DNA from: Pseudoscleropodium purum
Lineage: Eukaryota; Streptophyta; Bryopsida; Hypnales; Brachytheciaceae
Direction: 5' to 3'
Length of the DNA stretch: 64,000 nucleotides
Assembly (NCBI GenBank): GCA_963969395.1
Contig: OZ017797.1
Coordinates: 4,154,001 to 4,218,000, forward strand
The notes under the pieces are model-generated. The model worked only from the letters and a program-made list of their open reading frames with translations, was not told where the DNA came from and ran no database searches. This document shows positions 1 to 64,000 of this stretch, in pieces. The position numbers were made by a program, and so were the translations under genes. Numbering within the stretch: position 1 is the stretch's first letter; the number at the start of each line of letters is the position of its first letter.

Positions 1-3000
1 ATTAACTACAAGGTGTAAATCTCTATAGGTCTTTGAAGCAACCAAAATTTAAGGATTTGAAAAATTAACAAGTATCAACTCATAGATTCATAATCCAAAT
101 TGAATATGAAGAAGATCAATATTGACTACAAGAAAGGAACTGTGGCACCCAAATGATTGTTGTCATAAATTTTATTGTTTCTAAATACATTAAAATAAAC
201 ACTTCATCATCCCATTCCTTATGAACTAGATAATGGTCAAGAACCATGCTAATATGGTACATAATTGGATTGGTGTCAAGTTGTAGAATTAGGAGACATT
301 ACCAATCCAAGAATGTATAATAGTGGTCATAATGGGGGCAAGGAGAATATTTCACTATATAGAGTCACTTGTTGGGTACCAATAGGGTTTCAAATTTAAC
401 CAATATAATTTCAATTAAGCCCAATTGATGTCAAATGAAGCCAATAAGGAATTCTACCATGGCAAAATCAAGTAATATGGTTCACCATCAAGTTTCCTTG
501 AATATGAAGATTATATTGTCCTTATTTATGAACGTGGACATCAAATCCTAGCATTTTGATATTTTTGACTTTGCTAATTACTTTGAAGAACATTAATTAA
601 ATCATTTGACAAGCATGCATATTTCAAATGAGAAGGGTACTGGATTCTTGAAGGTCACTAAAGGTAGAAAATTATAATGTGCAATGTACTTGTAATGTTC
701 TTGCTCATAGCAAATCATGGAGGGTCACATAGGAAAATATCTTCTTCATGCCCATTATGGCATAGTCAAAGTCCAACTTGTTAAGTTCTCTCTTTAAATC
801 TCAAATGTTAAGAAATTAAACAAAATGACTTGGTTATAATACAACCATATTTTGGCACTCAAGTGATGGATCCATTGTTGTAAAAATTTTAAAATCTTTC
901 ATTTGTTTAAATTTCATGGAAAAATATGTGATTTTTTGGCCTTTTAGATGCTACCAAATGTGCTTAAGGCACTCTACATTTCACCGATAGGTATCCTTGG
1001 GGAGTGGACAATTGCAACCACCAAAATTCTACTCAAAATTAAAAAAAATTTAAGAATTGCAACAAGAATGTGGTCTCTAAAGAGACTTTGTTGGTGTCAA
1101 CAATGTGCATGTAGCAACTAGATTAAAACTTTTCATAAACATTAGATGTTTTTTGGGAGGTCATGAGGGCCATCTAGGCTTCTTCCCAATGTTGTTCCCC
1201 GAGTAGGTCGGGAATGGATGTTGTTAGAATTTTTTAATTTAAAAATAAATTAATTAATTTTTAAATGCAAGAAAAATTGAATTTAAAAATAAATTAAAAT
1301 AAAATAAAAAAGTGATGTGGCAATCGTTGTGCCATATCACGCAGCTGCTATAGGGCAATGCACTGCAACAAGGAACACAAATTTGGGCAAGGGAATTGAC
1401 AGCCCTCCCGAGAGGCTGAATCTCATCTAACGAGAGAATTTTGTTTTTTGGTTCCTATTAAATATTTTGGAAAATTTACTAGTGGGTATGATCACATTGA
1501 AAGGTACAACTACCATTACTTTCCAAGTAAAGGATTGCAATTGTTTTTGGCAAATCCTTGTCTAAACCTTTGAAATTATTAATTACATTGATGTTGTCAT
1601 CTTTATTATAAATTTATGGATGAATGATGTAACAAGGCATCCATTTGATAATTTGGAGACAAAAATCCATTAAAAAAATCCTTGTTAGGACATAAATCAT
1701 CTATTGCAAGGTTGAATTCAATGTCTATATTACAATACAACAATTTTTTGGAATCAATCACATTGATATTCATTAGGCAATAGGCACATTTTTTTTCATT
1801 GTAAGAACTAATACGTAAATATTCAAACTTCTATTAGAAATTTTAGTAAAGAAATTATGTTTTTAATAAAAGAAATCATGTCAATCTTAATCTATAATGA
1901 AATACTAGCAAAAACTCAAAAAGGGACAAAAAAAACTATAATTAATAGATTAAATTTCGAAAAATATAATTAAAAAGAATTAAAGTGCAAATTGACATTG
2001 TGTGAATCATATTTTTTATTCCTTTCAATGTAATTTTAGTCAAGTGAACCGTGGGTCCTATAGAAATACCAACATCTTTGATAGGCTCTTAAGATGTAGT
2101 TGCTAGGAGACCCATAGTGCAAGACATTTGTTCTAATCATTTAGATAAATAGAGTTAATTAGTTAGATTTATATGACATTCAACAATATTTCTATTGATT
2201 TTTGGTGAATATAAATAAAATTGGAGCACCTAAAAATAAAATACAAGGTTCTATTCTTTTAAGTTTGATAGAATGTTTTTTATACTAAAAAGCTCCTTAA
2301 GTGATAATTTCACATTAAAGTGGTTATAATTTGATTTGCTAGACTACAAGCTTATTATTTTTTACCACCAATTATAACCCAAATTTTTTTTTACCATTTA
2401 CATGTCTTTAATTAATTTTTTGTGATGTTATTTATTTGACTAACATCAGAGAATTGTAGCTAGAGAAGGGAGAGAAAATTTTACAAAAGTTTGTGTTTTG
2501 TTTCTTTTTTATGAAGCAAATAGTATTGTATTGTATTCTCTTGTTTTTCTTTTCTCTAATGTAGCAAACAATAAATTTTTATACTTTAAACAAAATAAAT
2601 AAAACAAAATTTGCATGCCATGAAAATTTACTACTACATAACAAAAAGTCTACAATTTGTCTATCTTTTTTGGAATCCTTGTCACTTTTGTCATTGTTTG
2701 CCATTCTTTTCATCAATAATGCATAAAGTCTCTAGACCTTTGACTTTCATTTCTTCAAATAAGTCATAATCATTGAAGTTTTATTCATTGAGATGGAACC
2801 TCATTTTATTTATATTATAAGTTCAAATATTCAATCTTATATAAAATTTATAATTTATAAAATTAGAAATTGAAAAAATGAATATTGAAATATATGTAAT
2901 TATAAATATACAAAAAATATTTTAAAAAATAACATACTTATAGACAACAATTTTACAAATTGTAAATAAACAACTTCAAATTTTAAATTTTACGTATTCA

Positions 3001-5400
3001 AAGCTTTCAATTAAAAATTTAAAAATTTGTACTAATTTCAAATTTTTAAAAGTTTGATTTCTAACATTTATATTGATTCCAACATGATCCTAGTATGAAG
3101 GGTCTTAGGATCCAAGATCGTGGACCCTTCACAAAAAATAGGTAGTAAGTTAAAAAAAATGCTTTAATGAGACATCAACACAAAGAAACTTTGGAAGAGA
3201 CTTCAAAGAGATTAGGGTTTCATTATTAGTTTTATTCCTCCACAAGAACTACATCAAGGTAGTAATGAGCATACATGTTTCTAGGACAACTACACTAGCA
3301 TGTGAGCATATGAACTAGAGTCTAGAAATTTAGAACATGATGTAATTTCTAATTTTTTTGGGTTAAATAGTTAAAAGATTGATGTTTTTTTAACAAAATT
3401 TATTATATTTAGAAAAATATGACCTATTACCATGGGACTCATGACTATGGATTTTAGATCTAAAAGCCTAGGAAGTTGGTGCTATTGCATATTTTGAAAT
3501 TTATATCACATTCTAAGAAGTCATCCTAAGGAGGGTTCAAGTGAGAGTATAAATAATTTAGAAGCAATTCTATCGATGAGAAGAAGATAAATTCAATGAA
3601 AATATCATAGGGTGTGGAATGTTGTGTACACAATAAAATATTCTTACATTATAGCAAGGAATATATATTGGAATATGAATATAATATTTTGCTACTCTAA
3701 TTTGGGGATTTTGAAGATGCAAAATCAGTACTATGTATTTATTTTATATCATGCTAATACTTGTCAATTAACTTGCTCACTTACACATCTTGATGATTTT
3801 AGTAGCAACAAGCACTTACTTAACTTCATCCAAGCTGAAGATAGGAACGTAGATGAATGTATTTGTCTCATAATCTAGTTTGCAAAAGTAATGAAAGATG
3901 TAATAAAGGTGTTTGCAGTTTTTGTAAATGACGCACTTTCTAATAGAGGTCCCATTCATGCTTCTATAATGAAGACAAATATAAGATAGAAAATTGCAAA
4001 GTATGATGTTATAGACCTTTCAGTTAGAATAAGTCTTAGACGAAAGCATATTAATAGTACTAAATCTAGGGCCAAAAAGGAAGTTCACCTTAGTCATACT
4101 TGTGGCAACATTCTATACACTTTCCCATTGATTGTGGTGATTTTCAATGGATGCCTTATTGCTTAGCAAACTCTCTTGCCATTCCAAATAAAGGAGATTC
4201 TTTAAGTATGTGCTAGTTAAGAATGAGTCCACAACACATGTTCAAATATCCTAGACAAAATGAATAAACATCAAGTTAGGTGACATCGGATTGGTGGACT
4301 ACATGCGGAATTCAACTTCTTCAAGCTTAATGATTTCGATACATGTAAGATTAGTATAGGGATCTTGGGTTGAATAAGAATATAGAAAAGCATAGGTTCC
4401 ATGACATATCGTGCAATTTGGTTTGTACAAAACCAAAAATTGACTTAGTTTGAACTACCGTGTCGTTATTCTCATACTTCTATCCTTTGAAAGTAGTAGC
4501 AACAATGAATTTTCTATGCCTAATAATCAATAGCTTGCATTTGGCTTGTCTGCACTTTTGAATGGTTTGATATTATTTTATTGACTTCTATGAAATTCTC
4601 ACTATGTATTATTTGAATGTACTGCAATCTGTTTTCACCATAGATCAAGTATGGTGCATGATTGTGTTAAATTCTTCAAATGTATAGTCTAGAATTGCAC
4701 TTTAGTAATGGCCAATTTTGTTTGAACCTGAGGATAAGAAAAGTTAATTCAATTTCTTGTGATGAGAATCACCTTCAAAATTGATTGGAATATCCAATTT
4801 CCTTTTGTTGAATCCAAATACTTCTTCCATCTCCAAATGCAGAATTTGAGTGTAGATGTCTTCTACTTTAGGCATTTCATTGAAGGTGTTTGCAATTTTC
4901 TTTTCATCTTCAAATGCCAAAACTCTCATTTAATTTCAAACCTTTTTTGGAGGGACTTTTTCCAAAAAGGCCCCCACAAAGGTAAGCCCTATAGTTAGTC
5001 ATTTGCATGAAAGCTCAAACCCAATCATCACACATGTCAATTAACATGTAAGACTCACATTTCCTAGAAGCTTGCATCCATTTGTACATAGTGTATTGCT
5101 TCTTCAAGGTTGTACATTGTGATGTTTACTAATTCTTCTATTATCAGTTTTTGCAAAGATGATGAATGAAGTCATTATTCAAATAATTTAGAATTTAGGA
5201 TAGGAAATAAGAAAAAAAAAATGCTAAAAATAATATCATTTCTACAAATTCACCGCACTAACAATATTGAAAGTACTAGAATGTAATCCAATCTCCCAAT
5301 AAGTTCATGAATTGTTGGTTTTAATGCAACTTTAGAAGAGTACTGTCAAGCTTTAATTTCTAAATACATCTTGTTCACTTTGAACATTGATGTTGCATCT
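1..5400. other. AT-rich intergenic DNA without a recognisable gene
   Basis: Strongly AT-rich sequence with many poly-A/T runs and no long or family-like reading frame on either strand. Around 1085-1440 there is a moderately GC-richer patch ('ttttttgggag', 'gagggccat', a palindromic 'gtggcaatcgttgtgccat' segment) that resembles 33085-33320, so it is probably a diverged copy of a dispersed repeat. The short open frames here (for example at 3612-3878 and 4759-4998) have no coding-like composition or family signature. I see no RNA gene. Confidence 0.6.
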
Positions 5401-5427
5401 TTTGTACTACATATAGGGTCAAATATT

Positions 5428-5890
5428 CTAGATCAAGAATTTTTTGTTGGATAGCTTTTTTATATGCCTATGTATATTTACTGCCCAATGCAAAAAGCAA
5501 GTCTTTTCACGGTCTACCATTGGAACAATAGATCCCCTTGACTTATATGCATCCATAATGCAAATTGCATTAAAGTTGGTTTGAGCATTATTACATAGGA
5601 TTCCTTTGAAGGTTAGATCCAACATCCTATTTTCTACAACAACCTATAATAATACCAAAAATGAGCTAGCCTTCACTACCTTGAACAATCTGCATATCAC
5701 AAACAACAATCGTCATGACTTTGCAATAAGTGAAGTTGTAGACGTGACAAGTGATAGTTGTCCATGATTTCACCCTCTTTACATGATCAAACATGACAAA
5801 GTAGTTCTCAAATTTGACACTTGGTTGCATCCATTGTACGAGATTGATTCCATTGCCAAATCCATCGACAATCATCTTAAACAAATACTA
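5428..5890 (-). pseudogene. decayed transposase-like (MULE-type?) fragment
   Basis: Two minus-strand open pieces read like parts of one protein. The upstream piece (5884 to 5666) contains 'KSWTTITCHVYNFTYCKVM' followed by a VVCDMQ block. The downstream piece (5625 to 5428) contains a 'NNAQTNFNAI' block, 'VPMVDREKTCFLHW' and 'HRHIKKL'. Stops and a frame change separate them. This order (a thr/ile-rich strand, CDM, an Asp/Asn-A-Q-x-N segment, then a Cys-x2-His-Trp motif) matches, as I recall it, transposase-derived proteins common in bryophyte and charophyte genomes. The C-x2-H and the preceding acidic motif are reminiscent of Mutator-like transposases. The expected Asp of the second block is Asn here. 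No start, no C-terminal half and no terminal repeats were found. Family assignment is from memory and uncertain; that it is a broken coding relic is well supported. Confidence 0.45.
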
Positions 5891-6144
5891 TATTTGGATA
5901 GCAAGTTTGGAATAATTTTACTAAAAAAACAAGTGCCAAATTTTACTATTGAATCTAAGATCAAACATCTAAATTAACAAATAAACGTAAAGATGGTTTG
6001 CCAAAAATCCAAGGAATCTAATAACAATTCATCAAACCATATTTCAAATAATGTTTTTATAATAAAAATCATTGTCTAGTATGAATCTTCTAAGGATATA
6101 GGACAATTTGAAGATGAGAGCTTGATCATTCATTGTCAAAACAC

Positions 6145-6515
6145 AAGAATTGTATTCAATGTCAGACTTCAAACTTCATTTTGGCACAATTGAATAACTT
6201 AAAAAAAAAATTGAACTAAAAATAATTTGAAAAATTAAGCTCAATTTCATCTCAAAAAATCTATATGTGATTTTGAGTCTCCAAAAGAAAGTTATGGACA
6301 AAATTCAAAGAGAATGTTTGAAAATGTCAAAGAAATTGTCCCTTCCAATCCCTCTTTGAATTTTGTCCATAACTTTCTTTTGGAGACTTGAAATATCAAA
6401 AGGATTTTAGAAATGAAATTTAACTTGATTTTACAACTTTTCTTAGTTCAAATTTTTTTCCTAAAAGTTATTCTTCTATGCCAAAATGAAGTCCAAAGTT
6501 CTATACTGAACACAA
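6145..6515. repeat. long foldback (inverted repeat) element
   Basis: A large imperfect palindrome. At its core, 6276-6312 and 6352-6388 are perfect 37-bp reverse complements separated by a 39-nt loop. Pairing continues outward with mismatches: the segment around 6195-6270 is complementary to about 6395-6460, and the block 'cttcattttggca' near 6172 pairs with 'gccaaaatgaag' near 6480. The transcript would form a hairpin with arms of roughly 150 nt. No clear target duplication was identified. It may be a MITE or a precursor of small RNAs. Confidence 0.7.
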
Positions 6516-6730
6516 TTCCAACTTTTAACTTAACTAGTTGTGAGTGGCTAAGCTTCTAATAATCCTAATTTACATCTCACATGGGTTGCTTTACCTCCTA
6601 CCACCCTACTTGTATAAAAAAACTTGTTTTCTTTCCTAGTTTTATTTGAAATTAGTGGCTTTTGAATCTATTTGGTTAAAATTTGAAAATTTATGGCTAA
6701 ACTCTAGTTTGTAATAGCTATAGTTATGGG

Positions 6731-7200
6731 GATTCAAATTTCTTTGTAGTACATGCAAGAATTTGGTCAAATATTGAAAAAATTTCGACCATCTTAAACC
6801 CCAACAGTTAATGGTCACTATTTAGGGGATTCAAATTTTTTTGCATTATATATGAGAATTAATCAAATGTTGAAAATTTTAAAGCCTTCCTAGACTCCAA
6901 TTGTTAATGGCAACAATTTTGGAGATTCAAATTTTTTTGCAATATATTCAAGAATTTAGTCAAATATTAAAAAAAAAAATTGGACCTTCCTAAATCCCAA
7001 TCATTAATAGCCACAATTTTGGAGATTCAAATCTGCATATAAGACATGCAAGAATTTGGTCAAATGCTAAAAAATTGCCTTCCAAGTGTACAACTATTAA
7101 TGGCCATGATTTTGAAGATTCAAATTTGCTTGTAGTATATGCTAAAATTTGGTCAAATACTAAAAAATGTGGGCCTTTCTAATACATAGCCATTAACAAT
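6731..7200. repeat. minisatellite, ~97-bp unit, five copies
   Basis: The phrase 'gattcaaat' recurs at 6731, 6828, 6924, 7024 and 7117. Each time it is followed by 'ttggtcaaat' or a variant about 30 nt later, and then by 'ttaatggccacaattttgg' or a variant. Spacing is 97, 96, 100 and 93 bp. Copies differ by scattered substitutions and small indels, so the array is old. No coding frame runs through it. Confidence 0.8.
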
Positions 7201-8400
7201 TACTATGTTGAATTACATATTGTACAATATATATACACAATCTAGATTTTTTTTAATCTTGATTTAAACATGATTTTAGAGATCCACAAGCATGGAGATT
7301 AGATGTTGTACTTCAACCTCTTTCTAAAGATCAACTAGAGTTACAATTGTATGGCTTTTTTAAAAAAAAGATTATGAACAATTATTTTTGTCTAGAAGGG
7401 TTGAGGTATTAACCAAGGGCAAAATCAAAAATCGATATTCTTTTATATTGTATGATTTTTAGCTAATTGTTAGGCTTTTTTTGGAGAATGATGCCATGAA
7501 TCTAATTGCACATTTTGTTACTTATAGTTATATGGAAGGAAATAAAGTTTTCTATGTGGTCTTAGAGAATAATGAAGGGAAGATAGTAGGTGTCACAAAT
7601 GATGTTTATTATTAAATTGTATAGTGCCAACTGGGTGTGGAAAAATGTTGCATTTGAGAAAGAATTTAAAAGTAATAAAGATCTCAAAGTTTTTTTTAGC
7701 AAGATGTTTATAGTGTGTAATGGAAATCACCATTTGCATGTATGGTTGCCTATTATCAATCATGATTATGTAAACAACTTCATTTTGGCATTGTATTAAT
7801 ATTGAAAGTATTGTTTAAGAGGTCAAAAAGTACGTTGTAACTATGTAGGCAACATTACATAATGCCCATTGGTAATCTTTTATATTTCATTATCATTTTT
7901 ATTTTATTTCACTTCTTAGTCTCTAAAGCTTATTTGGTTTGGACCATTACAATTGTCACTATTCTACCTTGTTTTGTTTGATATTCACTTCATATATATT
8001 AATACAATAAATCTTGTTTTGCCAAGAAAAAAAAATTAAATCTCATTCACAAGCTTCATCACATTTGAAGTATTTCTAGGCAACCAATCTCATATTTAAA
8101 AAAATTTATGTCCACAGGAGATCTTGTTGTAGTTGAAGCCAAGCAAAACTCAAAATGAAGAACTTCTTTCACTTTGACTTTTGAGGCTCTAAATGGAGTC
8201 TTATACCAAGTTCATTTCATCTGTTTTCAAATTTTAAGTCTTCCTTTTGTTCTTATTGTTAATTTGAAATAATATTATATACTACAACATTTGTTATCAT
8301 GTGCAATTTTGTTTATTCTTATACATCATTTACTTTGTATGGCAAAAATTGAGGAACACTTCTATTGTAGCTCAAAGAAGTTTTTATGAAAAATATCACA

Positions 8401-8940
8401 ATCCATCAAATTAAACTCCAAGTGCAATTGATGAATGGAGCTTCAAAATTGTTGAGAAGGTGAAGGTAGCTTCTCATTCAGAATTGAAGAAGCAATTTCC
8501 CATAGCATGTATTAAGTACATCACAACTTTCTTGAAGCAAGTGAAGTGTCACTATGAAACTCATGATGAAAATTCAGAGATGACTTAAGAGAAGCTTTGG
8601 ATGTTGGCAACTTTAGCAATGGACATTTCTATGAAGATTAAGTGGCTAGAAATGTAGAACAAGTCTCCTACTCTTCATAAGGCTTTCAAATTTCTTAAAG
8701 CAAAATTCAATGATATCGACTTTTTTAAGTGGCTTCATAAAGCTACATGGTGGGCTTAAGTGATAATTTGTCTTTTTTATTATTTAAATAGTATTATTTT
8801 TTTGAACCTTTTTATTCAATCATTACATTATTCTAATTTACATTTTGTATATGGTAGTTGGCTATTGAGACAAAAAAGCCTTTTGATGCTATAGTGATTG
8901 ATCTAGATGTGTCTATTAACTATCTTCTAGATGGTATGGA
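8401..8940 (+). pseudogene. coding relic of unknown family
   Basis: One plus-strand frame from about 8405 to 8759 has protein-like composition (Lys/Glu-rich, with Trp and aromatic residues, for example 'AIDEWSFKIVEKVK' and 'KAFKFLKAKFNDIDFFKWLH') and is interrupted only by four stop codons. A second protein-like block, 'KPFDAIVIDLDVSINYLLDG', follows at about 8878-8940 after a stretch that looks intronic and ends in 'tag'. A further open piece lies upstream at 7590-7799. I cannot place it in a family. It may be a dead host gene or part of a transposon. The evidence is the uneven density of stops and the amino-acid character only. Confidence 0.3.
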
Positions 8941-10280
8941 TTATTTGCTTAATATTTTTTATTATATGGAGATAATGTGTATATTGTTGTGGGATACTAC
9001 ATTCTTTCGTAAATTATGAACCTTAAATCACATTCTATCACTAAACTTTATAAAATTTCACAAAGTAGAATTTAGCATGGAATTCCATGAAATTACTACC
9101 ATTAAATTAATTATATATAATATTTTTTAGAAATTATAATTACTTTTAGAAAAAGTGAAATTTTAAAAAAGGACAATTCAAAAAAGAGGGGTATTGATTA
9201 AAAAAAATAGTTGTTTAGGTCATTTGGAGTTAATACATTTATTTGGTGTATAACATATGACTAATATATATTTATTTTAAATATTCAATGTCTAGGATAT
9301 TTTTGTTTTCATTTTCAAGCATAGTTATAAAAATAAAATAAAATAGGTGAACCATTTCCATCCTATAAATTTAAATGAAGATCCATGATGAAGATTACAT
9401 TTATCACTTAACCATTCAAAAGCATTGTTCATGGTTTAGTATTTGTAATGTTTAGAGCTTTTGCTTGTCACTATATTATATTTAGCTTCTACAACCCACA
9501 TTTGTTTTTTTTTCTATTTTAGACTTCATAAATGTCACCCCTATGATGTTATGATGTATTGCAATTTTATATTTAAGTGCTTTGTTGTGAGACATCCTAC
9601 ACCACTACACCTATTTTCATTATATACTTGCTTACAAATACTATCATTTTGACTATATATCAATTTTTGAAAATATATTTGTTCAATTTTTTGGTACAAA
9701 ATTTCATAGTGACATATTCATTTATTGTTCATCCAGATTGAAGATCCTTACATCTAATTCCATGGTCATAGGTCCTTGATGGATTTATAAATTCTAAATG
9801 AAATATAAAAAATAGAAGCTTACATGCTTACATACTAGTATCCTGGGTTTCTAGAGGGGGTATTGAAGAGTGCCAACTTCGGAAGTTTGTGAGGTTCATG
9901 AATCCCAAGTGCAATAAGAAGATTCCATGTCTAGATTTTAGGACCCCCACATTAGGATTATGCTTTAATTCTTTTTCTCCCAAACAACTTTCATCCTTTG
10001 ACCTTCAAACCTTTAGGCTACCACCACTAGTAGATCAAAGAGAATTAAAACTTTCGTTTGAAGTTAGAGATCTCTAGATATAGAATGACCTCAAATTTTT
10101 TTTTACATTAACATATATTTGCTACACTATAAGTTACAATAAGAATTGAATTTTAAACTTATTTTGTGTTTCATATACATTTTTTTCACTTGTTCTTTAG
10201 AAATTTACAAAATTCTAAAAGTTTCACTAAAGTAATTTGAAAGGTTTACAATTCAATAGGGGTTGTCACATCTTTTTTTC

Positions 10281-10378
10281 TCCATTCTCAATCTTTAGGG
10301 AATGGAGACATAGCATTGTTTACTTGGTTTACAAAGGCTTGTGGAGGGTCAATCCATTCTCTAAAGATTGAAAATGGG
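10281..10378. repeat. short inverted repeat
   Basis: 10281-10306 and 10353-10378 are near-perfect reverse complements (about 26 nt each, two or three mismatches) around a 46-nt spacer. This is probably a small hairpin or the remnant of a miniature transposon. It lies in otherwise featureless DNA. Confidence 0.5.
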
Positions 10379-10865
10379 GATTCTTCTTCTTCAGAGGTGA
10401 ACAATGGGTGTGAAGAACATTTCGCACGTAAAGCTTTCATCTCAATTTCACCTTTAATGTACTGCTTTCATCTTAGTTGCCAAAAAAGTACCCCAGCCCC
10501 CTATTGCAATATTAACCTTCACTTCATTCTTGCCAAGAAAATACCCCCTATTGCAACAATAACTTGGCTCCTAGGATTGATGCTTAGATACAATCCATGC
10601 TCAAATGCAATCAATGTAGTTGACATTCAACATTGATGCAATCAAAATTCAACATTGACACAATTGATGATCTTTTAATTATAGGTCTTGTCTATTCCTT
10701 CCAAATTATAAATCATATGCGCGCTAAAACATTATTGCATCAATTTTGAATAGTAGGTGAAAACTTCTCTCCATTCTCCATTCTTCCCAAAAAACTCAAG
10801 GGATGTTTCGTGTTTCGTGGAGAAGGGCTTTTGATTGCCTCTTCGTTTCATTCATTTTCATTTTT

Positions 10866-11100
10866 CATAGAAGCTTCATTTTCAAAGGAGGTGTAAAAAT
10901 CCCTAAAGACTCCATACCTTCTCCGATTCTTCATAGAAGCTTCATTCTCAAAAAAGGTATACCAATCCCTAATGACTCCATATTTTCTCTCATGCTTCAT
11001 TCTTAGAGGAGGTGAAACAATCCCTAATGACTATATTTTCTCTCATGCTTCATAGAAGCTTCATTTTCAAAGGAGGTGTAACAATCCCTTCTCATTTTAT
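10866..11100. repeat. minisatellite block 1, ~64-bp unit
   Basis: Three to four degenerate copies of a unit built as 'catagaagcttcattytc', an A/G-rich stretch, 'ggtgtaacaatcccta', 'atgactccatacc' and 'ttctctcaytctt'. The same unit is repeated again at 11821-12200. Short open frames here are by-products of the repeat. Confidence 0.75.
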
Positions 11101-11820
11101 TACAAACCTCCATCAATGGATTCCAATCAAGAACATAAAATATACTTATGAACATAAATGTTTTTACAAAGAGCTCAAACCACCCAACCATAGAGAGAGA
11201 TCCATCTCCAAAGAGAGTCTCCTCACCCCCATGCTCCATCTTCTATAATAAAGACTATCAATAAAGACTATTAGTCCATTAAATAGACTAGGACTTCTTT
11301 TCTATTTTAAACTTTCTATCCTTGGTTCTATTTAGAACCATTCACTAAAGTAAAAGTCCTAGTTATGCTTCTTTATTTATATCTTATCATATCTAATTTA
11401 AATGATCTCTTATCTAAATCTTGATCTTTAAGTTATCTAACTCCAAATTCCAACATGCTTGTCATTATTTGAAAGTTGTCTAACTCCAGTATACTAATCA
11501 TCCAAGTAAAGTTGTCTAACGTCACTGTATAAATTCATCATGTGGAAGTGTCAATCTCTAGGCACTTTAATGTCCTTGTCATCCAATTAGAATTGTTTAA
11601 TTCCAATATACAAATCCACCATCTTGAGATCTCTATTTCTATGCAATCTCTACTTATCCACTAGTGCACTTTTCATCATGAATTAGTTCATTATTCATAA
11701 ATGCAATCCATCAAAGGTCAAGACATGAAGGTCATGACATAATCAATCATTATAAATTCTTTCATCTGTCAATGCATTCATCTATCAAGGTTTGAAGGTT
11801 GTCACAAGGATCATAACACA

Positions 11821-12200
11821 TTCTTCATAGAAGTTTCATACTCATGAGAAGGTGTAACAACTCCTAATGACTCCATACCTTCTCTCACTCTTCATAGAAG
11901 CTTCATTCTCTCCAAGGTGTAACAATCCCTAATGACTCCATACCTTCTCTCACTCTTCATAGAAGCTTCATTCTCTCGAAGGTGTAACAATCCCTAATGA
12001 TTCCATACCTTCTCTCACTCTTCATAGAAGCTTCATTCTCGAAGGAAATGTAACAACCCTCCATAACTCTATACGTGCTCATTCTTTCATAGAAGTTTCA
12101 ATCTTGAAGAAGGTATAACACTCCCTAATGAATCCATACCACTTCTCATTCTTTCATAGAGGCTTCATTCTCGGGAGAAGGTGTAACAACCCCAAACGAC
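11821..12200. repeat. minisatellite block 2, ~64-bp unit
   Basis: About six copies of the unit seen at 10866-11100. The three copies between about 11880 and 12050 are nearly identical and the outer copies are more diverged. The block ends directly at the GC-rich promoter region of the phosphate transporter gene, so it marks the AT-rich/GC-rich boundary. The 700 bp between the two blocks (11100-11820) is AT-rich and has no recognisable feature. Confidence 0.8.
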
Positions 12201-12220
12201 TTCATCACTGAAAAAATAGC

Positions 12221-12241
12221 TGACGTCACTATTTGACGTCA
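12221..12241. promoter_or_regulatory. paired TGACGTCA (bZIP/TGA-type) sites
   Basis: Two perfect palindromic TGACGTCA octamers lie 13 bp apart (12221-12228 and 12234-12241) at the start of the GC-rich segment upstream of the phosphate transporter. TGACG cores are classical binding sites of plant TGA/bZIP factors. Two close copies are more than expected by chance locally. The distance to the likely transcription start (around 13.2 kb) is about 1 kb, so a role in this gene is inference. Confidence 0.4.
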
Positions 12242-12939
12242 ATAATTGAAGTTTCAATCTTCTTGAGTTGCAAACCAAAAGCCCGGCTGATGAGCCGCAG
12301 CCGGTGCATGACGCAGCATGGTGAGGTGGCATTTCAAAGGCCGAGAAAGCAAACCGAACCGGCATCTTGAACTGGTATATTACCGTTGAACTCTCCAGAA
12401 AAGTGAACCTTCCTCCGGTTTTTCATCACGACTTCCAGTCAGTTCCTCCGGCGTGCTGCCACCTCCTCACACTGCTCGATCGATAGCACTGCCGCGTGTC
12501 TACCCTTCCAATCCCACCACCCAACTCTTTCAACTTTCAACTTGTGGTAGAGCTTCAAATTGTAAACTAAGTATACGTACCTTGAGCTCAGCTTCAAATT
12601 GTACTCCGTAATAAACTACATCCACCCTTATCCAAAAGAGAGAACATTCTTTCTCGCCTCCAATGAAACATGAGAACTGAAGCTCGATTGTCGAAGAAAC
12701 TACAACTAGCACTAAGAAACTCACAAAATTAGATGTACAGATGCGGTTTGAATGCCCCCACCCCCACCGCAAAAGGCATCTCCAGAAAAAATAAATAGAA
12801 AACGAAAAGTAAACGAAAGAAATTTTAGAATTGGAGACATTCTTTTTAAAATGTGCAGAAAAAAAAGTTAAAACTTCCAAACAACAAGCTTGAGAGCGAA
12901 ATATCGCGTAAAGCAAGGTACGAGCAGTGGCCACGGCCC

Positions 12940-12947
12940 GAATATAC
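12940..12947. promoter_or_regulatory. P1BS-type site (GAATATAC)
   Basis: Exact match to GNATATNC, the palindromic site bound by PHR1/PHL MYB-CC factors under phosphate starvation. It lies about 270 bp upstream of a TATA-like 'tatttatatcc' near 13207 and 1.86 kb upstream of the transporter ATG. The motif is short; the gene context (a PHT1 transporter, a typical PHR1 target) is what makes it credible. Confidence 0.5.
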
Positions 12948-13204
12948 CAGTGGAGGACGGACCGGAGGCTACCTTAGCTTCGAATCGTATTCATTACAGA
13001 ATCTCACGGAAGGTATAAACCCTGGTATAAACCATCCCCAGTGCACCCGAAGTACCTTGTAAGCCGTGTGTGATCGCTGCAGAGCCGCGCGCGTGGCCAT
13101 GTAGCACGTTTCTGCGAGACGGGAGCTGTATGTATCAGCAAAAGCTACTGCAGTACAGTACAGTTGACATGCAGCGCCAATGTCGGAGTCGTCTGCGGTG
13201 AACG

Positions 13205-14800
13205 AGTATTTATATCCCCAGGTGGGGTGGTCGAGATGATGTGAGCCATTGTGGTGGAGTGAAGGGTAATCCTTCACGAGAGGGCTGCGCGCGCTTGCTT
13301 CCGCAAATCGCCAGGAGGGTCCGAAGGTCCCCGAGAGATCGATCGGAGGATCGATCGAACTCTGGCATGGCGAGAGGTCACGTACAGGATATGCACGCAG
13401 CTCAATCGCGAGATTACCAATAGCTGATTGTAAGATTACCCAATATCTTCTGTAAGTTCGTCGCTCTGTTTCCGTGAGTTGGTGGTGATCATTGATTGAT
13501 TGATAGAGATGGGGATGGAGAGGTTGATCATTCTTGCGAGTATCGCCAGCTACTACGTCTTCCTTTAGTGATTGATGGATGGCTGCAATTAAAAGCGGTG
13601 TCTACTGCCAGACAAAGTGACAGTGGTAGGAAGGTTGCTGGGAGTCGCGTGCTATTTCTGACCTGTATGTCACTGTCAGAATTTTTCGCTTTTTCATTTT
13701 TGGAAGTTTCTAATTTGTCGAAGCGCTCGGTAAGAAAGTATTGTAATTGGCAGGAGGTTGTTATGTTTGCAAGTCTTGTTTTCTGCGTCGACGCTCGGCT
13801 TGACTGTCTGCATGTTTCGTGGTGTTTCCTTCTTGCGGTGGCCACAGAAGCGGCGCTTCAGCAGGTACAGCCAAGGACGGGGGGACATTGCCAAGGCTGT
13901 CGGAATCCAAGATTCTTGGAATCTGTACGATTCTCTTTTCGACAGGTGTTGATTGAATCTCTTGCGGTTCACCGGTAAGAAAGCGAGTCTGACATTGTTT
14001 TAGGATTTTTCGTATTTTTCACCAGTGCTCGTCCTTTGCCGTGTCCTATCCTGAGTCTGCTCTTCCTGAAGTAACAGAGAAGTTGGTGTAGAGGCATGGG
14101 TGCGGAAGGGCTGGTTAGGGTGAAAGATGATGAAAAATTAGCCTACTTTATCATCATCTTTTCGTTTCGAAGAATCTCACCTGGCTCGCAAGCTGGTGAA
14201 AATAGAAGCGTCATGCATGCTCCTTGACATATAAGCCCAATTCGTTGTTTACGATAAAGCTCTTATGTCAGTCGAAGCATTTCGGCGTTCATTCCGTTGA
14301 GGTTCAAGAACGGTTTAAAATCGTTCCTCGAAGTAGGAGCGCGTTCAGTATGAAGAAGTAAATTATTGAGGGATGTCCAATTCTGTAGAAACTAACCCTA
14401 ATAGAGTCGCATAGTTTCCTTGACCTAGAAGTAATATAGCTGTTGCTGGAGATGGGTTTGAAATCTTGGTGATGCGGATCCGCATACACATTCCAACAGG
14501 TCCAACATAGAGTTGACTGAGAAGAAACAGTCCATGCTGAGAAGGTATTTCGTCTGTAAATTGACTCAAAAGACATGCAGTTTAGTGGATAGACTGCACG
14601 AAGATGTCTGAAACCTCAATTCCTGTCCTAATTTTTAGAGCTCTGGACACTTGATCGTCACAATTTTGGAGCTTCGAAACAAGCTTTAACTACTTCAATT
14701 AAGAAACTGACCCACCGGCTGTGCATGTTTGTCAAACTGTTAATCTGATGATGCCAATTTTGACAGATTCGGGTGAAGGCAAGGATCCAGGCTATCAATC
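13205..14800 (+). promoter_or_regulatory. core promoter and probable spliced 5' leader of the PHT1 gene
   Basis: A TATA-like element ('tatttatatcc', about 13207) opens this GC-richer stretch. There is no ATG-initiated frame that joins the transporter. Good splice signals suggest a non-coding spliced leader: strong donors at about 13449 (tct|gtaagt) and 13977 (accg|gtaagaaag), an acceptor at about 13754 (ttggcag), and an acceptor 'ttttgacag' ending at 14766, 34 bases before the start codon. Leader introns are common in plant PHT1 genes. The 160-codon plus-strand frame at 13496-13978 and the 64-codon frame at 13758-13952 (a hydrophobic N-terminus then an Arg-rich tail) lie inside this leader and match no family I recognise. 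Confidence 0.45.
13387..13394. promoter_or_regulatory. second P1BS-type site (GGATATGC)
   Basis: Second exact GNATATNC match, 447 bp downstream of the first. If transcription starts near 13.24 kb this copy falls in the untranslated leader. Together the two sites agree with phosphate-starvation control of the downstream PHT1 gene. By chance about one match per 4 kb is expected, so neither alone is proof. Confidence 0.4.
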
Positions 14801-16772
14801 ATGCCGCAACTCGAAGTGTTGACGGCCTTGGACACGGCCAAGACGCAATGGTACCACTTCACGGCGATCATCATTGCCGGTAAAGATCACTCTTGAATTA
14901 CTCCCCCGACTTTTACAGTTAATTCACAACCAATTTCATTATCGATTATGACCGCTCGACGTGATTTATCTTCAACTTTTTCACCTGAAACCTCACTCAT
15001 CTGTTAACGTGTTGATTTTGCAATGCAGGAATGGGATTTTTCACCGACGCATACGATTTGTTCTCCATCCCCGTGGTCACGGGACTCCTTGGCAGACTCT
15101 ACTACCAAAAACCCGGCGCCACCTCGCCCGGCGTCCTGCCTGCTAACGTGAACGCCGCTGTGAGTGCCGTGGCCTTGTGTGGGACCCTGGCGGGTCAACT
15201 CTTCTTCGGATGGCTTGGTAACAATTCACATTCACTCCCTTATTGTCGTTGTCATGTGACTTGATTCATTCCAAGAGCTGTCAGTGAGTGATCGATCAAT
15301 CATGTGATTGTTCTACAGGTGATAAATTGGGTCGGAAGAAGGTCTACGGGATGACGCTCATGCTGATGGTCATAGCAGCCATTGCCTGCGGTCTCTCCTT
15401 CGGCCACACGGCAGGCTCTGTGATGACGACTCTCTGTTTTTTCCGCTTCTGGCTTGGTTTCGGAATCGGTGGGGACTACCCTCTGTCCGCAACGATCATG
15501 TCAGAGTATGCCAACACCAGGTACACTGATCAATCCAACCACTCCCTCTCTGAAAATTGATGATCTCAAATCAAAGAATCTCGACAATTAATCAATCAGA
15601 AGATTGACATGTTTATTTTTTGGGTTCCACATGATAGGACGCGAGGTGCATTCATTGCGGCTGTCTTTGCGATGCAAGGCGTGGGGATCTTGGTTGCAGG
15701 TGCAGTGGGTTGCATCGTCTCTGCCATTTACAACCATGCCGTCCAAGCGCCGCCATTCTCCGTCAACGCGGACGCTTCAGTGCCAGACTCGTCCGACTTC
15801 GTCTGGCGCGTCATCCTCATGTTCGGTGCGATACCAGCTCTTGCAACGTATTACTACCGACTGAAGATGCCCGAAACTGCGCGGTACACCGCGCTCGTGG
15901 CCGGGGACGCAAACCGGGCAGCTGAGGACATGGCGAAGGTGCTTCAAGTTGAACGCATCCAAGCCATAGAAAGAAAGCAAAACGAGAAAATTCGTTACGG
16001 TTTATTCTCGCCGGAATTCATGCGCAGGCATGGTACCCACCTACTCGGCACAACATCCTGTTGGTTTCTACTGGATGTGGCATTTTACAGCCAGAATTTG
16101 TTCCAGAAAAACGTCTACTATGCCGTGGGGTGGCTCCCAAATGCAAAGAATATGTCGGCCGTGGAAGAAGTGTTTCGGATCTCGAGAGCGCAGGCACTCA
16201 TCGCACTGTGCTCCACCGTCCCGGGTTACTGGTTCACGGTGGCGCTGATCGACCGCATCGGCAGGTTTAAGATCCAGCTGATGGGATTCTTCTTCATGAC
16301 CGTGTTCATGTTGGGCCTCACCATCCCATACTACCACTGGAGAAATCATAACCACGCCGGGTTTCTGGTCATGTATGCTCTCACGTTCTTCTTCTCAAAT
16401 TTTGGCCCGAACAGCACGACTTTCATCGTCCCTGCCGAGCTCTTCCCCGCGCGGTTTCGGTCGACTTGCCACGGAATTTCGGCCGCGGCGGGGAAGGCTG
16501 GTGCTATTGTAGGATCGTTCGGGTTTCTCTACGCGTCGCAACCCACCCGTCAGAGTCAAGTGCCAGCGGGATACTCCAAAGGACTCGGACTTCGGGGTGC
16601 GCTTTTCATTTTGGCGGGCGTCAATGCTGCGGGATTCGTGTGCACGTTTCTGGTGCCGGAGACGAACCAGATCTCGCTGGAGGATTTGTCAGGGGAGAAT
16701 GAGGATTCTGCTGCAGAGAATGAACTGTCCAAGCAGAGTGCTGCCGACGGAGATGGTGTCATTCATAAGTAA
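14801..16772 (+). CDS. PHT1: PHT1-family high-affinity phosphate:H+ symporter
   Basis: Plasma-membrane inorganic phosphate transporter of the major facilitator superfamily, driving Pi uptake with protons. Four coding exons: 14801-14879, 15029-15217, 15319-15520 and 15638-16772, all with GT-AG introns and intact phase, giving 534 residues (family norm about 520-540). The N-terminus ([20 protein letters not shown]) is typical. The PHT1 signature [13 protein letters not shown] is at residues 140-152 and runs into EYAN and [14 protein letters not shown]. The conserved substrate-site helix with WFLLD and AFYSQNLFQ is near residue 300. [22 protein letters not shown] and a C-terminal [14 protein letters not shown] complete the family pattern. 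The long central hydrophilic loop lies between helices 6 and 7. Start chosen as the first ATG after a leader acceptor and by homology. P1BS sites upstream suggest Pi-starvation regulation. No break is visible; I expect it to be functional. Confidence 0.96.
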
Positions 16773-17057
16773 GGTTAGCCTGATCGTTACAAAGCCATGG
16801 CCTCGATTTTAAAGGTGGAGTAGGTTAGCACAGTTTCGGCCAATGTATTACTGTATTGAGTTTTTATCCATGTGTACGGCGTGCTTGAAGTACTGCAAAT
16901 GGCGCTCCAGCACGATAGCTGTCTGCCATCAATAGTGTAGATGAGTGATTGAAATCTTCACAAATCCTTCACATCCCGTCTTTCGTTTTTGTAATCTGGA
17001 TTGAAATTCTTGAGTCCCTCTCACTGTCCTGTGGGCTTTGATGTGAGACCTTGAACA

Positions 17058-17063
17058 AATAAA
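17058..17063 (+). terminator. candidate poly(A) signal of the PHT1 gene
   Basis: A canonical AATAAA lies 286 bases after the transporter stop codon, in a T-rich 3' region. It is a plausible cleavage signal for this transcript. Plant signals are loose, so other sites may also be used. Confidence 0.4.
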
Positions 17064-17099
17064 CGGACTGTCAATGTATGCCGGTGTCAATGAAGAAGT

Positions 17100-18840
17100 G
17101 AATTATTTCTTTCTGCATTGATAATATTTGATTTGCTACCTCGCCGTCTGGATTCTAGTCCCCTCTGAAGGAACGTGTGCAGGAGGGAGATCCTATGAGG
17201 TAAAATTGATTCCGGTCAAGTGAAGGTACTGTACTGCACAGTCCATTCAGTATAATTCAAATCCGTGGCTATGTACTAAAAGGCAAGGCTTACAGGTGAC
17301 CCTCTGTACGTGCAAGCATCCAGGTTACGATTTTCTTTGGAGGTTGGAGCTTAAGGCCGACCCGACCTTTCAGAAATTCTGGTGCGCCGTTGTGGGCACC
17401 ACAGGGGGGTTGGAAATAGTTTTCAACCAGCAATTGACGCGTCTCGGTAGAACATCACTAACTGCGTCATTGCCCCAAGCGCAGAGATGAGATGGCCATG
17501 GACCGTGTCCGGTATTTGTTTCTCCTGATACTAGAATTGCTACCAATCTGTAAGGGTTATATAACGTCTCCTGCAACCTTCTCTCAAGTTGGAGGCAAGG
17601 TCACATCTCCAGCTAGCTAACTGACTCTATTCTTCGACATGAAGGCATTCTCGGAAGTTAGATGTACGCAAATCCCAAGTGTTCGCCCATCAGCAACATC
17701 TTTTGTCTCCTCAATCGTGCTTCACAACGCATGAACATTAGGCCAAACTTTGCAATAGGGGGAGTCACATTGAATTCTGGCAAATTTGATGAATTCCGTC
17801 AGCTCAATGAATTGGGGAGGTGACCTCTTCAGGGTCCTTCACTTTGTTATTTCGACAAACTCATTGAATCCCAATTTGTCAAGTGCTAAAGCAATGCATA
17901 GAATGAGAGACAACGAAATTTGTACGGAGAACATGCAATGTACTTGAGCTCAGAGTACGAACTAGAAACTAGCCCTCCATTTCTTGTGACGAAAGAAAAT
18001 GGATGAAGTGCAAGTGACGTTTGGATTACCCAAATTCACTAAAAAAGAATAGACAATGACTCAATCTTTGCAGTTGGGGCGTTGCAAAAGGCGGTGGTCT
18101 TTGTTGAACGTCTAACTGGAAAGTGAACACCAAAGTCTTCAATGATATAAAAATTATTTTCCGACCTCTTCCATTTGCGTTTATCATTTGCACTGAAGAT
18201 TATGTTGCAACACGGCTCTGCTAAGTTCATCGTCTATGAGGTGACGGCATTAATTTTTCTTGTTGATTGGTGTTGAACAACATGACAAGTACTGCTTGCT
18301 GTCTGCAAAATTAACGATTCTTTGATGTTGAATGTTATGATTGGTCAGCAGCAAATTCAACCTCATTATCTTTGAAAGCTATTCCTGAAAATCTGAAACC
18401 CACTGATGTTGGTCCTACTCAAGTCTATTTCTGAAACAGGTTGCTGTTGACCCTGCACTCCAATGAATCCTTGGTCTTTCACGGAAAATAATTGCCAGGC
18501 TCCACGCTTGTCTGCTGAATTATCTAGAATATACGAATCACTTGGCTCTTTTGTATGCAGCCTGCCAAGCATTCATGTATTCTTTTTGCACAAAAAGCAA
18601 GAGTGTATCATCACCTGATTGCAACAATGTTTTTCAAGCAAAAACATCGTTGCCATGGGAAGAAGTCCTCTACTTCAAACCATCAAGCCTTGACTTCAAC
18701 AGTGCTGCAGCAAAGTGGGGTCTGCACCCCACTGAAATACAAAGTTTCATTCCACTCTAGATGACAGAAGGGGAACTCCAGTCTCAAAGACTGGCGTGAA
18801 TGGGGCATCTGTTGGGAATGGCTCGCCCTTGATGTCTCCC
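17100..18840. other. intergenic DNA, no gene recognised
   Basis: Mixed-composition sequence downstream of the transporter. Open frames up to about 72 codons are present on both strands (for example 18542-18760) but show no splice-linked continuation or family motif. No RNA gene or clear repeat was seen here. Confidence 0.5.
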
Positions 18841-18844
18841 TACA

Positions 18845-19045
18845 AAGCACTGACATGTTCCTTCCAGTGAAAAGTTCTCTCAAGTCCCAAAATGACAATG
18901 AGGTCATTTGACCCTCCACCATAGTTGAATGGACTATAGTGGTATGCACCCTACAAACTCCTCAGGTTTGAACTCATGATCACCTCATAGGTGTGCCAAG
19001 GCAAAGCCACAGAACAAAGTCACAAGTGCCTCTCAAAAGACACAC
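18845..19045 (-). mobile_element. tRNA-derived SINE, copy 1
   Basis: On the minus strand the segment begins with a tRNA-like part: an A-box-like 'TGGCTTTGCC', then 'GAGTTCAAACC' (B box; 18965-18979 on the plus strand read ggtttgaactcatga). A shared body follows containing 'AACTATGGTGGAGGGTCAAATGACCTCATTGTCAT'-type sequence (about 18890-18940). A second copy with the same parts in the same order is at 60440-60645. Dispersed copies with internal pol III boxes indicate a SINE. Ends and target duplications are not resolved. Confidence 0.6.
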
Positions 19046-19654
19046 CTTTCATGCATTGTAAGCTAACTATACCTAATTGCATGTAATTGGTTGCTAAATT
19101 AACCCCTGGAGATCTTACCTAGAATCAGTACACCTACTAAATATAAGAGCCTAGGTCAATTCCAGATGCTCTTATAATCAACACTTTGAAAACTCACAAT
19201 TTATTCATATTGTTTTCAAGAAAACAAGTTTTGAAAATCATAGTACTCCTTTCAATGGCAAACAAGACCCAACAAAAATGATAGAAATCACATCAAGACG
19301 CTTATTTCCAACTTGTTGTCTCTATAACTATGAGCACACCATGTGCTCTAGTCGGATTAATATTCCCATCAGATGATGTTTAGATATTACCTGTCATTAA
19401 TAGTGTTGGTGAAACTATGAGCACACTATGACCTTGAGAAAATCCAAATTTTCTAGAATCATGTCTTTTGGGTTGCAAAATCTAGGCCAAGCATGGCCAC
19501 GACGCCATACTATTACCATCATGTTATTTAGTCCTTCTGAAAAAGGAATGGCACCGAATGTTTTTTGTTGCAAAGAAGTTTTGGGTAAGTAAGTTAGTAT
19601 GGGCATTCCCATTGTGGCTCAACGTGACCTACATCCAAGTCAAATTTGGCATAA

Positions 19655-19790
19655 TTAAGTTAGACAAGCCAATGACCACCTTGACATGCACTCTAAATAT
19701 TTTGGACCAATTTCAAGAGGGACACATATTTTTCAAAGGTGTGCACATGTTTCACAAATTAAACCCAAGTGAAATTATAATTTTCTAATC
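19655..19790 (+). repeat. dispersed repeat, copy inverted at 62828-62975
   Basis: The segment containing 'gacaagcc', 'aatttcaagaggg', 'cacat' and 'aaacccaagtg' is matched in order by the reverse complement of 62828-62975. Identity is moderate (roughly three quarters by eye). Unclassified interspersed repeat. Confidence 0.5.
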
Positions 19791-20218
19791 AAAATTGTGA
19801 ATTTTGTGAATTTTTGAGGTAATTAGCCTGACATTACAGAACTGTTCATAGACTAAAGTCATAAACAACCTATAACCATCCTTCTATGTATCTATTAACA
19901 TTTAAGAATCCACCAATCAAGGGTTAACATATTATCCCATGTTGACATTGAAGCCAAAATCTTGTCAAATTTTGTCAATATCTTAAATGGTTTAGGATCT
20001 TTTTAGGATAGATTTGAATGGGGCCAAATAATAGGACACAGAATTGAGAATTAGACGGTGAAGGGTTGATCCATCATAAGTCATTTTTGTAAAGAATTGT
20101 CACATGTTATCTTGTGAATGGTGTGAGGTGACATAGAACCCTGAAAATGTGATGTGGATATTCAATTTTGGCACCTAAGTGCTGAATTAGACCTTCAAAT
20201 ACAATACATAGTCAAGAC

Positions 20219-20684
20219 TGTCGTGTAAAGAAAGATCGATAACCACAACAGATCGAGAGTCTCAACCAACATCAAACAAACGAAAAACATAGTCAAACAC
20301 AACTATGCTAAGTACACCCTCGAGGAGTATGTTGCAAATCACAAAAGTAGTCAAGTGGCACGCACTCCACAAAGGGAGAATCAACGAGTGTAAGAAGTAT
20401 GAGAGAATGCGGAGCCTTCACTAATGACAAACAATCACTTACAAGCAACGGTAATCATTAACACTCTCTAACTCACTCACAAAGCTTAACTTGACAAAGA
20501 CGTCAAGTCAAGCACGTGTGCACTACTATACGCATACACACACAAAACCTTAACGGATTAAACTCATCCGTAGGATGAATGAGGTGTGTCAGCCGCACGT
20601 CCCACACACACGTAGATTAGCAACAACTAACCTACGCTAAAACACTACGATGTGGAGAGGCCCCCGACACCACATCCCGTGATA
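20219..20684 (-). repeat. left (3') LTR of the retrotransposon
   Basis: About 466 bp, starting TGTCGTG on the plus strand. It has two parts: A (20219-20324), repeated at 20687-20792 with one mismatch in 106 bp, and B (20325-20684), repeated at 29102-29457. The minus-strand ends TATC...GACA (TGTC in the right copy) give the usual TG...CA LTR termini. It is preceded by AAGAC. Confidence 0.75.
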
Positions 20685-20686
20685 GC

Positions 20687-20792
20687 TGTCGTGTAAAGAA
20701 AGATCGATAACCACAACAGATTGAGAGTCTCAACCAACATCAAACAAACGAAAAACATAGTCAAACACAACTATGCTAAGTACACCCTCGAG
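20687..20792 (-). repeat. partial LTR duplicate (part A only)
   Basis: A 106-bp copy of the first part of the left LTR, placed two bases inside the left LTR and cut off at 'cctcgag'. The pyrimidine-rich 'tgtcccctct' follows; it is purine-rich on the coding strand and could be the polypurine tract. In a normal element nothing of the LTR should be repeated here. Confidence 0.8.
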
Positions 20793-21106
20793 TGTCCCCT
20801 CTAGCGGATAAAGAGCCCCTCTAATTCGCTAGGACTAAACAACACAACATAGACTATCGCCACGGTGATGTCGCTGCAACAACTATACGCATCCAGTCAA
20901 AAGGTAATCCATCGCTAAATCAATAAGCGCATGGAGAAGTAACAAAGAGAGGGTAGGCCAGGTGCAATGTGAGCCCCATCTTTAATCGCCTTAGGCAACT
21001 TTGTTGTTAATCCCTTGGTCAATCTTCACGTTGCCTATGTTTGAAACAAAACCAAGAACTCTAACTAGATGGCAACGCACCACACCAGTGAAAGTGCATG
21101 AGAAAG

Positions 21107-21742
21107 TCAAGCCAGTTCACTACGTGAAACATGGTTAGAAAATCTCCTACAACGAGGGCAAGTCCAATCCCCGGACGGTAGAGTAGAAAGAGGCGGCGTC
21201 AAGCAAGCCATATGCCATCCACGCTGGCAATGATCGCACAATAACATGGTAGCAGCGTCCTTCTTCTCACCACACACAAAACATGGAAGGCCCTCTGGCA
21301 CAACGGCCAACTCAGGATGAACGGAGCCATCAATGGGTAAATGGCAAGGAGCACAATTTTTAGAGTGCTCCCGACACTCCTGGCCATCCATGCCTTTCAA
21401 CAATAAGATACCACTGGGCAACACATTCTTCACGCGAAGAATGGTCCGTCCAGCCTTGACATCCAACATCGTGGGTGCCTCACGCTGCAAATAAACGTAA
21501 TCCCCCGTGGAAAAACGTCGCAACTGAGGTCGGTAGGCGCCGCTACGAATGTGAGCGTACCGTAGCGTGTCGCGATGCTGAGCAATGGATAAATTCTCCA
21601 TGGCCATCGGCATGGCCTGCTTGAAGAACTCTGCTCGGTCACGCAAACACTGGATCCACACCTCTGGATCATCCAAATCCACAACAGGAGCCAATTTCTC
21701 CTGTACAGAACATGGTAGAATGGGCTCCCGTCCGTATAACAA
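21107..21742 (-). pseudogene. integrase C-terminal region with PHD finger
   Basis: 211 codons without a break, ending in TGA at 21107. The first half is typical integrase C-terminal sequence (LLYGREPILP near the start; 'GAYRPQLRRFSTGDYVYLQR', the GPY/F-like barrel; 'ILLLKGMDGQ'). The last 60 residues form a PHD zinc finger: CFVCGEKKDAATMLLCDHCQRGWHMACL, then a short loop and 'GDWTCPRC'. That is the C4HC3 spacing (C-x2-C, C-x2-C, H-x2-C, C-x2-C) with the conserved Trp two residues before the last Cys pair. PHD fingers commonly read the histone H3 tail. In this place chromoviruses carry a chromodomain, so a targeting role is a reasonable inference. This is the least damaged part of the element. 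Confidence 0.85.
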
Positions 21743-22222
21743 CTAATACGGACTGAAAGCAGCCAGTGAAGCCTATCGACTAAACCGATACCCCATGGCG
21801 ATCCATGGTATCATCAGATCCCAATCACGGTGGCCACTTTGGAGTAATCCATACTTCCGTAGGCCTCATTCCACGGTCTGAACCACACACTCCGCCAAAC
21901 CATCCGCTTCCGGATAATCCTGAGAAGTGGTACGATGGTCAATCAAAGCCTTGGTACACAAAGCTTCAAAAGCCCCAAGGAACTCTCGCCCCTGATCAGT
22001 CAAAACCTCAGCTGGGGTTCCAAAACGAGCCAACACTCGGTCGAGGAATGCCATGGCCGCCAACTTTGAAGAGTTCTGTGGAAGAGCCACAAGCTCAATC
22101 CACTTGCTGAAATGCTCCACCATCACCAAGACATACTTGGCTCCACGTGGAGTCACGACAAGTGGACCAGCAAAGTTCAAGGACCAACGATAGCCCAATC
22201 CCATAATGGGCAAAGGTTGCAA
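21743..22222 (-). pseudogene. integrase catalytic core, broken
   Basis: Same frame as the RT piece after the TAG at 22223. The core reads 'YRWSLNFAGPLVVTPRGAKY', then 'VLTDQGREFLG' (second catalytic Asp) and 'EADGLAECVVQTVE' (catalytic Glu region). The position of the first catalytic Asp is Asn (SLNF rather than the usual Asp). In-frame stops are at 21866 (TGA), 21773 (TAG) and 21743 (TAG). In the family this enzyme joins the DNA copy to the genome; this copy could not. Confidence 0.88.
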
Positions 22223-24250
22223 CTACGGTGATAAAGTGTTGAAGCTGGATCGCACCCGATCACACACCTCACACCGTGAAACATAAGTGGCGACTTGCTG
22301 ATACATGCCGGTCCACCAATACTGGCTGCGCAACATCGAATGAGTCCGTTGCACACCAAAATGACCAAGGTCTTCGTGTACTTGCCGTACCAACAAAGCC
22401 CTCTGATCTGGCCTGGGAACTATGCGCCTAGTCCCATCCAGCCACACCCGAAATAGAAGGCCGTTCTCCCAACGAAACCTTGTTATCCAGTGTCCAACTC
22501 GATCGCGCTCCATAGCCGAAAGCGCAGGTGGAAGCATCCCATGTTGTAGCTTGTGCAAGACTGGAATGTCTTCCCACACATTGCTAACAACTTGGGCCTT
22601 GTCTGGTTCCTCATCTGTTGTCAAGTCAAACAACGTCGATGCAGAGCCAGACATCAAGGTGAGATAAGCCGCTGCATGCCACCCTGGAACTGACTCCCTA
22701 TCACAATCCCCATGCCACCTAGCACCAGTCACATCCTCTTCCGAAGGACTTGGATTGCAAGAAAGACCATCTGCATCCAAGTTGGTGATGCTAGCCCGAT
22801 GTACAACCTCAAAATCATACTCTTGAAGCAACAAAGCCCACCTGGCAAGCTTGCCAGTGAGCTTGTCAGACTCCATGAGCCACTTCAAAGGCTGGTGGTC
22901 GGTCACCAACGTAAAACGTTGCCCATACAAATAAGGCCTGAAATGAGCTATGGCCCAAACCGCTGCCAAAGCCTCCCCCTCATAGGATGAATAGTTGGAC
23001 TCCGCATTGTTGTTGCTCCTAGAAGCAAAAGCAACAACATACTCCCGTCCTTCCTCATCCTTCTGAGTCAATACTGCACCCAATCCCACCGCACTCCAGT
23101 TTGTGTGCAATTGAAAGGGCCGTGTTGCATCCGGACGCCGCAATACAGGAGCTGAACCGAGCTTCAGCTTCAAGGTAGCAAATGCATGCTCCTGCTTGTG
23201 TCCCCAAGTCCATGGTTGATCCTTTCCTATGAGAATAGTCAACGGTTTAGCAATCAAGCTAAAGTTCTTAACAAATCGGCGATAGTAATTCGCCAAGCCA
23301 AGAAAAGCTCGAAGCCGTGACACGTTGGTTGGGGCAGGAATCTTCTGCAATGCATCCACCTTGGCCTGCTGTACGCCAAGACCCCCTGGAACAATCATGT
23401 GTCCCAAATATGGCAACCGGTCGCAGAAGAACTTGCACTTGCCATGGTACAAACGCAATCCCCACTGCCGTAATCTCTCAAATACCTCTTGAAGATGCCT
23501 CACATGCTCTTGTGGGCTGCTACTAAAAATGATAACATCATCGATATAGCATCGAGCAAACGGTAAACCGGTCAACACCCGGTCCATCACCCTCTGAAAC
23601 TCAGCGGGTGTGTTCTTGAGGCCAAATGGGAGAAACTTCCAATTGTAGAGTTGATCTCTCCCATCCAGATCAACTCCCCAGAATGCAGGCTTCACTCGGT
23701 CATCCACCATCAATGGTAACTGATGATAACCAGACCGCAAATCTAGAGTACTAAATACTCTAACGTGGCCCACCGCATTAAATAACTCCTCTAACATGGG
23801 CATGGGATACCGGTTTGACTTGGTCTTGCGGTTGACAGGTCTATAATCGCCACACATCCGTTTCTCCGTCCAATTGCCAAAGACATCCTTCTTCGATGAC
23901 ATAACTGTGGCACAAGCATATTCACCGTTAGAGAGTTCAATCAAGCTGGCGGCCAACAACTCCTGACAACGAGTCTGCATGCCAACTTTATCTGAAAGAC
24001 TGAGCTTGTACGGGCGTCGGAAGATCGGGTGGTCGTCCTCCAACTCAATGTGAATGGGTTTGCCTTTATAGCCCTCCAAATCATGGAGACTAAAGGCAAA
24101 ATAGCTGCGATACGAACGTATGAACGCTTGCACCCTTCGTGCCTCGGCACTGGTAAGATGTGGCCCTAACTCCAAAGGCCAATCATGAAACTCCGTGGTC
24201 TCCTTCTCCACCGTAGAAGACTCACTGCGTACCGGTACGGCCGATGATTG
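22223..24250 (-). pseudogene. pol: reverse transcriptase, RNase H and integrase zinc-binding region
   Basis: A 676-codon open stretch, the longest intact piece of the element. RT: 'SKKDVFGNWTEKRMCGDYRP', 'STLDLRSGYHQLPL', 'LPFGLKNTPAEFQRVMD' and the catalytic 'CYIDDVIIFSS' (YIDD). The connection and RNase H follow (YLGHMI, RAFLGLANYYRRF, then 'HTNWSAVGLGAVLTQ', 'YEGEALAAVWAI', 'VTDHQPLKWLM' and 'NLDADGLS'). The first RNase H catalytic position, normally Asp in the TD-x-S motif, is Asn here. The integrase HHCC zinc site is seen in 'HEDLGHFGVQRTH' and 'CEVCDRV' near the end. It stops with TAG at 22223, just before the integrase core. RT-RNase H-integrase order is diagnostic of Ty3/gypsy. Confidence 0.95.
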
Positions 24251-24540
24251 CTACTTAGTAGCAGAGAGGGCATTCATGCCCCCAACCTTCTCACTCACGG
24301 GATCCACATAAAATCCCATATCGTGATGATAAAACCGGGAAAAGATTTTCCCAGCATCCTCTCTACCAAAGTCCTCGACCAAGGCTACAAAGACACGCTG
24401 AGCACAAAGCTCCTCATCTACGTGCCTCTCCAAACGAAAAAGCAACTCCGCTTCCTTGCTCTCTGTGAGATGTGGCACCGCTGCCCCCTGACCATCAGAG
24501 TCTGCCCCCAGCACGTGTGGCTGGTCACGCGAACGGCGCT
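24251..24540 (-). pseudogene. linker between methyltransferase and reverse transcriptase
   Basis: Continues the frame of the methyltransferase C-terminus for about 95 codons, rich in charged residues (for example 'ESKEAELLFRLERHVDEEL' and 'FVALVEDFGREDAGKIF'), and ends in a TAG at 24251. No domain recognised. The same frame reopens into the reverse transcriptase. Confidence 0.6.
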
Positions 24541-25531
24541 GAAAGGCAAAATAGAGGCCACAAATCCAAACAAGAGTGTTGAGGTCAATAGCTTGACCCA
24601 ACAAATAACAACGTTGGCCCTCAGAGAGATCCGGTGCCGTAGTGGTGCCTGTCAAAAAGCCCATGGCCCGCTCCGTCTCATTGGCAGAAGGCTCCTCGTA
24701 AGTTTGGGAAGTAGAGTCCCAAACCATACCCGGACCGCGTGTCCTAAAGGCAAAAGACCCAGGGTAGCACATCAATGTGGAAAATGCCCCCCGTGTGAAA
24801 CCAACGCGGTTCACCACAGCCAAAGGTGGCTCATCATCCTTGGTAACCTCTGTGGAAACACGATGGTCGTCCAACATGTCATCCACCTCACGCCGCAGGG
24901 TCGCTGCACTTGTGCAAGTGCAGAGGTGAGCGTTGCCGATGATGCCAAGTTGGTCCAAATCCAACATGGCCGATGGGCGTAAGAGCCCAACGCCGCGGCA
25001 TCAACATACGTGGGGGGACCAAGAAGGTGATGGATGTATGCCCCATCCTCACGCACCTTCGTCTATGTATCCCCCAATGGAGGTACATTCTCAAAAATGT
25101 ACCCCAGTGGGCAGTGGCATCGATTGGTGGGTAATCCACCACTGGATGAGCCTAAGCAAATCCGCAAAGAGCCCCGCCCGTGGATCATCCAAGCCGCATC
25201 CACTGCCCGCCCGTGAATGGCCTTGGCAAGGCCATCCGGCAATCACCAAGTCCACGTGACCCAATCGGCGAAGATCATCCTCACTAATCAAGGTCACATC
25301 ACGTGGCAATTTACCAAAACACCCTCGAATCGCAGAAGGTGGTAACTGCTCTGGATACAACGCCAAAAGACGTTGGATGTGATGGTGAGCGGCACGGTTG
25401 GCCGCAAAGCCACTATCCACATGAATGTACTGTCGTACTTTGAGCCCGGCTTCTAACACCGCCGCTAGCCCTCTACCAATGCCGGCAAAGAGCTCCAAGA
25501 GGGTAATACCCTCATTTGGTGGACGCCACTA
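24540..25531 (-). pseudogene. C5-cytosine DNA methyltransferase domain inside the retrotransposon, broken
   Basis: From 25498 the frame reads ELFAGIGRGLAAVLEAG (motif I, AdoMet binding), then an acidic-tip segment (YIHVDSG), then DLVIAGWPCQGHSRAG (motif IV; the PCQ catalytic cysteine is intact). A frameshift near 25100 follows. In the next frame are FENVPPLG (motif VI, ENV) and, after a TAG at 25063, YVDAAALGSYAHRPCWIWTN (motif VIII-like). A further shift near 24920 leads to the C-terminal part with ERAMGFLTG (motif IX-like) and LLGQAIDLN (motif X-like). All core motifs are present in the right order, so a whole catalytic domain of about 320 residues was carried. It lies between protease and reverse transcriptase in the same polyprotein. 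Known enzymes of this fold methylate C5 of cytosine in DNA. The target-recognition part is short. Methylation specificity cannot be read from sequence. Confidence 0.88.
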
Positions 25532-25567
25532 AATAGTGCGAGCCAAAAATGGGGTAGAAGAATACTC

Positions 25568-26798
25568 TCAATAATGCGAAGCATCCAAAGTATCAACAAT
25601 CTCCCGACTGCGGCGAGTGAGCTCCAATTGAGTCCCCCAAGGTGGAACCGGATCCTTGCAATGATGTGGAGGGATCTGTGGTGGTACGTGCTCCCGTGAT
25701 TTGGCTACCCCTAACATAAAAGCATATGTCTCCTCTAAAAGCGTAGAACCACATGGCAAATCGGATGCCAAAGCGCTGCACCCAAACATAGCATCCGCCG
25801 TAGGAGTCACTGTGCTAGATGCGAAGACAATGGGGATAAGCTCCTTGTTGCCATCACCGGCAAACCACCCAAGCCTGATCCAAGCCTCCTCTGTCCAGTT
25901 ATCCACCCCAAAGCCGAGTAGATAAAGTGCCTGCTGACCCACCAAAATGTCGTAGTTGGTGGCACCAGTCACAACGCACTAAAGAGAGACATGTGAAAAC
26001 AATGGACCAAATCCACGCCAAACATCAACTGTAATGGATTTTGGGTGTACCCCATGGCCTTCTCCGTTCCCCCAACCGATGTGACAATTGTGAATGGGCA
26101 AGCTCGAGGTCTAAAGCACCTAGATCCAAATCTTGGGCTAGTTGTTTGCCAATCATCACTGGCTGAGCCCCGGAATCCAATATAACACGTAGGGGGGTAG
26201 CTCGAGTGGGGTTGCCATCCGTACAGCCAACCACCATGACTCCGTTGTCATTCACCAAACGTATCACCCCTGGACATACACTACGTCGCTCCCGTGCCGA
26301 CCGGGCTGCAACATCAGACAAATAAGCCAGTCCAAAGATCAAGGACTGATCCTTGGATGACTCCTCCATAGGTGTGGAAGTGGCATTGGCCTCAAACGCA
26401 GAAATAGCCTCCGCCGCCAACTTGGCCCGCATTGCCACCAAATCCTCCTCAGTGGATGGAGCCGTCATTGCTTGTGACACCTCCAACGACGGAATGGGCA
26501 CCTTGCCTTCCAACATACTACCCGCCAAGTAGAATACACCGGATGGTTGAAAATCCAATGTGAGAAAGTCCACGCCAGCAAACACCGGCAACTGCAACAT
26601 CTTATACGCCAAGGTGTGTGCAGCATCTCCACGACTAGAAGAAACCGGTGGGACCGGATTCGATGTGGGAGCGGCAGTAGAAGAAGCCGCATCCATGATG
26701 CTAAACGAAAGAGGTAGCCGGGACTGACCAATGTGGTCCGGCAAACCCACATGGCGTGAACGATTACTACTACCTAGCACAATGAAAGAGGGTGCCAC
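25568..26798 (-). pseudogene. retropepsin-type aspartic protease region, frameshifted
   Basis: Continues in the gag frame after the stop at 26802. The active-site motif is in 'LRVILDSGAQPVMIG' (DSGA, about 26160-26200), followed by hydrophobic sequence. The frame is lost near 26100 and again near 25990, where about 120 bases are in another frame and then the reading returns in 'VTGATNYDILVGQQALYLLG' (25972 onward). That latter part is a conserved stretch between protease and the next domain in related elements and contains a tryptophan-rich block (DNWTEEAWIRLGW). It ends in a TGA at 25568. The protease would have processed the polyprotein; as it stands it cannot be made in one piece. Confidence 0.8.
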
Positions 26799-26801
26799 CG
26801 C

Positions 26802-28244
26802 CTATGCAATGGTCTGAGCACGAGTGGCAACCACTGCCACCACCTCCCCTGAAGCACCATACAAGTAGCGATCTAGGGCTACAGATGAGCCCTGACCCCT
26901 CACCGCAGGCCGTGTGTCGGCCACTTGCCCCAGAAAAGCCATCGCACTCATCTGCTTCTTTAGCTCCGCCAATTCGGCTTGAAGTGATTTCACAGCCTCT
27001 GATCCGCCACCTGAAGACGTCGGGTGCTTCTCAAGATGAAGAATGAAGCAATTCTCATCATTGTGGCCGAGCTTGCCACAATGAAAGCATGTCACAAGCT
27101 TCTTCCCCTTGCCTCCAGTCTTCTCCGCAGGTTTGGCCGCCTCGGTCTTGGGCTTGGTCTTCCCCGCCCCTGCCCCCTTCTTCTTGGGACAATTGGGGTC
27201 CCCTTTGGTGTGACCGGCCTCTCCACAAGCCCAACAATACACAACCTTTTCAGATTGTACCTCCGCCAAACTACTTGTAGCTATAGCAAGCTTCTTGGGC
27301 TTGGGAGCCTCTAAAAACAACGTGACCAAGTCTGTGGCCTCACTCACGCCTAATGCCCGGTCAAGCGCTTCCACCTCGGCGAACGCTTGAGCCAAGGTCA
27401 CGTTGCCGCCGTATTGGAAGAGGAGGTGTGGGCTGATCAACTCAACCATCCGCTTGTCTAGCTTGGAGATAAAAATCTTCACAAGCTGACTTTCCGTGAA
27501 CACATCACCAGCCTCCATTGACAACCATGACAATCGAGTATACATAGTGTGTGGGGTATCCTCCTTCTCATGGCAGAAATCCTGGATGCGGCGCATCTAA
27601 TCACGCCGAAAACCCCCATACTTCATCTCCAAATGCGCCATAAATTGCGCCAGAGGATTGAAGCAAGGCGGAGGACTGACTGCCTTCAATGCCGCCCGTG
27701 TGGCTTGAGCCAAATGTGACATGGCCCCCAAGACGGAACCCTCCTCATCTTTAGGCAGATCGCCAAAAGAAGGAGCTCGGGCAACCGCAGCCTCCTTGAA
27801 TGCAGTCACCAACTCCACACAATCACGCCAATAGTCCTCAACTGGGGGCAATTCCTCTGCGTGCGATGCAATCCACCTCCCGTATGTCTGAAGTGCCTCT
27901 AGCTCCAAATGTTGTGGCAACAACTCAAACGCGTACCAATCGTTGAACGACAGTGTCCACTGGCGCTTCTCCTTCATCCATGTCTGGAATCAGAGTTGCC
28001 AATCGAGCAAGGAGATACCCCCAGCCCGTCCCAAGAACCTGTCTCGCACAACATGACGAAAATCATCCTCCATGTCGCCAAACGTGTCCACACTCCAAAC
28101 TCGAAGCCTATGATCGGTATCCAACGCCGAAACAGGCTCAAAAGCCTCGTCGGTATCCAACCCTGGCCCAAAGTCTGCGGTGGAAACACTTTCCGGGTGG
28201 TCTGGTGAGGGGGAGTGGTAATACCGACTTCTGGTACTCATCAT
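26802..28244 (-). pseudogene. gag: retrotransposon gag (capsid/nucleocapsid), broken
   Basis: Reads from the ATG at 28244 in one frame, with in-frame stops at 27990 (TGA), 27597 (TAG) and 26802 (TAG). The middle has helical capsid-like sequence (WTLSFNDWYAFELLP, FMAHLEMKYGGF, and a region around 'FISKLDKRMVELI'). The C-terminal third has two zinc knuckles: CWACGEAGHTKGDPNC (spacing 2-4-6, slightly long) and CFHCGKLGHNDENC (the classical 2-4-4), separated by a Lys-rich linker, then a short coiled-coil-like Leu/Lys stretch. In the family this protein packages the RNA into particles. The frame continues without a shift into the protease, so gag-pol was probably a single polyprotein. Confidence 0.88.
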
Positions 28245-29101
28245 AAACAGCAACCACCAAGGAAACTATGTACGGGTACTATCTAAAAGGTAAGGGTACG
28301 GACGGGCAACCTGCACCTGCAAAATCACCAAGCTATATGGATCATTGGTCATCACCTCCGGCTACCACAGATCCAACCACAACCCCCCACATAAAAAGGT
28401 CTTGCCGGCCATTAACCCGACTTCACCCCTACAATACCCTATCACAATCTGAGACAACAAGAAATGGAGCCACCGGAAAACACCGGCAACAAGCCCGCAA
28501 CACAGGGGAGGTACCGCACAAGAATCCAGAAATCAAAACCAGATCCTCTCCCCCAACAACATAAAAGCAGAATTGACAAAAGAATTAGAGCCACTGGCAC
28601 GCGCCTGCAGTGGATAATCCCAAGTCGCAATATCTGCAAAGTAAGAGAAACACCAAAGATGTTCCCCAAATGTCTAAAACTAAGGAGGAGATGGAATCCT
28701 ATGGTCGCGGTGTTCACAAACACTAATCCCCCATTACTTAGCAAAACAATGGGTGATAACGCGATAAAATGTCAATCTAACACTAGAATTGGATAAATGA
28801 CGAGATACTCAAACTATGGGCACAAATTTCACTCACAAGCGAGTAAAATTGCCCTCACAAACTACCTCCAAAGTTTGACACTAAACTTTTCTTTTTTTTT
28901 AATTTTAAAAAGGCACATAAAAATGTGATTTTTCAAAGTTTTGAAAACTAAATTTTCTTTTCACCACTAGGCTTACAATCCCCCCACGAACTCAAATCTG
29001 CAGACGGAATTCGAAAATAACAAAAATTGCAAAAGTCGGAATGGGACTTCCAATTGGACTTGCAAAAGTCGGAATTGGAATTGCAAAAGTCTTTGTCAAG
29101 T
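28245..29101 (-). other. retrotransposon 5' leader (non-coding)
   Basis: Between the gag start and the right LTR. No family-like frame on the minus strand. Contains AT-rich sequence and three short direct repeats near 29018-29090. A primer-binding site should lie next to the LTR, but the sequence there does not match a tRNA 3' end that I recognise. Confidence 0.5.
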
Positions 29102-29457
29102 GAGTATGGTGCAAATCACAAGAATAGTCAAGCGGCACGCACTCCACAAAGGGAGAATCAACGAGTGTAAGAAGTATGAGAGAATGCGGAGCCTTCACTA
29201 ATGACAAACAATCACTTACAAACAACGGTAATCACTAACACTCTCTAACTCACTCACAAAGCTTAACTTGACAAAGACGTCAAGTCAAGCACGTGTGCGC
29301 CACTATACACACACACAAAACCCTAACGGATTAAACTCATCCGTAGGATGAATGAGGTGTGCCGGCCGCACGTCCCACACACATGTAGATTAGCAACAAC
29401 TAACCTACGCTAAAACACTACGATGTGGAGAGGTCCCCGACGCCACATCCCGTGACA
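29102..29457 (-). repeat. right (5') LTR, lacking part A
   Basis: 356-bp copy of the B part of the left LTR (from 'gagtatg' to 'cccgtgaca'), about 95% identical with mostly transition differences and one short indel. The 106-bp A part that should precede it on the plus strand is missing. Its left edge coincides with the A/B boundary at which the 20687-20792 copy stops. Short direct repeats ('ttgcaaaagtcggaat', about 29018-29090) lie just inside it. Confidence 0.8.
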
Positions 29458-32400
29458 AGACACCATGGGCAAGGCCTAAGAGTCTAATCCCCCATCTTGG
29501 CATAGTTGACTGATTTACAACCACTAGGCGCAACAAATGTAGTTGGTTTTCCCTCAACTTGTGGCATACAATGAAATTTGGATAGAACTCAAAGTTAGCT
29601 ATTTTGGCTTTATTTTTGTGTTTTTTTGTTGACAAAGTTGTTCACAGTGGTGCATCATTGTAGTGAATTGTGGGTTGAATTTTAAATTACTCAAAATGTA
29701 GGGCATAGGTTGTGCCTCATGGTCCAGCTATAGGAAGAGGATCCCTAGATCAATAGTGCATGCCACTTCTATCGGGCACGAGAGACAATTTTTGTTGTGG
29801 AGATTTCATCACCCCACAAACACGATGCTCTAACGATTGATGTGAAATAATGACCCTAATGATAAATAAAGGCTAGCTTCCATGTATAACAATACCTAAT
29901 TAAGCCCACCAATCAACATTAGAATGGAAGTCTGATTTTTTTGGAGTTCCCATTTCAACATTAATTGGTGGGCTTCATCAATGCCAATTCCACATGGAAG
30001 CCAACCCTAATTGAGTATTAGATAACAATGCAACTTTCTCATGAGTGTAGAATGTCTTAGTTTGGGTTTTATAATTTTTTGTTTGGACATTTTAGCAACT
30101 TTAGCAAATGTTTTAAGGATTGAAATGTTGGACATTTGTAGATAGAGACACAATTGGATTCAAGATTGACAATGTATATAGACATCCTCATATGTGTCGC
30201 TTATGTTTTTCCAGCTACATGTAATATGTCTACAATGGAATATAATTCATTGATAAACCATAGTCAATTGCACAACATTTTCTATAGATGGATACTCATT
30301 AGATGAGATTCACATTTTCAATGAGCCCATGAATTCTCTAGGTTCCCAAACTATGGGAACTTGGCTATAACAACTCTTTGACATGGCAGAACAACTGCCA
30401 TGGTAGATTATTTATTTATTTATTTATTTATTTTTTTAAATTATTATTTATTCTAGCCAACAATAACTAATTCGTATCATGGAAAATGGGCTTGAATCCC
30501 CCCTCTAATGCCCCCCAAAAACATCTAATTAGTAACTATATGTTAAACCTTTTCTTACAATAGAAAATGTTTTATGCTCTAAGAAGAGTGCAGTTAAATT
30601 TTTAATGTCAATAAAACCAAGGATTCATTATTTAATCTCCTCAAAGCTAACCAATGGAATACAAGGGCTAAAATGATCAATTTGATTGATCATATTGTAA
30701 AAAAAATTCTTTGGATAGATTCAACTTTGATGTAATTAGAATTAGCAAAAGACTTTGCAAAGTCACATATTGATGTTAACTTTCATGTATGAGGAAAAAT
30801 AAAACTGAATGATACAAAGTGTCCATATGACTCACTTAATTGATTACAACATTATGAGGACTAATTTGGGCCATTAGATCCTTTAAAGAACACCCCTTAA
30901 TGATCAAGGGTACAAATTTAAAACAACATATAAATGCATCATGTCTCAACATAGAGAATTTTGTTTTTCTTTTAAAATCAATTTTAGAAGAAAAAAACTT
31001 GTTTTGAGTTTTGGTTTGTATACTAGTAGATATAACTAATGGATTGGATTCTACAAAATAAATTTTTGTTGTGAAGTCATCACTAATTTTTATTTAAAAA
31101 AAAATTTAAGTAAATATTTATAATTTTGGAATTTGAATTGCTATCAGTCCTTAAAATGTTTAATAGAATCTTCTAACTCCTAATTATAACAAATTTATAT
31201 ATATATTAAAAACACCCAATGGTTGTATAGGATAAATTTAGAAATATATAATCCAAATTTGTTTCCCAATTAATGAACATTACTTCATTTGAAGCTAAGA
31301 GTCATGGATAAAATCCTCATATCTATGTAGTAAGCTAAATAAGTAATTGACACCTTCTAAAAGACTAGAATAGTGTATTTAAGTGAACAAAGATCTATAA
31401 AGTTCAAGACCTAAATCATTCTTGGTGTAAATTAGACCTTGCCATCATGTAGTTCTAAATCAAGTAATAAAAATACTTAGTTGCTTTAAACTACAATTAG
31501 AAAACCTTGGTATAAAAAGGCTCTTATTGCTTCTTCATCCAAAATTCTATGTTCTAGGGGATCTTTCATAGTGATAACCAAAGATTATTATTGAAATTTT
31601 AGCTAAACATTGCAAAGTAGAAATATGAAAAGGATATAATCTACTAAATTGAACAATTTTTGTGAATATTCTAATATATTTGGGGGAAATATTCATAAGT
31701 GTACAATGGTATAATTGAGGATATGAGTGTATTAATCAATTTAACCCTAAGTGACCAAAAATTTATTTTATAATAGTTTTTTGACATTGTTAGATGTCTA
31801 ATTTTTTAAATAAATTTAATTGATTCATCCTTAGTTGCTACATTGTACAAAGAATATTTTTGTGGTCAATTCTTTCATATAAAAAAGTAGAAAGTATACT
31901 ATACAAATCATCAAAGAAGGCATTCTTCACATTAGTTACTACATGTATACAAGGGGTAATTTTGAAGGTCTATAAAGTAATACACTTGAAATATAAATCT
32001 TTTAAAATACATTTTTGAGAATTAAAGAATGTTTTCTCAAATGATTTTTTAAGTCCTTATTTTACTTACAAGACTTTTAAATATTTGATTGCTAGCAATT
32101 TAAATGGCACCCAATTGTTTGAACTCACCTAATTTTCTAAGACCCATTCTCAATGTTCCCCCCAACTATAAAACATTCTTACTATAAATTTTTATACTAT
32201 CAAACAAATATAATAATGCTTTCCTATGTCAACTATTTCCTCATTTTTTCAACTAAAAATGTATAGACAATTTAAAACATCACGAAAACATAATTTTTAT
32301 CAAAGTTTTACTTCAATAGATCTTCAAAATTAAAACACTTCTACCTTTGTTTGAAGAAAATCTATAGTGATGTTTACAATAGTGTAGCCATAGTTTCTAA

Positions 32401-32640
32401 TGATCATACCTAACCAAGCACATCAATTTTTCATTGATGCAAACTTCAAAATTGAACAAGTATTGAAAAAGTCATGCTTTACTATAGCAAATCTATTTTT
32501 TATTTAAATTCCATACTCCTTGAACATCATGTAAGGTAGGAGGTCCATAAAGTGATTTGGTTTTACACGTGTCCCTTATCTCAGAATGTGACATTTTCCT
32601 TGAAACATCTATGATTGTCATTAATGGAATAGATATACTT
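29458..32640. other. AT-rich intergenic DNA
   Basis: No gene recognised. Contains a (TTTA)n run near 30407-30433 and the foldback at 29871-30006. Otherwise featureless AT-rich sequence with only short chance frames. Confidence 0.55.
29871..30006. repeat. imperfect hairpin, ~60-nt arms
   Basis: 29871-29930 and about 29947-30006 are imperfect reverse complements: 'agcttccatgt' pairs with 'acatggaagcc', and 'aagcccaccaat' with 'attggtgggctt'. The predicted transcript is a single hairpin of about 135 nt with bulges, the size of a plant miRNA precursor or a short MITE. No expression evidence can be given. Confidence 0.5.
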
Positions 32641-32648
32641 AACTCTAA

Positions 32649-32968
32649 GGGCCGCTTCACACATGGGCCCAAGGTTGAGAGTTCGTTGGCCTCCACCGAT
32701 CAAATTTTAAAAAAACCCAACTTTGGCCTCTCAACCCTTCATACAAAGTGGCACAATCCAAAGTCCGTCATCCTCCAAAGCTCCTACATGGCAATGGCCT
32801 CACGACGGACTCTCAACCAAAGTTTGGGTCGCCACAAAGTGGCCACCCAAACTTTGGTCAAAAGTCCGACCAATTGTTCATTTATTGCCCATTTCTTTGG
32901 ACTCTCACCCAAAGTTTGGCCATGAACTCCCACGGCCTCTCGACTTGGTCGGCCCACATGTGAAGCGC
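32649..32968. mobile_element. 320-bp MITE-like foldback with CTCTAA target duplication
   Basis: GC-richer island in AT-rich DNA. Terminal inverted repeats: left 'gggccgcttcacacatgggcc', right complement 'ggcgcttcacatgtgggcc'. Flanked by a direct CTCTAA at 32643-32648 and 32969-32974. The interior is itself largely palindromic: 'accaaagtttgggt' and 'acccaaactttggt' flank 'cgccacaaagtggcc' near 32815-32860. It has no coding capacity. The class is uncertain because a 6-bp duplication and this terminus do not clearly match a superfamily. Confidence 0.7.
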
Positions 32969-32979
32969 CTCTAAAGTGC

Positions 32980-33475
32980 TTTGGCTTCCATATTCTTGGT
33001 GATGAACAGAGGGCTTGCAAGCAATGTAGAGTCTAACTAACTTCTCACACATCCAATGTAATACTTAAATCTTGAAAAGCATTAGAAGAGTTTTTTGGGA
33101 GCAAGAGGGTCATTTGAGGCTTATGTTCTCCGTAGTTCCCCCTATAGTTAAAGGATGCCAGATTGTCACAATTTTTTTTGATAAAAAAATATTGAAAATT
33201 CTTAAAATTTTTAAAAAAAAAAGTTGAAAAAATATTTAAAAGATGACATGGCAGTCATTCTACAATGTCATACAACAACTGTCGTGATTTCCAACGGGCT
33301 GAGAAACTGCAAAACTCACTACCCTCCAAACTAGATAAATTTCTTCTAATGGACAACCTTCCTTAATGACCAATTTCATGAAATTGTTGTAAATGATATT
33401 TCTGTAAACAACAAATATATAAATAAAAATGTCCAAAAACAATCAGAAAAAGGATGGAGATATTAAGGGGTTAAA
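32980..33475 (+). repeat. dispersed repeat, related copy in GDSL intron 2
   Basis: Starts 'tccatattcttggtgatgaacagag' and ends in 'aaggggttaaaagg'. The outer parts match 54965-55175 in the same order (a block around 'cttccttaatgaccaatttc' and one around 'aatgatatttctgtaaa'). The middle (33085-33320) is absent there and instead resembles 1085-1440. A composite interspersed repeat, unclassified. Confidence 0.5.
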
Positions 33476-33479
33476 AGGA

Positions 33480-35030
33480 CAATTTCTAGACCTCCTACTT
33501 TAGGATTGTAGGGCCTCCCTTTTGTCTTGTGCACAATGACTGACTAATTTTTCATCCACGCAATGTGAACAGAATAGTCTGGATTCACGCCACTAAACTT
33601 GTACTCTCATTTGTCACGGTGCCGGCTTTTTCCTGTCCAATTATCTTATTGATACAGGTACCCTTATTGGTACAAGTCACTGTAGTAGGATTCCAAGCAG
33701 ACAGCAGCTGTCTTTGGATATCATTCATATAATTTAAGGTAGCACAATTGCGAATATATTATAATGCGGCAATCATCCAATTTTCAACTTCATATCCAAT
33801 TACTGCACATTTGGTAGCAGGCAGTAACTGCCTCTTTTGAATGCATTTTGAGTGCATAGTTCAGGGTTGACTCCACATTCAGTTTTAGGGCAACATCCGC
33901 AATGCTGGGCTCTTGGTGTCCGTTACAAATAAAGGTATAGGTAGCTGAAAACGTCCTTATACTCAATGGCATCCGTTTCTAGGAAGGGGAGTCAATTCAG
34001 AACATACATGTAGACATACCAAACAAAGCTTATTAATTGTTGATCGACATGATAAGCCATGTATGATTCACTTAGATTTGCGTTTCAAAATTCTTCTTCC
34101 TTCTTAGAAAGGGATGCCATTGGGTACAAAGATGCCATTGGGTGTCTCTACCTTAGTCATGATACAATTGGTGTAAACTATAAAGTCCTAGATGAAGTGG
34201 GCATCAAAGAAATTGTTGCTTTTTGTTACTATGCCTAATTACTATTATTAAAATTGAATTCAAATTTTCATTGATTTTCTTGTGGAAAAGTGAAAAAAGA
34301 TTTGAACTCACCAAAGAATGCAACATTTGGATACCATTTTCTTTAAGTTATAGAGGGTTAAATATTTTTTTCCTGATAGATTGATTTTAGAATCATTTTT
34401 CTTCAACATAGGTACATATCAATTTTGGAGATTCGTTTGAGAGTGATGATAGCAGTTTTGGACAATGGTATATTTGGAAGGGGGGAAGGGGGGGGGGGGG
34501 GTAGCTAAACAACCATTCATAATTTGATACATACTTTCATCCATAATTTGATGTAGAGATGTAACCTTGTGTCTTTGAGAGTGTAGAATTAGATATACGG
34601 AGTACTAGTTGTACAACCATTGCAAAAGTGTACAACAACAATTTTGTCGTATATGTTTATGTACACATGTTTTTGTTTTTGTTTGTTTGTTTTTTGATTA
34701 CATGGACACTTTTGTGCACATATTTGTTTGCAAGAAACAAAGGAAAGTAATGTGTGCATGATGAATCACAAGAATGCTCATCACACTCTAAATTTTCATT
34801 CATTTGTGAACATTAGATGTAATAATTGGATGATATTTCATGAAAACATGATAGATTTTGTAATGCTCAAAAAATCAACTAATGATGGATGTTTAGGAAA
34901 TATTTGAATTGACAATTTTGTTGGTTTGGGATTGGCTTCATTAGTGTAAAAACACCTACATCCAACTAGAGTTCAGTACCCAACTTGTAAGACACTAGTA
35001 TTTTGAACGGCAAATAGGGAATGATTTGTG
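33480..35030. other. intergenic DNA
   Basis: No gene recognised. A minus-strand frame at 33790-33972 has somewhat protein-like sequence (SIADVALKLNVESTLNYALK) in a GC-richer patch, but it is only 60 codons and has no identified continuation. A G-run (about 34480-34501) and T/G-rich repeats near 34670 are also present. Confidence 0.45.
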
Positions 35031-35031
35031 G

Positions 35032-35106
35032 ATTGTAGTATCCACATATTGGATATGTGGATACTACAATGTTATGACACATGTCTCTACTCTTACATGT
35101 AAGAGT
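35032..35106. repeat. two adjacent perfect palindromes
   Basis: 35032-35049 and 35053-35070 are perfect 18-bp complements with a 3-nt loop. 35089-35106 (ACTCTTACATGTAAGAGT) is an 18-bp perfect palindrome. Both lie within 75 bp. Function unknown. Confidence 0.7.
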
Positions 35107-35178
35107 GAGAAAGTAGTTATGACTTTAGTGAATACAATTGGAAGACTCTAAAATTTGGTTGTGGGCTCAGATTACATT

Positions 35179-35268
35179 CATTACAAAAAATTTGAACCCT
35201 GCAAAGGGCCATTAAGAATTCATTTTTCGGCTCTCCACAATGCAATTCCAGAAAATGAAAAAAATATA

Positions 35269-35326
<58 letters not shown>

Positions 35327-35472
35327 GTCTTATGTGGTGCTAACATGGCACAAGTAATGCCACACCATCAATGTTCATTAAAAAATAAAAACCTTGAAAT
35401 TCCTCTCTAATTGCACTAGGGGGGGGGGGTCGAAACTTGCGGCCCTTTGCAAGGTTCAAAATTTTTGTAATG
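35179..35472. mobile_element. MITE-like element containing an ATA microsatellite
   Basis: The ends form about 31-bp terminal inverted repeats: 'cattacaaaaaatttgaacc' and 'gcaaagggcc' on the left, matched by the complement of the right end ('ggccctttgcaaggttcaaa' and 'atttttgtaatg'). The interior holds about 19 copies of ATA (about 35269-35326) and a G10 run (35419-35429). No coding sequence and no clear target duplication. Confidence 0.6.
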
Positions 35473-35596
35473 TTAGCTTCCAAAAAACACAATAATTTCA
35501 ATTTCAACAATAAAATTACAGAAAAATTGCTATCTTGATATTCTTATCTCTCTACAAAGGATAAATATGCATTTCCATTGTGTGTCACAAAATTGC

Positions 35597-36075
35597 TTAA
35601 CCCCTAAAGTTCCTTGACTATGTTTTCACCAAAAACACTCCAAAACTGCCATTTTCAAGACAAGTACCAAAAAAAACTTTGAAACATTTTTGGACACATT
35701 TAACTGTAAGATCTAGTATTAAAATGATTTGAGAAGATGTGGAAAAATTTTCAGAATTTTCCACCATGTAGATTGCAAGATATTAGCGTTTCAATTGACA
35801 AAAAGCCTTTTTTTGACCCTGCAAAAAACCGGGCAGCTGCACTTCACAAGGTCACATTTGTATGAAAAAATGTCCAAAATGGTTGCATCTCCTTGGATTC
35901 ATTTTTCAAGGCAAGTTGGCTACATGCTTGAAAAATTTCAGATCATTTGAAATTGTACAACATATAGGAAAAAAATAGTAAGTAGAAAGAAGTAGAGAAT
36001 GAATCAAAATACTAAATTGTTAATAATTCAGTTATGGAATTGAAAAATGTCAATCCCAATGGTTGTAATGTTGTA
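35597..36075 (+). repeat. dispersed repeat, direct copy at 63523-64000
   Basis: Colinear with the last 478 bp of the window, around 85% identical by eye. Shared landmarks are 'aacccctaaagttc', 'gcaagatattagcgtttcaattgac', 'gggcagctgcactt' and 'agtagaaagaagtagagaatg'. It contains no long frame. The second copy runs off the window end. Unclassified interspersed repeat. Confidence 0.8.
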
Positions 36076-36079
36076 GTAT

Positions 36080-39000
36080 ACAATCTTCACCCAATATTTT
36101 TATTTTTTTCCAAAAATGTTGAAAATTGAGTTCAATAAAGAACTTCAAAATTTATTTTGGAGTAGAGAATCTATAATTGCCAGCAAACTAAAACACCTCA
36201 TAACTATTGACTCATTGATCAAAATGGAATGATTCAAAGCTTTCTATGTACATATAAATCTAAAAAATTAATTTCAAATTTTAATTTTGAAAAAAGTGAT
36301 TTTTTCAGATTTGACCAAACTACTCAAGTTAAGAAACAAATTACATATTAGGCCATAACTTTTGACTCATATTTCCAAATGTCCTGAAATTTAGTTCACA
36401 TGAAAGATATTCCGTGTCCACACTTTTTGTTAAAATTTGGGCCAAAAATATTGAAATCTCCTCTCACATGCACCTACCCAAAAAAGTTATGTTGCCAAAA
36501 AACGCACTTTGGTCCTTTAGGGATTAAATGAATGGATATGGGTGGTTCTACCTTAACCCTTATTCATGCAAGCATCCCAAAAGTGGATGCGCCTTGGTCA
36601 ACCTTGATTACAACTTTTAAAATAACTATTTTTGGAATTTGATTTTGACTAAGAAAACAAAGCTTGACAAAAAAAAAAATTTATTCCATTTTAAAGTTTT
36701 GAGAAATGTCAAAAATTGAAAGAGTTTTTGCAATTGAAAGCTCCATGTGTTAAATTCCAAATAACACAATATGGTGTGCTTCTCATTCATATTTTATTTA
36801 TTTTCAATGTATTTTGAATATAAATTGTAAAATTATTTTTTTCATTCCACTCTTCATTTACAATAAAAATTATAAATTATTCTAATATATATATATTGTA
36901 ATTGATATAATTTTATTTCCACCTTTAGCTTTGAAAAATCAGAATAATTTTATTTTTTCTTCAAAATTATTGAAAAAATAAAAAATAATTAGGAAATTTA
37001 TTTTTCTAATAGCAAAAATCATTTAAAAAAATTTACATCAATTAAATAAAAGGATAAATATGGTTTATTAGTCGAATTTGACTTTAGGATGTTTGATGTG
37101 GCTATTTTGGGTGTGAAAAAAAATAATGAATTGAAAATTTATCATGCTAATCTCCATTGCTACTTTTACCTCCAAAGAAAATTCCAAATATTTTGGATTG
37201 TTTTTGCTATTTTTACTCATTTATGTTCCATTTTTGCAACAAAAATGATAACAATTATAAATTTTCTCAAAACAAATTGCAATTTCTCAAAGTGATATAG
37301 AATTCAAAGTTTCAAGTAGTAAAAATACCAGATTGTTGTTTGAACACTATAGAAAAGGCTAAAATTAGCTTAGATAGAAGTTTGACCATTTCACATTGGA
37401 TAAGTCCTTAAAGGGTTAATACGCTCTCAGAAAAAACAAACTTACAGTTGTTTTCAAACATGGTGAAAGACATGGTAACTTACATGTCTCCAATGAACAG
37501 CCCTATCATGTCTTCATGTGACTTTAAAACAGCATGTACCTGGAGCCTGAGGCTACCATCAAAGTCACAGCTACCCAAATGGAGGTTATTTTGCGTGAGT
37601 ACTTTCCCTTCAAGTTAACTTACTTAGTGTAAAGTCCGTCATTGGAAGTAGGAGCCTACATTTATTATGAAATCTATGTTACACATTTAATACTTGTGTA
37701 AAAGTATTAAGTGCAGTGGTATGAATGCAAACAAATATAAATTTTGTTGTAAAAAAAATCATTATCTAAGAAAAATTAAATATTTCATAGACATATATAT
37801 AATTCCAAGTTTTTAGCGTACTTTATAGTATAACCATTTTTTAAGTGGCAGGTGGTATTTTAATATGAAAGTGAATAGTTATGTGTTGAAGCTCTCTCTT
37901 GAGCACCATTGTTGTTAATAGCATTTTTTGAATGAATCTTCATATCTTTGACTTAATTTATCCTATTTGTTTGAGTGGCAATTTATCTCACAATTTATTC
38001 ACTAATCATCTCATTTTATATTAGGGCAGGTTAGAATATTACAACATTGCACTAATATTCACATTTTTTTGGTAGTGACAACAATATTGCATGTGACACC
38101 AATTTTACACCTTTGTTGATAGACAAACCAACCGGTAGTAGAGCTACTCCCAAAGACTCTTTGAATATAGTTTCATAACATCTTCAAAGTAGGGCCCCCG
38201 AAAAGAACAATTTTTATGCTATGCATAATTTTTATTATTCGATCTGTTAAAATATTGCATTTTGTGGTTGGCAAATGAAAAGGAGATTTCAATGCATGAA
38301 AAAATGCATCATTTACTTACAATATACAAAAGTTATGAAGGAGCAAAGTTTTTTTTATAGTGGATGTTCTAGAATCATTTCTTCGACACTAGGGACATTA
38401 TGAAGTAGAAGATATACACACAAAGAATATCTAATCTAGTGACATTTTTAACCCCTAAAGGACCACAAGGCCACTAAATGGCATTTGCAATATGGTTTCA
38501 TGTATCCCTAGTTTTTTAGGAGCTAAACACCTAGTGCTTTTACATATTCTTTAACATTGCACTTAGGGTGTTTCTTCTATAGAGGCAATGACATTGTAGA
38601 TGGAATATTAAACAAAAATTTCAATTCCATAGTTTCAAGATAATAGCCGACCCACTTTTATCAGCCATCCATTTTTGCTAGTTAGGATGTTATGTTTTCA
38701 ATCAGTTGTGGTTTAGGTTACAGCTCATGCAAAGAAGGAGCAACAAGAGTAGCACAAATGTCACGGAGGTGTACATTGAAAGTATACAATGATCACAAAC
38801 TATACATTGGAAACTACAATTGTCACTTATTTTAAAATATTGTTAATTTTTTAATGAGCCTATGGTTGAAAATAGGGTGACTTGTATTGCAAGAATAAGT
38901 TGAACAGAATCTTCACAAAAACATTCTTGGTAATTTTGTTTTTGGGAAAAAAAATGTAAAAAAATATGAAATCCTCCTCAAATTTATTTTCATAAAGTAA

Positions 39001-39100
39001 ACACACATGTAGGAAGATAGGAAATATGGAAATAGCAAAAAATTTAGAATTGTATTTCCAAAATTGAAATTATTGTGAGCTTTAGGAGTCAAAGAGTGCA
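36080..39100. other. AT-rich intergenic DNA
   Basis: No gene, RNA or structured repeat recognised. The phrase 'cctttaggggttaa' and its complement recur here and elsewhere in the window (for example 38450, 55161 and 61311), which suggests fragments of one interspersed family. Confidence 0.5.
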
Positions 39101-39110
39101 TTTTACTAGT

Positions 39111-39612
39111 AACCAATGTCTAGAATTTCCAATTCTAATCATTCAAAATTTATTTTCCCATTCACTATTTCATACTTTCTTACTCACTACTTTGAGACAT
39201 CCGTCATAGCCTTGTTAGTCCCAACCTCGAAAAGGACAAAAAAACCACATTCCAAGCTATTGTTGAAAATATGTTGCTACCTTGGTTGGAAATACTGCAT
39301 CTTACATGTTGGATACTCGGTGTGTTTGATAGTTGGTATGTTTACCTTGAACGGGGAAATTTTTCCTCTCATCATATCCATACAATAGATAAGATAGCCA
39401 GGCACCAATAACCAACTATGCCTAGAATCCAACTTGGAGGGTGTGCTATTTCCAACCTTGGGCTAGATCTGTTGGATTTCAAGCTTGAAATTTGTTTCTT
39501 TTGTCCTTTTTGGGGTTGGAATTAATAAGGCTATGATACATTACCTAAAGTAGTGAGCAAGAAAGTACTATCTTGAATGATCAAAATTAGAAGACTCTAG
39601 ACATTGCTTATA
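39111..39612. repeat. large inverted duplication (hairpin), ~215-230-nt arms
   Basis: 39111-39340 and 39401-39612 are imperfect reverse complements along their whole length. Paired landmarks are 'caatgtctaga' with 'tctagacattg', 'ttcttactcactacttt' with 'aaagtagtgagcaagaa', 'aaaaggacaaa' with 'tttgtccttttt', 'ccttggttggaaat' with 'atttccaaccttgg', and 'tagttggt' with 'accaacta'. The spacer is about 60 nt. Transcription would give one long double-stranded stem. The arms carry no known gene fragment that I recognise. Confidence 0.8.
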
Positions 39613-39866
39613 GGTTAGGAATTTATTTGCCTCCTGAAATGCTCTTAAATTTCAATTTTCAAAATATAAATCTGAAAATTATCAATCTCCACATTTCCTA
39701 TTTCATATCTTCCACCAACTCATATTAAGCAAAATTTGCTCCCAAATTGCTTAAATGATCGGTTATTGGTGCCTCCACCTTATGATGAATTCTTTTAGTG
39801 ATTAGAAATGGGTAGTCTACCTTAGTAGAAAGGGAGCGCAATACGTTGGGACTGTGGGAGGCCAAG

Positions 39867-40073
39867 GGCCAGGGAGGATTGATCCCTCTATTGCCACATG
39901 TTTTACCTTTGTAGAAAAACTTGAAATTTTTTCTTTGCCACATATGACAAAAATTTCAAATTCTGAATTCATATTTGCAATCGAATACTAAGTTTAAGCA
40001 GCACAAAATAGGGGGCAGTTTTTGACATTTACCCTCTGGCGGGGCGATAGGGGGGGGTCAATCCTCCCTGGCC
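39867..40073. mobile_element. 207-bp MITE with a perfect 9-bp target duplication
   Basis: Terminal inverted repeat GGCCAGGGAGGATTGA at the left, its complement at the right. Outward is an exact direct repeat GAGGCCAAG at 39858-39866 and 40074-40082. The pairing continues a little inward (the 'cctctattgcc' region with 'ggcgatagggg'). A 9-bp duplication is the hallmark of Mutator-like elements, so this is probably a MULE-derived MITE. No coding capacity. Confidence 0.8.
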
Positions 40074-40199
40074 GAGGCCAAGGGAACCCATCTGAAGTTC
40101 AAGAAAACCCAACAGATCAGACGAGGCAGTACAGTAAAAGTTAACTTCAGTAATAAGAATATTATATTCCATTACCGTAACTGACCAGAAGAGTTCAGA

Positions 40200-41792
40200 T
40201 CAGTTGTAAACTGGTAACTTAATTAACTTAATAAGAATACCTCTGACGACGGAAGCTGACGGACGGAACATCCATGACCCAGCTGGTGTCCCCGGAGGAT
40301 GAAGAAGGGGACACACACACACACTCTCTCTGTCAGCCTTCCGTCCACTTTCTCTGCATCGCGGACTCACTCCGGACGGCCAACTCCGACGTTCATCCAA
40401 ACTCTGACCCAACCCACGTCCTCCCAGCAAAACGGCACATGGATGGAATTCGATTCCAGTATTATGAATGAGAAAAAGGGACCCAAGGGGGGAGGAAATC
40501 ACAACATGATTTTGCCAATTATAGGAACAGGGAGTCGATGTTGACGTGGGGATGAGTGAGTGAGTGCCCTTTCCGCCTCCCGTCCGTCCGTCCGTCCTTG
40601 ATTCCTTCCTCTCTCGCCGGATGAATGCCATCCGTCTGACCGTTCAGTTGCTGACGAATGCCCTAGCGAAACACGCACAGAATGAGGATCAGAGATAGAT
40701 GAACGAAGAACTGAAACCTTGAGTTTGGACAGAGGATCAGACCAGGATACGGTCCTCCTCGTATGGGAGACTGCGTCCCGAAGCTTAATTACAATTAGGA
40801 AAGTGCTAATCAGACCTGGGAAATGGTAACTCCATCCCGACAGAGGGTCAATTAGGCAGCCGTGAGGTTAACTTACGTAAATGAAGATATGTGACATGAG
40901 TTGGGCCATGGCTGTTGATGAAACATTGACACATTCGCTTCCATTGCCTTGCTGCTGCAGCAACAGGACTTGGATGGAGCACTGTAGAATTGCAGCAGGG
41001 GAGTCAGCAGCAGGGGGAGGAGGAGGAGGAGGAGAAGGAGGGGCAGCAGCAGCAGCAGGAGCTTGGGGTGGAGGGATCTTCTGGCAGACCCACTTCATCT
41101 CCTTCCAGTCGTATCTGAATCTGTTGTGGTGATATTGTTGTTAATGGTGGAAGAGAGAGAGGGAGGGGGGCCTCATAGAGGGAGGGAGACTAGTGAGAGA
41201 GAGAGAGAGAGAGAAGGTCAGGCCAGGCAACAAGCTGACCCAACCCTAATCTGACTCGGGTCTTCCTTCCCCATTGCCATCCCCATTGCTGCGAGGGCAG
41301 CGTCTTGTTGGGTTTGCTCTCTTTCGCAGGCCAGAGTGTTGGGTCGGGATGCGCTGGTTCGTTTTGCATCGGATTCGGGTGTGCAGTGTTGTGCGCGTGA
41401 TTCATTGCCTCTCCGTATTTACTCTCCCTTGTATCTGTTGTGGCTTCCACCTACCAATAGCCTCATGCCGTGGTCTCCTTGCTTCGGCACTTCCAAGGTA
41501 GTAGAGCTCTCGAGGTTGGCCCGCTCGGGTGCGCGACAAGGATTGGCGTTGTTTGGTTGCTTTTGGGTGCTGCTTTTGATGCTGCCGCCCGTGATGATGG
41601 TTGGTGGTGTGCGTTCCGTGGTGTTCAATTGGATGCGGACTTGGATCTGGTGATGAGACTGGTTTGATTTGACTGGAAACCCGAAGCCGATTGTAGGTGT
41701 TCGTCATAGCGTATGGGAGGGAGAGGCAGATGGGCGAAGACAGGAAGGACGCCGCAGTGTAACGCCGCACGGCCCGGGGCCCGTCACAAATC
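40200..41792 (+). promoter_or_regulatory. GC-rich promoter/leader of the NST1-like gene
   Basis: Composition rises sharply from about 40.2 kb. Contains an AC/CT microsatellite (about 40310-40330), CCGTCC tandem repeats (about 40576-40600), GGA and AGC triplet runs (about 41008-41062) and a GA run (about 41188-41215). Such GA/CT-rich stretches are frequent near plant transcription starts. Minus-strand frames here (40200-40631, and a Pro-rich one at 40868-41098) mirror the repeats and look non-coding. No TATA box is certain. Confidence 0.4.
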
Positions 41793-44700
41793 ATGCCGAG
41801 TCTGTCACACAAAGCACTACTGCAATCGTCATCGTCGTCCGCCGCGACCTTCAATGCATCCGCCGCAGATGTACACCGCTCCAACGCGGCTGTCTGGACC
41901 CGCTCCAATACCGACGATGTCAGTCTGCCTCAGCTGCACAAGGTTATTGCACATCCACTGGAAATTTCAGTAATCGCCTCTTGGTTGCACGACATACAAT
42001 TTCGTCACTGGTTGTCACCATGTTGCGGATGCCGTTTGCGATTGAGTTCCTCTGTTTTTGCAAATCGATCTCCGGGTTCCTTGTTTGTTCCTTGGTGAAT
42101 ACGTGGATTTCCCTGTGCTTGTGATAGCCCTAACTTGATAATTGAAGCTGTACTTATGATGGCGTTGATTCTGAGTCTCGAATTTCAGTGTAAAAGTTCT
42201 AATTGTGAGGTCAGAGATGAGTTCAAATTCTGACTCTTAAAGTTAATGTTTTTATGGAGTTAGCCCTAATCTTTGCGAACGCTGGATTTTGTCGGATTCT
42301 AAACTGAGGTGGAATCAAGAGGATGTTGGATTGAAGTGCAGTTTTGACCGAAGGAACTTTGTAGGATTGGTATTTGGAATTAGGGTGAATGGATCATGTT
42401 TCCTAGTCTACACTGCAGGTCCGGTTTGGCAAGCTCTCTCTCTGGGGTGCTTTGTCTCGTTCGCAGATCCAGATCATTATAATCATGAGAGTTGCAGGTG
42501 TGGAAAATCAGAGCTGATTGGAAGTGGTTTGTGAGATTGGCAGCGTTTTCGATTCTGTTCAGTGCTAAGCCCTTTATGATAGTATCCATGAGTCTCCTCA
42601 TTTAGGGGAAAAAAATAGGGTTGTGACTTAGTAATGAATCTCTTCGATCTAATTGAGATTCTGTTCAAAATTGATGATTCTACCTAGGGAGTGAGGCTCA
42701 GTATGAAATGTTTGTCATTGGTTCTTCACCCTATTGACTTGGGGCGACATTTGAATCCATGAAAACTTTGTACTTTTTCAATGTAGTCCATCTGTACATC
42801 GTGTAGTGTGGCTACAGCTTGTGAGACAGTTGACAGGGAATTGGCTGAAGCGAAAAAGCAATTGAACTTTCTAATAGTTTTTGAGCAGAATCTGTATGCA
42901 CATCTCTATTGTAACAGTGTCTATACTTTAGGATATTATCCTTTTCAGTTCTGGAGTGGAGTATACATAGAGTGTGAGACTCAGTTAGAAAGTCTGAAAG
43001 TCTTTGGCATTGGTTCTTCACCCTATTCACTTTGGATGACATTTGAATTGACTAGATCGTAGCACTTTTTCAATGCAGGACAATTGTGCATCGTTCTGGT
43101 TGGGTAGTTACGACGCTCTTGACAGAGAATTGGGTGAATTTTAAGAAATTGGACAGTCGAATTTTTTTGGAAACAGGATCTCTGTGCATATTGTTCCAAT
43201 GTCTAAGCGTAGGGTGTTTATTCTTTGCAGTTCTGGAGTGGATTGTCGGTTGTGGCTCGACGGGACTTGCTACGCATTGATAAGCAGACACTATTTGAGC
43301 AAGTGCGAAAGAACCTGTATTGCTCACGGTGTCATGGACTTCTGGTGGAGGGTTTTAGTCAGATTATACTCTATGGGAAGAGCCTGCAGGCAGGCGTGGT
43401 GGGAAACAGTAATATTGGTGCAGGAGCCACTGGCAGGCAGATGATAGCAGAAAATGGATACAATGCAGCCGTTGCAAGCTTCTCTGATGACTCGAGGGAC
43501 CCGTCCGTTCATCCGTGGGGTGGTCTAGCAGCCACTCGTGATAGTATGCTGACGGTGTTGGACTGTTTTCTGGATGGGATGCCGCTTGAGGTGCTTCAAA
43601 ATGTACCTCCCGCATTTCATTACTTTTGTTAATGAGTCACAATTCTGCCGTTGGTTCGGTAGCCAGTGGTGGTGGAGTGAGTAAAGTTGCGTTTAGGTCT
43701 TAGGGGGCATATGTCAATGCCAGACTATGTCGGTGGCAAAGTTCACACAATTGTCCAAGTGTCAGTTAATGGATGAACTCAATAGTCTTCAAGTATTATG
43801 GGGTTGCAATTTTAGGCTCCGCATTGTTGCTCCGAAGTAGCAAGTGCTCTCAACTCCAATGGTTATGGTGTCCTCATGCTAGCTAGGGACTACTACAGAT
43901 ACATTACTGTGTTATGAGAAAACTCTATGTATATTCGTTTCATGTTCGCTTTGAGCGGTTCTCCTGGGATATGTGCCCAACTCACTGTTGCTATTGAAAG
44001 CAGAATTTTTATCATCTCGTAACAGAAAGTCACCTGGATCCCGGATGCTCACTCAGAATGGCGCATGGATTTCTGCTGACAGGTATTTGAGAGTGCTCGG
44101 TCCAGAGAGCGAGAACGGGAATTGCTGTACCCTGATGCATGTGGTGGAGGTGGACGAGGCTGGATTTGCCAGAATGGGAGCTTTAATGGCCGTGGGCATG
44201 CGCTGAAAGAAACATGTGCCCTCCACACAGCTAGGCTATCTTGTGAAGCGCTAGTAGACTTCTGGTCTGCTTTGGGAGATGAAACAAGGCGCTCTCTCTT
44301 AAGGATGAAAGAGGAAGACTTTATCGAAAGACTCATGTTCAGGTACAGTTACGTAATATTCTGCAACTAAATAGTGGATGTAGTTGCCATCTGGAAGTTT
44401 TTTAATGACTGAAATAAACACTTTCGTAAATAGTTTCTAACAAATGTTACTTGCTCTCGACGGCAGGTTTAACAGCAAACGATTTTGCCGAGATTGTAGG
44501 CGTAATGTTCTGCGGGAATTTAAGGAGATGAAAGAGTTGAAGCGGTCGCGGAAAGAACCCCAATGCACTCGATGGTTTTGTGCTGCTGACACTGTTTTAC
44601 GATACGAGGTAAACATAGTGATAGTGAACTAAAAGTTGAAAGGACGATGCGGCAAGTGCTCGTATGATTATTGAACGTCGTGTCATTTTTTATTTTTGTC

Positions 44701-47700
44701 TTGATCCTTCACAGATTTCGTAAACTCGTGAATAGGCCGCTGACACTAGTCCTCGTATACTTTGAGGAGGAGGCTCCACATCTCGGTCTCATTATACTAG
44801 TGAAATGCTCAATTAGATTTGTCTAGTTTATCGTTTCTGAGACTAAGGTAGTGAAGAAGCCGCATACTATCTTCTCTGACTCTCGCAGGTTTCCGAGGTG
44901 GTTGCTACATTATTTTTAACTAAATAAGTTGTAGCTGTCTTCTTAAACTCTAGAGGGAGTGTGGTTAACCCCCTAACCTGCCCTGTTCCCAGGTATCAGA
45001 GAGTGCAGTGCAAGTGGACTGGCAGGACTGCTTTGCTGGTGATGGGGGTAGTGCTTTTCAACGTTTCGAATGGGCTTTGGGCACTGGAGAAGGGAAAAGC
45101 GACATTCTGGCCTTTGAAGATGTGGGTCTATCTGAGTCTGCTTACGTGGATAACCTCGACCTTTCAAATACTAGTGCTTGTTTCATAACTGTTCGTGGTT
45201 GGAAGCGAGATGGACGATATACAGAGCTCTCAGCTAAAGCGCATGCTCTAAAAGGGCAACTGTGTGTTCATCGGCGGCTGATTGTAGGAGATGGCTATGT
45301 ATCGATAACTAAAGGGGAGAGTATACAAAGATTTTTTGAAAGGGCAGAGGAGACGGAAGAAGAGGAGGTAAGCGATATCATGTCGGAGTAAACAATTTGA
45401 ACGAAAATTCATTTTTGTTTTAAATCTTCTCTTCTTGGAAGTACCTTGAGTTTGTGGAGGATTAACAAGTAATATCTGTAGTTAGGGAATTTTCTTGGTG
45501 CCTCCAAGAGACAAGTCATGTCATGGTTAGATTTGGAGAGAGCATAAGACTTTTGATTTGCTTTCAGGATGAAGATGCTATTGATAAAGATGGAAATGAT
45601 TACGAGGGTGAAGCTTCTCGCCCTCAGAAGCATGCCAAAAGCCCTGAGCTTGCTCGGGACTTCTTATTAGACGCAGCAACTGTCATCTTTAAAGAGCAGG
45701 TATGTCTCCTGTGCTTTTCGGTCCTTTCGTTTCAATTGAACACATCTTGCTTCTGCGAAGATCTTTTTCTGCTGTATTGAGGACCTGACGGTACACAATG
45801 TCCTTCTTGATTGTGTGCTCAGACTTGCTGATATCTTTCAGTTTTTTGTCAACAGGTAGAAAAGGCCTTTAGGGAGGGCACTGCACGACAAAACGCTCAT
45901 AGTATTTTCGTCTGCCTAGCTTTGAGCCTACTTGAAGAGCGTGTTCGTGTAGCTTGCAAGGAAATTACAAGTCTTGAGAAACAGGTCTAAATTTTGATGA
46001 CTTCTACCTTCAAGATTCGGTCTGAGGACCTGACGTTGTGCTTTAATCTATGTCGACTGATTCTCTTCGTTTATCAAAGCTAGTATTAAACGATTTACTC
46101 GATCCTCTCAGCCTTGCTCTCTTCACCTACACCCCGTACTTGACTTAAAAACCTTAAAGTGCACGTGAGGCGTAGCATTCTAAACAGTCTATCTACTTCC
46201 TTTCCTTGCGCTATTACTTAGCACTTCCCCTCTAGGCATCGAGAGAGAATTAGGATCTTTGTATGTTCTCAGGCGGGTAGCATGCATCTTTCATTGGGTG
46301 TCGATTCTTCATGGCATTTTGTGAACTCAATCTAGTGTTTTGAGAATTTTAACTATCGCACGTTACAACACATTATGCTGATGCTTTAACAATGAAAGTT
46401 CTGCTTCTATGTTTGCAGAATAAGCTTTTGGAGGAAGAAGAGTATGAAAAACGTGAAGAGGAGGAGAGGCGAGAGCGAAGAAAACAGAAAGAAAAGGAAA
46501 AAAAGCTTCGTAGGAAAGAAAAGCTGAAAAGCAAAGAGAAAGGCAACAGAAAGAATTTTACTCCAGCTACATTGGATTCTGACGATTGCCTGACTGTGAG
46601 CATCTTAGGTAAGAGTTTGATTTAAAGGCTTCGCTTTTGCTTCTGTGTGTTTTTTACAGTGCAGGCTGTGGCAGCTTAGTTATGCCATAAAGTGAGTCTT
46701 TTTGGCTCAGAAAGTCAGCTCTTCGTTGATTACAAGACGGTTGCTGCATCATGACAGTACCTACCCTCTTACGGGGTCTTTTTGATGATTTTCCTCTTGT
46801 CACACAGTCGTCATGCGGATCAAAATTAATGTCATGCTGTTAGGGGACATTATAAAGTTGTGATTTCCGTTAATCCTCTTATTCCGTGCTGACCTCTTTA
46901 TCGCTGTGCCGTGTACTTTGCAACAGGACTTTTCTATTCTCTTGTATGTTTTGCAAAAAATATTATAGGGGTCATTGAATATGTTGTTGGACATTTTCAG
47001 ATGAAGATCATGAAGAGGAGCGGGAGAGCAATTCAGGCAGCCAAGTAGAAGGAACTGAAAGCAATAATAGTGAGGATAGCATGTCTGCAAGACCTTCGTC
47101 TCCGAACACGGTTGAAGCGAGGCCTTCAGCTGATGGTTTTGACAGTGAGAATGGAGGTTCTAGTCAGCATGAAACGTTCGCTCCTGCGCAGGTTATTGAC
47201 GACGCTCTGGGTTTGAGGGATGGAAATGGCGCATTCATCGTAGAGAGGTCAAAATCTGCCAAAAGGAGAACACTGGGTCGAAAAGGTTCAGTAGCCAACT
47301 CCAATGGAAGTGTTAGAAGAGGATCTATTGAAGCTGGAAATAGCGCCTTTGGAAGTTTCCGAAGAATAACCAATGCGCACTGTTCTGAAGACAGAGGTGT
47401 TCCAAGTTGTCAAGGGCAGCAGAAGAATGGGATTCAGAAGAGTGAGGCTGAGGTTAGCACAAAACGGGTAGATGGCTGGTCGGGCTCTCCGTCATCTGGT
47501 AGTAACAGTAGGCCTGAAATTCTTCAATCTTGTGCGTGTGGCACTTCTCATGCCAGCTCCCGGTCCAAGGTTGGGCATCGTGGTTTTGGTAGAACAGTAA
47601 TTGGAGATCCAAATGCGGGCATTAGGTCCAATGAACGGACCGGTGTTGGGGGTCCAACAAAAACTCCTGGAAATGTCGATCATGTACTTACCCGGAAGTC

Positions 47701-49417
47701 GACTGAACCCCAGGGAAGGTCAGTCCCAGTTATCACTTTGGAACGCAGGGATCAATGGGTTAGTAGTAACTCAGACAGACTTTCTAAAGCATCACACTCA
47801 AAAAGCTCTTCACTGGACTTGACATCGAGTGGTTATCATGGGGGACCTAGATCATCTTCTAATGGATCAACAGGGCACGGGTCTATTGAGAATGGCTTTT
47901 CTGTGGCTGTTGCAGTGAAACCTATGTGGACTCCGCGCGCAGTAAGTGCCTCAGGCAGCCCGAATGGTTTACCAGGGAAGGTTTTAGCAGCTGGAGGTCG
48001 TCCTTTGGATAGTGAGCATGGGAAGAGTGACAGTGTACGTAATGCTCAAGCAAAACCCGTCAGTCTTTGGTTTCCTGCATCCAAACCAACCTCACCCAAG
48101 TCTACAAGTGTGGCAGCGGTAGAATTTTCAGAGTGCTCCAAAGAAGAGCCGATTGTTTCTGAAGTCCCATCTGCTAGTGAGGAGGGAGGAGTGCTCGATT
48201 CTAATGAACTTCTTCCCCCGCGAAGCACTAGTACCACCGATGGGGACCAGGGTAATGCCATAGCTACAGATACCGAAGTCAGAGGTTCTTCTCCAATGAT
48301 ATCTGCACCTGAATCTTCAAGCGAGGATTTTGTAATGCAAGCAGCAGCTGTGAATGCACAGAGCTTTACTGTATCTGAGGATAGAACAAGTACCGAGTCT
48401 CAAGCCGGGGTGTCCGGAGAAGAGCAAGAATCTCCTCATGCTATGAAATCTGTTGTGACGCAGGGAGCAGTGAACATGGTACCTCTAGCCGACTTTACCT
48501 CTCAAGTGCATCATGGTACGGGTACAATGCCAGGGCTCCCTCCTCATATTCATGCTAATGGGCACCAGCAGGTGAACTTCCCTCAGGGAGGCTTTTTGAG
48601 GCCCCCAAGTAATGGCATGTATACTTTTGCAGCTGACATGCTGCCTTCCCAAGGGCCCTTGCAACATGCTATCCAACCTGGTCCACTGAATATGCACCAT
48701 CCTCGACCTTTCGGATTCTTTCCAATGGGACCATGGGCAGTGCGTGGAAGTACTGGTGTATTGCCTCTTCCGCAAGCAGGTGGATATGCTGTTTCTGGAC
48801 CTGGAGGTTTATCAATGGGCGTACTTCCTCCTATGTCTTTGACTGTTCCAGGCTCTGTTTCTCCAGGGGGACTTGGACCCGGTCACTTGCCTGCAATTCC
48901 GGATGGGCTGAATTCCCTGCAACTCGGAGAACACCAGCGAAGCGTCACTCATCAGGTGTATATGTCTCGGTTTGCTGCTTCACCAGGAAGGGGTTCTCCT
49001 GGGCGAGTAATGGTTGAAAGAAGTCCAGGTTTGGCATCTGAAGGTGTTCGTGTGGAGGTGCCTGTAGCTGCAGATCCTGGGCATTTTAATGAGGGTCAAA
49101 TGCCGCCTGTGGGCCAGACCCTCTCTAATGGCTCATCACCTTTGCCTGGTGGCCTCAATGAGAGACGTCCATCTGACTCGCCAACCTCAGCGGATTTCTC
49201 TTTCTTTCACTCTAAATGGCCTATTTCCAACGAGAACGATGCGTCTCTGAAGGTTTCAGATTCTGATATTAACAGTTCGGGGACACTTCCCACGAGTGCT
49301 GCAGAGAGGACACAATGTATAGGAGGGTCTGACGGCGCGACTACGAAGTCAAGTTTAGCTGCGGGAGAGTACAGTCTCTTCGCGTCTGCACCCAGCAAGG
49401 GTTTTGGCTTCTTCTAA
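41793..49417 (+). CDS. conserved plant protein, 'stress response NST1-like' family
   Basis: Nine coding exons: 41793-41942, 43231-43602, 44083-44342, 44467-44608, 44993-45367, 45568-45699, 45856-45984, 46419-46608 and 47001-49417. All junctions are GT-AG and phase-consistent, giving 1388 residues. The conserved N-terminal half starts after exon 1 with FWSGLSVVARRDLLRIDKQT and contains Cys pairs (YCSRCHGLL, CRDCRRNV, CTRWFC), PSVHPWGGLAATRDSMLTVL, the ACGGGGRGWI and GRGHALKETCALHTARL blocks, FWSALGDETRRSLLRMKEED, TGEGKSDILAFEDVG, KRDGRYTELSAKAHALKGQ and CVHRRLIVGDGYVSITKGES. Exon 8 encodes a highly charged coiled coil (EEEERRERRKQKEKEKKLRRK). Exon 9 is long, Ser/Gly/Pro-rich and probably disordered. 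The architecture matches a single-copy-like plant family annotated by similarity of the charged region to yeast NST1; its biochemical role is unknown. Exon 1 was chosen by its ATG and in-phase donor to the conserved FWS acceptor. Confidence 0.9.
42690..43245 (+). repeat. ~282-bp tandem duplication at the intron 1/exon 2 border
   Basis: The block from about 42690 ('gtgaggctcag', 'attggttcttcaccctat', 'gacatttgaat', 'gagacagttgacagggaattgg', 'ttttcagttctggagtgga') is repeated from about 42970 with the same order of landmarks. The copies end in 'cttttcag|ttctggagtgga' (42949) and 'tctttgcag|ttctggagtgga' (43231), 282 bp apart. The second is the true exon 2 acceptor. The first is a decoy that would enter an in-frame peptide ending at a TAG (43060-43062). 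Confidence 0.75.
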
Positions 49418-49937
49418 TATGAGGAGTCCCATCATGTGACTCAAATTCATTCCAGGTATTTAAAATTACTTCCCGTATAGAGTGAGTAGTACGTTAGTGA
49501 AAATGACACAGCTCTTTGTGAAAGAGTGCTTCAGTTCCCCACTATAAGATAGAAGGGGTTCCTAAGCCAAGAGTATTGTTCAAATTTATGTACGCGAGAT
49601 TAAATCAAATCTCTCCAGATTTATTACCTTTAATTATTTCTCCCTCGACCATGTTCTGCTTACATGCAATGATATTCTTATATTTATGCTCGTGCCATGT
49701 TGCTACAGCACCTGTGGAGATTTGAACTTAATACAGATCTAGCGTCGGATCTATCTGAAAAAATTGTCAGTCTTTGAATGTTATAATGTATACCAACATT
49801 TCATTTCACATTTTTCAAAGAATGCATTGCAAGTCGTGGATCTTGAAATCTGGAATGTGGGAGAAGTTCTCTTCTTCCATTGAATGAGTGTTAGTAGGTC
49901 ACACTTCAGTCCCTTCCAGTAAGATATTCAACCGTCG
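49418..49937. other. tail-to-tail intergenic region
   Basis: 520 bp between the stop codons of the convergent NST1-like and GDSL genes, so both 3' untranslated regions and cleavage sites must lie here. A TTTATT at 49620-49625 is a possible minus-strand poly(A) signal. No other feature. Confidence 0.5.
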
Positions 49938-52900
49938 TCATGAAGTCCATTGAGAAAGCTCGATTAAGTTCATGGGAGCAATGTAGGAGGTAGAGCCAGA
50001 GAGCAGCTTCTGGCTTAGAATGATGTTCACAGCCTCCGTAGGGTGGAATTCATCCCAGAAGATGTACTTGTTGCGGTTTGTGCATAGGGCGTTGCCAATA
50101 ATTTCATTTAGGAGACCGCACGGTATCTGACCCTTGTATCTCCCCAAGAAAGCGCAGCAGCCCGGAAAGGTAACTTCAAAGCCTGTTGTTACCATATTCC
50201 AAGTTTGTCTGTGTGAGAACAAACACATACCCTTCGTTGTGTAATTGTAAGAAACAAATCAAGGCTCTCAGTTGGGATGGAGATTAACCGCAAGTGGTCA
50301 ACAGAGGAGACTCTGAAAGTGATATTTTAGGAAGATTTAACACTTAAAAAAAGGATGATCTGGTAACAGACGTGTTTGGGGCGGTTTCGTTGTCAATCGC
50401 TGATTTTCAGTTGGTATTTGATTTCGAACGCAAATGTATTCATTTAAAAACTTGTAGAATTTGCAATCTAGTTTACAGTTCACTTTCAAAGTCTTTAAAA
50501 TTGCAAATTTATGGCACTTGAAGTTCTCATTAGAAGATTTTTGGGGGCACCGGAAGTGTGTTTTGGGCTTGTTCTCCGCAGTGAAGGGAATGTCCTGCTA
50601 TCAAAAAAATAAATTTCAAAAAAATAAAAAATAAAAAATAAAAATTTTACGTCTTCAAATGCAAAACAAAGTTGGAAAATAATTTTAAAAATTAAAAAAT
50701 TAAATTTTGGACAATGACATGGTAGGGGTTCGGCCACGTCAAATTGCTACGTTGTTAGTGTATAGTTGAGTTCCCGTAGCTAATAACTCGTAGGCTTCTA
50801 GAGTCTCCAAAAATCTTCTAATGATATTTGACATTCCAAAATTCGTTTTAGAACATGGCTTTCTATCAAATTCTTATAAATGCTAAGAGCTAATGTCTTC
50901 AACTTCATTAAGAACTGATGTAAATGAATTCTTATCTAATTACTATAAAATTTTCTAGGAAGATAAAATCATAGTGGTTTTAATTTTACCTTTTAATTAT
51001 GAAAACATCATGTTAGATGGAAGAAGCAAAGATTATATGCAAAAAGTTAATTAGTCTTTAAAATAAAAAATTGAGAAAAAATTGACTTTGTTAATTGTTG
51101 CTAAATTTAGATTTATTCTTCCAAAGAAAGGCAAAAAAATATATATCAATAGAATCTAATTTTAATAATAAAAATATAAAGACATTTTATTTATTTTAAT
51201 TATTGCTAAATTTGGCTTAATTCTTCAAGGCCAAAGCAATAAAATATATCAATAGAAAGAAGCACCATGTTCTAGATTTTTGAATCTACATATATTGTTT
51301 TGCAATTATTGTGTTTAACTTCATATACTAAAATTGTATATTTTAGTGTAATAGGTATAATTTTAGCAACACTATTCAAACCAAAAATTTATACCAATCT
51401 TTTTTTTTTTTAGCTTTGAACACATAAATGCTACAACTTAGACTCTATAGAATATGTCATTTTGATGAATAGTCAACTATATATAAGAAATACCTTATGT
51501 CATTTTTAATGACTTTAATTGGCAATGTATTTTCAAAGATGATTCCCTACTTTAAATACCGATGCACCCAAGGTTTAAAAGAGAATTCAAATTCAAACAG
51601 AGAACATGAACAATCAAACCTCTTTAATCAAAACCTCTCTTTCAATGTCATTCTGAAATATCTTGCACACTTGGAATGCCACACTATCATTGACTACCAC
51701 AACACATTTGACTCCCTTTCAAGCTATTTGGTTTTAAATATGACAATCTTCCAAGCAACCATATGAAAAGGACTAGAGTGACTGTACACTCAAACTTCTT
51801 TTATATGACCACCTTTACAATGACATCTTAGAATATAATACACTTTTTTCATACTATCATTGACTGATTGACTGATTGAAGCACACTTGTCACACATTCA
51901 AAATTTGTGAAAAAAATTGAGACTCAAAGATTGAAAAAAGAGATCAATTTGTGTACCTTCTTGGTCTACTTTTTGTAAAATTTCGGAAGCTGAGTTGTAT
52001 GTATTGGCATACAAAATCATGGTTCCAGGCAACAAGCTCATGAGCATGGGGATCATTTCTTGCACAGCAGCATTGAAGCCCTGCGCCATCACATTCTCCA
52101 CAGCAACGCAGGCTGTTCCGTTTCTGGACTGAGAACCAGCGAGCAAAATCCGGGAAGGCATGCACCCAATTGGCATCATGGAATTCACAGCAATCTTCCG
52201 GGCACCCAAGTTGTACATTGTCTGTTTCAGCACCACAAGCCATTAATTAAAAAGCACGTTAACCCTCGAAGGACGCCGCCAAGGACACTAAGTGTCTAAG
52301 GATGACAAAGAATCCTTCTATGTAGGATAGAAGTTCAGCAGCGACAGATGTTCATCCTTGGAATTTTATGTGAAAGGGAAGATCTCAATGAACAATAGTT
52401 GACTTCCAATGAGTGCTTTTGGTGAGAATGTTTTTAAGCAAATGATTCACATGGTACCAAAAAGGATGGTTTCTAAGGTGACCAGTCTCTCTTTTGGAGG
52501 AAAGCTAGCATCCACAATGTGGAGGCTCAAGAGACATTTTTAGAACAACACTATCAATGTTTATAGTGTTGCATGCCATCTTGTTTATTCAACTTGTGTA
52601 TTAATACAATTGAAGTTTATTACTTTGTGCATTGGTGTTATTGGTTTACAATGATTGTTGCACTTCAATAACAATCTTTTCACCCTAGGATTAGTTTATC
52701 TTGCTTTAAACTCTAAAAGTCTTGGGGATGTTGTAAAAATGATGTTTCTAAGTGTGATTGTACACAAAAACTAGCTCTAGATTATAAATAGATACTCATT
52801 GCAGAATGCCGATCAATGCTAAGATGTTGAAAATTAATACACAAGTTTGAAAATCCCACCAATTGAACTTTGAGCTATTACATGATCTTTTCAAAGCAAT

Positions 52901-55833
52901 GCCACTCTTGAACTTCATCTCATTTCAAGTGCAATTTTCCTATGTTAGACAAAAAAACTCAAATGGCAGTCATTGAAATTTGATTGATAATAGATCTCTC
53001 TACCTTTCTACTTATACCTTGACTTGAAGGCCTTATTGCTTTAAATCCAACTCAATGTGAGATGCCAGTGGGTAGAATATGACCATCATATTCAAATGGT
53101 TATATGATAGATATCTAAATACAAGCTAGGAAGTTTGAAATGTTTATCGGATGTAATCTTCTCTTCTAAATTCAATCGAAATTGTTAAATTTTTTGAGAT
53201 TTACAACCCTTGCAAAAATTGTGGGAAAGATGAGATTACAACTCAAAATTTTGTCTTTTTTCCCACTACAATACATCAGTGGCAACAAAAGTAATAGGAG
53301 AAAATTACATACTTTCATGTGCTCCTTGAGTTGAGAGGCAAGGAAGGTGTGGAATTGGTCCAATGTATATTTTGACTTCATTGTTGAGTTGGGGTCCAAG
53401 TAATTGTAGATGTAGTCATTTGTCCCTAGAGTAACAAAATAGAGTGATTCTGCTAATAAAGTTTTTGCCTTTGAAGATCCCAGGAGTTTGTCTAGTTGTA
53501 TGGCTGTGTTATTGAAATATGAAATTTGCGTGCTAAATGGTAGCCGCCCAAACTGCAACACTCAAGAAACAAATTTAATAATTCGATAGTTCAACTAGAA
53601 CATTACATCTATGCCATGATTGAATGGAAAAACAAAATACTCCCTAGCTTAGTTTCAATGTAACATTGTAGAAAGCATTCCTATCATTCCCTGGTCACAT
53701 AATTCATTAACAAAATTCAATTTACTTACACAATACACTATTCAAATTCTTTCAATCCCAAATTCAATAGTAAAAAATACCTCATTCTATCCAGTGAGCC
53801 CACCAAGGTTGGATAGACTCATTAGAGAAGAAGGCATACATTTCTTACTATTGTTGTAAGATTTAGCATTGATCAATTGGTTGAGTAGCTTGCATTGATG
53901 GATCCAAATGTCCTTATTCTATCAATGTCCATATACACTTGCAAACCTTTCAAGTTAATCCATAATTGTTTGGACATTAAAATGCAAAAAAAATAAAGAG
54001 CCTATGCTTAATTGTGAACATGTAAAATCAAATCTTATAAAATTTAGCCTAGAATTTAAACCAATTCTATATGAGTGCTTAAGGGCAAGTGCAAATGAAC
54101 AAAAATTCTGAAATGTGTTATAAAGTGAAATTTAGAAGAATACTTTGATGATTTTTTCAACAAGAGTTGGAAATTTTGACATTATTTATAACTTTTAGTT
54201 TAACTCTATTATCATTAGAATTTCTTAGCCACAAACAAATCCTTTTGAAAACAAAGTTAACTTTAAAATTATGATTTTATGAAATGATCAACTTGTATTT
54301 GAAGTCATTTTACTCATATACTAAAATCATTATTGTAGCCTTGTAGGGTCATTTTTGAACCCCCAAAAGTTAGTTTTTTGAGGTATAAAATACTTGCACT
54401 CTTCAAATTAAATAACATTTTCAAAAGAAGATTTCAAAATCTATATCCTATGATTGAATTTAATCTCCATGATTCAGTTTGCAATTTGTCCATACATTAA
54501 ATTCCAGCCTTTATATCCGGAAAGATTTACCTTTAAAGGTCTTGTAGGGCTCGCGCATACAAACTTGTATTTTGCTCTTAGAATACAAAGTTTGTACTAA
54601 CATATGAGAAGACATGCACCATGTTCATTTGCAAATCCGATTCTAATATCAAAACCTTTTCATGTTCAAATATGGCAACATACATGTAGAAGATGTGGCC
54701 ATTCTACAACTTCTTAAAGACATGTAAGAAGTGCAATAATAATTCAAATTAGAAGTGTCATGTGTCATTGGATCCGGTTTAGCATGAATACAATTTTTTT
54801 TTTACTAGTGTCTATGTCAATTTATGCACCTTGTATGCTAAATACACCAAAAACACTATGCTATAATCCAAATTGGGATTCTCACACCTCCAAGAGTTAG
54901 TTAATAGCAAGAACCAAGCCAAATACTATAAGGCATGGTTACCTTAACCCTAAAGCACTCCGGTGTCCATATTTTGAACAATGAATAGAGCACTTCTAGA
55001 TGTTGTTTAGTCTATCAAACTTTTCAATCATCCATTCTAATACTTGAATCTTGAAGAGAAAACCTTCCTTAATGACCATTTTTTGAAATTGCAGTAAATG
55101 ATATTTCTGTAAAAAATATTAGCCAAAATATGCAAAAAAAAATCGATAAAAGATTGAGGCGTTTAGGGGTTAATCCCAAAGTCACCAAACTATGGCAAAA
55201 TAAACGCTTCCTCATGGGATCCCCATGTCCAAGAAATACGTATGCACAGAGAGAGAGGAGGTGTAGGACTCACGAAGTAAGCCCCACTTTCGTCCAGAAT
55301 GCCAGCAGCTCCCGAGGCATAGTTCACTCCTTGCAGAAGCTGCTCCCCGCGAGTGGTAGGAGCCAGATACGCAGGAGCATAGTCCAGCCCCACTTGCTCC
55401 GCTGCAACCAACTCCAACAATTAAGCCCTTCAGACTTGCAGTAAATCAAGCTTACGGCATTCAGTTTCGCATCAGTTATGGATCCGCCTTTCTTTCTTTC
55501 TTTTTATCTTTCTCTCTATAGTTAGTAGTGATTTGCTTCCCCTGGATTCAGCGCCGGCTTGGCAGCCAATTGCAACCCAGGTTCACGTGACTCCCAGAGC
55601 TGCTCACCAATGAGATCCACCAAAGTCTTGCCGTTGCAGAAACGGCCCGTGGCGTTGTGCGTGGGGAAGTCGATTCCGTTGGGAAGTGTGTTGGCTTTGG
55701 CCAGCGCGGTTGTCAAGTAGTTATTGTTTCCCACGTCCACCATCGAGTCGCCAAACGTGAAAATGGCAGGGAAAATGGGCTCGCAGATACAGCCCGCGAC
55801 AAAAATCAGGCCTATGATCAGCAGCCTCATCAT
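49938..55833 (-). CDS. GDSL-type esterase/lipase (secreted)
   Basis: Five exons on the minus strand: 55833-55608, 55401-55274, 53552-53313, 52221-51957 and 50182-49938. Phases agree and the product is 367 residues (family usually 350-380). An N-terminal signal peptide (MMRLLIIGLIFVAGCIC) indicates secretion. Block I is FTFGDSMVDVGNNNY with the nucleophile Ser30 (Met replaces Leu in GDSL, a common variant). The oxyanion Gly of block II is in GVNYASGAAGI (about residue 106), Asn163 is in block III (TLGTNDYIYNY), and Asp330 and His333 are in block V (WDEFHPTEA). The catalytic set is therefore complete. GCCAFLGRYKGQIPC is the usual Cys pair before block V. Substrates of this family range from lipids to cutin monomers and cannot be told from sequence. 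Introns 2-4 are 1.1-1.8 kb, AT-rich and repeat-bearing; intron 1 is 206 bp. Both possible ATGs (55833, 55830) are adjacent. Confidence 0.94.
54960..55180 (+). repeat. dispersed repeat within GDSL intron 2
   Basis: Diverged copy of the outer parts of 32980-33475: 'tccatattttgaacaatgaatagag', 'aatacttgaatcttgaa', 'cttccttaatgaccat', 'aatgatatttctgtaaa' and 'aggggttaa' in the same order, without the central part. It lies on the antisense strand of the gene, inside an intron. Confidence 0.5.
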
Positions 55834-57007
55834 TTTTGCGGTGAAATAAGAATCACAAACGCAGCCTCGATCGAAGTTGGGTAGGATACTCTTACTTCCC
55901 TCCTATCCACACAAAGCTCTGTTGAAATCATGTATGTCGCTCTCACACTGCTGTCCTGTGAGCTTTGACGTGGAACTTTGAGATCGTCTAGCTAGAGAGA
56001 CTTGGAACGAACAGACTCTTAGTACCGTACGCCAGTTCCCGAAAAGAACGGAGTTACCTTACTTGCGTCTCACACACAAGACGCAACTCATCTAGCAACT
56101 AATGAATCAAACCGAGTCAAACTGGTGTCGTTCAATATTCAAGCAATTCAAGCAAGAAGTCCGTCTTCTACAACAATCTCACTGAGCCACATGAGAGTGA
56201 CACACAAGAAGCATGGTCACACTAACTTCACCTTGAAGCAAACTACAAGCAAATGCATACTCCCAACCAAATGCCTGTGTGCGCTCAATTTATGGATTTA
56301 TCTAAGGTCATGGATCTGCCGTGCATATCCAGAAGAGCCTTGCAATATCAAATCCGAAAGAATGGTCACACTAATTTTCACACTCATGCAAGCTGCAAGC
56401 AATTGTCCACAACATACAAATGCATAGCCCCGACCAAATGCCTGAATGCACTCACTTAATGAATTTATCTAAAATCGTGCATTTGCCAAGAATATCCATA
56501 ACAGCCCTGCTACATCAAATCCACTGGAAGCTTCCCCGGTCCGTCACTGGGGTGGTGACTCTGTATTTCACTCTTTTGCCATTGAAGTAAAAAGTTCAAT
56601 GTGTGCTAAAAAAATAAAAATGAAATCCACTGGAAAGTAAACAATGCAAGACAAACGAGGGCTGGATTAAGTATTTAACGTTTATCTTTATTGATTTGGA
56701 GTGGAATTATTGACCTTGAGAAGGAGAAGAAAGGGCCAAAGAGCAGTAAGTGGTGGAAAAAGCTTCATATTACAGTGAGTGACTGCAAAGCAAAGAAATT
56801 CTCATGTGAGCATAACCAGGGCGTGATCTCATCTACCAATGTCAAAATCCCAGGAGTTTATTGGGCCGAGGTGGACGAATTAATTAATTACAGAATAGAG
56901 TAAGTAGATCTAGAAGCTCTATAGGATCAACTGATGCACTAAAGTCGATATGAATACTAGCAAAGGTATCAAGCTCTACGTGTTTCGGCAAAATTTCGGC
57001 ATCTTCT
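55834..57007. other. region between the PIMT and GDSL genes
   Basis: About 1.17 kb; it should hold the GDSL promoter and the PIMT 3' end. Includes a degenerate tandem duplication (56206-56355 and 56356-56530, about 149-bp offset, shared 'atggtcacactaa', 'accaaatgcctg' and 'atttatctaa'). The minus-strand TATA box of the GDSL gene is not obvious. No further gene. Confidence 0.5.
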
Positions 57008-58931
57008 CTAGATGAGAGGGACATAACGGACCACCATTTCTATCGTCTTCTTTATCGTTCCATCCAGTAGTTTGTCGATGATCACAAGATCCTGCACATA
57101 ATGCAAACAAGAGTTAAAACTTGTGTTCAAACTCTGCACAAGAGTTTTATCAGTACACGAATATACATTAAATAAATTACATTAAGAATCTTGCTACAAT
57201 ACCATCATTTTGGGACTGCTTTCCTGTCGTACCTGATTGTTTGTTCCCACAGGGATGACCATTCGTCCTCCCGGCCTCAGTTGCTCCACAAGAGCTTCAG
57301 GGAGTTCTGCATCATCCAAAGTAACACTTTATAAGTATCCTGTACTCAAAATTGATACTTGGACAGCAACTTGGATGCTAAGTATCCACAGTAATTGGAA
57401 GGGAAATGTACGCTACCTGCCGCGGCAGCCCCAACATGAATACAATCGTACGGTGCCCCTTCCTCATTACCCAGTTTACCGTCACCCTCTGCAAGCATCA
57501 GCAGCAACTATTGGTGTTAAAAACGACACTGAAACAGAAACAGAAACAGAAAAATCTAACTGTCTGGTTGAGGTTTAAGCTCTGAGTACAAATACCCTGT
57601 TTATAGCTTGTCATGGATTCTTCCGAAAAGCTATTACAGGTACATGCAATGAGTACGGTATGTTTGAAGCCACGATATAAAGTAAAATTCATAGTGTAAA
57701 TTAAATAAACAAATGTCTTTCTGAGAAGGTTCTGCTTACCAAGCACAACGATTCTTCCCTTGTCCATGAGCTCCCCAGCAGGTGTCTGCTTGATGGCATC
57801 AATGGACCTCTCCACAAGCTCTGGAATATGCTCAACGCCAATCACAAGTCCCGCCTCTCCGACCTGAAAAGAAAAGAAAAAAAAGTGGGTGTAAGTTCCA
57901 CAAATTAATTATACACTGTTCGATTTCAAAAATCATCAAAGTATAAACAACGTGCAAGACAAATTAGCTTCAGGAAAGTCCGTAGTACCATGAGGCCAAA
58001 GACAGCCGTCAAGTAGCCGGATCCGGAGCCCACGTCCAGCACAGACATGCCAGGTTTTGCGTAGTCCGCCAACAACGATAAACAATAGGAATGCTGCAAT
58101 GGCATCCCACAGCCCCGGGGATCAGAATTAAATAACCCTCAAAAAGAAAATAATTAGAAAATTCGACGAAGTGAACAGTAACGCCACCGAATGGGAAACC
58201 ATGCTATTCAGAAAGCTGCATTAATACCGACAACAACGCAACAACTTCGTCACCGAGACTTCTGAAAAGACAGAATCTAATTGAGTTGGGGTCGGATCTG
58301 TTACCATGTGAGGCGCTGAAATGGTGGCTCTGTAACCAATGACTTGGGGTGAGTCATTATAAGCCTTACCAGTGTGAGGCACAAACAACTTCCGGTCCAC
58401 CTTGGACATTGCAATTGCAGCGTCATACGAGGTCAGAATGCCGCGCTCTGCAACCCAAAACACAAGATCGAACCATCAGCCTTCCAAACAGAACCAAAAA
58501 ACAAAAAATTCTGACAGCCTCAGTCCCTTCATGTCACATTGTCATGCACGAGTCCCACGATCGGTTTCTTGCACCCAAAAATCAAGAATGCCTTGTTCAA
58601 ATTTTCAGATCAAAGCCTAGGAGTTGGTGAAGAGGCCAAGCTAGGGCTTCGAGGAGAAGGACTGACTCTGCAAATTGGAGATGAGCTCTTCGTAGTTCGC
58701 TCCGTGGCAGTGCCACATCATGTCGTCCCCGGGGCAAGTTGGCGCCGGTGGGTACATGCCGGGCGGCGCACAGGTGGCCAGAAACGGCTGTCGCCCCACC
58801 TTCGTCGCCGTCTTCCCTTGACATCCATTACTCGACTGTTGGGATGCCGACTCCGACTGGGAGGACGATCTCCCGCACGTTAGTGCTTCACTACTTTTGG
58901 GTTCCGCAGGGGTCAACGCCATGGCAGGCAT
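57008..58931 (-). CDS. PIMT: protein-L-isoaspartate O-methyltransferase
   Basis: AdoMet-dependent repair enzyme that methylates isoaspartyl residues in aged proteins; in plants important in seeds and under stress. Seven exons on the minus strand: 58931-58667, 58447-58305, 58093-57989, 57863-57740, 57488-57417, 57306-57233 and 57091-57008. All are GT-AG and phases sum to 288 residues. Family motifs: NYEELISNLQ, 'LFVPHTGKAYNDSP', 'IGYRATISAPHM' (residues 125-136), motif I VLDVGSGSGYLTAVF (154-168), VIGVEHIPELV, APYDCIHVGAAAAELPEAL, LRPGGRMVIPVGTNNQ and the final MVVRYVPLI. About 70 residues precede the core (Ser/Gln-rich, then Pro-rich 'PGMYPPAPTCPGDD'). An internal start at MMWHCH (about residue 71) would remove them. 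The extension is unusual in length and might be a targeting or regulatory sequence. The C-terminus ends directly after YVPLI, slightly shorter than many homologues. Confidence 0.94.
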
Positions 58932-59313
58932 CTTGTTCTTGGAATCTTGTTCTTGCGAATTTCACACACACAACTAATCGCCTTGCCAACACCAACGAAA
59001 ACACTCACACCGCCACTCCTCAACGATCAAACTTTCTGATCGCAGAGATCGCGCACTTGTCAATGCCAAGAGGGGCACACCACCAACATCCGAAATGTGC
59101 AGGTGAAACTACACAAGTTGGATCCCCAGAGCGCCAATTCTTCAGCTCTGTGCTTCGATGAGAGATCCAGAGACGTGGAGGGATGGAACACTTGGGGGGC
59201 GGTGCAGGGGAATGTGGCCACGCTGGGAGGAGAGCTAGGCGAACCCAAGAGAAGTGAAGTGCCAGAGAAGTGCGAGTTGCAAGCGCTGGAGAAGGCGAAG
59301 TAGGCGCCTCGCC

Positions 59314-59321
59314 TTATATAA
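59314..59321 (-). promoter_or_regulatory. TATA box of the PIMT gene
   Basis: The minus strand reads TTATATAAGG, a good plant TATA box, 380 bp upstream of the ATG. Transcription would start near 59285, giving a leader of about 350 nt. The surrounding region (58.9-59.7 kb) is GC-rich. A 95-codon minus-strand frame at 59347-59060 overlaps the TATA box and is therefore unlikely to be coding. Confidence 0.55.
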
Positions 59322-59699
59322 AAAAAGGCAGGGACCCAAGCGGCCAAACCCAGCTACTGCAAGGCAGGGCCACTCCAAGCGCACACAGTGCACGCTGCCA
59401 AATATAAATGCTATTTCTAGGCTTCTGTGGCCGAGGTGTAGCATAATAAGTTAACTCTAATCTGGCTGCGGGGAGGGTTCAGGCTTCTCTATTTTTGGTG
59501 GAACCATGCCCACATCCGAGTACAGTACTGGCATTTCTTAATTCGTTTGCGAGGTCCATGTCCCCTCATGATCTGAGCCCCCGCGGCTGCGCGGACCTCC
59601 ACGGGGGCAGCACGGCGCTTCGGCCTTAGCCGCTTGAATCGGGCAGTTTGCCTTCTTCGTCTCTGCTGGCTCGGACTCCAAGTTTGCCAACCAATTTCT

Positions 59700-62600
59700 G
59701 TCTTTCCTTTTATTTTGTTTAGGGGAGAAGAGGAGGAAGAAGGAGGTTTATAAGCTTTTTAGTAGCAGACCCATTTCTGATCACCCCCCCAGTTTGGTTA
59801 CATAGGCTGCTCTCTTTCCGTGCAGGGAGAGATGAGTAGTAATCACTCATGGCATAGTTTCCAGTGAAGTTGTGGCACATTATGATTGGCTACAAGACTC
59901 TCTATAGTGCAACCAACCCTTGGTCGACTTCGCAACGAGCTGGTGGTGGAAAATAGGAAGACTTGTACAACTAGTAAAAGTTGAACAAAACCTTCAATCA
60001 ACTAAAAAATTCATAGTAATTATGTTTTGAGAAATGAAATTTTAAAAAAATGATGGAATCCTTCCAAACTCTATTTATGTATACGGAAAAATTTCCCCAC
60101 TCAAGAAATGTATACTCCACATATGCTTAATTGCTCAAGTGGTTGGAAATGAGTTGACTACCTAGCTTAACCCCAATCTCAATGACAAGTGTCTAGATAA
60201 AGCGAATGTTAGGAATGACTCAACTAATGTAAGTGAGCCCTTTACAAACCAAATGGGGTCAAGCTAATTGTAGACAAAATTATATTAGTGGTATACATTC
60301 TAATTCTAAAATGCACACTAGTCATATAATTTTATGTGCAATGGAATCACTTTCATTTGGCATGTAATGGGCTCGTGAACCTTATTTAAGCCTCATAGAC
60401 CTAGATGACAACTTCTATCCTTAATGCCTCTATTAGGAGGTAGATCATATTGAGAACCAACATATTCCTTCCCATGAGAAATTTTTGAGTCCCCATATGA
60501 CAATAAGGTCATTTGATCCACCACCATAGTTGGGTGAACTACAATTATAAGTACCATATCAAAGTCTAGGTTTGAACTCATGACTACCAAATTGGTGTGC
60601 AATGGCCAAAGCCACTAAGCCAAGGCTACAAATGCCTCACCAATGGACAAAGAAGAATGATGTTGACTTAACCCCCAAATGCCCGAGGCACCAAATTTTG
60701 GTGACAACGATACTTTGAAGTTTATTAAAACCATATCAAGTTACTATTTTTGGTAATTTGTATTTTGAAAAATTCTTCTCAAAGTCCAATTTTAGCATCA
60801 AAAATCTTATTTTGAAAATGAATGAATATGATTTTTCAATTCAAGATTTTGTGCAAGGGGTGCATTGCAAATCTTGATTTTTTTATAGTGTTGAAGGCTC
60901 TTGGGAATGAGCCTCAAATACACTAGATCTTGGAGAAAAAATGACATTAAAAATTCATTTAAAATAACTATAGAGTAGATTTTGAGAAGTTGTAAGTTGA
61001 TTGGAATTATGCATATTATATGCCCTCTAACCTCATTTTTTTTGGTGACAAATTTTTTAGATTCAACATGTGAAAAGAGGATTGAAAGACATCAAATCAC
61101 TTTCACAATTTTAACAAACCCATTATCAAATGTTTTCATTTTTCAATCATAAGTGATATTATTATATTTTTCTTTTCTTATGTGATCTCTAACATGTCTA
61201 ATTTGAATTTGTACAATTATAATTTTTTTTAAATGATAAAACTTATGAAAGTGTTGGCTTTTTGTTTAGTTTAGAGCAAATTTCAAGAAGCTTAAAAAGG
61301 CCTTAGGCATTTAGGGGTTAAAGACCATTGTGTTTAAAGGTGACCTAAATGCATCTCCTTGTTTTTCTTCTATTTACATTTCAACCTTGAATGGTCACCT
61401 ATCATTGTCCGAAATGACTACAAGTTTTCAAGAACAAAGAATGAAAGTCAAAGAGTTTCTTGAGACAAACAATAGAAATTTAAGCATTTTGTGCTTCAAG
61501 AGTTTCTAGTGACACAAGTAGGTATTGGATGCTTTCAACTTTGAAAATTCACAAAATCTTATGTGAGTATTGGAAAACTATTGTATGACTTCGGTTGGAT
61601 TATTCTTGACGTCACTAATAAATTCATTCTTAGGAAAATGGAATTTGACCATAGGAGATTTTTAATACCAATAAAAGTGGCTTTAGAAAGGGTGCTTATA
61701 CCTTAATTCTAGTAATTAAGCTACAATGTAGATTGTATATTGTATTAAGTTTGTTATCATTTGTAGCAAGTATATAACCTAGCTAGCTACAATAACAAAT
61801 GTAGCAAGTGTATAGCACTAATAACCTAGCTACAATATTAAACTTAATAGTAATTAGTATATAAATTTGGTAAATAAATGTATTGAAAATAGCCTCAATT
61901 TTGTAGTTATTTAGGCTTTTCCAAAATGGCAATCAATTTTTGGAACCAATGTTCAAGCTTTCCATTTTCTCAACAACAATTAGGCTAAGAAGTTCAAAAG
62001 CAAGAACTAAAACCATGTAAATAGTGTTACAACAATTGATGGTCTCCTCAAAAATAAATTTAACCTTCTTTTTAATTGCTTATATATTAAACTAGTAGTG
62101 CAATAGTAGAATGAGAAACAAAATAGTGTGATAGTTTCAAGTTAAACCATTTGTGTCTATCTTTGTGGGAAGGATAAATGACTAATTACAATGCTCTTAT
62201 TCTACAACCCTAAAGCAATGCATGTATCTTTCAATCATAAATCCTTATACTTAAAGGAAAAGGTTAAGAGGTTGTATCCAATAATCCTTTAACCTTAGAA
62301 GGAGAGGCCCCCCTATGACCAAGGTAGTCACAAAAATACTTTGATTATTGGACTAATAACTATATTTTATTTTTTTACAATTAATAGTGAAGTCATCCAT
62401 TAGACCATCATAGTCCTTGACATCGTTCTAGGGTTAAAATAATGACCTATAAATTTACTTAGTCTTGAAATATTTTTTTAATAATTAAATTAAATTAATC
62501 AAAGAATCTATCATAATACTTCAAGTAAGTGTAGATACAAGATAATCCAATCCCATTTTCATTCACTACCTAATTTCATCATCTTACTTTTGATCCCAAT

Positions 62601-62800
62601 TTTGTCCAAAAACTCATCCAAATCCGTTCATTTTTCGACAAAATCATTACATTAATGCCAAGAAGTCAGGTAACCTATGAATCTTTTAGTGATGAACTCT
62701 TAATTACCATTGGATATGTGGAGGAGCGATTATGAGTTGTCTACAAAAATGTTCATGACTCCACTCTATGAGAACTTTTAACATTTCTAGGTAAACCACC
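59700..62800. other. AT-rich intergenic DNA
   Basis: After the GC-rich PIMT promoter the sequence becomes AT-rich and gene-free, apart from the SINE copy at 60440-60645. A local duplication near 61765-61860 ('tagcaagtgtata', 'acctagctacaata') is present. No gene or RNA recognised. Confidence 0.5.
60440..60645 (-). mobile_element. tRNA-derived SINE, copy 2
   Basis: The minus strand reads an A-box-like TGGCTTAGTGGC, then GAGTTCAAACC (B box; 60569-60583 on the plus strand), then the body 'AACTATGGTGGTGGATCAAATGACC' and 'TTATTGTCAT', as in the copy at 18845-19045. TGGCTTAGTGG is close to the tRNA A-box consensus, better preserved than in copy 1. Confidence 0.65.
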
Positions 62801-62827
62801 TCAAAATTTCACGCAAATTATGATTTT

Positions 62828-62975
62828 AATTAGAAAAGTATAATTCCACTTGGGTTTGATTCGCAAAACAAGCTAGCACAAACCTCTTAAAAAAAATGTG
62901 GCCCTCTTGAAATTGACCCCAAAATAAATTCAAATTGCTAATCGGGGTGGTAATAGGCTTGTCTACATTAAGGTG
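62828..62975 (-). repeat. dispersed repeat, copy inverted at 19655-19790
   Basis: The reverse complement carries 'gacaagcc', 'aatttcaagaggg', 'cacat' and 'aaacccaagtgg' in the order seen at 19655-19790. Unclassified. Confidence 0.5.
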
Positions 62976-63522
62976 ATTATCAATGAACCTGTCTTCCTCT
63001 TCAAAGATCCATCTGCATCGTCTGCCAGGTTGGGCTTGTCCCCTCAAGATCAGTATGAGCTGATTTTGTACGACAATCTAACTGAAGCCTCAAGCCTCAT
63101 TGTCATCAGTCACTTGGTTTCATTGCTGATTTTTGCAGAGATGTTTTCTACAAGTCATAAAGTTTCAAATTTTCTGGGGAAAATTTGAAACTTTTGTGAA
63201 TTTTTTCCGAAAAAAATGAAGGAATTTCAATCAAATACATATTAGACTCAACAGATCTGAAATTTTCACCATAGATGTATATTATGGTGTATAACATCAT
63301 GGTATAGAACAAAGTTATCATGATAAGCTTCACTTCATTAGTTGGACTTAGATTCAAACAAAATATCATTTTTTTATGGTTAACATTCACATCAAGGGTA
63401 AGAAATGGCCAAAATACATTACAAGGAAGATCCATGGATCAAGCACCTTCTTTTCTAGAGAAGTTAATTATATCATAATAGGGGAATTTGCTATACTATT
63501 CACTGTAAATGTACTCGAGCAA

Positions 63523-64000
63523 CTTTAACCCCTAAAGTTCGTTGACTATGTTTTCAACAAAAATGCTCAAAAACTGCCATTTTTAAGACATATACCAAAA
63601 AAAAATTTAAAACAATTTTGGGCACATCCAACCATAGGATCTTGCAGTATGATAATTTGGAAAGATGTGGAAAAAATTTCAAAAATTTCTACCATGTAGA
63701 TTGCAAGATATTAGCGTTTCAATTGACAAAAAGCCTTTTTTTGGCCTTGCGAAAAATCGGGCAGCTGCACTTTACAAGGTCACATTTGCATGAAAAAAAA
63801 TTTCAAAGTGGTTGCAATTCTTTGACTTCATTCTTCAAGGAAAATTGGCTAAATGCTCGAAAATTTTCAAATCATTTGAAATCGTACAATATATAAGAAA
63901 AAAATAGTAAGTAGAAAGAAGTAGAGAATGAATCAAAATACAAAATTGTTAATAATTTTGTTATGGAATTGAAAAATGCCAATCCCAATGGTTGTAATGT
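63523..64000 (+). repeat. dispersed repeat, second copy, truncated by the window end
   Basis: Matches 35597-36075 base for base over most of its length, with scattered substitutions and small indels, and ends at the same landmark ('ccaatcccaatggttgtaatgt') only because the window stops. The full element is therefore longer on this side. Confidence 0.8.

Follow-up and report, generated by a model that had tools for sequence, protein, structure and literature searches.

Capture of DNA methyltransferases (DNMTs) by retroelements is known in dinoflagellates and charophytes (PMC5890265), and a passage of PMC12344493, referring to a 2018 paper, mentions streptophyte and dinoflagellate retrotransposons that contain DNMT3s. 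For one captured domain, that of SymbioDIRS-Dnmt3, CG methylation activity has been demonstrated (PMC5890265). A different precedent concerns priming: in the self-priming elements Tj1 and Tf1, the primer site is complementary to the 5' end of the transcript (PMC4600332). Since DNA methylation is the plant weapon against retrotransposons, an element that keeps a DNMT under selection raises the question of what methylation gives the parasite. Among open-access titles and abstracts, preprints aside, we found no report of DNMT-carrying retroelements in land plants, of a PHD finger in Ty3 elements, or of split repeats combined with a gypsy integrase.

The locus analyzed here lies in a 64,000-nucleotide stretch of DNA (the window), in which a decayed Ty3/Gypsy retrotransposon occupies positions 20219-29457 of the minus strand and carries a C5-cytosine DNMT between its protease and reverse transcriptase. 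All element coordinates below refer to the minus strand. The element, delimited by its repeats, termini and target duplication, has the arrangement a-coding-b-a-b, runs from TGTCACGG to ACACGACA, and is flanked by the target-site duplication GTCT (29458-29461 on the 5' side and 20215-20218 on the 3' side). Repeat a1 (29102-29457), which is 95% identical to a2 and contains a TATA box near 29307 and a predicted transcript start at 29278, is followed by a putative primer-binding site, ACTTGACAAAGAC (29089-29101), whose 13 nt can pair with the 5' end predicted for the transcript. The decayed gag region (26802-28244), aligned to an undamaged relative designated L001, contains the zinc knuckle CWACGEAGHTKGDPNC (zf-CCHC E 0.0021, below the Pfam cut-off); the equally decayed aspartic protease (DSGAQPVM) with its linker spans 25568-26250 and matches Asp_protease_2 at E 0.0031, also below the cut-off, as does the protease region of L001 (E 0.00078). 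Next come the DNMT (24512-25528; PF00145), with motifs I-X in canonical order over broken frames, and an in-frame stop conserved within the family, UAG, followed by CAA UCA (24251-24253; consensus UAG-CAR-YYA). Behind the stop lie reverse transcriptase, RNase H and the integrase zinc finger (22223-24250; Pfam RVT_1 and Integrase_H2C2), the integrase core (21866-22222; rve, PF00665 E 5.6e-14) and, at the integrase C-terminus, a PHD finger (21149-21283; PF00628 E 4.3e-12). The 3' part consists of the polypurine-tract-like GCTAGAGGGGACA (20793-20805; counterparts recognized by eye are GCTAGGGGGGGCA in L001 and GCTAGGGGGGCA in the genomic copy L028), repeat b1 (20686-20792; 107 nt, 99% identical to b2), repeat a2 (20325-20684; b1/a2 junction CGACAGCTATCACG, the corresponding palindrome in L001 being GACAGCTGTC) and repeat b2 (20219-20324).

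Both the window element and L001 thus have the Ty3/Gypsy order PR-RT-RNaseH-INT with an rve integrase, the protease match being below the Pfam cut-off in each, and the Pfam matches of their open reading frames include rve and no tyrosine recombinase. The window copy is dead, because its DNMT frame is broken and further stops interrupt the other genes. A preliminary description of the locus had recognized a retroelement-borne C5 DNMT, and this part of its reading stands; it had overlooked that a stop follows the DNMT, that a PHD finger is present, that the repeats are split and that the primer site is self-complementary.

The element's surroundings include a PHT1-type phosphate transporter exon at 15564-16772 on the plus strand (1.4e-119 to the solved structure 'Inorganic phosphate transporter 1-11'). 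This exon, together with a DRM-type DNMT (L002) elsewhere in the genome, led us to reject the possibility that the window is bacterial or a contaminant. Other features are a U4 spliceosomal RNA gene (17356-17488, minus strand, 92.7 bits), a frame that by eye resembles a protein-isoaspartate methyltransferase exon (57498-57908, minus strand), a 476-base dispersed repeat at 35597-36071 and 63525-64000 (88% identity) and two arrays of a related tandem repeat of about 65 bases (10859-11089 and 11822-12205). The AT-rich intergenic DNA at 1-12000 and 29460-40000 has CpG at 0.18-0.26 and CHG at 0.20-0.44 of expected, unlike the element and the genes.

Identification of the DNMT rests on a significant match to PF00145 of the frame at 25528-25091 (E 6.5e-11; 42.7 bits, the cut-off being 22). 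The motifs named in the preliminary description are all present and in canonical order, albeit scattered over reading frames: one frame carries motifs I and IV and, farther on, LLGQAIDLN, while ENVP and HRPxWxWTN lie in a second; their placement between protease and reverse transcriptase of a Ty3/gypsy-type element is borne out by the flanking Pfam matches (the weak, below-cut-off protease, RVT_1 and rve). Relative to the intact domain of L001, the window DNMT has lost one base, gained a small insertion and acquired a premature stop, and the window copy cannot itself make the enzyme. When a profile of 37 DNMT relatives was compared with solved structures, DNMT3 chains (DNMT3A/3B) ranked first, as they did for the predicted fold of the L001 domain (model mean pLDDT 61). 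The element DNMT can accordingly be classed as Dnmt3 type, an assignment based on this ranking. Other origins were also considered. Descent from DRM is disfavored by the canonical motif order and the weak match to 4onj, and no structure named DNMT1 or CMT appears among the listed matches, which is no proof of absence.

The same ranking bears on the substrate. The enzyme could conceivably methylate RNA, either the genomic RNA or a tRNA-like part, rather than DNA; it would travel with Gag, and for DNMTs borne by LINEs methylation of RNA has been suggested (PMC5890265). The proximity to DNMT3, set against a DNMT2 match of the relatives' profile of only 4.3e-3, makes this improbable in our judgment.

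A search of the host assembly (313 Mb) with the PF00145 profile returned 72 matches with E values of 0.001 or less. Inspection of 22 of these identified 21 copies of the window element's family (window included) and one host gene, the top match L002, a DRM-type DNMT in which, read by eye, motif X precedes motif I. Twenty of the 72 matches were fetched at length, picked for a strong or long match and hence a non-random sample. All 20 have the order gag/PR-DNMT-RT (RT only partial in two), so that the domain does recur between protease and reverse transcriptase in other genomic copies, and with 72 matches in the genome a chance or secondary insertion was rejected. The fetched copies form two subfamilies, 15 being near the window copy and five belonging to a second subfamily whose DNMT is 54-56% identical to that of L001. 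Paired a repeats diverge by 0.026-0.079 in 13 copies (0.041 in the window). Two further observations concern individual copies: repeats in steps of 54 bases, varying in number, lie downstream of the primer site (L016 803-1096; also L011, L018, L021, L024 and L025), and in L020 a piece at 9688-9964 within the last b repeat resembles that copy's own gag (3022-3298, 91%).

These copies allow one to ask whether the DNMT is a dead passenger, or a chance insertion, without function. The domain is broken in the window copy and in 10 of the 20 fetched copies, the other 10 retaining it as a single open frame; pol is broken in all 20. Comparison of the window with L001, on the other hand, gives a Ka/Ks of 0.165 for the DNMT (421 codons), close to the 0.098 of RT-RH, with values of 0.07-0.09 for motifs I-VIII and 0.37 for the tail; the remaining parts give 0.056 (INT), 0.106 (PHD), 0.18 (protease part) and 0.16 (gag). 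The DNMT core is therefore kept about as strictly as RT, and the substitution pattern indicates that purifying selection acts on the domain. A protein search with the DNMT piece found 59 relatives among 187 candidates, 15 of which run on upstream into the protease linker; the motif IV triplet is covered in 38 of the 59 (three more end inside it), and 34 of these 38 keep PCQ. As the DNMT also holds the same position in the two subfamilies, in L001 and in Marchantia, we regard a functionless passenger as very improbable indeed.

The stop codon between DNMT and RT is as constant as the domain order. It reads UAG-CAA-UCA in L001 and in all 16 copies of subfamily 1, that of the window among them, and the five copies of subfamily 2 all have UAG-CAA-CCA; the motif UAG-CAR-YYA is thereby matched in 21 of 21 copies and L001. 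All 20 fetched copies have the stop after the DNMT match and ahead of the RT match, and a single frame is common to DNMT, stop and RT in both the window and L001. The stop is retained while the surrounding frames decay, and the codon preceding it varies (AAG, AAC). UAG-CAR-YYA is the type I (TMV-like) readthrough motif, a leaky context. If the stop is leaky, Gag, protease and DNMT would perhaps be made in excess over RT and integrase. The RNA around the UAG of L001 (3450-3570) folds better than shuffled sequences (z -3.65, 0 of 200 as good), an observation on one sequence.

A second shared feature lies directly after the a repeat, where a sequence is complementary to a stretch within a. In the window this complementarity spans 13 nt, a length reached in 0 of 5000 shuffles, and the TATA box lies 29 nt before the predicted transcript start, which coincides with the self-complementary 13-mer. 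The L001 site also matches over 13 nt and differs from that of the window in its last pair, which is altered on both sides from G-C to A-T. Among the copies of subfamily 1 (n=16), the complementarity is 13 nt in nine, 12 nt in three and 10, 8 and 8 nt in three others, with none of at least 8 nt in the last. The four copies of subfamily 2 have a quite different primer-site sequence, with matches of 19, 18, 18 and 13 nt, and lack a TATA box about 30 nt before the complementary stretch; L023, which has no a before its coding part, was left out of the count. RNA folds of the window and L001, over both intervals, pair the 5' end with the primer site, the start itself having been chosen from the complementarity. 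Priming by a tRNA was set aside, the first TGG after window a1 starting at base 50. Given the predicted transcript start, the obvious reading of these sequences is self-priming of the Tf1 kind.

The repeats are split in a manner reminiscent of DIRS elements. Both ends could be scored in 19 of 21 copies (L011 and L023 being the exceptions), and their split direct repeats take the form a-coding-b-a-b (a-c-b-a-b) in 13, including L020, whose last b contains an inserted fragment, and other arrangements in six, namely a-c-b in five, including L029 with a large internal deletion, and a-b-a-c-b in one (L028). The outer ends are a and b in all 19 insertions, none of which has identical LTRs at its two ends. 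A perfect 4-bp target duplication accompanies 17 of the 19 (three of four bases agree in L013 and L020), and the ends are TG...CA in 18 and TA...TA in L015; for ends and target duplications alike, the boundary script may pick among a few offsets by end score. Repeat b starts right after the purine tract and a stops right before the primer site, like LTRs made by reverse transcriptase. The ends found at the integration sites, however, are the start of a and the end of b, which within such an LTR abut as GACA-GC-TGTC, a 10-bp palindrome that is perfect in L001, in seven of 12 fetched a-c-b-a-b copies and in L023 (subfamily 2), varies in the window, L019 and L028, and is unmatched in L012, L017, L020 and L022. 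The five a-c-b copies have no b/a junction, as expected.

These insertion forms and their 4-bp duplications are consistent with integration from one-LTR and two-LTR circles, a route that elements of this type are not known to use. The a-c-b form could also arise by loss of a2-b2 through recombination; circles are favored because of the single a-b-a-c-b copy and the boundaries at polypurine tract and primer site. Alternatively, the repeats may be inherited in the fashion of DIRS elements, with the circle junction templated by b1-a2, and with a2|b2 copied from RNA rather than formed by rejoined LTR ends. KnitGypsy-Dnmt3 is described with DIRS-type repeats (PMC5890265, legend to Fig. 4c), and the same a2|b2 joining point recurs in the seven a-c-b-a-b copies compared (the window and six others), apart from base changes within b and a single change in L025. 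Against this stand the LTR-like start of b at the purine tract and end of a at the primer site, as well as the a-b-a-c-b copy and the rve integrase with 4-bp duplications, which fit circles cut by integrase. DIRS-like inheritance is a real but lesser possibility, to which we would give about one chance in three.

Relatives outside the host genome were sought at the nucleotide and protein levels. L001 (CADCWO010000201.1) is a 9285-base public contig filed under uncultured cyanobacterium AVDCRST_MAG81, a name that probably refers to a desert crust, with ends identical over 127 bases and undamaged frames for gag-PR-DNMT (across the contig ends), the stop and RT-RH-INT-PHD; it is most likely a contaminating eukaryotic-type retrotransposon in a cyanobacterial metagenome assembly from a species-representative collection. 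An RT protein search (8000 candidates scored) gave 1851 matches, and among the best 120 of these PF00628 (PHD) occurs in 32 and PF00145 in four: P0095 (Marchantia polymorpha), P0137, P0138 and P0176. DNMTs are under-counted here because the search was confined to proteins of up to about 1181 aa. The L001 DNMT is 38-44% identical to those of the four proteins over 187-302 residues. In P0095 (Mp_2g26090), protease, DNMT and RT are joined in one predicted protein. P0176 (1110 aa) has its DNMT after RNase H and not before RT; the domain has therefore either moved or been gained twice. A search with the PHD part gave 472 matches among 541 candidates, the best 120 of which include Marchantia, Calypogeia and Klebsormidium proteins, and a scan of IMG/VR viral contigs found no relative of the element. 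In an RT tree of 85 rows (those long enough among 122; SH-aLRT support, midpoint root), window, L001 and P0060 group together (support 97) and are joined by P0061 and P0062 (99), inside a set of 23 rows (99) with two Marchantia proteins and one from Calypogeia; the Klebsormidium nitens protein P0093 falls outside this set. Calypogeia and Marchantia are also the best-scoring species-named RT relatives among the matches listed. Together with the PHT1-type exon and the DRM gene, these relatives indicate that the host is likely a bryophyte, a charophyte being less probable. The suggestion in the preliminary description that a land-plant source would extend the phenomenon thus finds a counterpart in the Marchantia PR-DNMT-RT protein P0095, the window host being a streptophyte with a rearranged DRM-type gene.

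The domain order, the UAG-CAR-YYA stop, the selection on the DNMT, the self-complementary primer sites, the split repeats and the 4-bp duplications are all legible in the sequences themselves. Taken jointly, they probably describe a Ty3/Gypsy element that makes a Dnmt3-like DNMT within Gag-PR-DNMT, primes itself, passes through a circular precursor and uses the DNMT on its own DNA. In this proposed cycle, Pol (RT-RNase H-integrase-PHD) would be read in frame behind the UAG in its leaky context; the transcript would begin in a, fold back and prime reverse transcription as in Tf1; and reverse transcription would make LTRs of the form b-GC-a, bounded by the polypurine tract and the primer-binding site. 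The DNA would then circularize and integrase would cut at the palindrome GACA-GC-TGTC within the LTR, a one-LTR circle giving a-c-b and a two-LTR circle a-c-b-a-b or a-b-a-c-b. The DNMT, made at a level like that of Gag and carried inside the particle, would methylate newly made double-stranded DNA prior to or in the course of integration, such that the methylated copy might enter the genome resembling host DNA or already quiet, and integrase would be guided to a histone mark by its PHD finger. A bolder version, to which we give slightly less than even credence, holds that circular DNA is the obligate precursor, that the palindrome is the integrase site, that one-LTR and two-LTR circles both integrate but only the two-LTR products re-replicate, and that the Gag-level DNMT marks the circle, perhaps to hide or hold it, in a Gypsy lineage with DNMT and PHD finger reaching from charophytes to land plants.

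Methylation of the element's own cDNA in the particle is our best guess for the enzyme's role, favored because the DNMT sits where it would be made at Gag level and because related domains methylate CG, as demonstrated for SymbioDIRS-Dnmt3 (PMC5890265). The DNMT may instead act on host chromatin at or near the target, or limit the element itself by silencing new copies and so sparing the host. The Gag-level dosage implied by the position of the UAG would give much enzyme for this, the integrase bears a PHD finger, and de novo CG methylation is known for related retroelement DNMTs (PMC5890265). C-to-T changes in the window relative to L001 affect 145 of 845 CG, 109 of 712 CHG and 188 of 2353 CHH sites, and in the reverse direction 54 of 660, 53 of 570 and 153 of 2487, respectively. 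This CG and CHG decay resembles what the usual methylation by a plant does to a silenced copy and is uninformative on the element's own enzyme; its CHG share points to host enzymes and counts against action on host chromatin or self-limitation, a reading that we consider unlikely, at perhaps one chance in four.

The family is a tractable system for such questions, because L001 retains an intact DNMT frame and many of the insertions can be dated. For this element's lineage, the three arrangements of inserted copies would bring back an older idea, that of LTR circles as integration precursors. DNMT retroelements in land plants are represented by Marchantia P0095, and by the window family too if its host is a bryophyte. 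The RT of P0095 shows 64% identity over 62% of the query and its DNMT 42% identity, in a protein-level comparison with a gene model in which some motifs are changed.

Among described systems, KnitGypsy-Dnmt3 of Klebsormidium nitens (PMC5890265) likewise combines Gypsy domains, a Dnmt3-type DNMT in the polyprotein, A-coding-B-A-B repeats and purifying selection. Its host lineage differs from that of the window element, in keeping with the position of the K. nitens RT outside the 23-row set. The putatively leaky UAG, the proposed self-priming and the three insertion forms belong to the window family and are not described for KnitGypsy-Dnmt3 in the main text of PMC5890265, as far as considered; the word PHD is likewise absent there, while a K. 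nitens integrase protein with a PHD finger exists (P0298). SymbioDIRS-Dnmt3 of dinoflagellates shares the Dnmt3-type DNMT and split direct repeats and differs in its tyrosine recombinase (PMC5890265), in contrast to the rve integrase and 4-bp target duplications of the window element. The likeness to Tf1 and Tj1 lies in a primer site able to pair with the start of the transcript, a start that for the window element is only predicted. Tf1 and Tj1 are not known to carry a DNMT and have ordinary LTRs. The kind of element represented by KnitGypsy-Dnmt3 is therefore already known, and what appears new here, judged from the sequences, is a streptophyte host that is likely a bryophyte, a PHD finger ending the integrase, a DNMT ahead of a TMV-type stop (UAG-CAA-YCA) and so perhaps produced at Gag level, primer sites that are complementary to the predicted transcript start and differ between subfamilies, and three insertion arrangements among the 19 scored insertions.
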